Below, piece after piece: positions 1 to 64,000 of a DNA stretch of 64,000 nt. Origin of the DNA: Molossus alvarezi (taxonomy: Eukaryota; Chordata; Mammalia; Chiroptera; Molossidae); NCBI GenBank assembly GCA_037176705.1, contig CM073908.1:130685430-130749429 (forward strand), written 5' to 3'. Numbering within the stretch: position 1 is the first letter of the stretch; each line of letters opens with the position of its first letter. A program made the position numbers and the translations under genes. The notes under the pieces are model-generated. The model searched no databases, was not told where the DNA came from, and worked only from the letters and a program-made list of their open reading frames with translations.

Positions 1-1411
1 GGTGTTGAGTTTTATAAATTCTTTATAAATTTTGGATATTAACTCTTTTTTTTTTTTTTTTTATCCTCACCCGAGGACATTTTTCCATTTTTTGCACAGA
101 TAGAGTGGGAGGGAGAGAGAGGAAGAGAGAGAGAGAGAGAAACATCAACGTGAAAGAGACACATCGAGTGGCTGCCACCCGCACGGCCAACCAGGGCTGG
201 GGACAAACTGCAACCGAGGTACGTGCCCTTAGCGGGAACCGAACACGGGTCTCTCCAGAACGCAGGCCGACGCTCTAACCGCTGAGCCAAACCGGCCAGG
301 GCAGATATTAACTCTTTATCAGATGCAACAGCAAATATATGCTGTGCAAAAACTTTTTAGTTTTATGTAGTCCTATTTATTTTTTTTTTCATTTGTTTCT
401 GTTGTCTGATAAGATATATCAGAAAAAAAAATTGCTTAAAGAAATGTCTGAGATTTTAATACCTAAGTTTTCATCTAGGATTTTTATGGTTTGGAGTCTT
501 ACATTTAAATCTTTAATCCATTTTGAGTTTATTCTTGTGTGTGGTATAAGTTAATGGTTTAGTTTAATTTTTTTTTTTTTTTTGCACATACCTGTCCAAT
601 ATTGCCAACACCATTTCTTGAATAGACTATTTTATCTCATTGTATGGTTTTGTCCCCTTTGTCAAATATTAATTGACTATAAAGACATGGGTTTATTTCT
701 GGGCTCTCTATTCTGCTTCATTGATCTAGATGCCTGTTTTTATACCAGTACCATGATGTTTTGATTACTGTGGCTTTGTATTTTTGTTTGATATCAGGTA
801 GTGTGATTCTTCCAATTTTGTTCTTCTTTCCCAAAATCACTGTTGCATTTCAGCATCTTTTGTGGTTTCATCTACATTTTTGGAATATTTGTCTTGTTCT
901 GTGAAATACACCATTGGTATCTCGATAGGAATTGTGTTGAATCTATAGATTGCTTTGGACACTATGGACATTTTAATGGTGTTAATGCTTCCTATCCATG
1001 AACACATAGTATATGCTTCCACTTATTTGTATCTTCTTCAATTTCTTTCTTCACTGTCTTATAATTTTATGAGTACAGGTACTTTATATCCTTGGTTAAA
1101 TTTATTCCTAGGTATTTTATTCTCTTTGAAACAATTATGAATGGGATTGTTTTCTTAGTTTTTCTTTCTAATAGTTCATTATTGGTGTATAAAAATGCAA
1201 CTAATTTCTGGATATTTATTTTGTATCCTACTACTTTACTGAATTCATTTATCAGTTCTAGTAGATTTTTGGTGGACTCTTTAGGGTTCTTACTATACAG
1301 TATTGTGTCATCTGCAAATAATGAAGTTTTACTTCTTCCTTTCCAATGTGGAGTCCTTTTGTATCTTTTACTTGTCTGATTGCTATGGCTAGAACTTCCA
1401 GTACTATGTGT
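1..1411 (-). mobile_element. L1 ORF2 fragment, antisense, split by a SINE
   Basis: Read on the minus strand this encodes decayed pieces of L1 ORF2p, for example the run [19 protein letters not shown] near 870-1010. It is colinear with the ORF2 segment at about 35570-36712 of the intact L1 in this window. A SINE interrupts it at 49-303. No open frame survives over the whole piece. It starts outside the window and ends in unique DNA near 1411. The divergence from the intact copy indicates an old insertion. Confidence 0.9.
49..303 (-). mobile_element. VES-type tRNA-derived SINE
   Basis: Reverse-oriented SINE: T-run (A-tail complement), GA-rich body, then the tRNA-like head whose complement reads GGCTCAGCGGTTAGAGC. 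The 14-bp target duplication GATATTAACTCTTT is perfect, at 35-48 and 304-317, and sits inside an older L1. The tail carries the hairpin TCCTCGGGTGAGGA in the SINE sense. Low divergence and a perfect duplication suggest a fairly recent insertion. Confidence 0.95.
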
Positions 1412-2177
1412 GCATCATAAGGATCTGGTTAATGAACAATGGTATTCTTGTCCATACAACTAAGTACTGCAAAAACAGTAGAGAAGGCTTTTTACCTATG
1501 CATATTGACTGATCTCCACTCTATATTGTTAAGTGAAAAATAGTAAGCATCAGAAAACTTAGTTATCACTATAATTTTTGTAAAAATTAATATTAGAATG
1601 TATTTGTCTATATATGTAAAAACATATCTGGAAGGATATTGAAGAAAAAGAAACAAAATTATAATAATAACAAATTATATAATTAAAATAATATAGCTAT
1701 CCAAACTTAGAAGTGGCAACAGGAAAAAGATGGTAAGTAACCTGAACCAAATATTCTTCCTTTATTTGGAGCAAATCAAGATTTTTGAAAACTAAGTTAC
1801 AGAGAAGTCTTCCTTAGGAGTTTGGTGGTGGGAACACACACACACACACACACACACAGACAAGCTGAGAGCATAAAGAGGTAAAAGTAATAAGCCCTGG
1901 GATTGAGACCATTGTTTTCTGCCAATTATGTTTTTTTTCATTGCTGAATAATGGTCTAAAAGACAATAATCCATAACTCTTACAGATGTACAATATCAAA
2001 GTCCATGTAGATTTGCTTTTTTTACATTTAGTGCTACTTCCAACCTATTCCAAACCAAGCAATCAAAGCTTATGAGAAAACTCCATTAGCTATTAAGAGT
2101 TTAATCTAAATAATATGTTTAATATTCATTAATTCTTGCTTTTGTATTTTTAAAATGTTGCAAAATATGATTTTATT
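1412..2177. other. Unique non-coding DNA with a (CA)n run
   Basis: AT-rich sequence without a repeat I recognise or a convincing coding frame. It holds a (CA)n microsatellite at 1834-1858. Short frames crossing the CA run encode only low-complexity peptide. Confidence 0.6.
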
Positions 2178-2390
2178 TATGGGCCAGATTATATTTCTGG
2201 TTTTGTGTACTGTGTGATTGTGTGATCTTTGTCACAACTACTCAACTCTTCCTTTGTATCTCATGAAAGCTTCCATGGACGATATGGGAATAGATGAATA
2301 CACAATGTGTTTCAATAAAATTTTATTAACAACAATAGGTGGCAGACTGGATTTGGCCTGGAAGCCTTTGTTTGCTGACCTCTGGTCTAT
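2178..2390. mobile_element. Ancient hAT-like non-autonomous DNA transposon
   Basis: The sequence runs from a GGGCCAGATTATA-like end through CAACTACTCAACTCT and AATAAAATTTTATTAACA to TTTGCTGACCTCTG. This is the layout of an old mammalian hAT-type element whose ends resemble CAGGGGTCGGCAAAC. I know the family from its consensus but cannot name the subfamily safely. No transposase is encoded. Confidence 0.55.
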
Positions 2391-2394
2391 ACTC

Positions 2395-2552
2395 TCAGTA
2401 CTCAAAGTGTGTTCTTTGGACTATTTGAATTATTATTATCTGGGAGTTTATTAGAAATGCAAGTTACAAACAAGAGCTACTGACTCAGAACCTGTAGTTT
2501 AACAAGATCCCCAGGTGATTCATATACTCATTAAAGTTTGAGAAAAACTGGT
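2395..2552. mobile_element. MER20-like hAT-Charlie element
   Basis: Diagnostic stretches are CTCAAAGTGTG at the left, TTAGAAATGCAAGTT in the middle, and CCAGGTGATTCATA and AAAGTTTGAGAAAAACTGG at the right, in MER20 order. It is an ancient, non-coding DNA transposon remnant next to another hAT-like piece. Confidence 0.7.
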
Positions 2553-2711
2553 CTATACTATAGATTAGTTAGATTACTTCTGTCTGTTGGTGTACACTCT
2601 CTTAAGCATTAAAAGTTCTAAGCATTAAAGTGGTTTTTTAATACAAGGATTAAGGAATTATTAACTGCCTCCCCCAAAGTACTTGTGCTAGTTCAGTGTA
2701 TAAGAATAAAT

Positions 2712-2880
2712 ACTAGCTAACACATTTAGGAAGCCTATTGTATGACAAGAATTGTTATAAGTATTCATAATCTGTGCAACAAATCTCTGGGATATGTGTC
2801 AACATTCTCCTGTACATATGAGGAAATTGAGAAAAAGAGGTTAAATAAATTGCTCAAGGTCAAAATCTCATAAAGGAAGA
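2712..2880 (-). mobile_element. MIR SINE remnant
   Basis: The order ACTAGCTAACACATTTA, ATATGAGGAAATTGAG, AGAGGTTAAATAAATTGCTCAAGGTC corresponds to the reverse complement of the mammalian-wide MIR core and tail. It is strongly diverged, as expected for this age class. Confidence 0.75.
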
Positions 2881-3098
2881 AAATGAGAAATATATATATA
2901 TATAATATAAATATTGGAATGTGCAATTAATATTCTGTCATCACAACCTATCCATATACTTCCTGTTGAAGTATATTTAAGTGTGTGTTTGGGTGTATAT
3001 ACATGACCTGCAACTCCTATTATTTATTTAGGAGCCAGTCTAGGAAGAGAAACAATTTTATGAAAAGGTAGTTACTTTAATTAAAGCCTTTGATGCAT

Positions 3099-3313
3099 TT
3101 TAAAAAGCTTTTTTTTCTTTATTGATTTTTAGAGGGAGAGGAAGGGAAAGAGAGACAGAGAAACATCAATGGGAGAACATTGATGGGCAGACTCTTACAT
3201 GACCCCCACTGGGGATTGGGCCCACAACCTGGACATGTGCCCTGACCAGGAATTGAACTGGCGACCTCCTGGTGCATGGGTGATACTCAGCGACTGAGCC
3301 ATACTGGCCGGGC
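3099..3313 (-). mobile_element. VES-type SINE
   Basis: Reverse-oriented SINE with a T-rich left end, GA-rich body and a tRNA-like head ending CTGAGCCATACTGGCCGGGC. It lacks the extra tail hairpin of other copies here, so it belongs to a different or older subfamily. Its head and right flank were copied into the next SINE (3779-3838). Confidence 0.9.
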
Positions 3314-3613
3314 TAAAGAACAGTTTTAAGGCACATTCTACGTAGCTCCAGCCACTAACAATAAAGGGAATACTGTTACTCTTACTGATACTAGCGCATG
3401 ATATTATTCTTTCTTATAATCTCATAGTTCACAGAAATTACATAAATTATACATAAATATTAAAACAAATAAAAGAGGCTTTTGTTTTTTAATGTATGGA
3501 GGTATTACATTTTTATGCATAAGCATGGGCCTCTAGATATAACTGAGTAATTTGTACCAGACCAAACCTACCACTGAAGTTAAGTATAAATTTGGATAAA
3601 AAAACAAAAGTGA

Positions 3614-3927
3614 GCCCTGACTGGTGTGGCTCAGTGGTTGGAGCATTGGTCTGTGCACTAAAGGGTCTCAGGTTCAATTCCTGGTCAAGAGCACATACCT
3701 AGGTTGCAGGTTGAATCCCCGGTCCTGTTTGGGGTGTGTGTGGGAGGCAACCAACTGATGTTTCTCTCTCTCTCTCCCCTCAGCCACTGAGCCATACTGG
3801 CCGGGTTAAAGAACAGTTTTAAAGCACATTCTATGTGCCTGTGCCTTCCACTCTCTCAAAAAAAAAAAAAAAAAAAAAAAAGAAACAAAATCAACGGAAA
3901 AAAATATCATCGGATGAGGATTAACAT
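3614..3927 (+). mobile_element. VES-type SINE carrying a templated insert
   Basis: Forward SINE starting GCCCTGACTGGTGTGGCTCAG. Within the TC-rich body, 3779-3838 is not SINE sequence in the right orientation. It repeats 3286-3345, which is the end of the upstream reverse SINE plus unique flank. The tail follows: an A-run at about 3860-3882 and a degenerate hairpin tail ATCATCGGATGAGGAT. Confidence 0.85.
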
Positions 3928-4721
3928 GAAGGCTGATATTTGAAGCCTTTGGAAAACAACAAAGCTTTGAGAGGTTTGTACTTTTTGTAACTGGACACTG
4001 GTTAACACAATGCTAAAAAAGAAATAAAAAGCAAAGAAACAACAAAAACTGGCAAATCTTATCCTAAATCTACTCATCTGGTTTCATATGCCAGGATTGA
4101 GTTGTAAACTCAAGTCTAAATCATAAGTAATGAAAGCAAAGACACTGCAATCATTTACTTACTGTAGTAAATCATACGGTAAGAAGCCTGTCCAACTTTC
4201 CTGAAAAACATAGCTGTGACTGTTCCTTTAAAACACAAGCAAACAAACAAAAAAACTGGAGTTCTGTCAAGAAGAGGAAAAATGATGGTTGGGAAGAAAA
4301 CCAAAAGGATCTGCACAATCTTTTCCTCTTGGTACTGAACATGCACCCTGTTGTTTCACAACGTGATGAGGTATCTCAACCAGAAGATTGTCATGGATGT
4401 CATGAATCATAGTGACATGTAAGGTTTATTTTTGTTTAAGTCATGAAAATGGCAAGCATATCTCATCGGTTATTCTCAATTCAGTTGCTAGTGCTTATGA
4501 TTACAATGAGATATAATAAAAATAGGAGATTTGAATAATTCTAAAAAAGGAGGTATGGGTGTTTATAGTTTTCTGAGAATGTTTGGATCCTGAGTAAAAA
4601 AACAAAACAAAACAAGTATATAAAGGAAGAACTAAGAAAATTAACAGTTTCCTATAGACTGGTAAGAATCATTTTAAGAAGGTATGGCTAAAAAAATAAC
4701 ATTTAAAAATCACACACAAAA
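3928..4721. other. Unique non-coding DNA
   Basis: AT-rich unique sequence with A-runs and no recognised repeat or coding frame. The right edge (CACACACAAAA, 4711-4721) looks like the left target duplication of the following L1. Confidence 0.55.
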
Positions 4722-5522
4722 AAGGAGGATGTGAAAATGGAGGCGGAGTGAATAGAAGCTACACAGACAATCTCCCAGGACCAAACGGGAACTACAACTA
4801 AAATAAAGACAAATCCTCAGAAAAAAGCAACAGAAAAGCAGCAGGACAGGACCATATAACTAGGAACACTGGTAGGATCTGCGAAGGCGCAAGAGGGTGG
4901 CAGGTTGGGAGCCCACAGACAGAAGCAGTCTTAGCTGTGAGCAATGCCCTTGGGCAATAAAGACCAAGCCTGCTACACAGAGCAGAGAGTCATGACAGAG
5001 TGCTAAAATAGCCACAGCCACTCACCTGGGGACTACAGCAGAGGGAGGGAGAACTGGGCTGAACTCTGTGGGGACACCCTGGAGTTGGAGGGCACTCAGA
5101 TTTCTTGCTCAGTAGCATCTACAAAGGATGGTGGCCAGTGTGCTCCTTCCCAGAGCTGTTGGGAAAAGCAGCAGCCCCCCCCCCCAGATGTAGCCGTTCC
5201 CAGCTGAGGCAAAGAAATAGAAATTGAGGCTCATTAATAACCAGAATCTATCCCACCCTCTGGAAATCCTTTTAGACAGAACACCAGGACTACATTACAA
5301 GGCACTGATTAACTGAGACTATTAGCCTCCAGGAAAAAGCTAGAGGGTAACGAAACCTTTCCTGGGCTTGCTAATCTACCCAGAAAACTAATACTTGACA
5401 GTGGTGTTTAACGTGGGCCCGCCCAGGCTTCTCCAAACCAACTAGAGGGAGTCACAAACAGCAGAACACCAACACCCACAGAGAATATTTGGCAGGCTCC
5501 AAAACCAACTAAAATAGCCAAA

Positions 5523-6318
5523 ATGGTGAAACAAAGAAACAAATTTGAAATGAAATAACAAGAGAACTCTATTGAAGATGAGATAAATGAAATGCACTTA
5601 AGAAAATAATCAGAGGTGGAGTTCAGAGCCATGATCTTGAGGAAGCTCAATAGCATGAGTAAGGACATCAGCACCAAGAGAAAGATATAGAAACATTGAA
5701 AACCAACAAAAGGAAAATGAAGAATAACATAGCAGAAATGAAGAAAACATTGGAAGGACTAATCAACAGAGTAGAGGAAGCTGAGGACCGGATCAGTGAA
5801 TTAGAAGGGTAGAAGAAATCAACCAATCAGAAAACCAAAAGAAAAAAAAAAAACAGGAAGATTGTTTAAGAGAACTGTGGGACAACTGGAAACGTAATAA
5901 CATTTGCATCAGAGGAGTCCTTCAAGAGGAAGAAAATGGGCAAGGTTTAGAGAATATATTTGAAGAAATAGTGACAGAAAACTTTCCTAACTTTGTGAAG
6001 GAAGAACGCATTCAAGTTCAAGAAGCACAGAGAGCCCCAAGTAAGAAGAACCCGAACAGGCCCACACCAAGACACATAGTAATTAAAATGGCAAAAATTA
6101 AGGACAAAGAAATAATCCTAAAGGCATCAAGAGATAAAAAACAGGTTACCTGCAAAGGAAACCTCATGAAGCTCTCAGCTGACATCTCAACAGAAACACT
6201 ACAGGCCAGAAGGGAGTGGCATGAAGTAATCAATGTAATGAAAAACAAGGATCTGATTCCAAGACTACTCTATCCAACAAGGCTATCATTCAAAATGGAA
6301 GGTCAAATAAAGAGCGTT

Positions 6319-6355
<37 letters not shown>

Positions 6356-6415
6356 CTAAAGGAATACATTAGCACCAAACCAGCACTGCAAGATATGCTA
6401 AAAGGACTGCTGTAA
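5523..6415 (+). pseudogene. ORF1: L1 ORF1 pseudogene
   Basis: ORF1p is the L1 RNA-binding chaperone. The start ATG (5523) and stop (6413-6415) align with those of the intact L1, but the frame is broken. A longer open part at 5971-6372 keeps the RRM/C-terminal block (ENFPNFVKEE, KDKEIILKASRDK, ADISTETLQARREW). A (CA)n microsatellite at 6320-6349 replaces codons that encode FPDKKRL in intact copies and puts histidine-threonine repeats in this frame. Non-functional. Confidence 0.9.
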
Positions 6416-6460
6416 TTAATACAAGAAATAGGAAGAAAAATAGAACCACAGTAAACAAAA

Positions 6461-9400
6461 ATGGCAATAAATAAGTACATATCAATTATCACCTTACATG
6501 TGAATGGTTTGAATGCTTCAATAAAAAGACACAGAGTAGCTTACTGGATAAGAAAGCATGACTCACATATATGTTGTTTACAAGAAACCCACCTCATAAC
6601 AAAAGACTCACATAGGTTGAAAGTGAAGGGATAGAAAAAATCTTCCAAGCAAACAGAAAGGAAAAAAAAAGCTGGGTTAGTTAGCAATACTCATATCTGA
6701 TTTCAAAATGAAGGCCATAACTAGAGACAAAGAAGGCCACTACATAATATTGAAAAGCTCTATCCAACAGGAAGATATAACCTTGGTAAACATATATGCA
6801 CCCAATATAGGAGCACAAACACATATTTAAAATCTTCTGAAGGACTTCAAAGGAGAAATCAACAGCAATACAATCATAGAAGGAGACTTCAACACTCACT
6901 AACATCACTGGATAGATCCTCTAAAAAAAAATTAGCAAGGAAACACAGACTCTAAAGGAAGGGCTAGATCAAATGGACTTAATAGATATCTATATAAAAT
7001 TACACCCCAAAACTACAGAATTCACATTCTTCTCAAGTGCACATGTGACATTCTCAAAGATAGACCACATGTTAGGGCACAAACTAAGTCTCTAAAAGTT
7101 CAAGAAGACTGAAATCATATCAAGCATCTTCTCAAATCACAATGGCATGAAACTAGAAATCAATTGCAACAAGAACATGAAAAGACATTGGAACACATGG
7201 AGGCTAAATAATATGTTACTGAACAATAAATGGGTTACCATGGAGAATAAGGAAGAAATTAAAAACTTTCTGGAAACCAATGAAAATGAACACACAACAA
7301 CACAAAATCTATGGGATGCAGCGAAAACATTTCTGAGAGGGAAGTTCATAGCACTCCAGGCCTACCACAAGAAACAAGAAAAATTTCTAATAGACTATCT
7401 AACCTCACAACCTAAAGAACTAGAATGCAAACAAAAAGAAAACCCCAGAGCAAGTAGAAGGAAGGAAATAGTAAAGATCAGAGCAGAAATAAATAACATG
7501 GAGACCAATAAAACAATTCAAAGGATCAATGAAACAAAGAGCTGGTTCTTTGAAAAGATAAACAAGATTGATGAACCCATAGCTAGACTCACCAAGAAAC
7601 AAAGAGAGAGAACCCAAATACACAAAATCAGAAATGAAAGAGGAGAAATAATAACTGCCACCACAGAAATAAAAAGGATCATTAACAAATATTATGAATA
7701 ATTATAGAGCAATAAATTGAACAATGTAAACGAAATGGACTAATTTCTAGAAACGCATCATCTTCCAAAACTAAACCTGGAAGAGAGAGAAAATTTGAAC
7801 AGACCAATAATGACAAAAGAAATTGAAGGTATAATCAAGACTCTCCCAGCAAACAAAAGCCCAGGCCCGGACGGCTACACTGTGAATTTTACCGAACATT
7901 CAAAGAAGAACGAACACCCATTCTCCTCAAACTATTTCAAAAAATTCAAAAAGAAGGAATACTTCCAAACTCGTTTTATGAGGCCACCAAATTCTAATTT
8001 CAAAACCAGAAAGAGACACTACAAAGAAAGAAAAATACAGGCCAATATCCGTGATGAACATAGACGCCAAAATCCTGAACAAAATACTAGCAAATCAGAT
8101 CCAGCAACACATCAAAAAATTATTCACCATAACCAAGTGGGATTCATCCCAGGGATGCAAGGCTGGTACAATATTCACAAATCAATAAATGTGATACACC
8201 ACATAAGCAAAATGAAGAATAAAAACCACATGATCATATCAATAGATGCTGAAAAAGCATTCGACAAAACCCAGCACCCATTTCTGATAAAAACGCTCAG
8301 CAATGTGGGAGTAGAGGGATCATATCTTGACATAATAAAGGCCATATATGAAAGACCTACAGCCAACATCATACTCAATGAGCAAATACTAAAAGCATTT
8401 CCCTTAAGAACAGGAACAAGGCAAGGATGCCCACTTTTGCCACTCTTATTTAACATAGTACTGGAAGTCTTAGCCATAGCAATCAGATAGGAAGAAAAAA
8501 TAAAAGGGATTCAAATTGGAAAGGAGAAAGTGAAACAGTCATTATTCGCAGATGACATGATACTATACGTAGAAAACTCCAAAGACTCCATCATAAATTT
8601 ATGAGACTTAATAATTGAATTTGGCAAAGTAGCAGGATACAAAATTTACGTCAAGAAATCGATGGCATTCTTACACACCAATGATGAACTCACATAAAGA
8701 TAAACTAAAAAAAAAAAAAAAAAAACCAATTGCATTTACCATCGCAGCAAAAATTTAAGATACCTAGGAATAAACTTAACCAAAGAAATAAAGGACCTAT
8801 TCACAGAAAACTATAGGTCATTGAAAAAGAAAGAAAGATATAAAAAAGTGGAAGGATATACCTTGTTCATGGATTGGAAGAATCAACATCATTAAAATGT
8901 CCATACTACCCAAAGCAATCTATAGATTCAATGCAATCCCCATCAAAATACCAATGGCATACTTCACAGAACTATAACAAGTACTTCAATAGTTCATATT
9001 GAACCAACAAGACCCTGAATAGCCACAGCAATGTTGAAAAAGAAGAACAAAGTTGGAGGGATCACATTACGAGATTTCAGGTTATACTACAAAGCCACTC
9101 TACTCAAAACAGCTGTGTACTAGCACAAGAACAGGCAGATAGATCAGTGGAACAGAATAGAGAACCCAGAAATGGACCCAAGACCATATTCTCAATTAAT
9201 ATTTGACAAAGGTGGCAAGAGCATACAGTGGAGTAAAGACATCCTCTTCAATAAATCGTGTTCAGAAAATTCGACAGCTACATGCAAAAAAATGAAACTG
9301 GACCCTCAACTTACACCATACACAAGAATGAACTCAAAATGCATAAAAGACTTAAATGTGACTCGTGAATCCATAAAAATTCTAGAAGAAAATTTCAGAC

Positions 9401-10266
9401 ATCATACGCATCAGAATTTTTAGTGATACATCACCTAAGGCAATAGAAACAAAGGAGAAAATGAACACATGGGACTACATCAAACTCAAAAGTTTCTGCA
9501 CAGCAAAAGAAACAACCAGCAAAGTGGAAAGGCAACCCATTGTATGGGAGAGCATAATTACCAACAATACATCAGATAAGGGGTTAATTTCCAATATATA
9601 TAGAGTGCTCATACAACTCAACAAAAGGAAGACAAAGAACCCACTTAAAAAATGGGCAGAGGAACTAAATAGACACCTCTCCAAACAGAACATTCAAATG
9701 GCCAAGAGACATATGAAGAAATGCTCAACATCACTAATCATCAGAGAGATGCTCATTAAAACCACAATGAGGTATGACCTCACACCTGTCAGAATGACCA
9801 CCATGAACAAATCATCAAACAACAAGTGTTGATGAGGTTGTGTAGAAAAGAGGATTCTAGTACACTGCTGGTGGGAATGCAGACTGGTGCAGCCACTATG
9901 GAAAATAATATGGTGTTACCTCAAAAAATTAAAAATTGAACTGCCATTTGACCCAGTGATCCTTCTTCTAGGAATATACCCTAAGAAGCCTAAAACACCA
10001 ATCAGAAAGAATATATGTACCCCTATGTTTATAGCAGCACTATTTACATAGCTAAGATCTGGAAACAGCCCAAGGGTACATCAGTAGATGAGTGGATAAA
10101 AAAGTTGTGGCACATGTATACAATGTAGTATTATGCAGCTGTAAGAAAGAAAGATCTCTTATTTTTTGAGAAAACATGCAAGGACCTGGAGAGTCTTATC
10201 CTAAGTGAATCAAGCCAAGCAGAGAAAGACAAATATCATATGATCTCACTTATTTGTGGAATATAA
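6461..10266 (+). pseudogene. ORF2: L1 ORF2 pseudogene
   Basis: This is the remnant of the endonuclease/reverse transcriptase ORF. The start ATG at 6461 and the TAA at 10264-10266 match the intact copy. Recognisable pieces include a fragment from 7147 ([20 protein letters not shown]), the region [12 protein letters not shown] at about 7855, the RT segment from about 8100 to 8490 ([34 protein letters not shown]), FADD-equivalent codons near 8550, and the C-terminal region 9172-9832. Stops, frameshifts and an A-run (about 8709-8726) destroy the frame. No activity is expected. Confidence 0.92.
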
Positions 10267-10551
10267 TGAACATAATAGTCTGAGGAATGGGGTAGTCCCA
10301 GAGATGAGGAAGTGGGGTACAGACTGACAATCCCCAGGAGAGGGGGTGGTGGCGGAGAGATAAACAACAGAACTTATATGCATATATGCATAAACAGTGG
10401 ACATGGACAACAAAGCTGGGGACAGGGCAGGGAGGGTGGTGGAGGGGGAATCAGTGGGGGAAAAAGAAGAAATATCTTTAATGAAAATAAATTAATTAAA
10501 TAACAAAGGTAAAAAATAAATAAAGAAGTAAAATTCATGCACACACAAAAT

Positions 10552-10800
10552 ATATATGTAACAATAGATTATAATTGATAAGAAGAATGCATGATCTTTA
10601 TGGAGAAAGCAATGGAAGATTACTGAAAAACTTAAAGGAAGACCTTAAAAGTGGAAAGCTATTTTTTCATTGCTGGAAAAATTTAATATCACAAAGATAT
10701 TTTTGATTTAAAGAGTAAAACTCAAAATTAGAGCAAGATTCTTTCTAGAACTGGATAAGCTGATTCAATTTCCTGTAGTTGAGTAAATGTGAATCATTTT
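10552..10800. other. Unique spacer
   Basis: Short AT-rich unique sequence between the L1 tail and the HAL1 remnant. Nothing is recognised in it. Confidence 0.5.
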
Positions 10801-10813
10801 GCAAGATACCTTA

Positions 10814-11964
10814 TATTTTATTCATTTATTTTTAACTCATCTTTATTGTTGAATGTATTATAGATGTTCCCCCCCTTTTTTCCCCATTGACCCCCCTCCT
10901 CTCCAATCCTGCCCCCCTACTTTCTTCTCAACTCTAATGTCGGTGTCCATTAGTTATGCATATATGCATAGAAGTTCTTTGTTTTATCTCATCCCGCCCT
11001 CGCTTCCTCATTCCCTTTGAGGTTCATCAGTCAAACATCCAATTTGTACTTCTTAATTCCTTCATCTTTATCACCCATCCCTCAGGCCCCACCCATCTGG
11101 CAAGCAACAAAAAAGTTCTCTGTATCTATGAGTCTGTTTCTGTTCTGTTTGCTTAATTTTTTTGTAGATTTATTTGTTGATAGATATGTATTCATTGCCA
11201 TTTTATTGTTCATATTTTTGTTCTTCTCCTTCAAGAAGACCCTTCAACATTTCATATAACACTGGTTTGGTGATGATGAACTCCTTTAACTTTTTCTTGT
11301 CTGGGAAACTCTTGATTTGTCCATTGATTCTAAATGATAGTTTTGCAGGATAGAGTAATCTTGGTTGTATATCCTTGCTTTTTATCACCTTAAATATCTC
11401 TTATAATTCCTTTCTGGCCTGCAAAGTTTCATTTGAGAAATCAGCTGACAATCTTATGGGAGCTCCTTTGTAGGTAACGAACTGCTTTTCTCTTGCTGCT
11501 TTTAAGATTCTCTTTTTGTATTTAACCTTTGGCATTTTGATGATGATGTGTCTTGGTATGGACCTCTTTGGGTTCATCTTGTTTGGAACTCTCTGTGTTT
11601 CCTGGATTTGTAGGTCTGTTTCCTTCACCAAATTAGGAAAGTTTTCTCTCATTATTGTTTCAAATAGGTTTTCAATTTCTTGTTCTCTCTCTTTTTCTTC
11701 TGGCACCTGTATGATGTGAATGTTGGCATCCTTGAAGTTGTCCCAGAGGCTCTTTGCACCTTCAAGGAACTTAAGGAGACCTCCAAGGAATTTAGTGAGA
11801 ACAACAACATAAAAAAGGAGCAGTCAGAAATGAAGGATGCACTGACTGCAATAAAAAATAATTTACAGGGACTCAATAGTAGATTAGGTAAAGCCAAGAA
11901 GCAAACCATCAATTTGAAATATAAGGGAGCAAAAAACACCTAATCAGAACAGAAAAAAAAGAAG
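10814..11964 (-). mobile_element. Old HAL1 (half-L1) copy with 5' inversion
   Basis: From left to right on the plus strand: antisense 3'UTR (about 10830-11190), antisense ORF1 C-terminal and RRM part up to about 11757, then a switch to sense ORF1 coiled-coil sequence (about 11760-11960; KELKETSKEF, EMKDALTAIKNNLQ, SRLGKAKKQTINL). ORF2 is absent: the 3'UTR joins ORF1 directly, as in the intact HAL1 at 17054-19314. Near-identical direct repeats (GCAAGATACCTT at 10801 and GCAAGATACTTT at 11965) bracket it. The orientation switch with adjoining breakpoints is the signature of twin priming. Confidence 0.87.
11200..11757 (-). pseudogene. ORF1: HAL1 ORF1 remnant (3' part)
   Basis: Minus-strand frames keep EREQEIENLFETIMRENFPN, PRHIIIKMPKVKYKKRILKA, RLSADFSNETLQARKEL and later QPRLLYPAKLSFRINGQIKS. 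These match the RRM and C-terminal domain of the intact HAL1 ORF1p. An in-frame stop just after QARKEL splits it. The N-terminal part lies inverted immediately to the right. Confidence 0.85.
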
Positions 11965-11989
11965 GCAAGATACTTTTTAAAGAGAAAGA

Positions 11990-12956
11990 AAGACAGACCC
12001 TCTTTTGCATGTTTCTTTATATGCAAAAAAGAGTTTGCAGATATGAACAAAAAATTAAAGATCTTGAGAAGATTTTCCTGGTTATCTAGATGCACCAGAC
12101 TAATACAAGTAATTAAGAGGAGAAAAGTTTTCCCAGTTGGGTCAGATAGAAGATGGAAGAAGGAGAAGGGATTTTAGGTGTGGTTGGTACTTGCCCTGCC
12201 ATTGCTGGCTTTGAAAATGGAAGTGCAGACCATGAGCCAAGGAATGCTGCAGCCCTGAGTTGCCAGCTAGCAAGGAAACAAGACTTCATTTTTACGAATG
12301 CAAGGACCTGAATTTTGGAAAGAGCAGAAAAAGGATTGTGGAGGGCGGCTGAACCAAGGTGTCTTGTTTCTGTGGTGTTTGCACTGACTCGCCCAGGAGC
12401 TTTCAGTGCCAGGGATGAGGCCCTGTGGTATTTGCACGGTCTCGCCCAGGAGCCTTTATTCCCTGGCCCCCTGTTGACCCTGCCTGCTGAAAAGTCTCAT
12501 GCAGAAGAATCTGTGCAAGGTCTCTCGTAAATCCTGTGTGCTGGCAAAGCCCAGGCAGGAGCCTAATGAGCTAAGAATGTATCAAAAGTCTCAACCTGAG
12601 CTCAGAGGCCGATAAGAAATATCTGGGGTTTGAAGACAATACACCTTTAACCTTCCCACCTTTCAAATTGGCTATATAATTAACTTGCTGTGCTAGCTTG
12701 GAGTCACTGTTTCTCCATCAGAGAGGAGTGTCCCACCGGCCCCAGCTTTTCTCTCTATAATGTCTCTGTGTCTTTCTTAGTCTCCTGTCGCCCCCTACTC
12801 AGGTCTGGTTCAACTAGCTGCGCAGGTCACAGCAAGGATTTTCCTTTAGAGCCTGCAGGAGAGAACACAGCCCTGAAGATACCTTGAGTTTAGTCCACTG
12901 AGACCCATGTCAGACTTCTGACCCCCAGAACTGTAAGAAAATAAATTTGTATTGCG
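11990..12956 (+). repeat. Ancient LTR-like (MaLR/MLT-type?) repeat, interrupted
   Basis: Recognisable blocks of an old mammalian repeat are GATCTTGAGAAGATTTTCCTGG (about 12060), GAAAATGGAAGTGCAGACCATGAGCC (about 12213), then after the solo LTR GAGAACACAGCCCTGAAGATACC and CTTCTGACCCCCAGAACTGTAAG with an AATAAA near the end. I recognise the consensus as a mammal-wide interspersed repeat but am unsure of the family. A younger LTR (12337-12834) splits it. Confidence 0.5.
12337..12834 (+). mobile_element. Solo LTR of an endogenous retrovirus
   Basis: The 498-bp block begins TGTGGAGGGC and ends GGTCACAGCA (TG...CA). Direct repeats of 5-6 bp (A)AGGAT flank it at 12331-12336 and 12834-12839. A TATA-like TATATAA lies at about 12673. 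The U3-like part holds a tandem imperfect 53-bp duplication (units starting near 12370 and 12423, each with CTCGCCCAGGAGC). No internal gag-pol-env sequence is present, so this is a recombined solo LTR nested in an older repeat. Retroviral class is not determined. Confidence 0.75.
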
Positions 12957-13228
12957 TCCTGGCCGGGTTTGCTCAGTGGTTGGAGCATGGGCCTGTGGAC
13001 CCAAAGGTTTCAGGTTTAATTCCTGGCAAAGAGCATGTACCTGGGTTGCAAGTTTGATCCCCAGCCCTGGATGAGGTTGTGAGGGAGGCAATCAATTGAT
13101 GTCTCTCTCATATGGATGTTTCACTCTCTCTCTCCCTCCCTCCCTTCTACTCTATCTAAAAAAATCAATGAAAAAATATCCTCAGGTAAGGATTAACAAA
13201 AAAATAAAATAAAATAAAATAAAATAAA
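12955..13228 (+). mobile_element. VES-type SINE with (AAAAT)n tail
   Basis: Forward SINE with head CTGGCCGGGTTTGCTCAGTGG, TC-rich body, the degenerate tail hairpin TCCTCAGGTAAGGA, and an expanded (AAAAT)n tail at about 13198-13228. It sits directly at the AT-rich end of the ancient repeat, a typical A-rich landing site. Confidence 0.9.
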
Positions 13229-13281
13229 GAAGGAATATATATATATGTGTATATTTAATAGCAGATTAAAAAATTCTTTGT

Positions 13282-13519
13282 GCCCTGGTCGGTTTTGCTC
13301 AGTGGTTAGAGCTTCGGCCTGCGGTCCACAAAGATCCGGGTTCAGTTCCCGCTAAGGGCATGTGCCTTGGCTGCAGTTTATCCCCGGCCCTGGCTGGGTC
13401 GTGCGGGTGGCAGCCACTCGATGGTGTCCCTTTCACGTCGATGTTTCTCTCTCTCTCCCTCTGGCTCTATCTGAATAAAAAAATGGAAAAATGTCCTCGG
13501 GTGAGGATAAAAAATATAT
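13282..13519 (+). mobile_element. VES-type SINE
   Basis: Forward SINE with head GCCCTGGTCGGTTTTGCTCAG and the intact tail hairpin TCCTCGGGTGAGGA before the A-rich tail. The 9-bp duplication ATTCTTTGT lies at 13273-13281 and 13520-13528. Confidence 0.93.
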
Positions 13520-13528
13520 ATTCTTTGT

Positions 13529-13944
13529 AATAAAGACAACTTTATTTATTCTAATAGCAAAATAGCATTACACAAAAATGACCACCATAAAAAAATTTAA
13601 AAAAACATATTATGATTCCATCACAATTGCTACGAGTCTGTCTCTTATTGGGTCCTTCTCTTATTGTCAATAACTTATAAAGGGAGATATTTATGAGCAC
13701 CAATGAGGAAACCATGTTTCTTCAATTTTTGTTTGGTTATTTAATATTTTTAGCTGTGTATTTTAGTTATGTTTAGTCTTTAATAAGCTTATTTCTAGAC
13801 TATATTGAAAATATTTATCTTTAACAAACTGGTGATACTTTATTTCAATTCCAGTGCTGTGAAAAATAGAAGATATTTTAATAAATATGAGACCTAACTT
13901 AGCAACTATATCAGAGGTACTTACTTGTTAGTGTGTAATGGTAT
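13529..13944. other. Unique non-coding DNA
   Basis: AT-rich sequence with no recognised repeat, coding frame or RNA gene. Confidence 0.5.
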
Positions 13945-14985
13945 GTATTTATTTTTACTGAGATATAATTGACATAAAGTACTGTAAATTTAAGGTGTAA
14001 AATGTGTTGATTTGATACATTTACATACTGCAATGTGATTACTATCATAGTGTTAGCTAACACCTCCATCATGTCACATAATTATCATTTTTTTTTGTGA
14101 TGAGAATTAAGATCTAGTCTCTTAGCACCTTTGAAGTTTATAATACAGTATCATTGACTATAATCATTATGTTGTGCATTAGATCTCCAGAACTTATTTA
14201 TCTATTAGTTGCAAGTTTGTACCCTTAAACAATATCTCCCCAATTAGTTCACCCCCAGTCCTGAGAACCACCATTCTATTCTGTTTTCACAAATTCAGCT
14301 TTTTTAGATTCCACATATAAGTGATATCATACAGTATATGTCTTTTTCTATCTGACATCTCACTTAGCATAATGCTCTCAAGGTCCATCCATGTTGTCAC
14401 AAATGGCAGAATTACCTTCCTTCTCACAGCTGAATAATGTTCCACTGTGTGTGTGTATGTGCGTGTGTATTACATTTTCTTTATCCTTTTGTTCAGTGAA
14501 AGTCTCTAGGTTGTTTCCATATCTTTGCTTTTATGAATAAAGCTACAGATATCTTTTCAATATCCTGTTTTTATTTCCTTTGGTTATATACCTGAAAATG
14601 AGATTGCTGAAACCATAAATGGGATAAGGGATTAATAGCTAAAAATTTTAAGGAACTCATATAACATCTAAAATCCAATTAAAATTGGGTGGAGGAACTG
14701 AATAGACATTTTTCTAAAGAAGACACCCAAATGGCCAACAGGTACATGAAAAGATGTCTAACATCACTAATCATCCAGGACATGAAAATCAACACTACAA
14801 TGAGATATCTATCGCCTCATACCTGTTAAAATGGCTATCATCAAGAAGACAAGAGATAACAAGTGTTGGCAAGGATGTGGACTAAAGGGAACCCTCGTGG
14901 TTCATAGTCTGTGGGTAGGAATGTAAATTGGCTCAGCCACTTCAAAACAATAGTATGGAGGGTCCTCAAAAATTAAAAATAGTGT
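13945..14985 (-). mobile_element. Old L1 3' end with 5' inversion
   Basis: From 13945 to about 14612 the sequence is antisense to an old mammalian L1 3' end (TTTACTGAGATATAATTGAC, CACTTAGCATAATGCTCTCA). From about 14620 to 14985 it is sense ORF2 (GGCCAACAGGTACATGAAAA, AACAAGTGTTGGCAAGGATG). The sense part stops at ORF2 sequence just upstream of where the antisense part ends. That fits twin priming followed by long decay. Confidence 0.78.
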
Positions 14986-15239
14986 TTATGTTTTTATTAA
15001 CATTTGAGGAAATTTTCTGTTGTTAAAAGAAGAAAATTTTTCTGATGTACATACTTTATGCAGCCATGTTACAAAAAATAAAAAATAAAAGATATATGGT
15101 AATATATTATAAACAAGCAGAGGTCAAATCTTGGGTAGAAGTTTTGAATAACAATTGAATTGTTCAGCCTTAATTGGACTTACCGACATCAAATGAGGAA
15201 CAAACTTGGAACAATTTATATATTTTCCTTTCCATTCTA
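14986..15239. other. Unique non-coding DNA
   Basis: AT-rich spacer. No feature recognised. Confidence 0.5.
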
Positions 15240-15485
15240 AGACAATGTAGAATAGTGATAAAGAACTTGCCTTCCAGAGCCATATTGTGTGGTTTTAGTC
15301 TCTGGTGCTTACGATTCTCTAGCTGTGTGCTTCATGCAGGTTCATGCATGACTATTTTGGTTTCCTTGTCTACATAATGAGGACAACAGCATTCTTTCAT
15401 AAAATGATTTCAAGAACTATAAGTAACACAGTTACAACAGTGCCTGGAAGAAACTAAGTACTAAATAAATCTTAGTAATCATAAT
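15240..15485 (+). mobile_element. MIR SINE
   Basis: MIR order is clear: GATAAAGAACTTGCCTTCCAGAG, the core TCTAGCTGTGTGCTTCATGC, TTTCCTTGTCTACATAATGAGGA, CAGTGCCTGGAAGAAACTAAG, and the terminal AATAAAT with trailing AATCATAAT. Divergence is moderate, with no coding content. Confidence 0.85.
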
Positions 15486-15679
15486 TTTACCTTGGGCATT
15501 CTTACTCTTATTCCTGAACTGTTACCTAGATCCTATCTTCTCCAATTGTCTATAGTAATCTTTAAAATTCTATTGAAATCTTTTAAAATCTTATCCTTTT
15601 TTTTGGTTCTTTGTTTTCATATAAATAATTGAAGACATACTTAATTAAAAACAAAACAAAACAAAACAAAAAAACTCTG

Positions 15680-15890
15680 GCCCTAGCCGGTGTGGCTTGG
15701 TTGGTTGGGCATTGTCCTATGTGCTGAAGGGCTACACATTCGATTCCTGGCCAGGACACATGCCAAGGTTGTGGATTCCATCCCTGGTTGGGGTGGGTGC
15801 AGGAGGCAGCAGATGGATGTTTCTCTCTCTCTCTTTCCCTTTCCCTTCTCCTCTCTCTAAAATCAATAAAAACTAACAAACAACAACAAC
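15680..15890 (+). mobile_element. VES-type SINE
   Basis: Forward SINE with head GCCCTAGCCGGTGTGGCTTG. It lacks the extra 3' hairpin and ends AATCAATAAAAAC. The 9-bp duplication AAAACTCTG is at 15671-15679 and 15891-15899. Confidence 0.92.
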
Positions 15891-16169
15891 AAAACTCTGT
15901 TGGTGGCAAATTCCTCTCTCAATTATGGTCTAACCATCCTTCACTTCATATTCAAGCTTCTAGTCACACATTTCATTATTTCCTCAATTCATGGGAATTG
16001 ACTTACACCAAACACACTTTCCATCTCTTCATGTATTCACCTGACTCAATCACTCTTATCTCACTAATGAAATTAATGACTTTCTAAACATCAAATCAAA
16101 TGAATTTTTTTATTGTTAATTTATGAGACTTTCTCCAGCTTTAGTGTTGTCAATCAGTTCTTCCTTACA

Positions 16170-16386
16170 GTCTTTTTTTTTTTTTTTTTTTTTTTCATTT
16201 ATCTTCAGACAGAGAAAGAGAGAAACATTGATGCAAGAGAGACACATCAAGTGGCTGCCACCCACACAATCCCTACCAGGGCCAGAGACAAACTGCAACT
16301 GAGGTACGTGCCCTCAGCGGGAACCAAACCCGGGACTCTCTGGTCCGCTGGCCGATGCTCCAACCGCTGAGTCAAACTAGCCAGGG
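16170..16386 (-). mobile_element. VES-type SINE
   Basis: Reverse SINE with a long T-run (about 16172-16195), GA-rich body and a head whose complement contains GACTCAGCGGTTGGAGC. The imperfect duplication CCTTACA(G/T)TCTTTTT starts at 16163 and 16387. Confidence 0.92.
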
Positions 16387-16789
16387 CCTTACATTCTTTT
16401 TAACTTAGTCTCCATGCTGCTGTTCTCCCTGTTTGTCCTTCTATTCTATTGATAGCTCTCATTCAAATGTATTGCTTTTTCTTCTAGTTATCGCTTATAT
16501 GCTGACACTTTCCAGAGACGTGTTCTAAACTCTGTGCTTTATGCAAGTTGTGTCCTACACAGTCTCCCTACCAAATGTGTGGTAGGGACTAAAATTCAGC
16601 TTGCTTCTAGAATAAAAAGACAAGAGATATCTATTTTGATGAGGATGTTGAACAATAAGAACTTTCATACACTGTTACTGTGAGTGTATGTTAGCACAAC
16701 CTCTACAGAAAACTGCACAGTCTCCCAGGATCTTCAGTATATTAACCCAATTTCTCAAGCCTAGATACATGTAAAATAGTTTCAGTTTG
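16387..16789. other. Unique DNA with a possible very old L1 scrap
   Basis: Part of 16600-16780 vaguely resembles sense L1 ORF2 3' sequence (ATACACTGTTACTGTGAGTGTA). The match is too weak to call. The rest is unique. Confidence 0.35.
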
Positions 16790-17041
16790 CTAACCCTCAC
16801 CACTGTGAAAATTGCAATTCCCAAATTTAGTTCAATATTTTTATCATTCTTTGTGTGTGTGTGTTGAAATTTATACCTGAAATGTAATCATCGTAACTGT
16901 GAGATTTGATAAATTTGACAAATACATACGCTTGCCTACACTTGTGAAACTCACCTCTGTCAAAATGTATATTTCCATCATCCCATAAATTTTCCTCATG
17001 CCCAGGCCCTGTCAGTTCCCCAGAACCCTAACAAAAACTTT
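16790..17041 (-). mobile_element. Ancient L1 3' end, left part
   Basis: Antisense to the 3' end of an old mammalian L1: TTATACCTGAAATGTAATCAT, AAACTCACCTCTGTCAAAATG, TTTCCATCATCCC. It continues at 19327 on the far side of the inserted HAL1. Confidence 0.65.
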
Positions 17042-17426
17042 CTGATTTCTTTTTTTTTTCAAATCTTTATTGTTGGATGTAAAATGTATTACAGATGTTC
17101 CACCTTTTTCCCCCACTCCCCACTTTGACCCCCTCCCTCCTCCCCACTCCTGCCCCCCTCCCACCTTTTCCCACACTATTGTCTGTGTCCATTGGTTATG
17201 CATATAAGTTCTTTGGTTTATTTCTTCCCACCCCCCCAACCCCTTTCCCTTTGAGGTTTGTCAGTCTAGCAATGAATTTGTGCTTCTTAATCCCTTCACC
17301 TTTTTCACCCATTCCCCCAACCCCCTTCCCAACTGGCAACCAACAAAATGTTCTCTGTATCTATGAGAATGTTTCTGTTCTTCCTGTTCATTTTTTTTGT
17401 AGATTCCATTGTTGATAGATATGTAT

Positions 17427-18368
17427 TCATTGCCATTTTGTTTGTTCATACATTTTATCTTTATCCTCAAAAAGACCCTTCATCATTTCATATAATAACG
17501 GTTTGGTAGTGATGAACTCCTTTAACTTTTTCTTGTCTGGGAAAGTTTTTATATGTCCATCGATTCTAAATGACAGCTTTGCAGGATAGAGTAATCTTGG
17601 TTGTAGGTTCTTGGTTTTCATCACTCTGAATATTTCTTGCCACTCCCTTCTGGCCTGCAAAGTTTCTTTTGAGAAATCAGCTGACAGCCTAATGGGTACT
17701 CCCTTGTAGGTAACTAGTTGCCTTTCTCTTGCTGCTTTTAAGATTCTCTCTTTGTCTTGAACCTTTTGCATTTTGATGATGATGTGTCTTGGTGTGTGCC
17801 TCTTGGGGTTCATCTTGTTTGGGACTCTCTGTGCTTCCTGGACTTGTATGTCTGTTTCCTTCACCAAGTTAGGAAAGTTTTCTGCCATTGTTGTTTCAAA
17901 CAGGTTTTCAATTTCTTGTTCTCTCTCTTCTCCTTCGGGCACCCCCAAGATGCGAATGTTGGCACGCTTGAAGTTGTCCCAGAGGCTCCTTACACTATCC
18001 TCATTTCTTTGGATTCTTTTTTCTTTTTGCTGTTCTGATTGGGGATTTTTTGCTTCCTTATATTCCAAATCGATGGTTTGCTCCATGGATTTACATACTC
18101 TATTATTGAAGCTGTGTAAATTATTCTTTATTTCAGTTAATGCCTCCTTCAATTCTAACTGTGTATCCATGATTTCTAACTGGTCCTTTTTTACGCTCTT
18201 GAGGCCCTCCCTAAGTTCACTGAGGTTCTCACTAAGTTCATTGAGCATCCTTATAAGCAGTATTTTGAACTCAGTATCTGTTAGGTTGCTTATCTCCCTT
18301 TCGCTTAGTTCTTTTATTGGGGTTTTGTTCTGTTCTTTCATTTGAGACTTGTTTCTTTGTCTCCTCAT
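17427..18368 (-). CDS. ORF1: HAL1 ORF1p, intact, 313 aa
   Basis: L1-type ORF1 protein, expected to form trimers, bind the element RNA as a cytoplasmic RNP and act as a nucleic-acid chaperone. Layout: basic N-tail (1-20, RRQRNKSQMKEQNK), coiled-coil region about 25-125 rich in L/E/K heptads, RRM about 137-230 starting NIRILGVPEGEE, and C-terminal domain about 231-300 (ADFSKETLQARREW, RLLYPAKLSFRID, FPDKKKLKEF). Residues 137-300 align without gaps to residues 134-297 of the intact L1 ORF1p here with about 71% identity by hand count. The N-terminal half is much more diverged. The first ATG follows the GC-rich leader and gives an N-terminus similar to L1 ORF1p. No stop or frameshift is present. 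No ORF2 follows. Confidence 0.92.
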   Translation of the reverse strand: MRRQRNKSQMKEQNKTPIKELSEREISNLTDTEFKILLIRMLNELSENLSELREGLKSVKKDQLEIMDTQLELKEALTEIKNNLHSFNNRVCKSMEQTIDLEYKEAKNPQSEQQKEKRIQRNEDSVRSLWDNFKRANIRILGVPEGEEREQEIENLFETTMAENFPNLVKETDIQVQEAQRVPNKMNPKRHTPRHIIIKMQKVQDKERILKAARERQLVTYKGVPIRLSADFSKETLQARREWQEIFRVMKTKNLQPRLLYPAKLSFRIDGHIKTFPDKKKLKEFITTKPLLYEMMKGLFEDKDKMYEQTKWQ

Positions 18369-19314
18369 TTTGGCTGCCTCTCTGTGTTTGTTTCTGTGTA
18401 TTACTTAATGAGAGGTATGGGGCTCGCTGAGACCCGATGCTGCTCATTTGAAAGAATTTAGGAAAAACCTGAAGCAGGATCCAAGACTGGCCAATCCTAT
18501 GGTTAAGCAAGTGGCAACAGCTTGGGTGGGCTTGAAAGTTGTGTGGGGCGGGGCGGGGCCTCAGGGTGTCAGCAGGGCGGGGCTACCAGTGTGAGCCAGG
18601 TTGCTGGGGTCCCAGTTATGGCTTCTGTCTGCCGCCCCTGGGAAGGGCTCACCAAAGGAACAAAGGCCTCTTACAGCACGTTTGTCCCCGAGGAAGCCCC
18701 CTCTCCTGCCCTCGCTCCAGTGCCAAACAGCTCAGTTCTTCCCTGTGTGTCTCTGGCGCCCCTCAAGCTGCCTCCCCCCCGAGCTTAGAGGGAGAGAGTC
18801 CGATAAGTCCGTGCGCCGGCCCTTTAGGGAGCTGCCTGAGGCTCCAGCTGCGTCAGCTTCCCTGAGCCTCAGTTTCTGCTGGTTTTTCCAGCCAGAAGTT
18901 ATGGGGACTTCTCTTCCTGGCACTGGAACCCTGAATGGGGCACCTGGTGTGGGACGGGGACCCCTCAGTCCTCACGAAGGACCTTCCCAGCCGCGGGAGC
19001 TTCCTGATTTTTATCTGCCACACGTGGGTGTGGGACCAGCCAGTCGCGCCGCAGCGTGCCGCCGCCACCCCTCGCACCGCCACCCCTCCTACAAGTCTGG
19101 ATGTGGCTGCTTTTTTTTTTTTTAATTCCGTAGTTGTAGGACTTCCATTCAGCTTGATTTCAGGCGGTTTTGAATGATGGTTGTTCTGTAGTTTAGTTGT
19201 AACTTTGATGTGGTTGTGGGAGGACGCAATACCTCGTTGACCTATGCCGCCATCTTGACCGGAAGTCCACAGCAATCATTTCTGGGTTTCCCGGGTCTCC
19301 CTAAATCCTGCCTC
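18369..19314 (-). promoter_or_regulatory. HAL1 5'UTR / internal promoter region
   Basis: GC- and CpG-rich leader upstream of HAL1 ORF1, densest at about 18520-19100. The motif CAAGATGGCGGC (antisense at 19246-19257), about 57 nt inside the 5' end, matches the YY1-binding core used by human L1 and many TATA-less promoters. An A-rich run lies at about 19110-19123. Promoter function is inferred from family behaviour. Confidence 0.6.
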
Positions 19315-19326
19315 CTGATTTCTTTT

Positions 19327-21100
19327 CTAATGAATTAGTTTTTTCTGTCCTACAACCTCATATAAGTAAACTCATATAGTGTATAACTTTTTGAGTCCAG
19401 ATTCTTTTGCTCATTGTAATGTCCACAATGTTGAGTATATCAGTTTATTCCTTTTTATTGTTGTGGATTGAAACACCACAATTTGTTTATCCATTATCCT
19501 GTGATGGACATTTGGCATGCATTCAGTTTTGAGTTATTACGAGAAAAGGCACTATTAATGCACTTGCACAGATCAAACATTTGAAAAAATTCCTTTTTGA
19601 GAAATACTTAGAATTTGAATTATTCCATCATAATATATATGTATAATTAACTTTATTAGAAACCTCCTCATAGTTTTTTTAAATGGTTGTGTTATTTTAC
19701 AAACCAAAAAGCATTGTACTTAATTTTCTTCAGTTGTTCCATGTCCTCTCCAATATTTGGAGATATCAGTCTTTTTCATTATCTCCATTATTCATGTATA
19801 TCTCATCATGATGTGCCTGTTCAAGATTTTTGCCTACTTTTATTCAATTGTTTCTTTTTATTATTGAGTTTAGGAATTCTTTATATATTCTGGATACCAA
19901 TACTTTATCATACATGTAATTTACAAATAATTTCTTCAGGTCTGCTGTTTACCAATTAATTTTCTTGTGTGTTTTTATGAGTGAACATTTCAATTTTGAT
20001 GAAATCTAAATTATAATTTTTTAAAACTATTATAGTTTTTTTTTTTTTTTCTGTATGTTAGCTAAGAAAGCTTTGCTAATTCCAGTTAGTGAAGAAATTC
20101 TACTATATTTTCTTCATGAAGTTTTATATGTTTAGCATTTTTATAGTTAGGTCTGTGATCCATCTTATATTAATTTTTGTGGAGGTTGTGAGGTAGGGAT
20201 CAAGGTTTATTTATTTTTCATATCCTAGTTTTTCCGGTACCATTTGTTGGAAGGACTTTCTTTTTCCCATTGATGTGTGTGTGTGTGTGCGCGCATGTGT
20301 GTGCATGTGTACATGTGCATGCTTTGGCCAGATATCAATTATCTGTATAAGTGAGGACTTATTTCTTCATTCTCTGTTCTATTGCGTTGAACTATTGTCT
20401 ATCATCATGTAATGATTACCATAACTTTATATTGAGTCTTAAATTCAGGTATTTTAAGCCCTCTGATGTAGTTCTACTTTTTTAAGTTTATGTTAAATAC
20501 TCTAGATCTTCACATACATTTCAGATTCAACATTTCAATCCTGCTTTGACTATTATTTAGATTAAATTTAATCTATATATCAATTTGGAGAGAGTTGACA
20601 ACTTGACAATATTGTCTTTCTATCCCATAGACATGAATATCTTTTCACTTAACTTAAATCTTCATTAACTATTCTCAGTGTTTTATGTTTTCATGGTTGA
20701 AATCTTGCCTGTCTTTTATTAAATACATATTTCAGTATTTTATGTATTTTTTTCATTTTTATTACTAGCTTATAAAAGTACAAATGGTATTTGTATATTA
20801 ATCCTATATCCTGACACTTTGTTAAGATCACTTATTTTTGTAGTAGTTTTAAAATGGATTCCTCAAGGTTTTCCACATAAATAATCATGTCATCTGTAAA
20901 TCATTACAGTTCTACTTCTTTTCTAGTTTTGATGCTTTCTATTTCTTTGTCCCCCCTCCACTAACTAGTAACTTCAGTACAAATTGAAGAGAGAGCAGAC
21001 TTGGCCTTTTTCTCAGTATTAGGGGAAAAAACATCCAGTATTCACTAATTAATTATAATGTTAGTTGTAGGCTTTTTTCTTGTATATTGAGGGCTTTTTC
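19327..21100 (-). mobile_element. Ancient L1, right part, antisense
   Basis: Resumes the old L1 after the HAL1. Diagnostic antisense stretches are TATCCATTATCCTGTGATGG, TTTTTGCCTACTTTTATTCA, CCATTTGTTGGAAGGACTTT and TCATGTCATCTGTAAATCAT. No ORF survives. A (TG)n run lies at about 20273-20308. Divergence is much higher than in the bat L1s in this window. Confidence 0.75.
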
Positions 21101-24100
21101 TCTTGAGTCATACTTCTCTGTTTTCACACATAATGAGTAATATTTTATTATATAATGCACACTGTGCATAGGATGTAGAGATTCTGGATTCTGTTATCTC
21201 TCTCTATTCTTGTTGTAGCTGGAAGTAACTCGAATTGTTTGAATCCCAACTCTATACCTACCCATATTACATCCCTCAACCCCTATCTCCATGATGGGCA
21301 GCAGCTGAAACTGTTCAGTTCTTCCTGCCATTTAGCTGTTGTATGCTCCCCAACTCATAGCACATTCAGGGACTATCCAAGAATATAGGGAGAATTTATA
21401 TGTATATTTGAGTTGTTATGGTGCCCTCCTTTTATGGCTCCCTCTTTCCAGACTTTCCCACCAGTTTTGAGCTGTTCTGGCAAATCCAAACTCTGACTTC
21501 TGACACCTAAAGCCAGTAACACAACAGTATTCTCTTTTAGCTCTAGCAGCCTCACAAAAATTGAGGGGTGCCTTCAGGGAAGAAGCCTTATTACCCAGGA
21601 ATTTTACTCAAAATGCTTTATTGCCTTCAGTTTTTGTATAATTTTGGCCATTATTTAGTGCATTTAAGTAATTTTTTCACCAGACTTTATAATGGTTTCC
21701 TACAGGAAGGTAATACTGAAAGAAGCTACTCATCTATTACCTGAAGTGAAACTACAAAGGCTAATATTTATTTCTATGTAATTAAAATTTTCTTTAAATC
21801 TTGCCTAATGTATTGATTATTCATTTATTATATGTTTTCCTTTATTTTGTTTGTTTGAGTTCCCTGCATCTTCCATTATATTATCCTGAATTTTCTGTAT
21901 TATTATCTTATCTAAATAACTAGTCCAAACTTATTTGAGACTGGAAACAAATATTACATGTATTAGTGTCATTCATGCTATACTTAGATAATCCCTTTAT
22001 ACATATACTGTTCATTGAACAGACATTCTTTGGTTCACTTCCAGAACTCTAATGCTTTCCAGGTGACCAACTTCTGATTTCCCTTTTACTTATCAGAATC
22101 ATATTTTTAAGAGATGATTGCAACAGAATAAAGAAGAGATGCATCTTAACATAAGTACATTATTTATTTATTATTTATTATATGAATTTTACAGTAATAT
22201 ATTATGAATTTTAATATTAATAGTAAAGGTAATCTGTTTCAACCATCTCAGATATTTTTATTCATTCTCCTTTAGAGAAACTATTTCATCCAAAGATAAG
22301 TCATTATCAAAATTTTCTATGTGTGCATTATGATGCAAATACTGAAATTAAAATTATCACTTGCTTTCTTGTGGCTTAATAATCATAACATTTTTATTTC
22401 CAGGTCAAATGCCATTGACTGCAACTCGTGAGATTATAAAATGAATTAATTTAGATTGTGTGCCAGAATGAAAGGGAAGATGGTAATGGATCAAGCTAAG
22501 TGAAGCTGCAAAAGTAAAACCATGACAGTGAGGAAGAGTTAAAATATGCTGAATTCCTTTCCATTTTGGGTTTAATATTAGTTCAGCTCATTAGGTAGAG
22601 AATGGATTAGGCTAATCCCAACTGTAATTATACATTCTATCAAGCATATAAAGGTAAACGAGAGAACAAGTCTGCATTGCCATAAAATTGAGGTTTGAGA
22701 TAATTAGCACAACAGAATTAAGCTGTCACTGAGTGACATTCATTATGCAGCACAAGCCTAAAGCAGATGGAACTAACTCATTGTTGGCTGTATACTAGAT
22801 GTCAAGAAACAAATATATTTAGCTAGCTTCTGAGATTTTAGCAAAATATGTATATGGTAACTGTACTTACAATCTTTTAGATAATGCACATCAGAACTTG
22901 AGACCAGTATTTTCTTACCCCTGGGGGACAGCAAATAGAAATCAGAATGATTATGTTATAATACTATGTTCTTTAATAGTATACATTTGAAACTAAACCT
23001 TAGATTTCTGTCCTTAATTTGGTGACTCTTCAGATCATGTTCATATTTCTCAAGTTCTGCAGCATTAAAAGAAATAACTTTTAAATTATTTCTTTTATTA
23101 AAAAATTGAATTTTAGTTGGCTTTTATTTGTTAAAATACTAGGCTATTAAGATTTTTAGACTGACAAAAATTCAAAAATCCTTAAGAAATTTGGGTCTTC
23201 TCCACTTTTGATTTTTTTGACACATCTCATATACTATTTCTCAATCAGTGTAGCAGATGAGTAAGATATTTTTCTAGTGCTTTGTTGTCATAATTCCTCT
23301 CCTTATTTTAATGAGTACTTCTGTTTCGTTTCAAACCCCGACAAACAAAAAATTCTACCTCAAACTGTTACAATTCAAAATTTCAGGAAGCAGAATTGAA
23401 AAAAAAAGTCAGAAGATTCCATTGAGGGTTCATGTAAGGGAGTTATAATGCTATATTGTGGAATCTAATCTGAGTAAGGTGGAAAGTGTGGATATTACAG
23501 TGTATTTAGAGGAGTGGAAAACATAAAAACCTGGTAGCATTAATAGATTGTTGGTCCTTATAAGGTCAAAGAATTATTGAAATCAAGGTACTGACGGGAG
23601 TAATCTTCACAGAGTGAAATTCTTGAAACTCATATTACTATAGGATGAACAAGCATATATTAGTAATGACTAAGTGTGAGATTATGGAATAATTGGCTGA
23701 GGAGAACTTTGTGGAAGGAAAGAAAGTCTAGAAACTGAGAGGCAGGGTTGTTACAGAATTACCTACACTAATTTTAAAATAAAATAAACTATATTACTAT
23801 TACCAATAATTATGAGAGGTATTGTTGAGTGTATCATGCATATGGTTAATGAATGAACAGAACTGTGTATGTGTGAATGCATGAATGTATGCACATATGT
23901 GTGTATGTATTATAGGGCTTAATTTAAATACAGTGCTGTTGCAATTTAGTATTAGCTAGTGCATTGAAGAATTAAAAAAAATAAAAAGCATAACCGCTTT
24001 TCTGGTCCCAATCATATACTGCTTTGTATTATGGTTAAATGACTACATATCTACCTTCTCTGCTTTAAGACAATCATAATGGCTATTTTTTCTATCTCTC

Positions 24101-24394
24101 ACAGCTTTGGTATGTAAGAAATACATTTGTGATGAAGAATTAAATGGAGAGGGAGTCAGCTTTGAAGATGTAACATTTGTTTTCATCAGATCTTGATATT
24201 TAGTGGCAAAGCTATTATACACATTTGAACAGTGGAATTCTTTATAAAAAATAAGATTAGCCAAAGTTGACTGATGTTTTCACTCTGTGCCTGATGTACA
24301 AAATGCTTTGCATGCACTGCATCACTCCCATTATTTTTCTCTGTCTTTAACTTTTTGTTCTTCATGATTTTTTCAATGCTTTTTAGTAGCATTA
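21101..24394. other. Long stretch without repeats I can identify
   Basis: About 3.3 kb with no SINE or L1 that I recognise and no convincing coding exon. Base composition is AT-rich but complex. A block at 22380-22830 has several homeodomain-like motifs and a palindromic GGATTAG-G-CTAATCC (22614-22628). It may be unique host DNA retained for regulation, but this is only inference. Confidence 0.5.
22614..22628. promoter_or_regulatory. Palindromic paired TAATCC site (candidate)
   Basis: GGATTAG, one G, CTAATCC: two inverted TAATCC cores, the DNA sequence preferred by K50 homeodomains (OTX/CRX/PITX). AATTA-type motifs follow nearby (GTAATTAT about 22633, ATAATTAGC about 22700). The motif is read directly; any function is inferred. 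Confidence 0.3.
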
Positions 24395-24467
24395 CCAAAT
24401 TATATAACCATCACCATGAACTGGTTTTAGAACATTCTAATCCCTCCAATAAAATTCCTCATGCCCA
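24395..24467 (-). mobile_element. Old L1 3' end, left part
   Basis: Antisense old L1 3'UTR (ACCATCACCATGAACTGGTTT, AACATTCTAATCCCTCC). It continues at 24870 after a younger L1 insertion and includes the left target duplication. Confidence 0.65.
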
Positions 24468-24869
24468 CTAAAAAAAATTTATCTTTATTGTTGAAAGTAT
24501 TACAGATGTCTCTTCTTTTCCCCCCATTGACATCCTCCTTCCTGCTCCCCTCCCTCCCCTTCCCCCTGCCTCCACCACACTGTTGTCTGTGTGGATTGGT
24601 TGTGGATATATGCATATCAGTTCTTTGGTTTATCTCTTCCAGCCTCACTTCCCTCTGAGGTTTGTCAGTCTGATCCCCACTTCCACGTCTCTGGGTCTAT
24701 TTTGTTCATCAATTTATTTTGTTCGTTATATTCCACAAATAAGTGAGATCATGTGATACTTGTCTTTCTCTGACTGGCTTATTTCACTTAGCATAATACT
24801 CTCCAGGTCCCTCCATGTTGTCTCAAAGGGTAAGAGATCTCTCTTACTTACAGCTGCACAGTATCCCAT
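24468..24869 (-). mobile_element. 5'-truncated young bat L1
   Basis: Antisense bat-L1 3'UTR and the end of ORF2 only: T-rich left end, C-rich tract, GTTGTCTGTGTGGATTGGTT, then AAGTGAGATCATGTGATAC and CCTCCATGTTGTCTCAAAG. The 11-bp duplication CCTCATGCCCA at 24457-24467 and 24870-24880 shows it inserted into an older L1. Confidence 0.92.
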
Positions 24870-24880
24870 CCTCATGCCCA

Positions 24881-25258
24881 TTTACAGTTAATCTTGGTTA
24901 TCACCTCTAGCCCCAGGCAACCATTAATCTCTGTTTCTGTAAATTTCCCTTTTCTGGACATTTCATATAAGTGAAATCCTGCACTATGTATTCTCTTGTG
25001 TTCCGTTTTTTTCACGTAGGATAATGTCTTAGAGGTTTATCCATGTTGTTGCATGTATTAGTACTTCATTCACTTTTACTGCTGAATAATATTGTATTGA
25101 ATGGATATACCACTTTTTCTTTCTATTTAGCAGTTGATGAAAAGTTTGAGGCCATTATGAATACAGCTGCTGTGAATATGATGATATAAATCTATGTGTG
25201 GACATATGTTTTCATTTACCTTAGGTAGATACCTGCAAATCTAATTGCTGTGTGGTAT
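24881..25258 (-). mobile_element. Old L1 3' end, right part
   Basis: Antisense old L1: CAGGCAACCATTAATCTCTG, TCATATAAGTGAAATCCTGC, TTTTACTGCTGAATAATATT, ATTGCTGTGTGGTATGGTAA. It joins 24395-24467 once the young insert is removed. Confidence 0.75.
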
Positions 25259-25306
25259 GGTAACAGAGGTATTCTTAAAAATACATTTTGTTTTCAAAAG
25301 CAGGAC

Positions 25307-25484
25307 GGTGGGGGTGGGGTGGGAAGAGATAAACCACAGAATTTATATGCATATATACATAACCAATAGACATGGACAACAAAGCCAAGGATGGGGCGGG
25401 TATGGGGGGAGGGGGGTGCCAATGGAGTTAAAACGGAGAAACATCTGTAACAAAAAATAAAAATAAATTAAAAAAATTAAAAAA
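25307..25484 (+). mobile_element. 3'UTR-only L1 insertion
   Basis: Severely 5'-truncated bat L1 holding only the 3'UTR: GAGATAAACCACAGAATTTA, ATATGCATATATACATAACC, the G-rich tract and the A-rich tail. Direct repeats of AAAGCAGGAC end at 25306 and 25495. Confidence 0.9.
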
Positions 25485-25495
25485 AAAAGCAGGAC

Positions 25496-26446
25496 AGATA
25501 CTAACTGTACTTAAATAACCCCAAATCATCTTGATATATTGTCCCAGATATAGAGCTCCTATCTACAAATTTAGATATCTGAAAGAATGTTATTTTACAT
25601 ATACACACACTGACACACATATATCTTATTTAATGGAAATCTAATTGTTATGGCTTTTTTCTGAAGAAAGGAACATGATACTATGACAGGGAAAGTTTCT
25701 GAAATTGCGTATGACAGATTAACTGTGATGACTTCACTAGGAAAATAAATGTCTAAGTTAAGATAAATATGAGAAGCTAGATGAAGAGAAACTGAAAAGC
25801 ATTTCAGTTAGAAAGAACAGCATGTGCAAATCCTTGTGGCAGGAGGGAGCGTGATTATTTTTCAGGAATAATAATGTGGCTGGTGTGTCAAGGCGAAGAC
25901 AAGTTGAGCCTTAGCCTTCAAGGTTTTGCTCTTGGACCTAAAATCAGTGAGAATCACTGAGATGTAAGTGGACAGGTGACAAAATCAGATAATCTTGTCT
26001 GCATTTGCAAAATAGTGATCAGTCAAGATTGCTAGTGAATACTGTGAAGCCACTTATAATCTAGCTGGGTTGTTATTTGTTGATTTATTGGTTTTTCACC
26101 TGAATATTTCTTTGGGAAGACATTTATCATGTTGCTGTACTAAATAGGAAAAGACACACCAGTGGTTGTTAGTTTTGTTTAGTTCTGTGCCCTGTGCCCA
26201 AGGAGAGCAGTGTTAAAAACACAATGAGTGATCCCTAAATACTTGACGATGGATCAATTAGTTAAAATGGTTATGTGAATATAAAATCAATTACAAAGCG
26301 TGAAGAAAAACATAAAATTTATTGTAATTCATATAATGATAAACTTCATAATAAAGAGAACAAAGCTATATAGGAATTCTTGGCTATATATAATATTGTT
26401 CCTTAACTAACTGTAATTTATAAACATCACCCAGTATTTGTATAAT
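25496..26446. other. Mostly unique DNA; possible ancient repeat 25740-26060
   Basis: A stretch with AACAGCATGTGCAAATCCTTG and GGCAGGAGGGAGCGTG resembles an old mammal-wide repeat that I cannot name. The remainder shows no feature. Confidence 0.4.
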
Positions 26447-26640
26447 TAGTGGTGATGATAACATTATTAGCTACCAATTATGTAATACCAACTGTGCTAG
26501 CTACTCTAAGTACTTTATATAGCTTATCCTCAAAATAACATAATTGGATAGTTATTTTTAACCCACTTTTTATATAAGGAAACTAAGGTTCAGGAAGATG
26601 AAGTGTCTTGTCCCACATCTCAGTTAAAAATAATAGAAAG
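26447..26640 (-). mobile_element. MIR SINE remnant
   Basis: Reverse MIR order: ATTATTAGCTACCAATTATG, ACTGTGCTAGCTACTCTAAG, ATAAGGAAACTAAGGTTCAGG, then TCTTGTCCCACATCTCAG. Confidence 0.75.
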
Positions 26641-27166
26641 GTTTTCCATTGTGTTCCATATGTAACCACAGGATGTATGCTTACTAGATCTGCTGGTTTG
26701 CCTCCCTCCAAGCTCTTTGTAAACTAGAAGTTATATATTTCAAAACCATTTCTATAACAAATGGAATTGAAGTCTCACAGAGAATTTTAAAGTGGCATTT
26801 CAACTTAGCTTTAATCCACTTGTGTCTTCCGGGCGCTCTACCTGGGATGAAGTAATTCATACACAGAAAATATATTAACCTAGCCTGTCATTAATAAGTA
26901 AATGGACCTTTAGAACTGAGTAATTTTTTTTCCCTTTCTGCCTATCAATTGGACAAGGCCAACTATTTAACGGGCAATTTATTATATGTCTAAAATTTAT
27001 CTTAAGGGTATAAAATTTGGAAAAGATGAATAGAATGAAAGGCAAATGACTTCCATGTGAAAAAAAGATAGATCCTCAAGGTAAAGAAATGAAGCCTTTT
27101 AGATCCTGTAATTAAAAGGGAATGCTTGAATATTTTGTATTCATCTTAAAAATTAAATTTTCTCTA
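26641..27166. other. Unique non-coding DNA
   Basis: AT-rich. No repeat or gene recognised. It ends in the TA dinucleotide used by the MITE. Confidence 0.5.
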
Positions 27167-27289
27167 CAGAGTGTGGCAAAAGTAGGTTTACAGTTGTTTT
27201 TATGGAAAATAATACAATAATAAATAAATAATAATACAAAAATAAACTTTTGCATTTCACAACTGTAAACCTACTTTTTCTCAACCCTG
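27167..27289. mobile_element. Mariner-type MITE
   Basis: A 123-bp element between TA dinucleotides (27165-27166 and 27290-27291). The inverted termini of about 30 bp read CAGAGTGTGGCAAAAGTAGG at the left and, complemented, CAGGGTTGAGAAAAAGTAGG at the right, both followed by TTTACAGTTGT. The interior is AT-rich without coding capacity. TA target and terminal repeats define a non-autonomous Tc1/mariner element of a type known from bats. A second copy lies at 52322-52445. Confidence 0.9.
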
Positions 27290-27853
27290 TATTAAAGTTA
27301 AGACTGTACTTATAATCAATCACATAAGATTTCCTCCCTTTTCTCTTCTTGCTAATAATCCTAAAATAAAATATTTTTTGCAGGCACTATATACTGAAGC
27401 AATGCACCCTAATTTTTTCTCAGATTTGGCAATAGTTGGATGCAAATGGTAAAACTTACTGACTTGTCACCTACTAATATTCATGGTCATAAACTAGACA
27501 ATATTCCGGATGAAGAGAAAAAAAAGTTTTTATATTTCCTGCTTCTTTTTCTTTCATTAAAAGAAATCCAATAGTGTTTTAAATAAAACTGAATTTTAGA
27601 ATTCTGTTAGAATTTGCAAATGAGCTTTGATGCAAATGACCAATTGTAGACATAATACTAAACAAGAGATAAGAAACCTAACAGAGTTCACTTAGGCAAT
27701 GTTAACGAATGTTCCTTTTGACAATAAATAATGGCAGATAACTACCTTCTTAGTGACAATTGCTAACTATTAATGTTTGATGCTTAAAAAGAGCACTTCC
27801 TTAATGATAGAAGAATGCCCTTTCCTGAAAATTATTTGGACATCATCCTTCTT
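27290..27853. other. Unique non-coding DNA
   Basis: AT-rich unique sequence leading to the L1 target site. Nothing recognised. Confidence 0.5.
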
Positions 27854-28780
27854 AAAATATGACTATTGGGGACTAGGAAAATGGCGGCTGAGTGAATGGA
27901 AGCTACACAGACCATCTCCCAGGACCAAACTGGAATTACAATGAAAATAAAGACAAATTGTCAGGAAAAGGCAACCAAAAAGCAGTTTGGAGGACCACAT
28001 AACCAGGGACACTGACTCAATCCTGGTAGGCTTGTGAAGACGTGAGAGGGGGCTGGGAGCCCAAGGTCTGTAGTGGCCTGGGCTGGGAACTGCAGCCTCG
28101 GCTGGGACCTGGGACCTCGGCGAGGAGTTACACCCTCGGCTGGGAGCTGCCACGGCCTCCCCCAGAGCAACAGCCTTAGCAGGGAGGGGCGCCCTCGGGT
28201 GAAAGTCCCAAGCTGCTCCACAGCTCAGAGCCAGAAGAGAGGCTAAATTAGCAGCAGCCACTCATCTTGGGCTCCGGCAGAGGGAGGGCAGACTGGACTG
28301 GAACTGTGTGGGGACACTTGGGATTTGGAGGGTGCTCAGAGCTTTTGCTGAGATGCAGCCACACAGGACTGTGGTCATCTTACTCCTTCCCAGGGCCCTG
28401 GGGAGAGGCAGTGAACCCTCTCTCTGAGATTGAACCCCACCCAGTGGCCATTAAAATGCTAATTGAGGCCCATTAACAACCAGCAGCTGCCCCACCCTCA
28501 GGAAATCCTCTTACACTGAGGACCTGAGGGAGCTTTCCATTCAACTCAGAAACCAAGGTTCTTCAGGTTACCGCTATTAATAGCCTCCAGGAAAAAAGCT
28601 AAAGGGTAACTACCATTCTGTGGGATAGCAAATCTAACCAGGAAAGTAAAACTTGACAGTAGTGTTTAAAGTGGGTTCTCCCTGCCTAACCCAAACCCAG
28701 GAGAGCGAGCCACAAACAGCAGAACACCAACATCCACAGGGAAAATTTGGCATGCTCCAAAGCCCACTGTGATAGCCAAA

Positions 28781-29684
28781 ATGGTGAAAAACAAAACAAA
28801 AGACAAATGAAAGAACAAGAGACCTCTACTGAAGATGAGATAAATGACGTGCAGTTAAGCAAGTTAACAGAACTAGAATTCAGAGGTATAATCTTGAAGA
28901 AGCTCAACAGCATATGTAAGGACATGAGCACCATGAGTAAAGACATAGAAATGTTGAAAATCAACCAGTTGGAAATTAAAAACCTCCAAGAAGAAATGAA
29001 GAATGACATATCAGAAATAAAAACACATTGGAAAGTCTAAATAGCAGAGTAGAGGAAGCTGAGGACCAGATCAGTTAATTAGAAGATAAGGCAGAAAAAA
29101 TCAACCAATCAGAAAACAAAAGGAAAAACTAATTTAAAAACAGGAAAACAACTTAAGAGAACTGTGGGACAACTGGAAATGTAATAACATTCTCATCATG
29201 GGACTCCCTAACTAAGAAGAAAATTGGCAAGGGTTAGAGAATATTTTTGAAGAAATAGTGACAGAAAACTTCCCTAATTTGGTGAAGGAAGAAGGCATTC
29301 AAGTTCAAGAAGCACAGAGAGCCCCAAGTAAGAAGAACCCAAACAGGCCCACACCAAGACACATAGTAATCGAAGTGTCAAAAATTAAAGACAAAGAGAG
29401 AATCCTAAAAGCAGCAAGAGAGAAGCAACAGGTTACCTACAAAGGAAACTCCATAAGGCTCTCAGCTGACTTCTCAACAGAAACACTACAGGCCAGAAGG
29501 GAATGGCATGAGGTAATCAAAGTCATGAAAAACAAGGATATGAATCCAAGACTACTCTACCCAGCAAGTCTATCATTCAAAATAGAAGGTCAAACAAAGA
29601 GCTTCCGAGAAAAAAAAAAAAAGGCTAAGGGAATACATTAGCACCAAACCAGCACTGCAAGAAATATTAAAAGGACTACTGTAA
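28781..29684 (+). pseudogene. ORF1: L1 ORF1 pseudogene
   Basis: The start ATG (28781) and TAA (29682-29684) match intact ORF1. The frame is lost early by a shift and again near 29023-29040. The coiled-coil part (EMLKINQLEIKNLQEEMKND) and the RRM/C-terminal part (TENFPNLVKEEGIQVQEAQ; RLSADFSTETLQARREWHEV) are both readable. FPDKK is degraded to FREKKKKAK by an A-run. Confidence 0.9.
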
Positions 29685-29729
29685 TTAGCAGGAGAAATAG
29701 GAAGAAAAATAGAACCACACTAAACAAAA

Positions 29730-32700
29730 ATGGCAATGAATAAGTACATATCAATAATTACCTTAAATGCAATTGGTTTGAATGCTCCCATAAAAAGACA
29801 CAACATAGCTGATTGGATAAGAAAGCATGACTCATCTATATGTTATTTACAAGAGACTCACCTTATAACAAAAGACTCACATAGGTTGAAAATGAAGGGA
29901 TGGAAAAAATCTTCCAAGTAAACAGAAAGGAAAAAAAAGTTGGGGTAGCAATACCCATATCTGATCAAATAGATTTCAAAATGAAGGCCATAACTAGAGA
30001 CAAAGAAGGCCACTACATAGTATTGAAAGGATCTATCCAATAGGAATATATAACCTTGACAAACATATATGCAACCAATATAGGTGTACCAAAATATATT
30101 AAAAATCTTCTGGAGGACTTCAAAGGAGAAATAGACAGCAATACAATCATAGAAAGGGACTTCAACACCCCGCTGACATCACTGGATAGATATTCTAGAC
30201 AAAAAATCAGCACGGAAACAGAGACTCTAAATGAAGCACTAGACCAAATGGATTTAATAGACATCTACAGAGAATTACACCCCAAAACCAGAGAATTCAC
30301 ATTCTTCTCAAGTGCATATGGGACATTTACAAAGATAGACCACATGTTAGGACACAAACTAAGTCTCTGCAAGTTTAAGAAGACTGAAATAATATCAAGC
30401 ATCATCTCAGATCACAATGACATGAAACTAGAAATCAATTACAACAAGAACATGCAAAGACATTTAAACACATGGAAGCTAATTAGCATGTTATTAAACA
30501 ATAAATGGGTTACCGAGGAGATCAAGGAAGAAATTAAAAACTTTCTGGAAACCAATGAAAATGAAGACACAACAACACAAAATCTATGGGATGCAGCGAA
30601 AGCAGTTCTGAGAGGGAAGTTCATAGCACTACAGGCCTACCTCAAAAAACAAGAAAAATCTCTAATAGACTATCTAACCTCATAACTTAAAGAACTAGAG
30701 AGCAAACAAAAAGAACACCCCAGAGCAAGTAGAAGGAAGGAAATAGCAAAAATCAGAGCAGAAATAAATGACATAGAGTCCAAAAAAACAATAAAAAGGA
30801 TCAATGAAACAATAAGCTGGTTTTTCGATAAGATAAACAAGATTGATGTGTATCTTGTCCTTAGCTAGACTCACCAAGAAACAAAGAGAGAGAACCCAAA
30901 TACACAAAATCAGAAATGAAAGAGGAGAAGGAACAACTGACACCACAGAAATACAAAAGATTGTTAATAACTACTATGAACAATTATATGGCAATAAATT
31001 CGACAATCTACGCAAAATGGACACATTTCTAGAAACACATAGTTTCCCAAAACAGGACCAGGAAGAGATAAAAAACTAGAACAGACCAATAACAACAGAA
31101 GAAATTGAAGATGTAATCAAGACTCTCCCAGCAAACAAAATCCCAGGCCCAGATGGCTTCATGAGGGAATTTTACCAAATATTCAAAGAAGAACTAACTC
31201 CCATTCTCACCAAACTATTTCAAAAAATTCAAGAAGAAGGAAGACTTCTAAACTTGTTTTATGAAGCCAGCATAATTCTAATACCAAACCCAGAAAAAGA
31301 CACTACAAAGAATGAAAAATACAAGCCAATATCTCTGATGAACATAAATGCCAAAATCCTGAACACAATACTAGCAAATCAGATCCAGCAATACATCAAA
31401 AAAATTATTCACCATGTCCAAGTGGGATTCATCCCAGCGATGCAAGGTTGGTACAATATTCACAAATCAATAAATGCAATACACCACATAAACAAAATGA
31501 AGAATAAAAACCACATGATCATATCAATAGATGCCGAAAAAGCCTATGACAAAATCCAGCATACATTTCTGATAAAAATACTCAGCACTGTGGGAATAGA
31601 AGGATCATATCTTGACATAATAAAGGCCATATATGAAAGACCTACAGCCAGCATCATACTCAATGAGCAAAAACTAAAAGCATTTCCCTTAAGAACAGTT
31701 ACAAGGCAAGGATGCCCATTTTCTCCACTCTTATTTAACATAGTACTGGAAGTCTTAGCCACAGCAATCAGACAGGAAGAAAAAATGAAAGGGATCCAAA
31801 TTGGAAAGAAGGAAGTGAAACTGTCATTATTCGCAGATAACATGATACTATACGCACAAAACCCCAAACACTCCATCAAAAATTTAGTAGACTTAATTAA
31901 TGAATTTGGCAAAGTAGCAGGACACAAAATTCACGTCAAGAACTCAATGGCATTCTTATACACCAATGATAAACTCACAGAAACAGAACCTAAGAAACAA
32001 TCCCATTTACCATTACGGCAAAAAAATTAAGATACCTAGGAATAAACTTAACCAAAGAAATAAGGGACCTATTCACAGAAAACTACAGGTCATTGAAAAA
32101 AAAAAAATAGAGGAAGATATATAACAGTGGAATCACATAACCTGTTCATGGATTGCAAGAATTAACATCATTAAAATGTCCATACTACCAAAAGCAATCT
32201 ATAGATTCAATGCAATCCCCATCAAAATACCAACGTCATACTTCACAGAACTAGAACAAATACTTCAATAGTTCATATGGAACTAAAAAAGACCTCGAAT
32301 AGCCACAGCAATGTTGAAAAAGAAGAACAAAGAGGGATCACATTACCAAATTTCAGGTTATACTACAAAGCCACTGTAATCAAAACAGCCTGGTACTGGC
32401 ACAAGAACAGGCATATAGACCAGTGGAACAGAACAGAGAACCCAGAAATGGACCCAAGGCAATATGCTCAATTAATATTTGACAAAGGTGGCAAGAGCAT
32501 ACAGTGGAGTAAGGACAGATTCTTTAATAAATGTTGTTAAAAAAATTGGACAGCTGCATGCAAAAAAATGAAACTAGACCATCAACTTACATCCTACACA
32601 AAAATAAACTCAAAATGGATAAAAGACTTAAATGTGACTCATGAATCCATAAAAATCCTAGAAGAAAATGTAGGCAACAAAATTTCAGACATCATACGCA

Positions 32701-33554
32701 GCAGAATTTTCACTGATACATTACCTAAGGCAATAGAAACAAAGGAGAAAATGAACACATGGGATTGCATCGAACTCAAAAGCTTCTGCACAGTGAAAGA
32801 TACAATCATCAAAATGGAAAGGCTACCCACTGTATGGGAGAGCATAATTGCCAATAATATATCAGATAAGGGGTTAATTTCCCATATATGTAGAGTGCTC
32901 ATACAACTCAACAAAAAGAATACAAAGAACCCAATTACAAAATGGGCAGAGGAACTAAATAGACACCTCTCCAAACAGGACATATAAATGGCTAAGAGAC
33001 ATATGAAGAAATGCTCAACATCACTAATCATCAGAGAGATGCACATTAAAACAACAATGAGGTTTCACCTCACACTTGTCAGAATGGCTGCCATCAACAA
33101 ACCATCAAACAAGTGTTGGTGAGGGTGTGGAGAAAAGGGAACTCTAGTACACTGCTGGTGGGAATGCAGACTGGTGTAGGTGCTATGGAAAACAATATGG
33201 TGTTACCTCAAAAAATTAAAAATTGACCTTCCATTTGACCCCGTGATGCCACATCCAGGAATATACCCTAATAAGCCTGAAACACCAATCAGAAAGAATA
33301 TATGTACCCCCATGTTTGTAGCAGCACCATTTAAAATAGCTAAGATTCGGAAACAGCCCACGTGTCCATCAGTAGACGAGTGGATAAAAATCTAATGGTA
33401 CATATACACAATGGAGTACTATGCAGCTGTAAGAAAGAAAGATCTCTTATCCTTTGAGACGACATGGAGGGACCTGGAAAGTATTATCCTAAGCGAAACA
33501 AGCCAAACTGAGAAAGACAAGTATCATTTGATCTCACTTATTTGTGGAATATAA
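29730..33554 (+). pseudogene. ORF2: L1 ORF2 pseudogene
   Basis: It starts with ATG at 29730 ([19 protein letters not shown]) and its terminal TAA is at 33552-33554. Open blocks are 30056-30685 (endonuclease, where GDFNTP has become RDFNTP, losing the glycine), 31161-32030 (RT, where FADD has become FADN) and 32568-32987 (C-terminal region). Stops and shifts lie between them, including a short insertion near 30850. The altered RT motif alone would be expected to abolish polymerase activity. Confidence 0.93.
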
Positions 33555-33828
33555 TGAACATAACAGTCTGAAGAATGGGGTAGTCCCAAAGACGTGGAAG
33601 TTGGGTACAGAGTGACAATCCCCAGAAGAGGGTGTGGTGGGGGAGATATAAACCACAGAACTTATATGCATGTATGCATGAACAATGGACATGGACAACA
33701 AAGCTCAGGACAGGCCTGGGAGGGAGAGGGAGTGGGGAATCAGTGGGGGGAAAAGGAGAAACATCTCTAACAGAAATTAATTAATTAATTAATTATTTAA
33801 AAAACAAAAAAAATAAAATATGACTATT

Positions 33829-34597
33829 AATGTGATGTGAAATAAGTTATTTTCAAAGGGAATCTTTTAAAAAATATTTTTATTCATTTTTGGAGAGAGA
33901 GGAAGGGAGAGGGGGAGAGAGAGTGAAACATCAATGTGAAAGCAAAACATCAATTGGCTGCTTGTTGCCTTTTGCATGCCCCCTACCAAGGATGGAGCTG
34001 AATCCAGGACCTGTACCCTGACCAGAATGGAACCATCAACACTTCAGTGCATGGGATGATGTCCAACCAACTGAGCCTGACCGGCCAAGGCATAAATTGG
34101 AGTCTTTTGATTTAAGTCACAATCACAGGCAATCCATAAGCATTGTTGCTGTACATATGTGTCCTGCCTTGCAAAGATGTTAATGTATGTATATTATTTG
34201 TTTAAAAGCATTGACATGCAATAAATTTTAGGAAGCCATCCATAAAATGGGAAAAAGAGTCACAATATCTGATAAATTGCAGAAAATCATTAAATATCTA
34301 TAGGGAGTCAATGATACCATAGTAAATAGTAGATAAACATTGAATATCATGATTTGAATTAAGGATGCGTATCACTGCTTCCTAATTTATTTCAATTTAC
34401 TCATGCTCTTACCAGCCTGCAAACATTTGATTAGGTTAGAAATTGTACTATTTTGGGCTGTCTCCTAGATCCAGATTCCCACTCCTTCTTACCACTCTTC
34501 TTGGAACTGGATTTCCCTTCCTACACTTTATAATGTCATATGCTTTTATTCATTGATCCTGTTGCCCTCTCCATACTCTTTCAAATATTTGCTTATG
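33829..34597. other. Spacer between two opposed L1s
   Basis: About 0.8 kb of unique AT-rich DNA with one SINE (33869-34091). No gene recognised. It forms the loop of the large inverted repeat made by the flanking L1s. Confidence 0.6.
33869..34091 (-). mobile_element. VES-type SINE (older subfamily)
   Basis: Reverse SINE: TTTTTATTCATTTTTGGAGAG, long GA-rich body, ATGCCCCCTACCAAGGATGG, and a head ending CTGAGCCTGACCGGCCAAGG. A tail hairpin is absent. Imperfect direct repeats GGA(A/G)TCTTTT lie near 33859 and 34099. Confidence 0.88.
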
Positions 34598-34639
34598 CTA
34601 GCCTGACACTTTCTTTTTTTTTTTTTTTTTTTTTTTTTT

Positions 34640-34891
34640 AATGAATTTTTATTTATTTTTTTGTTACAGACATTTTACCTTTTTACCCCATTGGCACCCC
34701 CCACCCCACCCCACCTCCACCCTGTCCCCGGCTTAGTTGTCCATGTCCATTGGTCATGCATACATGCATATAAGTTCTGTGGTTTATCTCTTCCCACCCC
34801 CCCACCCCCCATCCCCTCTTCTGAGGGATGTCAGTCTGTGTCCTACTTCCATGTGTCTGGGTCTACTGTATTCCTCAGACTGTTATGTTCA
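34640..34891 (-). promoter_or_regulatory. L1 3'UTR with G-quadruplex-like tracts and poly(A) signal
   Basis: In the L1 sense the 3'UTR has two runs of G blocks: the complement of 34794-34818 reads GGGGATGGGGGGTGGGGGGG, and that of about 34687-34708 has GGGG-T-GGGG-T-GGGGGG. Both fit the G-quadruplex pattern known from mammalian L1 3'UTRs. An AATAAATAAAAA signal precedes the A-tail. Confidence 0.7.
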
Positions 34892-37800
34892 TTATATTCC
34901 GTATATAAGTGAGATCATGTGGTATTTGTCTTTTTCTGCTTGGCTTCTTTCACTTAGGATAATACTTTCCAGGTCCCTCCATGTCGTCTCAAAGGATAAG
35001 AGATCTTTCTTTCTTACCGCTGCATAGTACTCCATTGTGTATATGTACCACAGCTTTTTTATCCATTCGTCTACTGGTGGACACTTGGGCTGTTTCCAGA
35101 TCTTAGCTATTGTAAATAGTGCTGCTATGAACATGGGGGTACATATATTCTTCCTGATTGGTGTTTCAGGCTTCTTAGGGTATATTCCCAGCAGTGGGAT
35201 CACTGGGTCAAATGGAAGGTCAATTTTTAATTTCTTGAGGTAGCACCATATTGTTTTCCATAGCGGCTGCACCAGTCTGCATTCCCACCAGCAGTGTACT
35301 AGAGTCCCCTTTTCTCCACACCCTCGCCAACACTTGTTGTTTGATGATTTGTTGATGGCGGCCATTCTGACAGGTGTGAGGTGATACCTCATTGTTGTTT
35401 TAATTTGCATCTCTCTGATGATTAGTGATGTTGAGCATTTCTTCATATGTCTCTTGGCCATTTGTATGTCCTGTTTGGAGAGGTGTCTATTCAGCTCCTC
35501 TGCCCATTTTTTAATTGGGTTCTTTGTCTTCCTTTTGTAGAGTTGTATGAGCACTCTATATATACTGGAAATTAACCCCTTATCTGATACATCATTGGCA
35601 ATGATGTTCTCCCATACAGTGGGTTGCCTTTCCATTTTGATGATTGTTTCTTTTGCTGTGCAGAAGCTTTTTAGTTTGATGTAGTCCCATGTGTTCATTT
35701 TCTCCTTTATTTCTGTTGCCTTAGGTGATGTATCAGTGAAAATTCTGCTCCGTATGATGTCCGAAATTTTGTTGCCTACATTTTCTTCTAGAATTTTTAT
35801 GGATTCACGGGTCACATTTAAGTCTTTTATCCATTTTGAGTTTATTTTGGTGTATGGTGTAAGTTGATGGTCTAGTTTCATTTTTTTGCATGTAGCTGTC
35901 CAATTTTCCCAACACCATTTATTAAAGAGGCTGTCTTTACTCCACTGTATGCTCTTGCCACCTTTGTCAAATATTAATTGAGCGTATTGCCTTGGGTCCA
36001 TTTCTGGGTTTTCAGTTCTGTTCCACTGGTCTATATGCCGGTTCTTGTGCCAGTACCAGGCTGTTTTGGTTACAGTCGCTTTGTAGTATAACCTGATATC
36101 TGGTATTGTGATCCCACCTACTTTGTTCTTCTTTTTCAAGATTGCTGTGGCTATTCGGGGTCTTTTTTGGTTCCATATGAACTTTTGAAGTATTTGTTCT
36201 AGTTCTATGAAATATGTCGTTGGTATTTTGATGGGGATTGCATTGAATCTATAGATTGCTTTGGGCAGTATGGACATTTTAATGATGTTAATTCTTCCAA
36301 TCCATGAACAGGGTATGTGCTTCCACTTTTTTATATCTTCCTCTATTTCTTTTTTCAATGACCTGTAGTTTTCTGCAAATAGGTCCTTTACTTCCTTGGT
36401 TAAGTTTATTCCTAGGTATCGTAATTTTTTTGGTGCGATGGTAAATGGGATTGTTTTTTCAGTTTCTCTTTCTGTGAGTTCATCATTGGTGTACACGAAT
36501 GCCGTTGATTTCTTGACGTTAATTTTGTATCCTGCTACTTTGCCAAATTCATTTATTAAGTCTAATAGATTTTTGATGGAGTCTTTAGGGTTTTCTATGT
36601 ACAATATCATGTCATCTGCAAATAATGACAGTTTCACTTCCTCCTTTCCAATTTGGATCCCTTTTATTTTTTCTTCATGTCTGATTGCTGTGGCTAAGAC
36701 TTCCAGTACAATGTTAAATAAGAGTGGTGAAAGTGGACATCCCTGTCTTGTTCCTGTTCTTAGTGGAAATGTTTTTAGTTTCTGTCCATTGAGTATGATG
36801 TTGGCTGTAGGTCTTTCATATATGGCCTTTATTATGTCGAGATATGATCCCTCTATTCCTACATTGCTGAGCGTTTTGATCAGAAATGGATGCTGGATTT
36901 TGTCGAATGCTTTTTCAGCATCTATTGATATGATCATGTGGTTTTTATTCTTCATTTTGTTTATGTGGTGTATTACGTTTATTGATTTGCGAATATTGTA
37001 CCAGCCTTGCATCCCTGGAATGAATCCCACTTGGTCATGGTGAATAATTTTTTTGATGTATTTCTGGATCCGATTTGCTAATATTTTGTTCAGGATTTTG
37101 GCGTCTATGTTCATCAGGGATATTGGCCTGTAGTTTTCTTTCTTCGTAGCGTCTTTTTCTGGTTTTGGAATTAGAATTATGCTGGCCTCATAGAACGTGT
37201 TTGGAAGTCTTCCTTCTTCTTGAATTTTTTGAAATAGTTTGAGGAGAATGGGTGTTAGTTCTTTTTTGAATGTTCGGTAAAACTCCCCCGTGAAGCCATC
37301 TGGGCCTGGGCTTTTGTTTGCTGGGAGAGTCTTGATTACCTCTTCAATTTCCTTAGTTGTTATTGGTCTGTTCAAGTTTTCTATCTCTTCTGGGGATAGT
37401 TTTGGGAGACTGTGTGTTTCTAGAAATTTGTCCATTTCGCTTAGATTGTCGAATTTGTTGCCATATAGTTGTTCATAGTAGTTGTTAACTATCTTTTGTA
37501 TTTCTGTGGTGTTGGTTGTTACTTCTCCTCTTTCATTTCTGATTTTGTGTATTTGGGTTCTCTCTCTTTGTTTCTTGGTGAGTCTAGCTAAGGGTCCATC
37601 AATCTTGTTTATCTTTTCGAAAAACCAGCTCTTTGTTTCATTGATCCTTTGAATTGTTTTTTTGGTCTCTATGTCATTTATTTCTGCTCTGATCTTTACT
37701 ATTTCCTTCCTTCTACTTGCTCTGGGGTTTTCTTTTTGTTTGCTTTCTAATTCTTTAAGTTGTGAGGTTAGACAGTCAATTAGAAATTTTTCTTGTTTTT

Positions 37801-38716
37801 TGAGGTAGGCCTGTAGTGCTATGAACTTCCCTCTCAGAACTGCTTTCGCTGCATCCCATAGATTTTGTGTTGTTGTGCGTTCATTTTCATTGGTTTCCAG
37901 GAAGTTTTTAATTTCTTCCTTGATCTCCTCGATGACCCATTCATTGTTTAATAACATGCTATTTAGCCTCCATGTGTTGAAATGTCTTTGCATGTTCTTG
38001 TTGCAATTGATTTCTAGTTTCATGCCATTGTGATCTGAGAAGATGCTTGATATGATTTCAATCTTCTTGAACTTGTAGAGATTTAGTTTGTGTCCTATCA
38101 TGTGGTCTATCTTTGAGAATGTCCCATGTGCACTTGAGAAGAATGTGTATTCTGTAGTTTTGGGGTGTAATTCTCTGTAGATATCTATTAAGTCCATTTG
38201 GTCTAGTACTTCATTTAGAGTCTCTGTTTCCTTGCTAATTTTTTGCCTAGAGGATCTATCCAGTGCTGTCAACGGGGTGTTGAAGTCCCCTGCTATGATT
38301 GTATTGCTATCGATTTCTCCTTGGAAGTCCTCCAGAAGATTTTTAATATATTTTGGTGCTCCTATATTGGGTGCATATATGTTTATCAAGGTTATATCTT
38401 CCTGTTGGATAGATCCTTTCAATATTATGTAGTGGCCATCTTTGTCTCTAGTTATGGTCTTCATTTTGAAATCTATTTTATCAGATATGAGAATTGCTAC
38501 CCCAGCTTTTTTTTGCTTTCCATTTGCTTGGAAAATTTTTTTCCATCCCTTCACTTTCAACCTATGTGAGTCTTTTGTTGAGAGGTGGGTCTCTTGTAAA
38601 CAACATATAGATGAGTCATGCTTTCTTATCCAATCAGCTACTCTGTGTCTCTTTATGGGAGCATTCAATCCATTTACGTTTAAGGTGATTATTGATATGT
38701 ACTTATTTATTGCCAT
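34892..38716 (-). CDS. ORF2: L1 ORF2p endonuclease / reverse transcriptase, intact, 1274 aa
   Basis: It nicks target DNA and copies L1 RNA in place (target-primed reverse transcription). APE-type endonuclease at about 1-235 keeps all catalytic positions: N13, E42 (QETH), D144 and N146 (GDFN), D204 (KIDH), D228-H229 (SDHN). Reverse transcriptase at about 440-780 has [32 protein letters not shown] and the FADD active site at 699-702. The C-terminal Cys-rich motif [18 protein letters not shown] and the end SLIYGI match the L1 family, and the length equals that of human ORF2p (1275) to within one residue. The start MAINKYISI is conserved in every L1 copy here. No stop or frameshift is present. 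It is probably translated by low-efficiency reinitiation after ORF1, as in other L1s. Confidence 0.97.
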
Positions 38717-38761
38717 TTTTGTTTAGTGTGGTTCTATTTTTCTTCCCATTTCTACTGCTAA

Positions 38762-39655
38762 TTACAGCAGTCCTTTTAACATTTCTTGCAGTGCTGGTTT
38801 GGTGCTAATGTATTCCCTTAGCCTTTTTTTGTCTGGGAAGCTCTTTATTTGATCTTCTATTTTGAATGATAGCCTTGCTGGGTAGAGTAGTCTTGGATTC
38901 ATATTCTTGTTTTTCATGACTTTGATTACTTCATGCCATTCTCTTCTGGCCTGTAGTGTTTCTTGTGAGAAGTCAGCTGAGAGCCTTATGGGGTTCCCTT
39001 TGTAGGTAACCTGTTGCTTATCTCTTGCTGCTTTTAGGATTCTCTCTTTGTCTTTAATTTGTGGCATTTTAATTACTATGTGTCTTGGTGTGGGCCTGTT
39101 TGGGTTCTTCTTACTTGGGACTCTCTGTGCTTCTTGAACTTGAATGCCTTCTTCCTTCACCAAATTAGGGAAGTTTTCTCTCACTATTTTTTTGAATATA
39201 TTCTCTATCCCTTGCTCTTTTTCTTCTTCTTCGGGGACTCCTATGATGCGAATATTATTACGTTTCCAGTTGTCCCATAGTTCTCTTAAGCTGTCTTCCT
39301 GTTTTTTAATAGTTTTTTCCTTTTGTTTTTCTGATTGGTTGATTTTTTCTACCCTGTCTTCTAATTCACTGATCCGGTCCTCAGCTTCCCCTACTCTGCT
39401 TTTTAAACCTTCCAATGTGTTTTTCATTTCAGATATGTCATTTTTTATCTCTTCTTGTTGGTTTTTAATTTCCATTTGGCTTATTTTCAGTGTCTCTATG
39501 TCCTTACTCATGCTGTTCAGCTTCCTCAAGATCATGGCTCTGAATTCTAGCTCTGTTAACATGCCTAATTGCTCCACATTGATCTCATCTTCGGTGGAGG
39601 TGTCTTGCTCTTTCATTTGGCTTCTGTTTCTGTGTTTCACCATTTTGGCTATCAC
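38762..39655 (-). CDS. ORF1: L1 ORF1p RNA-binding chaperone, intact, 297 aa
   Basis: RNA-binding trimeric protein that coats L1 RNA in the cytoplasmic RNP. Layout: short N-tail (MIAKMVKHRNRSQMKEQ), coiled coil about 30-130 with heptads (EGLKSRVGEAEDRISELEDR), RRM about 134-228 (NIRIIGVPEEEE), and C-terminal domain about 229-297 (ADFSQETLQARREW, RLLYPARLSFKIE, FPDKKRLREY). It is shorter than human ORF1p (338 aa), mainly in the coiled coil. A second in-frame Met at residue 5 is the start used in my reading of the decayed copies, so translation may begin at either. ORF2 starts 45 nt after its stop. Confidence 0.96.
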   Translation of the reverse strand: MIAKMVKHRNRSQMKEQDTSTEDEINVEQLGMLTELEFRAMILRKLNSMSKDIETLKISQMEIKNQQEEIKNDISEMKNTLEGLKSRVGEAEDRISELEDRVEKINQSEKQKEKTIKKQEDSLRELWDNWKRNNIRIIGVPEEEEKEQGIENIFKKIVRENFPNLVKEEGIQVQEAQRVPSKKNPNRPTPRHIVIKMPQIKDKERILKAARDKQQVTYKGNPIRLSADFSQETLQARREWHEVIKVMKNKNMNPRLLYPARLSFKIEDQIKSFPDKKRLREYISTKPALQEMLKGLL

Positions 39656-40464
39656 TGAGGGCTTTGGAGCCTGTCAAGTTCTCCCTGTGGGTGTTGGTGT
39701 TCTGCTGTTTGTGGCTCCCTCTCCTGTGTTTAGATGAGCGAGGGAGGACCCACGTTGAACACCACTGTCAAGTCTTACTTTCCTGGTTAAAGTTGCCAGC
39801 CCAGGAAACGTAATGTTATCCTCTAGCTTTTTGCCTGGAGGCTAGCAGTCTAGGTTAGTTGATGAGTTTTGGGTTGTCAGTTGATTGAAAAACTCCCTCT
39901 GGTGCTCAGCCAAGGGGCTTTCACGAGGGTGGGGCAGATGCTGGTTGTTAGTGAGCCTCAATTAGCACTTCAATGGCCCACAGGGTGGGGTTGGATCTCC
40001 GAGGGAGGGGCTGCTGCCTCTCCTCAGAGCCCTGGGAAGGAGCAATGTGGCCACCGTCCTGAGTGGCTGCACCCAGCCAAAGCTCCGAGCGCCCTCCAAA
40101 CCCCGAGCGTCCCGACACAGTTCCAGTCCAGTCCGCCCTCCCTCTGCCGGAGCCCAAGGTGAGTGGCTGTGGCTGTTTCAGCCTCTGTCCCGGCTGCGCT
40201 GTGGAGCCGCCTGGGAGTGTGACCCGCGGGCGCCGCTCCCAGCTGAGGCCGCTGCCGAGCTGCCGACCGTGGGCTCCCGGCCCCGTCTCGCGCCTTCGCA
40301 AGCCTACCGGGATGGAGTCAGTGTCCCTCGTTGTATGGTCCTCGCAAGCTGCTTTTCTGTTGGTTTTTCCCGTCGATTTGTCTGTGTTATAGTTGTAATT
40401 CCAGTTTGGTTCTGGGAGAAGGTCTTTGTAGCTCCGTTCACTCCGCCGCCATTTTTTCTAAAAC
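39656..40464 (-). promoter_or_regulatory. L1 5'UTR / internal promoter
   Basis: An 809-bp CpG-rich leader upstream of ORF1. ATGGCGGCGG lies within the first 20 nt (antisense at 40445-40455), a YY1-like core as at the start of human L1. There is no TATA box and no monomer repeats. The opposite strand contains long open frames that reach the element's 5' edge (see findings). Promoter role is inferred from family knowledge. Confidence 0.7.
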
Positions 40465-40481
40465 CTAGCCTGACACTTTCT

Positions 40482-40807
40482 AAGGCTTGTGATGGAAGAA
40501 CACAAAATGATTCATTATCTCTTTGAAAAATGGCAGTGAGAGCTTGCTCCAATATTACATGAGGCAGTGCATATATAAAATAAAATGTTTTTTTAAAAGC
40601 ACTGATAAATCCGTGTAAGGTGGCTCCATTATTGGAGAATGGTGAGCTGCTGTATTTAAGGCTATATCTTTTACTTTAGAAAGTGACATCAGGAGACGTA
40701 TCATGCCTCATCTCATAATATTTCTTTTCAGATCCCTATTGATGTGTCTGTTGAGACAGCATAGCGTTTTGGCAATATACTGAAAATCCAAACCTTACAT
40801 GATAATT
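40482..40807. other. Unique non-coding DNA
   Basis: AT-rich unique DNA after the right target duplication. No feature recognised. Confidence 0.5.
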
Positions 40808-40818
40808 CCTAAGTTCTT

Positions 40819-41040
40819 TTTAATTTTTTTTTTAATTTATCCTCATCCGAAGACATTTTTCGATATTTTGTTCAGATAGAGTGGGAGGGAAAGGGACACA
40901 TCAAGTGGTTGCCACCCACATGACCCAACCAGGGCCAGGGACAAACTGCAACCGAGGTACGTGCCCTTAGCGGGCACCGAACCCAGGACTCTCCAGACCG
41001 CAGGCCAAAGCTCTATCCGCTGAGCCAAACTGGTTAGGGC
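40819..41040 (-). mobile_element. VES-type SINE
   Basis: Reverse SINE with T-rich left end, tail hairpin remnant (TCCTCATCCGAAGA) and a head whose complement contains GGCTCAGCGGATAGAGC. The 11-bp duplication CCTAAGTTCTT lies at 40808-40818 and 41046-41056. Confidence 0.92.
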
Positions 41041-41056
41041 CAATACCTAAGTTCTT

Positions 41057-41829
41057 ATGGGAAATGTTCCTGAAGTACTTATCAGTAAATATGGAATAAA
41101 TGATATATATATTACAGCTAAATTCTTTTGGTAAATAGAATTGTACAAAATAATGTTACCTGCTAATGTAGCTAGCTATTCATGTACCACAACTTAGTAA
41201 AAAAACAATTATTTGAAAAAGTATAGGCTTGTTATTTAAACATTGCTGAATTGGTTAACATGACATTGATATAACAATGGAGGAAACTGACTCGATTGTG
41301 TGTGTGTGTGTGTGATTAGACACACACATACATACATACACACACACAGCAGTTCCCTATTGGATATTGTGGAAACAGTTCCCTGTAACTATGAGTACAA
41401 AAACAAGGTTTTTAGTACAAAATAATGGAACAACTGGGTGTCAATGTTCTTAGATTCCTGCCTGTATCTGTCATTAAAAACCCGAAGGACACTTGCAATC
41501 TCAGGAGTCATTTAACTTTTCAGAAGTTCTTAATTTGTTAAATGTGAAGGTGAGAGGAGAGTAGAGGCTAATCTGAAAATGTTTTGAGTACTATTATAGT
41601 AGAACATTACAAAAAAAATCCTATTTAGAACCAGTTCATAATTGGAAACACCATTGGGGTCATGAAAGGGAATTTCAGGGAAAGTTTGAGTTAATTGTCT
41701 TTGCAACAACATGTGTCATTTGTTTATGGGGATAAAAAAAAGTCTGAAAATTTGTCACATATTATCTTAATAAATATTCATTCAATGATATTAAAAACAC
41801 CACCATATAAGCATGATTGTTTTCTACAT
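41057..41829. other. Unique DNA with a TG/CA mirror repeat
   Basis: Unique AT-rich DNA. It holds (TG)9 at 41297-41314, then ATTAGA, then a CA/CATA run to 41348. The two arms are complementary. No coding frame. Confidence 0.55.
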
Positions 41830-41839
41830 CACAAGTGTA

Positions 41840-42047
41840 GCCTTTGTTTTACCCGTTGATTTTTTAGAGAGAGAGAGAAACATCGATAGAAGAGCTGAAA
41901 ATTGATGGATGGATTAGTTGTCTACTGCATGCCCCCTATCAGAATTGAGCCCTCAATGACCCAAGCATATGCCCTGACAAGGAATTGAACCAGCAATCTT
42001 TCAATGCATGGGACCACTTCCAACCAATTGAGCTACACTGGCCAGGG
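41840..42047 (-). mobile_element. VES-type SINE (older subfamily)
   Basis: Reverse SINE: GTTGATTTTTTAGAGAGAGAG, ATGCCCCCTATCAGAATTGAG, and a head ending AGCTACACTGGCCAGGGC. The duplication CACAAGTGTA lies at 41830-41839 and 42048-42057. No tail hairpin. Confidence 0.9.
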
Positions 42048-42057
42048 CACAAGTGTA

Positions 42058-43524
42058 ACCTTTTGATTATTTAACCTAATTTTCTATGCTTTGTTTTAAT
42101 ATTATTCTAATATCAATTTGGGAGCTGATTTGACCTAACCATTTCATTTAGAGATGTTTTTATTCAAATATCATATTATGAAACCAGTGAAATAAAACTT
42201 TATCTCAATGTAGTTTTTCTGTCCAAGCACCTAGTTGTAACTTGTGAAAATGTCTGAATAAAGATGCCATTGAATGTTTAAAAAAAAAAAAATTCAGATG
42301 TGTTATGGAGTGGTTCAAGTCACTTATTTACCTTTTTTCCAGTATATTTGAAATTAATTTGGATAACCATACCTGGGATTATGCAATGAAACTATTTTCA
42401 AAGAAACCTAATTTCCCTGAATTTTACATACTGAAAGAAATAAAGTAAAACATGTAAATGAGAACATTTATATACACATGAATTTTCTCCACAATATGAA
42501 GTTAATAAGTTTTTAGTGTTTTAAAGAGTAGGGTCCTGAAAGGATTATTGCCATGTTGGGAAAAATCATGGTTAGAGTTGTCAAATACTAATTTATCTTG
42601 TGAGAAAATTGAATTTCATATAACATCTCAGTTTTCTGAGTTAAAGGAAATGAACAGAGAATTTGCTGATTTTCTCATTAATAATCAAGCAGCGATATTT
42701 TAAAGTTACTCCCCTGGAATTTTCTAAAGGAATGGACAACAAGAAAAACTACCTTCGGTATTTTTGCAAGTTTTAAAAATAGAATTTTAAACAGTAAATA
42801 GTGTGGCACTAAAACATATTAACCAGTTTGGCTTTGGCATCCCCATAATCAAAATGAAATTAGATTAATTAATGATAGTTATAAACCATTTTAAATTCAG
42901 AATTAACTTTAGCAAGTAATTATTTTGAAATATGTGCAAAATATATTTTAAAGACTGCTTGACCATAATCAATCACCAGGTGTCTATTCGCTTGTAAGGA
43001 TGAAGCACATTCTAACATTTAACCATCTGCCAGTCAACATTATTTATTGAATACCTGCTGTGTGTGGAATAGTTAACCTTAAAACAAATCAATCACAAAA
43101 AAGTCAAGATATTAATGCTGAATACAAGCAAATGAAAGCTACTACATCAATTTCTGGCCAACAATTTAGTAAGTAACTGCTTTATAATTTGCATTTCTAC
43201 TGTATGTATGCTCTTGGAATATATTATTTGCCCTATAGTACAAATGAAAGCCTTTGATTAGAAAGTCTAAATATATAGTATGCAAGTTTCCTATCAGCAA
43301 CTGTCTTGTAGCTAGGATTATCCCACTATCTCCACACAACATTTTAGTAAGAGAATTTTCCTATATTAATTAAAGGATTAATGCTCATCTACTACCGTAT
43401 TATTCTTAGATAAAATGCAATATGATAACTTCTCTGCATTATATAATGTTATTGCCAATATTCCAAGCCAACATTATAAAGAAATCCTTACTTGGCCTTT
43501 TTCTTTTTCGTTTGTTTTTTTAGA
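42058..43524. other. Unique, repeat-poor DNA
   Basis: About 1.5 kb with no transposon that I recognise. An AATAAA at about 42257 followed by an A-run (about 42281-42293) may be the 3' end of an old processed retrocopy. The part at 42500-43150 has several TAATTA-type motifs and looks compositionally complex. Confidence 0.45.
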
Positions 43525-43810
43525 GTTCTTTTTAAAATTAAATTTATTGGGGTGACTTGGTTTCAAGTATACAATTCTATAATACATCATCTGGTTATTA
43601 CATTGTGTGTCCACCACTCAAGATCAAATCTTCCATCACCATATGGTTGACCCCCTTTACTGTTTACTACCCCCCCTTCCCTCTGATAACCACCATACTG
43701 TTGTCTGTGTCTATGAGTTTTGTTTGTTTGTCATGTTCAGTTGTTGCTTTCAGTTTTATTTTTCTCCTTTTTGATGTGGACATAGTGTTTTTCTCTTATG
43801 TTTCTACTTT
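43525..43810 (-). mobile_element. Old L1 3'UTR fragment
   Basis: Antisense L1 3' end: AAATTTATTGGGGTGACTTG, TACAATTCTATAATACATCA, CCTTCCCTCTGATAACCACC, ACTGTTGTCTGTGTCTATGA. Known as a Laurasiatherian-type L1 tail. No coding part retained. Confidence 0.75.
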
Positions 43811-44359
43811 AGTTTATTAACATTGCATGTAGATAGTTGTCACTTAATATTGTTTAGATCTTTTATTTATTTTGCTACCATCCCTAGTTTAAAATGCAAC
43901 TAGAAAACAATATTAGGATGTTACATAATGTGGACTGTTAGAATAAAAGAGGTCTCACCTCCGAATTTCAGATACTTAGAGCCTAGACTTTGAAAAGAGG
44001 GAGGTTCACTATTTTAGTTTAAGCTAGGAAGAAAAGAAGAATAGAGAGAAGGAAAGATGGAAGGAAAGAAGAAAAAGGAGAGGAGGAGTAAGGAAAGGAG
44101 AGATAGAAGGGGAAAGGTACATATACTCCAAATTTATAAAAATGTCCTGCAAAATAGTCATAACATTAAGAAAAATTAGTTCCAGTAAGAAAATAATTTT
44201 ATTGAGTTTTATTTTATTAACCTTTCAATAAGGAGTATATTGACTTTCCTGGACTTTTAAACATATTTTTTCTACCAGAATTATGTATATGCAGGGAGCA
44301 GAAAGAACATCTATGATTATAAAGTTTTTGCTAAATATCTAAATTAATTTTTATTTCTG
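43811..44359. other. Unique DNA with a polypurine tract
   Basis: Contains a GA-rich strand at about 44022-44118 (AAGAAGAATAGAGAGAAGG and similar). Otherwise nothing is recognised. Confidence 0.55.
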
Positions 44360-45440
44360 GTAATTTTATTTATTTTTTCCAGCTTTATTGAGATATAAGT
44401 GACATATAACATTCTATAAGTTCAAGATGTACAACATAATGATTTGATATATGTATATATTTAGAAATGATCACCACAATAAGGTTGGTTAACAAACACA
44501 TCCACCTCCTCATATAGTTAATTTCGTTTTTGTTGTAATGAGAAATTTAAATTCTACCCTCTTAACAAGATAAAATATACACTACAGTGCTGCACGCTAT
44601 AGTCACTATGTTATACATTACATCCCCCAAGCTTACTCATCTTATAACTGGAAGTTTGTACCTTTTGATCACCTTCATCTATTCCTCTCACTCCCAAACC
44701 CCGGCTTCTCACAACTACCTACGCGTTTACTGTTTCTATGAATTCATTTTTATTTTTAAACATCTAGTTTATTTATTTTTTTATTAATTTATTTTTGTTA
44801 CAGATGTTTCTCCTTTTTTCCCCATTGACACCCTCCTCCCCATCCCCCCCACCCTGTACCCACCTTTGTTGTCCATGTCCATCGGTTATACGTACATCCG
44901 TATAAGTTCTGTGGTTTATCTCTTCCCTCTATGAATTCATTTTATTTTGAACTCCACATATAAGTATGATCACAAAGTATCTCTTTTTCTCTAACTTATT
45001 TCACTTAGCATAATGTTCTCAAATTTCAGAGAGTTGTGACAAATGGCAGGATTTCAAATATTCATATATATAATTTAACTACTGCCTGTGTTTTCTTCTC
45101 AGAATTTTGTGGTTTTGATTTTTACATTCAAGTCTTTAATTCACTTTGCATTAGTTTTTGTGTATAGTGTAAGGTAGTGGTCCTGTTTCATTCCTTTGCA
45201 TGTGGCTGTCCAGTTTTCCCAGCACCATTTATTGAAGAGATTGTACTTTCCTCATTATATTTTCTTGGCTCCTTTGTCATTAATTAATTGACCAAATATG
45301 CATGGTTTTATTTCTCCACTTCCTTTTCTGTTCCATTGATTTGTTTGTTTTTATGCCAATACTTTCTTGTTTTGATTAATGTAGCTTTTAGGTTTACAGA
45401 AAATTAAGTACAAAGAGTTCCCTTATGTTCCCATTCCAGT
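44360..45440 (-). mobile_element. Old L1 3' end and ORF2, antisense, split
   Basis: Antisense old L1: AGCTTTATTGAGATATAAGT, AACATAATGATTTGATATAT, then after a nested insert (44751-44928) CACTTAGCATAATGTTCTCA and CCAGCACCATTTATTGAAGA. A short extra antisense L1-tail piece (GGTTTACAGAAAATTAAGTA) lies at about 45391-45440. No open frame. Confidence 0.75.
44751..44928 (-). mobile_element. 3'UTR-only young L1 insertion
   Basis: Bat-L1 3'UTR only: T-rich left end, ATTTTTGTTACAGATGTTTC, C-rich tract, TTGTTGTCCATGTCCATCGG. The 15-bp duplication CTATGAATTCATTTT lies at 44736-44750 and 44929-44943. Confidence 0.92.
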
Positions 45441-45441
45441 T

Positions 45442-45770
45442 TTGTGTATCAAAGGACATTATCAATAGAGTGAAAAGGCAACCTGAGAAATGGTATAAAA
45501 TATTTGCAAATCATATATCTAATAAGCAGTTAATCTCCAGAATATATAAAGAACTCCTACAACTCAAAAACAAATACCAAACAACCTGATAAAGATGAGC
45601 AAAGGAATTGAATAGAAATTTATCTAAAGAACAATTTCAAGTGAATAAAAAAAACATGAAAAAATGCTCAAAAATATTAATCATTATGAAAATGCAAATC
45701 AAAACCAAAATGAGATACCATTTCACACTCATTAGATTGGCTACTATCCACACAACAGAAATATGATCGA
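45442..45770 (+). mobile_element. Old L1 ORF2 fragment, sense
   Basis: Sense ORF2 C-terminal region: AGTGAAAAGGCAACCTGAGA, CCAGAATATATAAAGAACTC, AAAATGAGATACCATTTCAC. It abuts the antisense L1 above, either as a 5'-inverted piece of the same insertion or as a separate one. Confidence 0.7.
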
Positions 45771-46629
45771 GACATTCAAGTGACAAAGCAGGCCTAGACA
45801 AATTAAACATAAAATCAGAGAGAAACAGACAAATGATAGACTAACTTATCCAAATCAACTTCAGTCATAGCAAATCTATAAACCTAAGTAGAAATGTAAT
45901 TATACTTTTATCTATTGATATTAATATAGACAATATTGAATTAATGACCCCAGCAGAGACACCATGATATGTTTTATACATGTCATGTCAGTAACCTAAA
46001 AAATTTCCCCCAAAGGCAAAAGTAGAAGAGAAATAAACTTTTTCTTAACCTTTAAAATCTTCCCAAATGCAATTATGTGCTTCACAAGTCAGTGACAGCT
46101 TCCATTTCTAAGCCTATACTTTCCTGCTTGTGTCCAGGTATAACATTTTCCTGTTCTATGCTCTGTTTGTCAGTGCTTGTTCATTTTGCTAAAGGGTTTT
46201 AAATCTGCCTGAGAATGGAAATTTCTAACCATAGTAACTTATGATTCATCCTTGCATATTGCCTTTCCTCCAAACTTTCAAATCCTATTACAGCCAGTCA
46301 CTCATTAATGTCAATACCTCTGAGAAGTTAAGTGGCCAATTTACCCCAATTTGATAGAAAGGGGAAAAGAGAATTTAAATGACTTTACCTTTAATTAAGC
46401 TCCTACAGTCACAGAAGCAGATCCTTATATCTTTGCTACTTTCATCACAGTAATAGCATTGGATAAAACAAATATAAAACATAAGAAACGACTTCCCTTT
46501 TGTGCATAAACCCAATATTAATGTAGCTTTTTAAATGTGGAAGGTAAGAAAAAAGATATATTTGATTCTTCTTAATACTATTATCTTAATGCAAAATTGA
46601 TGAAAAGAAATTGAGAAGCAACATGCCCC
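45771..46629. other. Unique non-coding DNA
   Basis: AT-rich. No repeat or coding frame recognised. Confidence 0.5.
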
Positions 46630-46850
46630 AATGATTAAGATTGTTGATTCTGGAAGAAACTGGTCAAGATTTGGTTTATGACTCTTTTACTTAACAACTG
46701 TGTGATCTGGGATAATTTTCTGAGCCTCACAGTCATCATATGTGAAGTGGGGAAGAGAATAATAGGAGACACATCACAGAGTTGGTGTGAGAAATAAATG
46801 AAATAACATGTACTAAGCATGTGGATAAACAAGTATTTGGTAAACAAATG
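46630..46850 (+). mobile_element. MIR SINE
   Basis: Forward MIR: GATTAAGATTGTTGATTCTGG, the core TTAACAACTGTGTGATCTGGG, GAGCCTCACAGTCATCATATG, GAAATAAATGAAATAACATG. Confidence 0.8.
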
Positions 46851-47144
46851 TTTGCCTTGCTATGCAGAGACAAAGGGACACAGAGGACTTTGACCTCCAG
46901 GTGATAATAGCTCTCTTCCTGCTATAGGCAGTAAAAAGGGGGAGGAAAAAAGAAAAAAACCTTTCTGAGTCTTCTGTTTCTTAAAAATAATCAGCCTAAA
47001 ATAACTCTTATGCCCAAGAGGCCTATTTTGGGGTGACAAATACTGTTCTCCTACAGATTCATGAGCCCTACCTGAGGGATCATAATCTCTGAGGGTGGGA
47101 CTCTTAGGAGTAATTGTTTTAAAAATCTCTCCAGGTGATTCTTT
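46851..47144. other. Unique non-coding DNA
   Basis: No feature recognised apart from a purine-rich run at about 46930-46960. Confidence 0.45.
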
Positions 47145-47212
47145 TTCTTTTAATTAAAAAAAATAATTACAGTTGACATTCAATATTATATTAGTTTCAG
47201 CTTTACAGGTTA
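47145..47212 (-). mobile_element. Old L1 3' end, left part
   Basis: Antisense L1 tail: AATTACAGTTGACATTCAAT, ATTAGTTTCAGCTTTACAGG. It continues at 47921 on the far side of the LTR. Confidence 0.6.
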
Positions 47213-47920
47213 TGTTATCGGAGAATTGTATGGATAGAATTTCTCTGTCACTGGTGGGAGTAGGGTTCTTGTGATATCTTGAGAAAAATAATTTTCTAAA
47301 ATTCGCATGGGAGAATGAGTGAATTTTATTTGTGTAGTTATATCCCTCAGTTTCCAAAGTCCCATTTCCCTTAGTCCAGTCCTAGAAGAGGGGTAGCTGG
47401 GACTTCATCAGAGCTAGAAGCAGAGCCAGTGTCCAGAGTTCCCATTCCATGGTGGAGTTGAGTCTGGTGTAGCATCAGGCATCAGGCTACTCACAGTCCA
47501 TTAGTCTACTGTGTGGACTCCACATGGCTGTGGGCCATGTGGGCAAATGCAGGAGCGTGAGAGTCCTGCAAGCAAGGAGTCAAGCCTGAGCAGCAAGAGA
47601 GAGAGCCAAGAGAGGAAACTCCCTTTGTTTAGAAGTTTAAAAATCTCAGATTGTGTGCCCTTGCAGTGGCCACACCTATTCTGACCAATTACCTGTTTCC
47701 AGTTGTGACTGACAAGCAACCATCTGTCCACGTCACCCAGACATTACTGGGCATGCATTTAAACTGCCTCTGTCCAATCCCTTCCCCCATCAATCTGAGG
47801 GGAATAGAACTGCAGCTTCCTATACACCTATATACTATTACCTATACTAGATAATATACACCTATATTATCTAGTCTACCCTTTGCTCTTTTCCTGTTCA
47901 TTAATAACCAGATCATTACA
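47213..47920 (-). mobile_element. Solo LTR (copy 1), nested in old L1
   Basis: In the minus sense it begins TGTAATGATCTGGTTATTAA and ends near CCACCAGTGACA or slightly beyond. It splits an old L1 tail. It is related over most of its length to 59068-59591 and, in the opposite orientation, to 48322-48860. The R/U5-like end has AATAAAATTC followed by a CAAGAACCC block. No retroviral genes are adjacent. Exact ends and target repeat are uncertain. Confidence 0.65.
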
Positions 47921-48130
47921 ATGGTATCAGTCAGACAATCATATACTTTACAAAGTGGTCCCCTTGATATTTCTAGTATGCTCCTTGGCACCATGGCACC
48001 ATACATAGTCGTTATACTATTATTGACAACATTCCTTAGGCTGTACTTTACATCCCTTTGACTATTTTGTAGCTGGCAAGTTTTAATTTTTAAGATCTGC
48101 ACCTTTTTCATCCAGCACCCTCGCCCCAAC
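47921..48130 (-). mobile_element. Old L1 3' end, right part
   Basis: Antisense L1 3'UTR: CAGTCAGACAATCATATACTT, AAGTGGTCCCCTTGATATTT, GGCTGTACTTTACATCCCTT. Rejoins 47145-47212. Confidence 0.75.
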
Positions 48131-48321
48131 ACTCAGGTGATTCTTACACACCTAAAGTTTGAGAAACCTGTGTCTAGCAGGCTTTTTTGGGAGAAAGGAC
48201 CTTGAGGACATGAATGCTTCTCCATCAAGGAAATAAACAAATTAAGTGAGCTGATTAAGAGGCAGGGCTCCTGGTGGAAGGTAGACAGGCAAACATGCCA
48301 GACAATCATGAGGAGACAGAG
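48131..48321. other. Unique spacer
   Basis: Short stretch between two LTR copies. Its start (GTGATTCTTACACACCTAAAG, TTTGAGAAACC) may be a hAT/MER-type scrap. Not certain. Confidence 0.35.
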
Positions 48322-48860
48322 TGTTATTATCATAACTAGCTAGTTTATTAATGTTAATAAAGGAAAGAGAGCAAAGGGAAGGCCAGACATCATAATCATG
48401 GTCATCTGGGCAGCTTCACCAGGAAGCTGCCAGTTTACACTCCCCAGGGAAGCACTAGTCCATTCCTTGCAGATCACTGGGGGAAGGGATCACACAAAGG
48501 GGGAGATGGGTACATGCACAGTGAAGTTAGTGGGACATAGGGAAGGTGCTTGCCTGTCAGTCTAGCCTGAGTAAAAAGATCATTGGCTATGAGAGTGAAG
48601 TACTGGACTGGACTTGAATATGGAACAGAAATTTTGGGCAGTAGCCTTAATTCTAGTCCTGCTGAAAACAAGATTGGACTTTATTCATGGCAGGATGGAT
48701 GGAGATGGAGGGGAACTCCCTTTATTTTACATCATCAATAAAGCTTTCCACAAAACCCCATCCTTTTTCGAGGACCTCAGGAAATTCTTTTTCTCATGGT
48801 ACCCCAAGAACTCCAGTTCCACTGATAATAGAAAAAGAAAGAAAAACCAGATAGGAGGAA
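48322..48860 (+). mobile_element. LTR (copy 2) in opposite orientation
   Basis: Related to copy 1 in the plus sense: TGTTATTATCATAACTAGC start, AAGAGAGCAAAGGGAAGGCC, CTGGGGGAAGGGATCACAC, GCCTGTCAGTCTAGCCTGA, an R-like region with AATAAAGCTTTCC, then CCAAGAACTCCAGTTCCACTG. It encodes no protein. Ends are approximate. Confidence 0.6.
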
Positions 48861-48940
48861 CTCCAGGGTTTTTCCAAGGCTGGCTCTTATGGTCTGGTGT
48901 GTGGCATTACTAATTCTATGTGTATATCATTGTTCTGGAT

Positions 48941-48950
48941 ATGTATATAC

Positions 48951-49014
<64 letters not shown>
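48941..49014. repeat. (TA)n microsatellite
   Basis: Long alternating TA tract with a few TG and AC interruptions at its left side, directly fused to the head of a SINE. Confidence 0.95.
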
Positions 49015-49017
<3 letters not shown>

Positions 49018-49099
49018 TATGTACCCCTAGTGGGAACTGAACCTGGGACTCTCTGGTCCACAGGTCAGCACTCCAACCGCTGAGTCAAACCGGCCAGGG
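49015..49099 (-). mobile_element. VES-type SINE head only
   Basis: Only the tRNA-like 5' part is present: TACCCCTAGTGGGAACTGAA through AACCGCTGAGTCAAACCGGCCAGGG. The body and A-tail that should lie to the left are missing and the (TA)n tract stands in their place. Confidence 0.88.
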
Positions 49100-49914
49100 A
49101 AGTAATGTTTGATATGTGATAATGGCCTATCTGCATCTTCCTGACATTTCAAATATTACCTGATGCTAAGGAGTTATAGTTACTAACGCATCAACAGAGT
49201 TGACCTAAATGAAGTTGCATGATATATTCAAGCTTGATTACTTAAAAGAAAAGTGTTTACATAAATACATTATGTAACATTGTATTGCCAACACACAGCA
49301 CTAGCATATCTAAATGTTAAAAGTGTTAAAAAAATTTTTTTAACTTCTACTGCTGAAAGTTTTTTTTAAAGAAAGGGTTTATAAGAAGATTGGTCTTGGG
49401 GCATAGAGTCTAAACCTCCAGCAGCATAGCTAGGTAGAAAAGACAATATGTCCATCCTCCTGGAGTTTTGTAAGTGTTTTTATGCATCAAGTAGGGGGAG
49501 AAATATGTAAGCTTTTGTGAAAGGATTTACATTAGCTATAAACAAAGAGGGTGACCCAGTTCTGGGATAAGGGTAGCAGGATCCACAAGGAAGAAGTGTC
49601 TCCCCTTGTGAATTAGCTGTAGGTAGCAGATTGGGAAGTTCACATTTAAGTAAATGGAGACTCTTGGGATTCTATGGCTCCTGGCTATTCTCTCAGTTGG
49701 TAAAACCTGGAAATTAATTCTAAATTTCAACAGATATACAGGAATGTGAGCAGTCCTTTGGCACAGTTGGTCCCCAGCTAACTGTTCTGTCTCTTTCTCT
49801 CACTCTAGGGCCACTGTAATTTTAATTTAGAACATGTCAGAATTTTTTTTTCTTGTCAAAGGGATGCTATTATCTGCTTTATGTGTTCATGAAAAACCAG
49901 TGGTAGTGGTGGTG
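49100..49914. other. Unique non-coding DNA
   Basis: No repeat or gene recognised. Confidence 0.5.
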
Positions 49915-50115
49915 GTGATAACTAAAGTATATTTTCATAGCATTTATTTCTTTACATTATTTCATTTTGTCCTTACAAATATAAGTAATATTGTCTTACT
50001 TTAGGGAGAAAATCTTAAGAATGGCTCATCGATTTGCCCAAGATTATAGCTAGAAAACTGCACACCCAGAACTTGAATTCATTTTTTCAAAGTCTATGTT
50101 CAGTCTTCTCCCTTT
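49915..50115 (-). mobile_element. MIR-like remnant
   Basis: TATTTTCATAGCATTTATTTC, TTTAGGGAGAAAATCTTAAG, CGATTTGCCCAAGATTATAGC and CAGAACTTGAATTC follow reverse MIR order, weakly. Confidence 0.5.
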
Positions 50116-50307
50116 GAGCCTGTGATCCTCAAAATGTCATCCACTGAATGGTAGGCATCTATGAAACCCTTTCAGGTGGTTTGTAAGTTTTTAACAAATG
50201 ATAATACAACGAGATTATTTCTCTCTTTCACTGTGTTAGTATTTGTACTGAAGTTATAGAAGCAACAGTCAAGGCAGTGACACAAAAATATATGCACACT
50301 ATTTTTT

Positions 50308-50567
50308 AAAGTTTCATTTATTTATTTATATTTTTATTCCTCACCGGAGGATATGTTTTTTTCATTGGTGTTTAGAGAGTGGGGGTGAGGGAGAGAGAGA
50401 GAGACATTGATGTGAGAGAGAAACATCAACTGGGTACCTTCTGCACAACCCCAACTGGGCCAGAGATTGAACCTGCAAACCAGATTAGTGCCCTCGACCA
50501 GGAATTGAACCTGCGACCCTTCGGTGTGTGGCCCAACACTCTTACCACTGAACCACACCAACCAGGG
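50308..50567 (-). mobile_element. VES-type SINE
   Basis: Reverse SINE with tail hairpin complement TCCTCACCGGAGGA, GA-rich body and a head ending CACACCAACCAGGG. Duplication CACACTATTTTTT near 50295-50307 and 50578-50590. Confidence 0.92.
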
Positions 50568-50590
50568 TACACACGTACACACTATTTTTT

Positions 50591-51149
50591 TTTTATGCCA
50601 GTTTTACTTTAGAAAATCCATGGAAAGTAGGACAATTATTAATTTTTCAAAATCTTGATTATACATTTTTTAACATTTTGTGTGTCAAAATGAGAAGTAC
50701 AAAGAAAGCATTTCTGTTGCATACTGAGGAAAATAATTGTCTCAAGGAAACTTATTCATGCAGTTATTTGCGTTTTGAGCTGAAGGAGATGTTTTGTTTT
50801 ATTTGTGGAACATTATTTTTACTTGAAAAAACTACTAACAGACAGTAATGAGTATTTAGACTTGGGTGTTTGAAAGACATTGTTTCAAAATGATTAAACT
50901 CAACCTGCCACTTCAAAGAAAATAACTACTTGTTGACAATAAAAATTTTTGAGATTTCATGCAAAAATTAGAATTTTGAAAAACTTGTAAATACTTCCAT
51001 AAGCGTAACAGCTTCTCAATATGCACAGACTTTTCTGATGAAAATAGTAGTGCTACTCATTAATATAATTTTAATAGTACATAACAAAATGTTGGTGAAC
51101 CAAAATGCTCCAATGTTACCCAATCAAACATGGGTAAGATACATTAACA
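50591..51149. other. Unique non-coding DNA
   Basis: AT-rich. Nothing recognised. Confidence 0.5.
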
Positions 51150-51161
51150 GTGTCAGATATA

Positions 51162-51409
51162 GCCCTGGGCGGTCTGGCTCAGCGGTTAGAGTGTCTGCCC
51201 AAGGACCAAAGAGTCTCAGGTTTGATTTCCAGTCAAGGTCACGTACCTGGGTTGCAGGTTTGATTCCTGGTGCAGGTCGGAGTTGTGTAGGAGGCAACCA
51301 ATCTATGTGTCTTTCTCACACCAATGTTTCTCTCTGTCTCTCTCACCTCCATTCCTTCTTCTCTATCTAAAAATCAGTAGGAAAATATCCTTGGGTGAGG
51401 GTTAAAAAA
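51162..51409 (+). mobile_element. VES-type SINE
   Basis: Forward SINE: GCCCTGGGCGGTCTGGCTCAG head, TC-rich body, and tail ATCCTTGGGTGAGGGTT with a G-T-wobble version of the hairpin. Imperfect direct repeats TGTC(TC)AGAT flank it. Confidence 0.92.
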
Positions 51410-52321
51410 ATGTCTCAGATGTATCAATGAATTTTAGTGTAACAGAATACTAAAAATTATTGATGTAGTTTTGGATTCCACATTGTAACTTTCATGAATC
51501 TATTTTAACACAGCAAAGTCTGCTGAGTCTTGACTGACTTTAGTTCAAAATAACCCACATGCTGAAGTGGAACATTTTGCGGTGGCGTATTCCATTCTCC
51601 TTTGTAACTGAGCAGAGTTTGTCCACGGGGCTCTGCAGATAGCTAAGTAAGCTGACGTGGGTGCAGTGAAAGAAAGTTGTATATATTATATAGCACTATA
51701 CAGTGAAGAATGGGCATCTTGTGATCTTGTGCAGGAAGAACTTGAAGTCTTCAACGGTTTACAAAAGATTTTATAGAGCAAAAGTCATCAGTCATCATGA
51801 CTAAGGGGTTTGGGGTTGGAGACTGTTTTGATTGGTCATTCTGATGAGAGCGTTAGCAGTTTAATTTTTCAGCTCCTAGAGTATCTTGGCCAAGTCTGGG
51901 TGGCTATGGCCAAGTGGTCTCAAAAAGGAGAGGTCTGTAAGACATCCTGGGTTATGAGTCAGTTAACGTCAGAGCAGAAAGAAAAGAACAGAGTTATACA
52001 TTTCATACTTAACTGGCTACTTTCTTCTGATCACTTGGGCAGAGCATGCCTTCTGAAACGTTCTATAAGCAGGCCTATAGGCCCCAGGATATGAGTACAT
52101 TAAAGTACAGCTATGACTCTCAAGAAGGGCTAATTTAATAATTTTAACTAAAAGTTAAATGCTAATATATTTAGTCAGTTATGATTTGCTGTTCGCTTCA
52201 CTATCAGTTGTGGAGTTTGCGTGGGATATTAAAGAATGTTCAAAAATACCTTTAATAGCTATTAAAATATTCCTCCCATTTCTGAATACTTCTCTAAGAG
52301 AAGCCATATTCTATTCATATA
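51410..52321. other. Unassigned; possible old LTR at about 51540-52130
   Basis: Blocks such as GGGGTTTGGGGTTGGAGACTG and AGCAGGCCTATAGGCCCCAGG have the feel of an ERVL-type LTR, but I cannot define ends or a duplication. No coding frame stands out. Confidence 0.3.
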
Positions 52322-52445
52322 CAGAATGGGGAAAAAATAGGTTTACAATTCTGAGTACATGAAATATAATTTATTGTATTATTATTTATTAATTACTATA
52401 ATATTTCTCACATTAACAACTATAAACGAACTTTAGCACCACCCA
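52322..52445. mobile_element. Mariner-type MITE, second copy
   Basis: Starts after a TA (52320-52321) with CAGAATGGGGAAAAAATAGG-TTTACAATT and ends AACTATAAACGAACTTTAGC-ACCACCCA before TA. The interior (TTTATTGTATTATTATTTAT) is the reverse complement of the interior at 27167-27289. It is more diverged than that copy and is non-coding. Confidence 0.85.
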
Positions 52446-52788
52446 TATATATATTATGTTGAAGCAACATAGTAAAACAGATTGAATGTAAAAGAATATA
52501 TGAGAGTCCACCCATCTTCTATTAAGTTAGACATTTTTTAAAAAAAATTTTGTTAATTTATTTTTGTTGTAGATGTTTCTCCTTTTTTACCCCACTGATA
52601 AACTCCTCCCCATCCCCTCCACTCCGTTCCCAGCTTTGTTGTCCATGTCCATTGTTCATGCATACATGCATATAAGTTCTGTGGTTTATCTCTTGCCTCT
52701 CCCCACCATCGCCTCTTCTAAGGGTTGTCAGTCTGTACCCTACTTCCACGTCTCTGGGTCTACTCTATTCCTCAGACTGTTATGTTCA

Positions 52789-56530
<3,742 letters not shown>

Positions 56531-56575
56531 TTTTGTTTAGTGTGGATCTATCTTTCTTCCTATTTCTTCTACTAA

Positions 56576-57485
56576 TTACAGCAGTCCTTTTAGCATATCT
56601 TGCAGTGTTGGTTTGGTGCTAATGTATTCTCTTACCTTTTTTTTTTTTTTTTTTTTTTTAATCTGGGAAGTTCTGTATTTGACCTTCTATTTTGAATGAT
56701 AGCCTTGCTGGGTAGAGTAGCCTTGGATTCAGATCCTTCATTTTCATGACCTTGATTACCTCATGCTATTCCTTCCAGCCTGTAGTGTTTCTGTTGAGAA
56801 ATCATCTGAAAGCCTTATGGGGGTTCCTTTGTAGAGAACCTGTTGCTTACCTCTTGCTGCCTTTAGGATTCTCCCTTTGTCTTTAATTTTTGGCATTTTA
56901 ATTACTTTGTGTCTTGTTTTGGGCCTGTTTGGGTCCTTACTTGGGGCTGTCTGTGCTTCTTGAATTTGAATGCCTTCTTTCTTTACCAAATTAGGGAATT
57001 TTTCTGTCACTATTTCTTCAAATATATTCTCTAACCCTTGCTCATTTTCTTCTTCTTCGGGGACTCCTATGATGCGAATATCATTATGTTTCCAGTTGTC
57101 CCACAGTTCTCTTAAGCTGTCTTCCTGTTTTTTTATTGTTATTTCCTTTTGGTTTTCTGATTGGTTGATTTTTTCTACCCTGTCTTCTAATTCACTGATC
57201 CGGTCCTCAGCTTCTTCTACTCTGATGTTTAGTCCTTCCAATGTATTCTTTATTTCTGCTGTTATTCTTCATTGCTTCTCGGTGGTTTTAATTTCCAGTT
57301 GGTTGATTTTCAATGTTTCTTTGTCTTTACTCATATTGTTGATGTCCTTACACATGCTATTGAGCTTCCTGAAGATCATAGGTCTGAATTCTAGGTCTCT
57401 TAACTTGCTTAACTGGGTTTCATTTATCTCATCTTCAGTAGAGGTCTCTTGCTCTTTCATTTGCGATTTGTTTCTTTGTTTAACT
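56576..57485 (-). pseudogene. ORF1: L1 ORF1 pseudogene
   Basis: The coiled coil and RRM are readable (RVEEAEDRISELEDRVEKIN; NDIRIIGVPEEEENEQGLEN; RLSDDFSTETLQAGRN), but the canonical ATGGTGAA start has become AGAGTTAA and a T-run near 56638-56660 breaks the C-terminal domain. Non-functional. Confidence 0.9.
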
Positions 57486-58335
57486 CTTTTGGCTATCTCA
57501 GTGGGTTTTGGAACCTGCCAAATTTTTCCTGTGGGTGTTGGTGTTCTGCTGTTTGTCGCTCACTCTACTGGGTTTGAATGAGCGAGGGAGGGCCCATGTT
57601 AAATACCACTGTCAAGTCTTAATTTCCTGGTTAGATTTGCAAGCCAAGGAATGGTTCAGTTATCCTCTAGCTTTTTTCTGGAGGCTATTAGTTGTGGTTA
57701 GTTGAAGAGCCTTGGTTTCTCAGTTGAAGGAAAAGCTCCCTCAGGTGCTCAGTATAAGAGGATTTTCCAAGGGTGGGGCAGATGCTGGTTGTTAATGGGC
57801 CTCAATTTGTATTTCAATGGCCCATAGGTGGGGTTGAATCTCAGATGGAGGGGCTGCAGCCTCTCCCCTGAGCCCTGGGAAGAAGTAAAATGACCACTGT
57901 CCTGTGGCCACAACTCAGCAAAAGCTCTGAGCGCCCTCCAAATCCTAAGCGTCATCACAAAGTTTCAGTCCAGTCCGCCCTCCCTCTGCCAGAGCCCAAG
58001 GTGAGTGACTGTGGCTCTTTTAGCGCTCTGTCCCAGCTCTGCGCTGTGGAGCCGCTTGAGAGTTTAACCCCAAGTGCGCTGCTCACAGCTAAGAGTGCTG
58101 TTCACAGCTAAGCCCACTGCTGTCTATGGGCTCCCAGCCCTACCTCTCACCCCTCTGCAATCCTACCTGGATTGATCAGTGTCCCTCTTTGTATGGTCCT
58201 TGCAAGCTGCTTTTCTGTTGCTTTCCCCCACAATTTGTCTTTATTTTCATTGTATTTCCTGTTTGGTCCTGGGAGATGGTCTGTGTAGCTTCCATTCACT
58301 CTGCTGCCATTTTGGAATCCTAAGTTAGACATTTT

Positions 58336-59067
58336 AAAGAATTAAAAATGTAAAACAATGCTACTCTTCTCAATAAATGTTTTATTGTAGTTTGTTAAAT
58401 ATATTTTTTAAAATAGTACTTTAAAATTTGTTTTAATTTTTAATGCAGTATTTATTAATATATATACTCCCCACACACAAAATCTCTTTGAAGGTCTTCA
58501 ATAAAATTTAAGGAAATAAAGAGGTCTTGAGATTAAAATGTTTGAGGATGGCTATAGTGTACCAAGCAGTAGCAGTAAAAAAATATATTTTACATTTCTA
58601 TAGTTTTTCCATCTAAAATTATTTTCCCCATAAAAATTATTTTAGGTTTTTCAGAAAAAAATGTAAGGTACTTCATTTAGGATAACCTACTGTTGCTTAC
58701 AGATATGTATACTGTGGCACAAATACTTTACTTAAAGTAAAATTATGAAATGTGAAGTTTGTCATGACTCCCCTGTTGGGAAGGTTAATTCTAGTAGGCC
58801 TGAGATTGGCCTGGGTTGTTTTGCTGAAGTAAGACATGTACCTGAATGATACTGAGCAATGATCAAAGCATACAACATATTAGTTGTGTTGTTTCGGTAC
58901 CATGGTTTCAAGGAGAAATTGGGGGTAGTTTATACTAACTTATCAGCATCATTTACTGGTTATATGGAGATGGATGGTTTACATACATCTCATTTAGGGG
59001 AAGCCTACCCATCCCCTTAGAGCACTCCCAGAGGGTTCCAACATGGGAGCTAGTTCCATAGTAAGTA
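58336..59067. other. Unassigned DNA
   Basis: AT-rich first half. From 58760 (TGTCATGACTCCCC) the sequence may be an extension of the neighbouring LTR, since it would give that block TGT...ACA ends. No target duplication supports this. Confidence 0.35.
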
Positions 59068-59591
59068 AATATGCAGCTGTGGATTCAGCAGAGCTAGAAG
59101 TAAGGCCAGTGTCCAGAGTTTTCGTTCCATGGTAGAGTTACGTCTAGCATAGCATCAGGCTAATCACAGTCCATTAGTCCATTGTGTGTATGGGGGTCCA
59201 CATGTCTGTGGGCCATGTGAGTGAGTGTAAGAGCATGAGATTCCCACAAGCCAGGGGTCAGGTGCAAGCAGCATGAGAGAACAAGAGTGGGACCCCTTTG
59301 TTCAGGAGTTTAAATATCAAATCTAACTGTGCTTACAGTGACCACGCCTATTCTGGTCAATGGCTTGCTCCCAGTTGTGACTGACAGGCAAGTACACTTA
59401 CTATTTATTCTGACTTTACTGGGCATGCATCTAAAATGCCTCTCTCCAGTCCTTCCCCCATTTATCTACAAGGAACAGACCTGGAGAATATTAAATTGCA
59501 GCTTCCTTGCAAAGCTATATAAATGGCATGCCTATATTATCTGGCTTTCCCTTTGCTCCTTTCCTGTTAATTAATAACCAGGTTATTACAA
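59068..59591 (-). mobile_element. LTR fragment (copy 3)
   Basis: In the minus sense it begins TGTAATAACCTGGTTATTAA and is colinear with copy 1 (47213-47920) through TGGCCCACAGACATGTGGAC, AACTCTACCATGGAACG and GACACTGGCC. A TATATAG lies near 59516. The R/U5-like part of copy 1 is not found here. Confidence 0.65.
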
Positions 59592-60689
59592 CATATATAC
59601 CTCAGTGGTTCCGGAGAAAAATTGTGTCTTGGTATGGTCCTTAGAGAGGGAGGATAACTGATGCTTGAACCTGGCCTCTTTAGACCCTTACTGTGAAGCA
59701 GTCTTTGGGTGTGATGCATAGCCTGATTTTAATGCTTTTTCTATACCATTTTTTTTGCAATAAATTGTAAATCCATAAGCCATACTATTTTGGTCCTATG
59801 AGTTTTCTTTAGCATATCAACCAATCAAATTTATGAAGAATAACTATAGCCACACATTACTTCATTAGAATCTAGAAATACACTTACTAATAAAACGTTT
59901 TTAAAAAAATATGTGCTATTTGTTAATATTTCTGAATACCATATGGTGAAGTATGTATTCTAAAGTATATCAAACCATTTTGTTACTAACATCATAAAAT
60001 TATCTAGTAAATTATTATAGAGAAGTATATATCACCACTATATCAATTCATTAGTATAGTTTTCACAGCAAGTACAGTAGTTATTTTACCAGAAATTTTG
60101 ACGGGAAGGAGTGCCAGGTATGTTTACCCACTTGGCAATGTTATTAAGTACTCAGGTTCTTGTCAGAATGATTTTTATCCATACTTAGAGAACAAACTTT
60201 TCATCCTCAGGATTGTTGCCTCATGGTGCTGTTCAGGCCATACAGATATCACATCTACACACAACCAATGTCAAATGGGTAAAGGTTTTTGTTTCGTTTT
60301 CATACCTGTCTCTGACTCTTTTAATCAAGGAGGACAATCTTTCCCAGAGACCCTCCCCTTCTCCTATACAGACATGCACACATTTAACTGGGATCAGGTG
60401 GTTGGGAGCAAGAAGGGAGGGTATTTGAGCCTCCATCTTGGATGGCAGGCTTTGCTGTCAACTAGGAGGAGGAAAAGAAAATACCCATGATGTACGAATA
60501 CCCATTACTATTACAATACAGCACACATGTGTGACTCCCTAGATTCACATGTCAGGTACAAAGAGGGTATAATAGCACATAGTCCCTCAGATCCAATTAA
60601 GTGGATAATCTTCTTCTGTTTAAATACAATCCTGGACAGAGTATTTTTCTGAAATTCTTATATGTGGTACCTGCTTTCCTTAAACACCT
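59592..60689. other. Unique DNA plus a probable ancient repeat at 60150-60480
   Basis: The longest open frame (60098-60490, plus, 130 codons) overlaps ATTGTTGCCTCATGGTGCTG, AATCTTTCCCAGAGACCCTCC-like sequence that I recognise as part of an old mammal-wide repeat. I therefore do not call a gene. The rest is unique. Confidence 0.4.
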
Positions 60690-60960
60690 AAGTAAATATT
60701 ATTTTAAATGTCAGGTCAAAGATTATTCTCCCTCTGAAATTTTCCTAGACAGCAAAAGAAGAAAGTTTCACCCCTCTGTGAGACCTTACAGCATTGTGTT
60801 TAAGCCACTATTATAGAACTAGTCGTATTGAAAAGATCCATTTATTTTCTCACTGCTCTGCTAGACTGAGGTCCTGTAGGAATAGAAATGTGATTTATTT
60901 TTATATGCCTAGTGCATATCAGCTTCCATGTATTGGGTATATTATTACATGTGGATTAGA
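60690..60960 (+). mobile_element. L2 (LINE-2) 3' end
   Basis: TTATTCTCCCTCTGAAATTTT, CAGCATTGTGTTTAAGCCAC, TCTGCTAGACTGAGGTCCTG, TATATGCCTAGTGCATATCAG follow the L2 3'-terminal order. Strongly decayed. Confidence 0.65.
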
Positions 60961-63049
60961 TGAAAAAACAAGTGGTTGAAACCATATTTTTCACAAAGAC
61001 TATAATAAAATGGGGTTAAAAATAACAACAACAACAACAACAAAAACAGGAAAAACCACTATTCACTCAACATCACTTCTTAATGACCATGCAAGGCTAC
61101 GTATCAGGGTATTATAGACAAATAGGCCCATGTTAGGCTTTGTACTAAAATGAACCTTTGTTCATGGGTTAAGTAGGTGGTAAAACCCCAATAACCTATG
61201 CTGTGTGATTAAAAAGGATTGATAATATATACATCCTTTTTATGTGTGAAGCATGTTTGACCTTTGGGTTTAACTGCTATCATATACTATTTATATCTTT
61301 AAACATTAACAAGAAAATACCAGGCATCCTCAGTAGTAAAAATAGCTTCTTCAGCTAAAATAACCAGCGTTAAAATTAAAGGGCTATAAATATGCATGCT
61401 TTACAATATAAACCCAAATGTCCCCTATGGTATAATTAAACCAATCCTCAGCATTTAAGAGGGCTTTTTATCTGTGGATATCAAAGTTATTCACACATTA
61501 TTAAATTCACAAAAATGCCTCTAAGGTAAAAAAGTTATAGATTAGGAAACTGAGGTTGGTGGTTCATTTGCTAAGAGGCTTTAGAGGTGGGTTTAAAGGT
61601 CAAATAATATTTTCCTTATCCTCTTCTCAGGTCACTAGTTAGTGTTATCATCATCATATAAAAATGTGTCTTAATAAGCAGCCAGTGTCCATGGTACAGT
61701 GCTGGGCACTCAACACATTTAATGAACACAATCCATACTACAGGCTCAAATCTGAGGCAGAAAATGAAGGTGCAGACAAATTGCAAAAAGAGCAAAAAAA
61801 AAAAAAAAAACAAAACAAAACAAAACAAAACCCTAAACCTTGCAATGCAATTTGTTGGCAGTCAAACAATTAAGAAAATACCAACTAAAGGTTTAATTGG
61901 TGTCTCACGGTATAATGGCACCTGCTTGGCATATATATGTGATTATATATATATATATATATAATGAGAGTTATATATCTCGTGTTGTAAGTAGAAAAGG
62001 AAAGATGAGATGGCAGAGGGATGGAAGGAGAGAGGTAGTAGGGGTAGAGTCAGGGGCAGGCGAGAGATAGGGAGGGGTATTTTGTGTTCTGCATATATTC
62101 TAAAAGTATTATTCTGATTTAAATCAGGAATAACATGGAAAAAACATATGCACACAAGAACTCAGACTCAAGGGAGAACTGGATGAAGATAAGATGGGCA
62201 TGTAAAAATAAATATATTATTCACATCTCTGTGCTCTCACACACAAAGAAATCTTTACTAACTAAAATATATTTTATTATCTTTTGAGGAAAACTAATAT
62301 CATGCCCCTGTATGACCACTATTTAGCAATAAAATGCTTAGCAAAATGAATTCATGTCCTCACAAAACACTTGCATGTGTTCCATGCACTTTCAGAAACA
62401 ATCTTTAGTTGCCTGAATAGTCTAAGAAGCTTTTTAAAGTGCATTCCACCATCTAAAGTATTTCTTGATGATGCACTCCTTAAGCAAAACTTTACCTTTG
62501 CACTGAAACTTCTTAAGAGATAGAGCCCCAGGGACTTTATCCACTAGAGTCCTGTCCTATCCACTTGGCATTTGGAAAATGCAGCTAATAACAAGTAATA
62601 GCCTTCTCCTAGAAATAACTCTGGACCCTCAGGAGAGGCATTCAACCTGCTGTAAGCCTTCCCCTGCACACAGAACACCAAAGCAGCTTACCCTTTGATC
62701 CTAACTAGTTACTGCAAATGTCTCCAAGGAAAATTAAACCTACAGGAAGAGAGGCCCAACTTTGAGATTCCTAGAAAATAAATTGGCAGAATTGTTACAG
62801 AATGCAATTGCTATGCACTGACCTTCCTCAAAGACTCTGAAATCACTATTACTATTTAAAGAATAACATCATAATGGATGTAATTGTTGCTTTGTCAAAT
62901 ACTCATCCTCAGTTTTACACATAGAAAAATACATTTATAACTTTAAAAAATAACATATTTCAGAATAGGCTACATTATAGGCAATTTATTTTTTTAAGAT
63001 CTAATGCCTTTTCTACTTAAATAATTTAGTGCAACTTCATCTTCATTGT
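60961..63049. other. Unique DNA with simple repeats
   Basis: Contains (AAC)n at 61021-61043, an A-run with (AAAAC)n at about 61791-61831, (TA)n at 61941-61962, and possible weak MIR remnants at 61480-61770. No coding exon recognised. Confidence 0.5.
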
Positions 63050-63165
63050 AAAGTGATTAACTTGATTGTGGTAATCATTTCATAATGTATATCTATATCA
63101 AATCATCACATTGTACATTTAAATATATTACAATTTTACTTGTCAATTATACCTCAATAAACATG
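63050..63165 (+). mobile_element. Old L1 3' end
   Basis: Sense old L1 tail: AATCATTTCATAATGTATATC, ACATTTAAATATATTACAATT, TTGTCAATTATACCTCAATAAA. The adjacent A-rich end is where the young L1 landed. Confidence 0.75.
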
Positions 63166-63169
63166 GAAA

Positions 63170-64000
63170 AACATGGGGGTACATATATTCTTTATGATTG
63201 GTGTTTCAGGCTTCTTAGGGTATATTCCTAGAAGTGGGATCACTGGGTCAAATGGAAGTTCAATTTTTAATTTATTGAGGTAACTCCATATTGGTTTCCA
63301 TAGTGGCTACACCAGTCTGCATTCTCACCAGCAGTGTACTAGAGTCCCCTTTTCTCTACACCCTCGCCAACACTTGTTGTTTGATGATTTGTTGATGGCG
63401 GCCATTCTGATAGGTGTGAGATGATACCTCATTGTTGTTTTAATTTGCATCTCTCTGATGATTAGTGATGTTGAGCATTTCGTCATAGTCTCTTAGCCAT
63501 TTCTATGTCCTGTTTGGAGAGGTGTCTATTTAGTTCCTCTGCCCATTATTTAATTAGGTTCTTTGTCTTCCCTTTGTTGAGTTGTATGAGCACTCTCTCT
63601 CTCTATATATATATATTGGAAATTAACCCCTTATCTGATATATCATTGGAAATTATGCTCTCCCATACAGTGGGTAGCCTTTCCATTTTGATGATTGTAT
63701 CTTTTGCTGTGCAGAAGGAAAGAAAGATCTCTTATCCTTTGAGACTACATGGAGGGACCTGGAAAGTATCATCCTAAGCGAAACAAGCCAAACAGAGAAA
63801 GACAAGTATCATCGGATCTCACTTTTTTGTGGAATATAATGAACATAACAGTCTGAGGAATGGGGTAGCACCAGAGACATGGAATTGGGGTACAGACTGA
63901 CTATCCCCAGAAGAGGGTGTGGTGGGGGAGAGATAAACCACAGAACTTATATGCATGTATGCATGAACAATGGACATGGACAACAAAGCTGGGGAGAGGG
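63170..64000 (+). mobile_element. Young L1 with 5' inversion, running off the window
   Basis: 63170-63716 is antisense ORF2 (GGGTACATATATTC through CTTTTGCTGTGCAGAAG). At 63717 it switches to sense (GAAAGAAAGATCTCTTATCC), covering the ORF2 end ([19 protein letters not shown]-like), stop and 3'UTR with TTATATGCATGTATGCATG. The inverted part ends, in RNA coordinates, shortly before the sense part begins, the twin-priming signature. A CT/TA microsatellite (about 63593-63616) sits in the inverted part. The 3' end lies beyond 64000. Confidence 0.9.

What the first reader, a model, noticed from the sequence alone, without database searches (positions are those of the whole stretch)
17054..19314. 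Structurally complete HAL1 with an intact 313-aa ORF1 and no ORF2
Seen: 5'UTR, uninterrupted ORF1, 3'UTR with AATAAA and A-tail, bounded by CTGATTTCTTTT repeats. HAL1 elements are known as ORF1-only L1 derivatives, but most copies are decayed. An open 942-bp frame in an element that must borrow ORF2p suggests either recent transposition or selection on ORF1p. Why an ORF2-less element keeps its own RNA-binding protein is an open question.
Basis: partly seen in the sequence, partly recalled or inferred. Interest (0 to 1): 0.78.

Follow-up and report, generated by a model that had tools for sequence, protein, structure and literature searches.

The report
ORF1-only LINE retrotransposon in a bat
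This is a well-preserved copy of a jumping gene that kept one of its two protein genes and probably spread by borrowing the machinery of a fuller relative; the kind is known, but this family is large and seems to have fallen silent while a likely helper in the same genome is still copying itself.

Summary
The element is real: a minus-strand HAL1 with 5'UTR, intact 313-codon L1-type ORF1, 3'UTR with AATAAA, short A-tail and 12-nt target-site duplication. It lacks ORF2 but keeps L1 intergenic sequence and the first ORF2 codons, so it arose by internal deletion of an L1. The family is large: its deletion junction occurs at 10,866 places, a 5'UTR word at 6,352. The host is probably a molossid bat (inference). 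The open frame needs no special selection: private ORF1 changes look neutral by N/S, and 6 of 28 copies found by their 5' end are open through codon 208. With a least-diverged copy as query, none of 39 other scored copies exceeds 97%, whereas 39 other scored copies of an intact L1 about 15 kb away all print as 100% over 2001 nt. So HAL1 seems to have stopped some million years ago while L1 continues. Most notable: this ORF1p lacks the RhxxhE trimer motifs described as conserved in mammals, with a predicted break in the coiled coil; how far that loss follows HAL1 is unsettled. New member of a known kind.

The parts
17042..17053 (-). target-site duplication, 3' copy (sense AAAAGAAATCAG)
   Evidence: perfect 12-nt repeat abutting both ends
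17054..17059 (-). A-tail (T run on the + strand; its border with the duplication's own A's is ambiguous)
   Evidence: sequence
17066..17071 (-). AATAAA polyadenylation signal
   Evidence: sequence
17060..17426 (-). 3'UTR; 17142-17267 aligns at 74% to the 3'UTR of the window's intact L1
17408..17443 (-). remnant of L1 intergenic stretch and ORF2 start (ATGGCAATGAATA...), the scar of the ORF2 deletion; overlaps the last ORF1 codons
   Evidence: 0 of 1000 shuffles reach the score against window L1s A, B, C; 1 of 1000 against D
17427..18368 (-). ORF1, 313 codons: coiled-coil-like N-terminal half, RRM-like domain (res. 135-231), C-terminal domain (235-297), 13-residue C-terminal extension
   Evidence: PF02994 1.3e-26, PF17490 4.8e-24; human L1 ORF1p 2yko E=1.7e-61
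18369..19268 (-). 5'UTR, CpG-rich, starting (G)GACTTCCGGTCAAGATGGCGGC
   Evidence: common 5' end; pattern at 112 places; 36-mer at 6352 places; 111 CpG columns of 899
19269..19314 (-). 46-nt extra 5' sequence, shared at least in part by L010, L054, L059 (longer transcript or 5' transduction)
19315..19326 (-). target-site duplication, 5' copy

Best explanation
A HAL1 retrotransposon. An ancestral L1 lost its ORF2 from about codon 10 through to the 3'UTR, keeping its 5'UTR (taken to hold the promoter), ORF1 and 3' end. The RNA was translated into ORF1p that coats RNA (preferentially its own: inferred) and was copied into A-rich sites by ORF2p supplied in trans by L1 (inferred from hallmarks). 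This gave more than ten thousand copies of different ages; the window copy comes from a late wave, a few million years ago. Its open ORF1 reflects that age plus luck, not maintenance of this copy. Shown: structure, deletion scar, word counts, target-site hallmarks, neutral N/S after insertion, an intact L1 of a currently amplifying family nearby. Inferred: promoter, trans use of ORF2p, cis action of ORF1p, the end of activity.
For: ORF1p is L1 ORF1p. No ORF2; deletion scar. Junction word at 10,866 and 5'UTR word at 6,352 places, reversed controls 0. Of the 100 listed 5'UTR places 24 have the exact junction word 1018-1315 nt downstream, close to the roughly 21% exact-match rate I estimate from the same listings assuming even density, so the 5'UTR mostly belongs to HAL1; 3 of 3 of those places that were read are full-length without ORF2. 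Perfect duplications of 9 nt or more abut the ends in 28 of 38 rows (27 of 35 distinct insertions by my count of shared flanks), median 15 nt. Star-like tree; private changes neutral by N/S. Intact L1 at about 34.6-40.46 kb with both frames open, 39 other scored copies at 100% over 2001 nt.
Against: No expression, protein or mobilisation data. 10 of 38 rows show no abutting duplication by my strict test, and the A-rich start of the duplications is partly built in, since the script extends them leftwards through A's. In-frame stops are fewer than expected (5 against 13.3-13.6, Poisson P 0.008; 11 against 20.0, P 0.02), so neutrality after insertion is not perfectly met or my expectation is off. 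The nearby L1's 3'UTR shares only about 139 nt at 74% with HAL1, so the L1 that mobilised HAL1 may be another, older lineage. The cis step has no direct evidence.
Confidence: 0.85

Rival explanations
1. ORF1 is a passenger. HAL1 RNA was mobilised entirely in trans by L1 ORF1p and ORF2p, as SINEs are, and its frame was under no selection even in source copies.
For: Differences between younger and older HAL1 groups look near neutral (3 syn: 11 non, omega 0.81; 4.5: 16.5, omega 0.82; codons 1-208, hand-picked groups of 6 and 5 older copies). The trimer motif sites are degenerate.
Against: The frame persisted through copies of several ages: the large deletion shared by six older copies is 21 bp, in frame, in four of them (22 and 36 bp in the other two). 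RRM and CTD are 78-84% identical to Myotis and unnamed ORF1p relatives while the coil is 31-50%, which is not how an unselected frame decays; but it is unknown whether those relatives are HAL1 or full L1, and a wider tree does not group them with the window protein.
Confidence: 0.3
2. This particular ORF1 is kept by selection, as a domesticated host gene.
For: The frame is intact; stops are somewhat fewer than expected.
Against: Many sibling copies are open too: 28 of 38 rows in a sample that the search itself freed of indels, 6 of 28 through codon 208 in the sample found by the 5' end. Private changes are neutral by N/S. The copy is an ordinary insertion with its own duplication and tail.
Confidence: 0.03
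3. A one-off ORF2-deleted L1 or an assembly artefact.
For: None beyond the absence of ORF2.
Against: The same deletion junction occurs at 10,866 places, and the 40 near-full-length copies align across it.
Confidence: 0.01

Closest known systems
HAL1 (half-L1) elements of mammals (Smit 1999; Bao and Jurka 2010, as cited in PMC5753468 and PMC5322556)
   Same: ORF1 only, L1-derived, A-tail, target-site duplications, dependent on L1; several independent origins reported (passages of PMC5753468; PMC5322556).
   Different: Copy number here (10,866 junction places) exceeds the nearly 2,100 quoted for human (PMC5322556). The window ORF1p lacks the RhxxhE motifs; whether other HAL1s do was not tested. 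No comparison with named Repbase HAL1 entries was possible.
Young HAL1 families of guinea pig and marmoset (HAL1-1H_Cpo, HAL1-3D_Cpo, HAL1-1C_Cja; table 2 of PMC3183009, passages)
   Same: HAL1 families with recent copies.
   Different: Those families are under 1% diverged; the best-preserved copies here are about 1.4-1.5% at non-CpG sites of ORF1 and 3'UTR. No HAL1 stands in that table's under-1% list for Myotis.
Autonomous L1 in the same window (about 34.6-40.46 kb)
   Same: Homologous ORF1 and 3'UTR end; A-tail and duplication.
   Different: Intact ORF2, no detectable 5'UTR similarity, an ORF1p of another branch, and amplifying now.

Membership tests
HAL1 | codes for an L1-type ORF1p | tested here: met
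HAL1 | no ORF2 | tested here: met
   no match in the UTRs; 40 + 3 copies run from ORF1 straight to the 3'UTR
HAL1 | derived from L1 | tested here: met
   ORF1 72-77% DNA identity to the four window L1s and shared 3'UTR end; scar of intergenic + ORF2 start
HAL1 | A-tail and target-site duplications | tested here: met
   duplications in 28 of 38 rows
HAL1 | a propagating family, not a single deletion | tested here: met
HAL1 | mobilised by L1 ORF2p in trans | not testable with these tools
   inferred from insertion hallmarks only
HAL1 | match to a named Repbase/Dfam HAL1 consensus | not testable with these tools
   neither library is on hand
Canonical L1 ORF1p | RhxxhE trimerisation motifs in heptads V-VI, said to be conserved in all mammals (PMC5940361, passages) | tested here: not met
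   both sites degenerate in the window protein (RVCKSM, QTIDLE)
Canonical L1 ORF1p | RRM-like and C-terminal domains | tested here: met

The most novel reading that the evidence does not exclude
Once freed from ORF2, this HAL1 lineage evolved an ORF1p without the mammal-wide trimer motifs and with a broken coiled coil, while its RNA-binding half stayed conserved, and it persisted across several bat families as a parallel ORF1-only element. That would mean ORF1p can serve an RNA in cis without the canonical trimer, or that a divergent coil was favoured because it avoids mixed trimers with L1's ORF1p.
Probability: 0.15. Interest if true: 0.65.

Novelty: new member of a known kind. Interest (0 to 1): 0.37.

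Why it matters
Why an ORF2-less element keeps an ORF1 is an open question. This genome offers a natural comparison: over ten thousand HAL1 copies of several ages next to an L1 family that is copying itself now. With all copies in hand, selection on HAL1 ORF1 in source lineages, domain by domain, becomes measurable. The lost trimer motif gives a concrete biochemical test of what ORF1p must do in retrotransposition.

Tried and rejected
Rejected: the striking result that none of 38 ORF1s carries an indel. The indel-free stretch runs from Q408 to Q1956 and so includes about 540 nt of 5'UTR: I take it as an effect of the search's candidate choice, not selection. The 28-of-38 intact rate is inflated for the same reason; the sample found by the 5' end gives 6 of 28 through codon 208 (some indels at the very edge of that stretch may be alignment artefacts; L072 is the same place as L025).

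A codon-model omega of 0.635 (run, read) was set aside because it rests on F3X4 codon frequencies in an A-rich gene and mixes private and shared changes. Counts against an observed 12-type mutation spectrum gave 0.85-0.89 (private) and 0.66-0.70 (shared, p 0.13-0.17). Fixed-omega runs failed. The stop deficit is not explained.

Tree conflict found on re-checking: the 24-protein tree joins the window protein, Molossus and the Myotis group (99/97), but a quick tree of 122 proteins does not; there the Myotis group is far away and the window clade of 21 (support 0.72) holds Molossus and unnamed sequences. I lowered the probability of the novel case from 0.20 to 0.15 for this.

Dropped before counts: L042 and L043 (identical to L041). 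L034/L038/L045 and L036/L040 share flanks, so 38 rows are 35 distinct insertions; they were kept in the row counts. L052 (rearranged) was left out. L048 lies inside the window and was not used. My notebook says 7 spacings near 1029 (five are exactly 1029), calls L079-L081 random (they were picked from a listing) and says codon 12 (about 10): the report's wording holds.

Not achieved: count of 5' ends with a better 36-mer, and of the 46-nt extension (search did not complete); the 5'UTR as a DNA query (not answered, not repeated); parent L1 sharing this ORF1; DNA context of the other bat ORF1 proteins; polymorphism (one genome). Bao and Jurka 2010 is not held; what I say of it comes from papers citing it.

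Full report
Location and anatomy. The window lies at G000:C63:130685430-130749429 in a 2.50-Gb, 285-contig genome. The best protein match to the ORF1 is from Molossus molossus (88% over 92%) and the next five are from the vesper bat Cnephaeus nilssonii; with the SINEs seen in the window (family recalled) I infer a bat, probably a molossid. The element reads on the minus strand: duplication AAAAGAAATCAG, 46 extra nt, 5'UTR from about 19268, ORF1 18368->17427, 3'UTR, AATAAA, short A-tail, duplication.

What the protein is. ORF1 matches the L1 RRM-like and C-terminal domains and human L1 ORF1p (2yko, E=1.7e-61). The trimerisation-domain profile is matched only below its cut-off (17.9 against 22.2 bits).

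How it arose. No ORF2 match exists in the UTRs by tblastn. At the ORF1 stop the element keeps a stretch aligning to the L1 intergenic sequence and ORF2 start (AAAC-AAAATGGCAATGAATA...), with 0 of 1000 shuffles reaching the score against window L1s A, B and C and 1 of 1000 against D. ORF1 runs 13 residues past the usual L1 end. The last part of the 3'UTR matches the L1 3'UTR (139 nt at 74%). So HAL1 is an L1 with ORF2 deleted from about codon 10 on.

A family, and a large one. Forty places were scored, the window copy and 39 others at 94-96%, nearly all full length (10,403 first-look candidates). A 5'-end pattern copied from this somewhat unusual copy (up to 3 mismatches) hits 112 places. A 5'UTR 36-mer of majority bases (up to 2 mismatches) hits 6,352 and a junction 36-mer 10,866, reversed controls 0 each. 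Of the 100 places listed for the 5'UTR word, 24 have an exact junction word downstream at the HAL1 spacing; from 49 listed exact junctions on the same stretch of C1 I estimate an exact-match rate near 21%, so most of these places are HAL1s. Spacings near 1029 and 1050 mirror a 21-bp, in-frame indel (one heptad) that sets older copies apart.

Insertion mode. Duplications of 9 nt or more abut both ends in 28 of 38 rows (median 15 nt). They start with A in 27 of 28, but the script extends them leftwards through A's, so part of this is built in; T is the commonest base just before (13 of 28). This fits L1 endonuclease and target-primed reverse transcription.

Age and activity. The tree is star-like, with long end branches and short inner ones. 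Non-CpG divergence from the column majority is 1.4% (ORF1), 1.5% (3'UTR) and 2.0% (5'UTR); CpG columns reach 11-16%. At a recalled rate of 2.4e-9 per site per year 1.4% is about 5-6 My. With L012 as query, which has the shortest end branch (1.5%) among copies without duplicates, the best of 39 other scored copies is 97%; a fresh copy from the same source would be expected near 98.5%. By contrast, for 2,001 nt of ORF2 of the intact L1 in this window all 39 other scored copies print as 100%, seven with the same score as the query itself.

Is the frame selected? In 38 copies private non-CpG ORF1 changes are 172 non, 62 syn, 5 stop, against 172.6, 52.8, 13.6 expected from the UTR spectrum. In the 28 copies found by the 5'-end pattern, changes not shared with those 38 are 259 non, 93 syn, 11 stop (20.0 stops expected); in the 16 of them at least 94% identical, 84 non, 23 syn, 4 stop. 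N/S is neutral; stops are low, which I cannot explain. Of the 28, 6 are open through codon 208, all among those 16; of three copies picked from the 5'UTR-word listing none is open. The absence of indels in the first sample is a search effect. Differences between younger and older groups are 3 syn: 11 non (omega 0.81), so purifying selection in source lineages is not shown for the N-terminal two thirds.

The protein and its kin. In a tree of 24 chosen ORF1p (22 of the 120 listed relatives) the window protein groups with Molossus (100/98), then with Myotis and unnamed sequences (99/97), then one Rhinolophus protein (96/96); the window's active L1 falls elsewhere. A quick tree of 122 proteins disagrees on the Myotis group. 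Towards the Myotis and unnamed members RRM is 78-84% and CTD 81-83% identical, coil 31-50%, coil end 44-48%. Two RhxxhE trimerisation motifs are described as conserved in all mammals (PMC5940361, passages). Both sites are degenerate here. In alignment A1 the second motif is absent in all 8 members of the group and present in 7 of the 10 others at that site (one more has a look-alike elsewhere). In the 122-protein set it is absent in all 16 members of the window clade that have letters there (of 21) and present in 66 of the 98 others with letters there; 42 of 122 lack both motifs, some being fragments. So the loss is not proven to be special to HAL1. AlphaFold models from shallow alignments (18 and 15 rows; pTM 0.40 and 0.38) show one unbroken helix 41-138 in the L1 protein but a break at 106-110, pLDDT below 50 at 105-109, in the HAL1 protein. 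Coil variation and heptad changes are common in L1 generally (PMC5940361, PMC9410894, passages), and distinct coils can form mixed trimers (PMC10588031, abstract).

Literature seen. HAL1 encodes only ORF1p and arose several times (PMC5753468, passages); it has A-tails and duplications and depends on L1 (PMC5322556, passages); young HAL1 families exist in guinea pig and marmoset (PMC3183009, passages); 3'-truncated L1 RNAs with ORF1 might move by the same route (PMC4859970, passages); rat is said to have active HAL1 (PMC8535693, passage). The listings show no paper on a molossid HAL1; they cover open-licence papers only and were partly cut.

Verdict. The element is a good copy of a known kind, in a large family that appears dormant beside an active L1. 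The loss of the trimer motif is the part worth a specialist's look.

Noticed in passing
window about 34600-40464, minus strand: Full-length L1 with open ORF1 and a 1276-residue open ORF2 stretch (FADD motif), perfect 17-nt duplication AGAAAGTGTCAGGCTAG and long A-tail; 39 other scored copies print as 100% over 2001 nt, so this L1 family is amplifying now.
   Followed up: partly
window 10821-11958, minus strand with inverted 5' part: A second, older HAL1 copy (ORF1 part 86% identical) whose 5' piece is inverted, as in twin priming.
   Followed up: partly
window about 5300-10400 (+), 29000-33800 (+), 52600-57700 (-): Three further long L1s without a long open ORF2, mostly 87-93% similar in blocks to each other and to the intact one.
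   Followed up: no
G000:C63: 7 of the 40 scored HAL1 places lie on C63, which is 6% of the assembly; C63 may be the X chromosome.
   Followed up: no
L034/L038/L045, L036/L040, L041/L042/L043: HAL1 copies with the same flanks: segmental duplications rather than separate insertions.
   Followed up: partly
proteins P0038, P0046, P0052, P0057, P0061, P0112 (source unnamed): Another group of ORF1p with both trimer-motif sites degenerate (e.g. DGKETG / QINGVD), in the window protein's clade of the quick tree; whether they come from ORF1-only elements is unknown.
   Followed up: partly
L010, L054, L059 and window 19269-19314: Four copies appear to share sequence upstream of the usual 5' end (L054 and L059 by alignment score only): a longer transcript or 5' transduction from one source lineage.
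   Followed up: partly
window ORF1, 38-copy and 28-copy samples: In-frame stops are fewer than the mutation spectrum predicts although N/S is neutral.
   Followed up: partly
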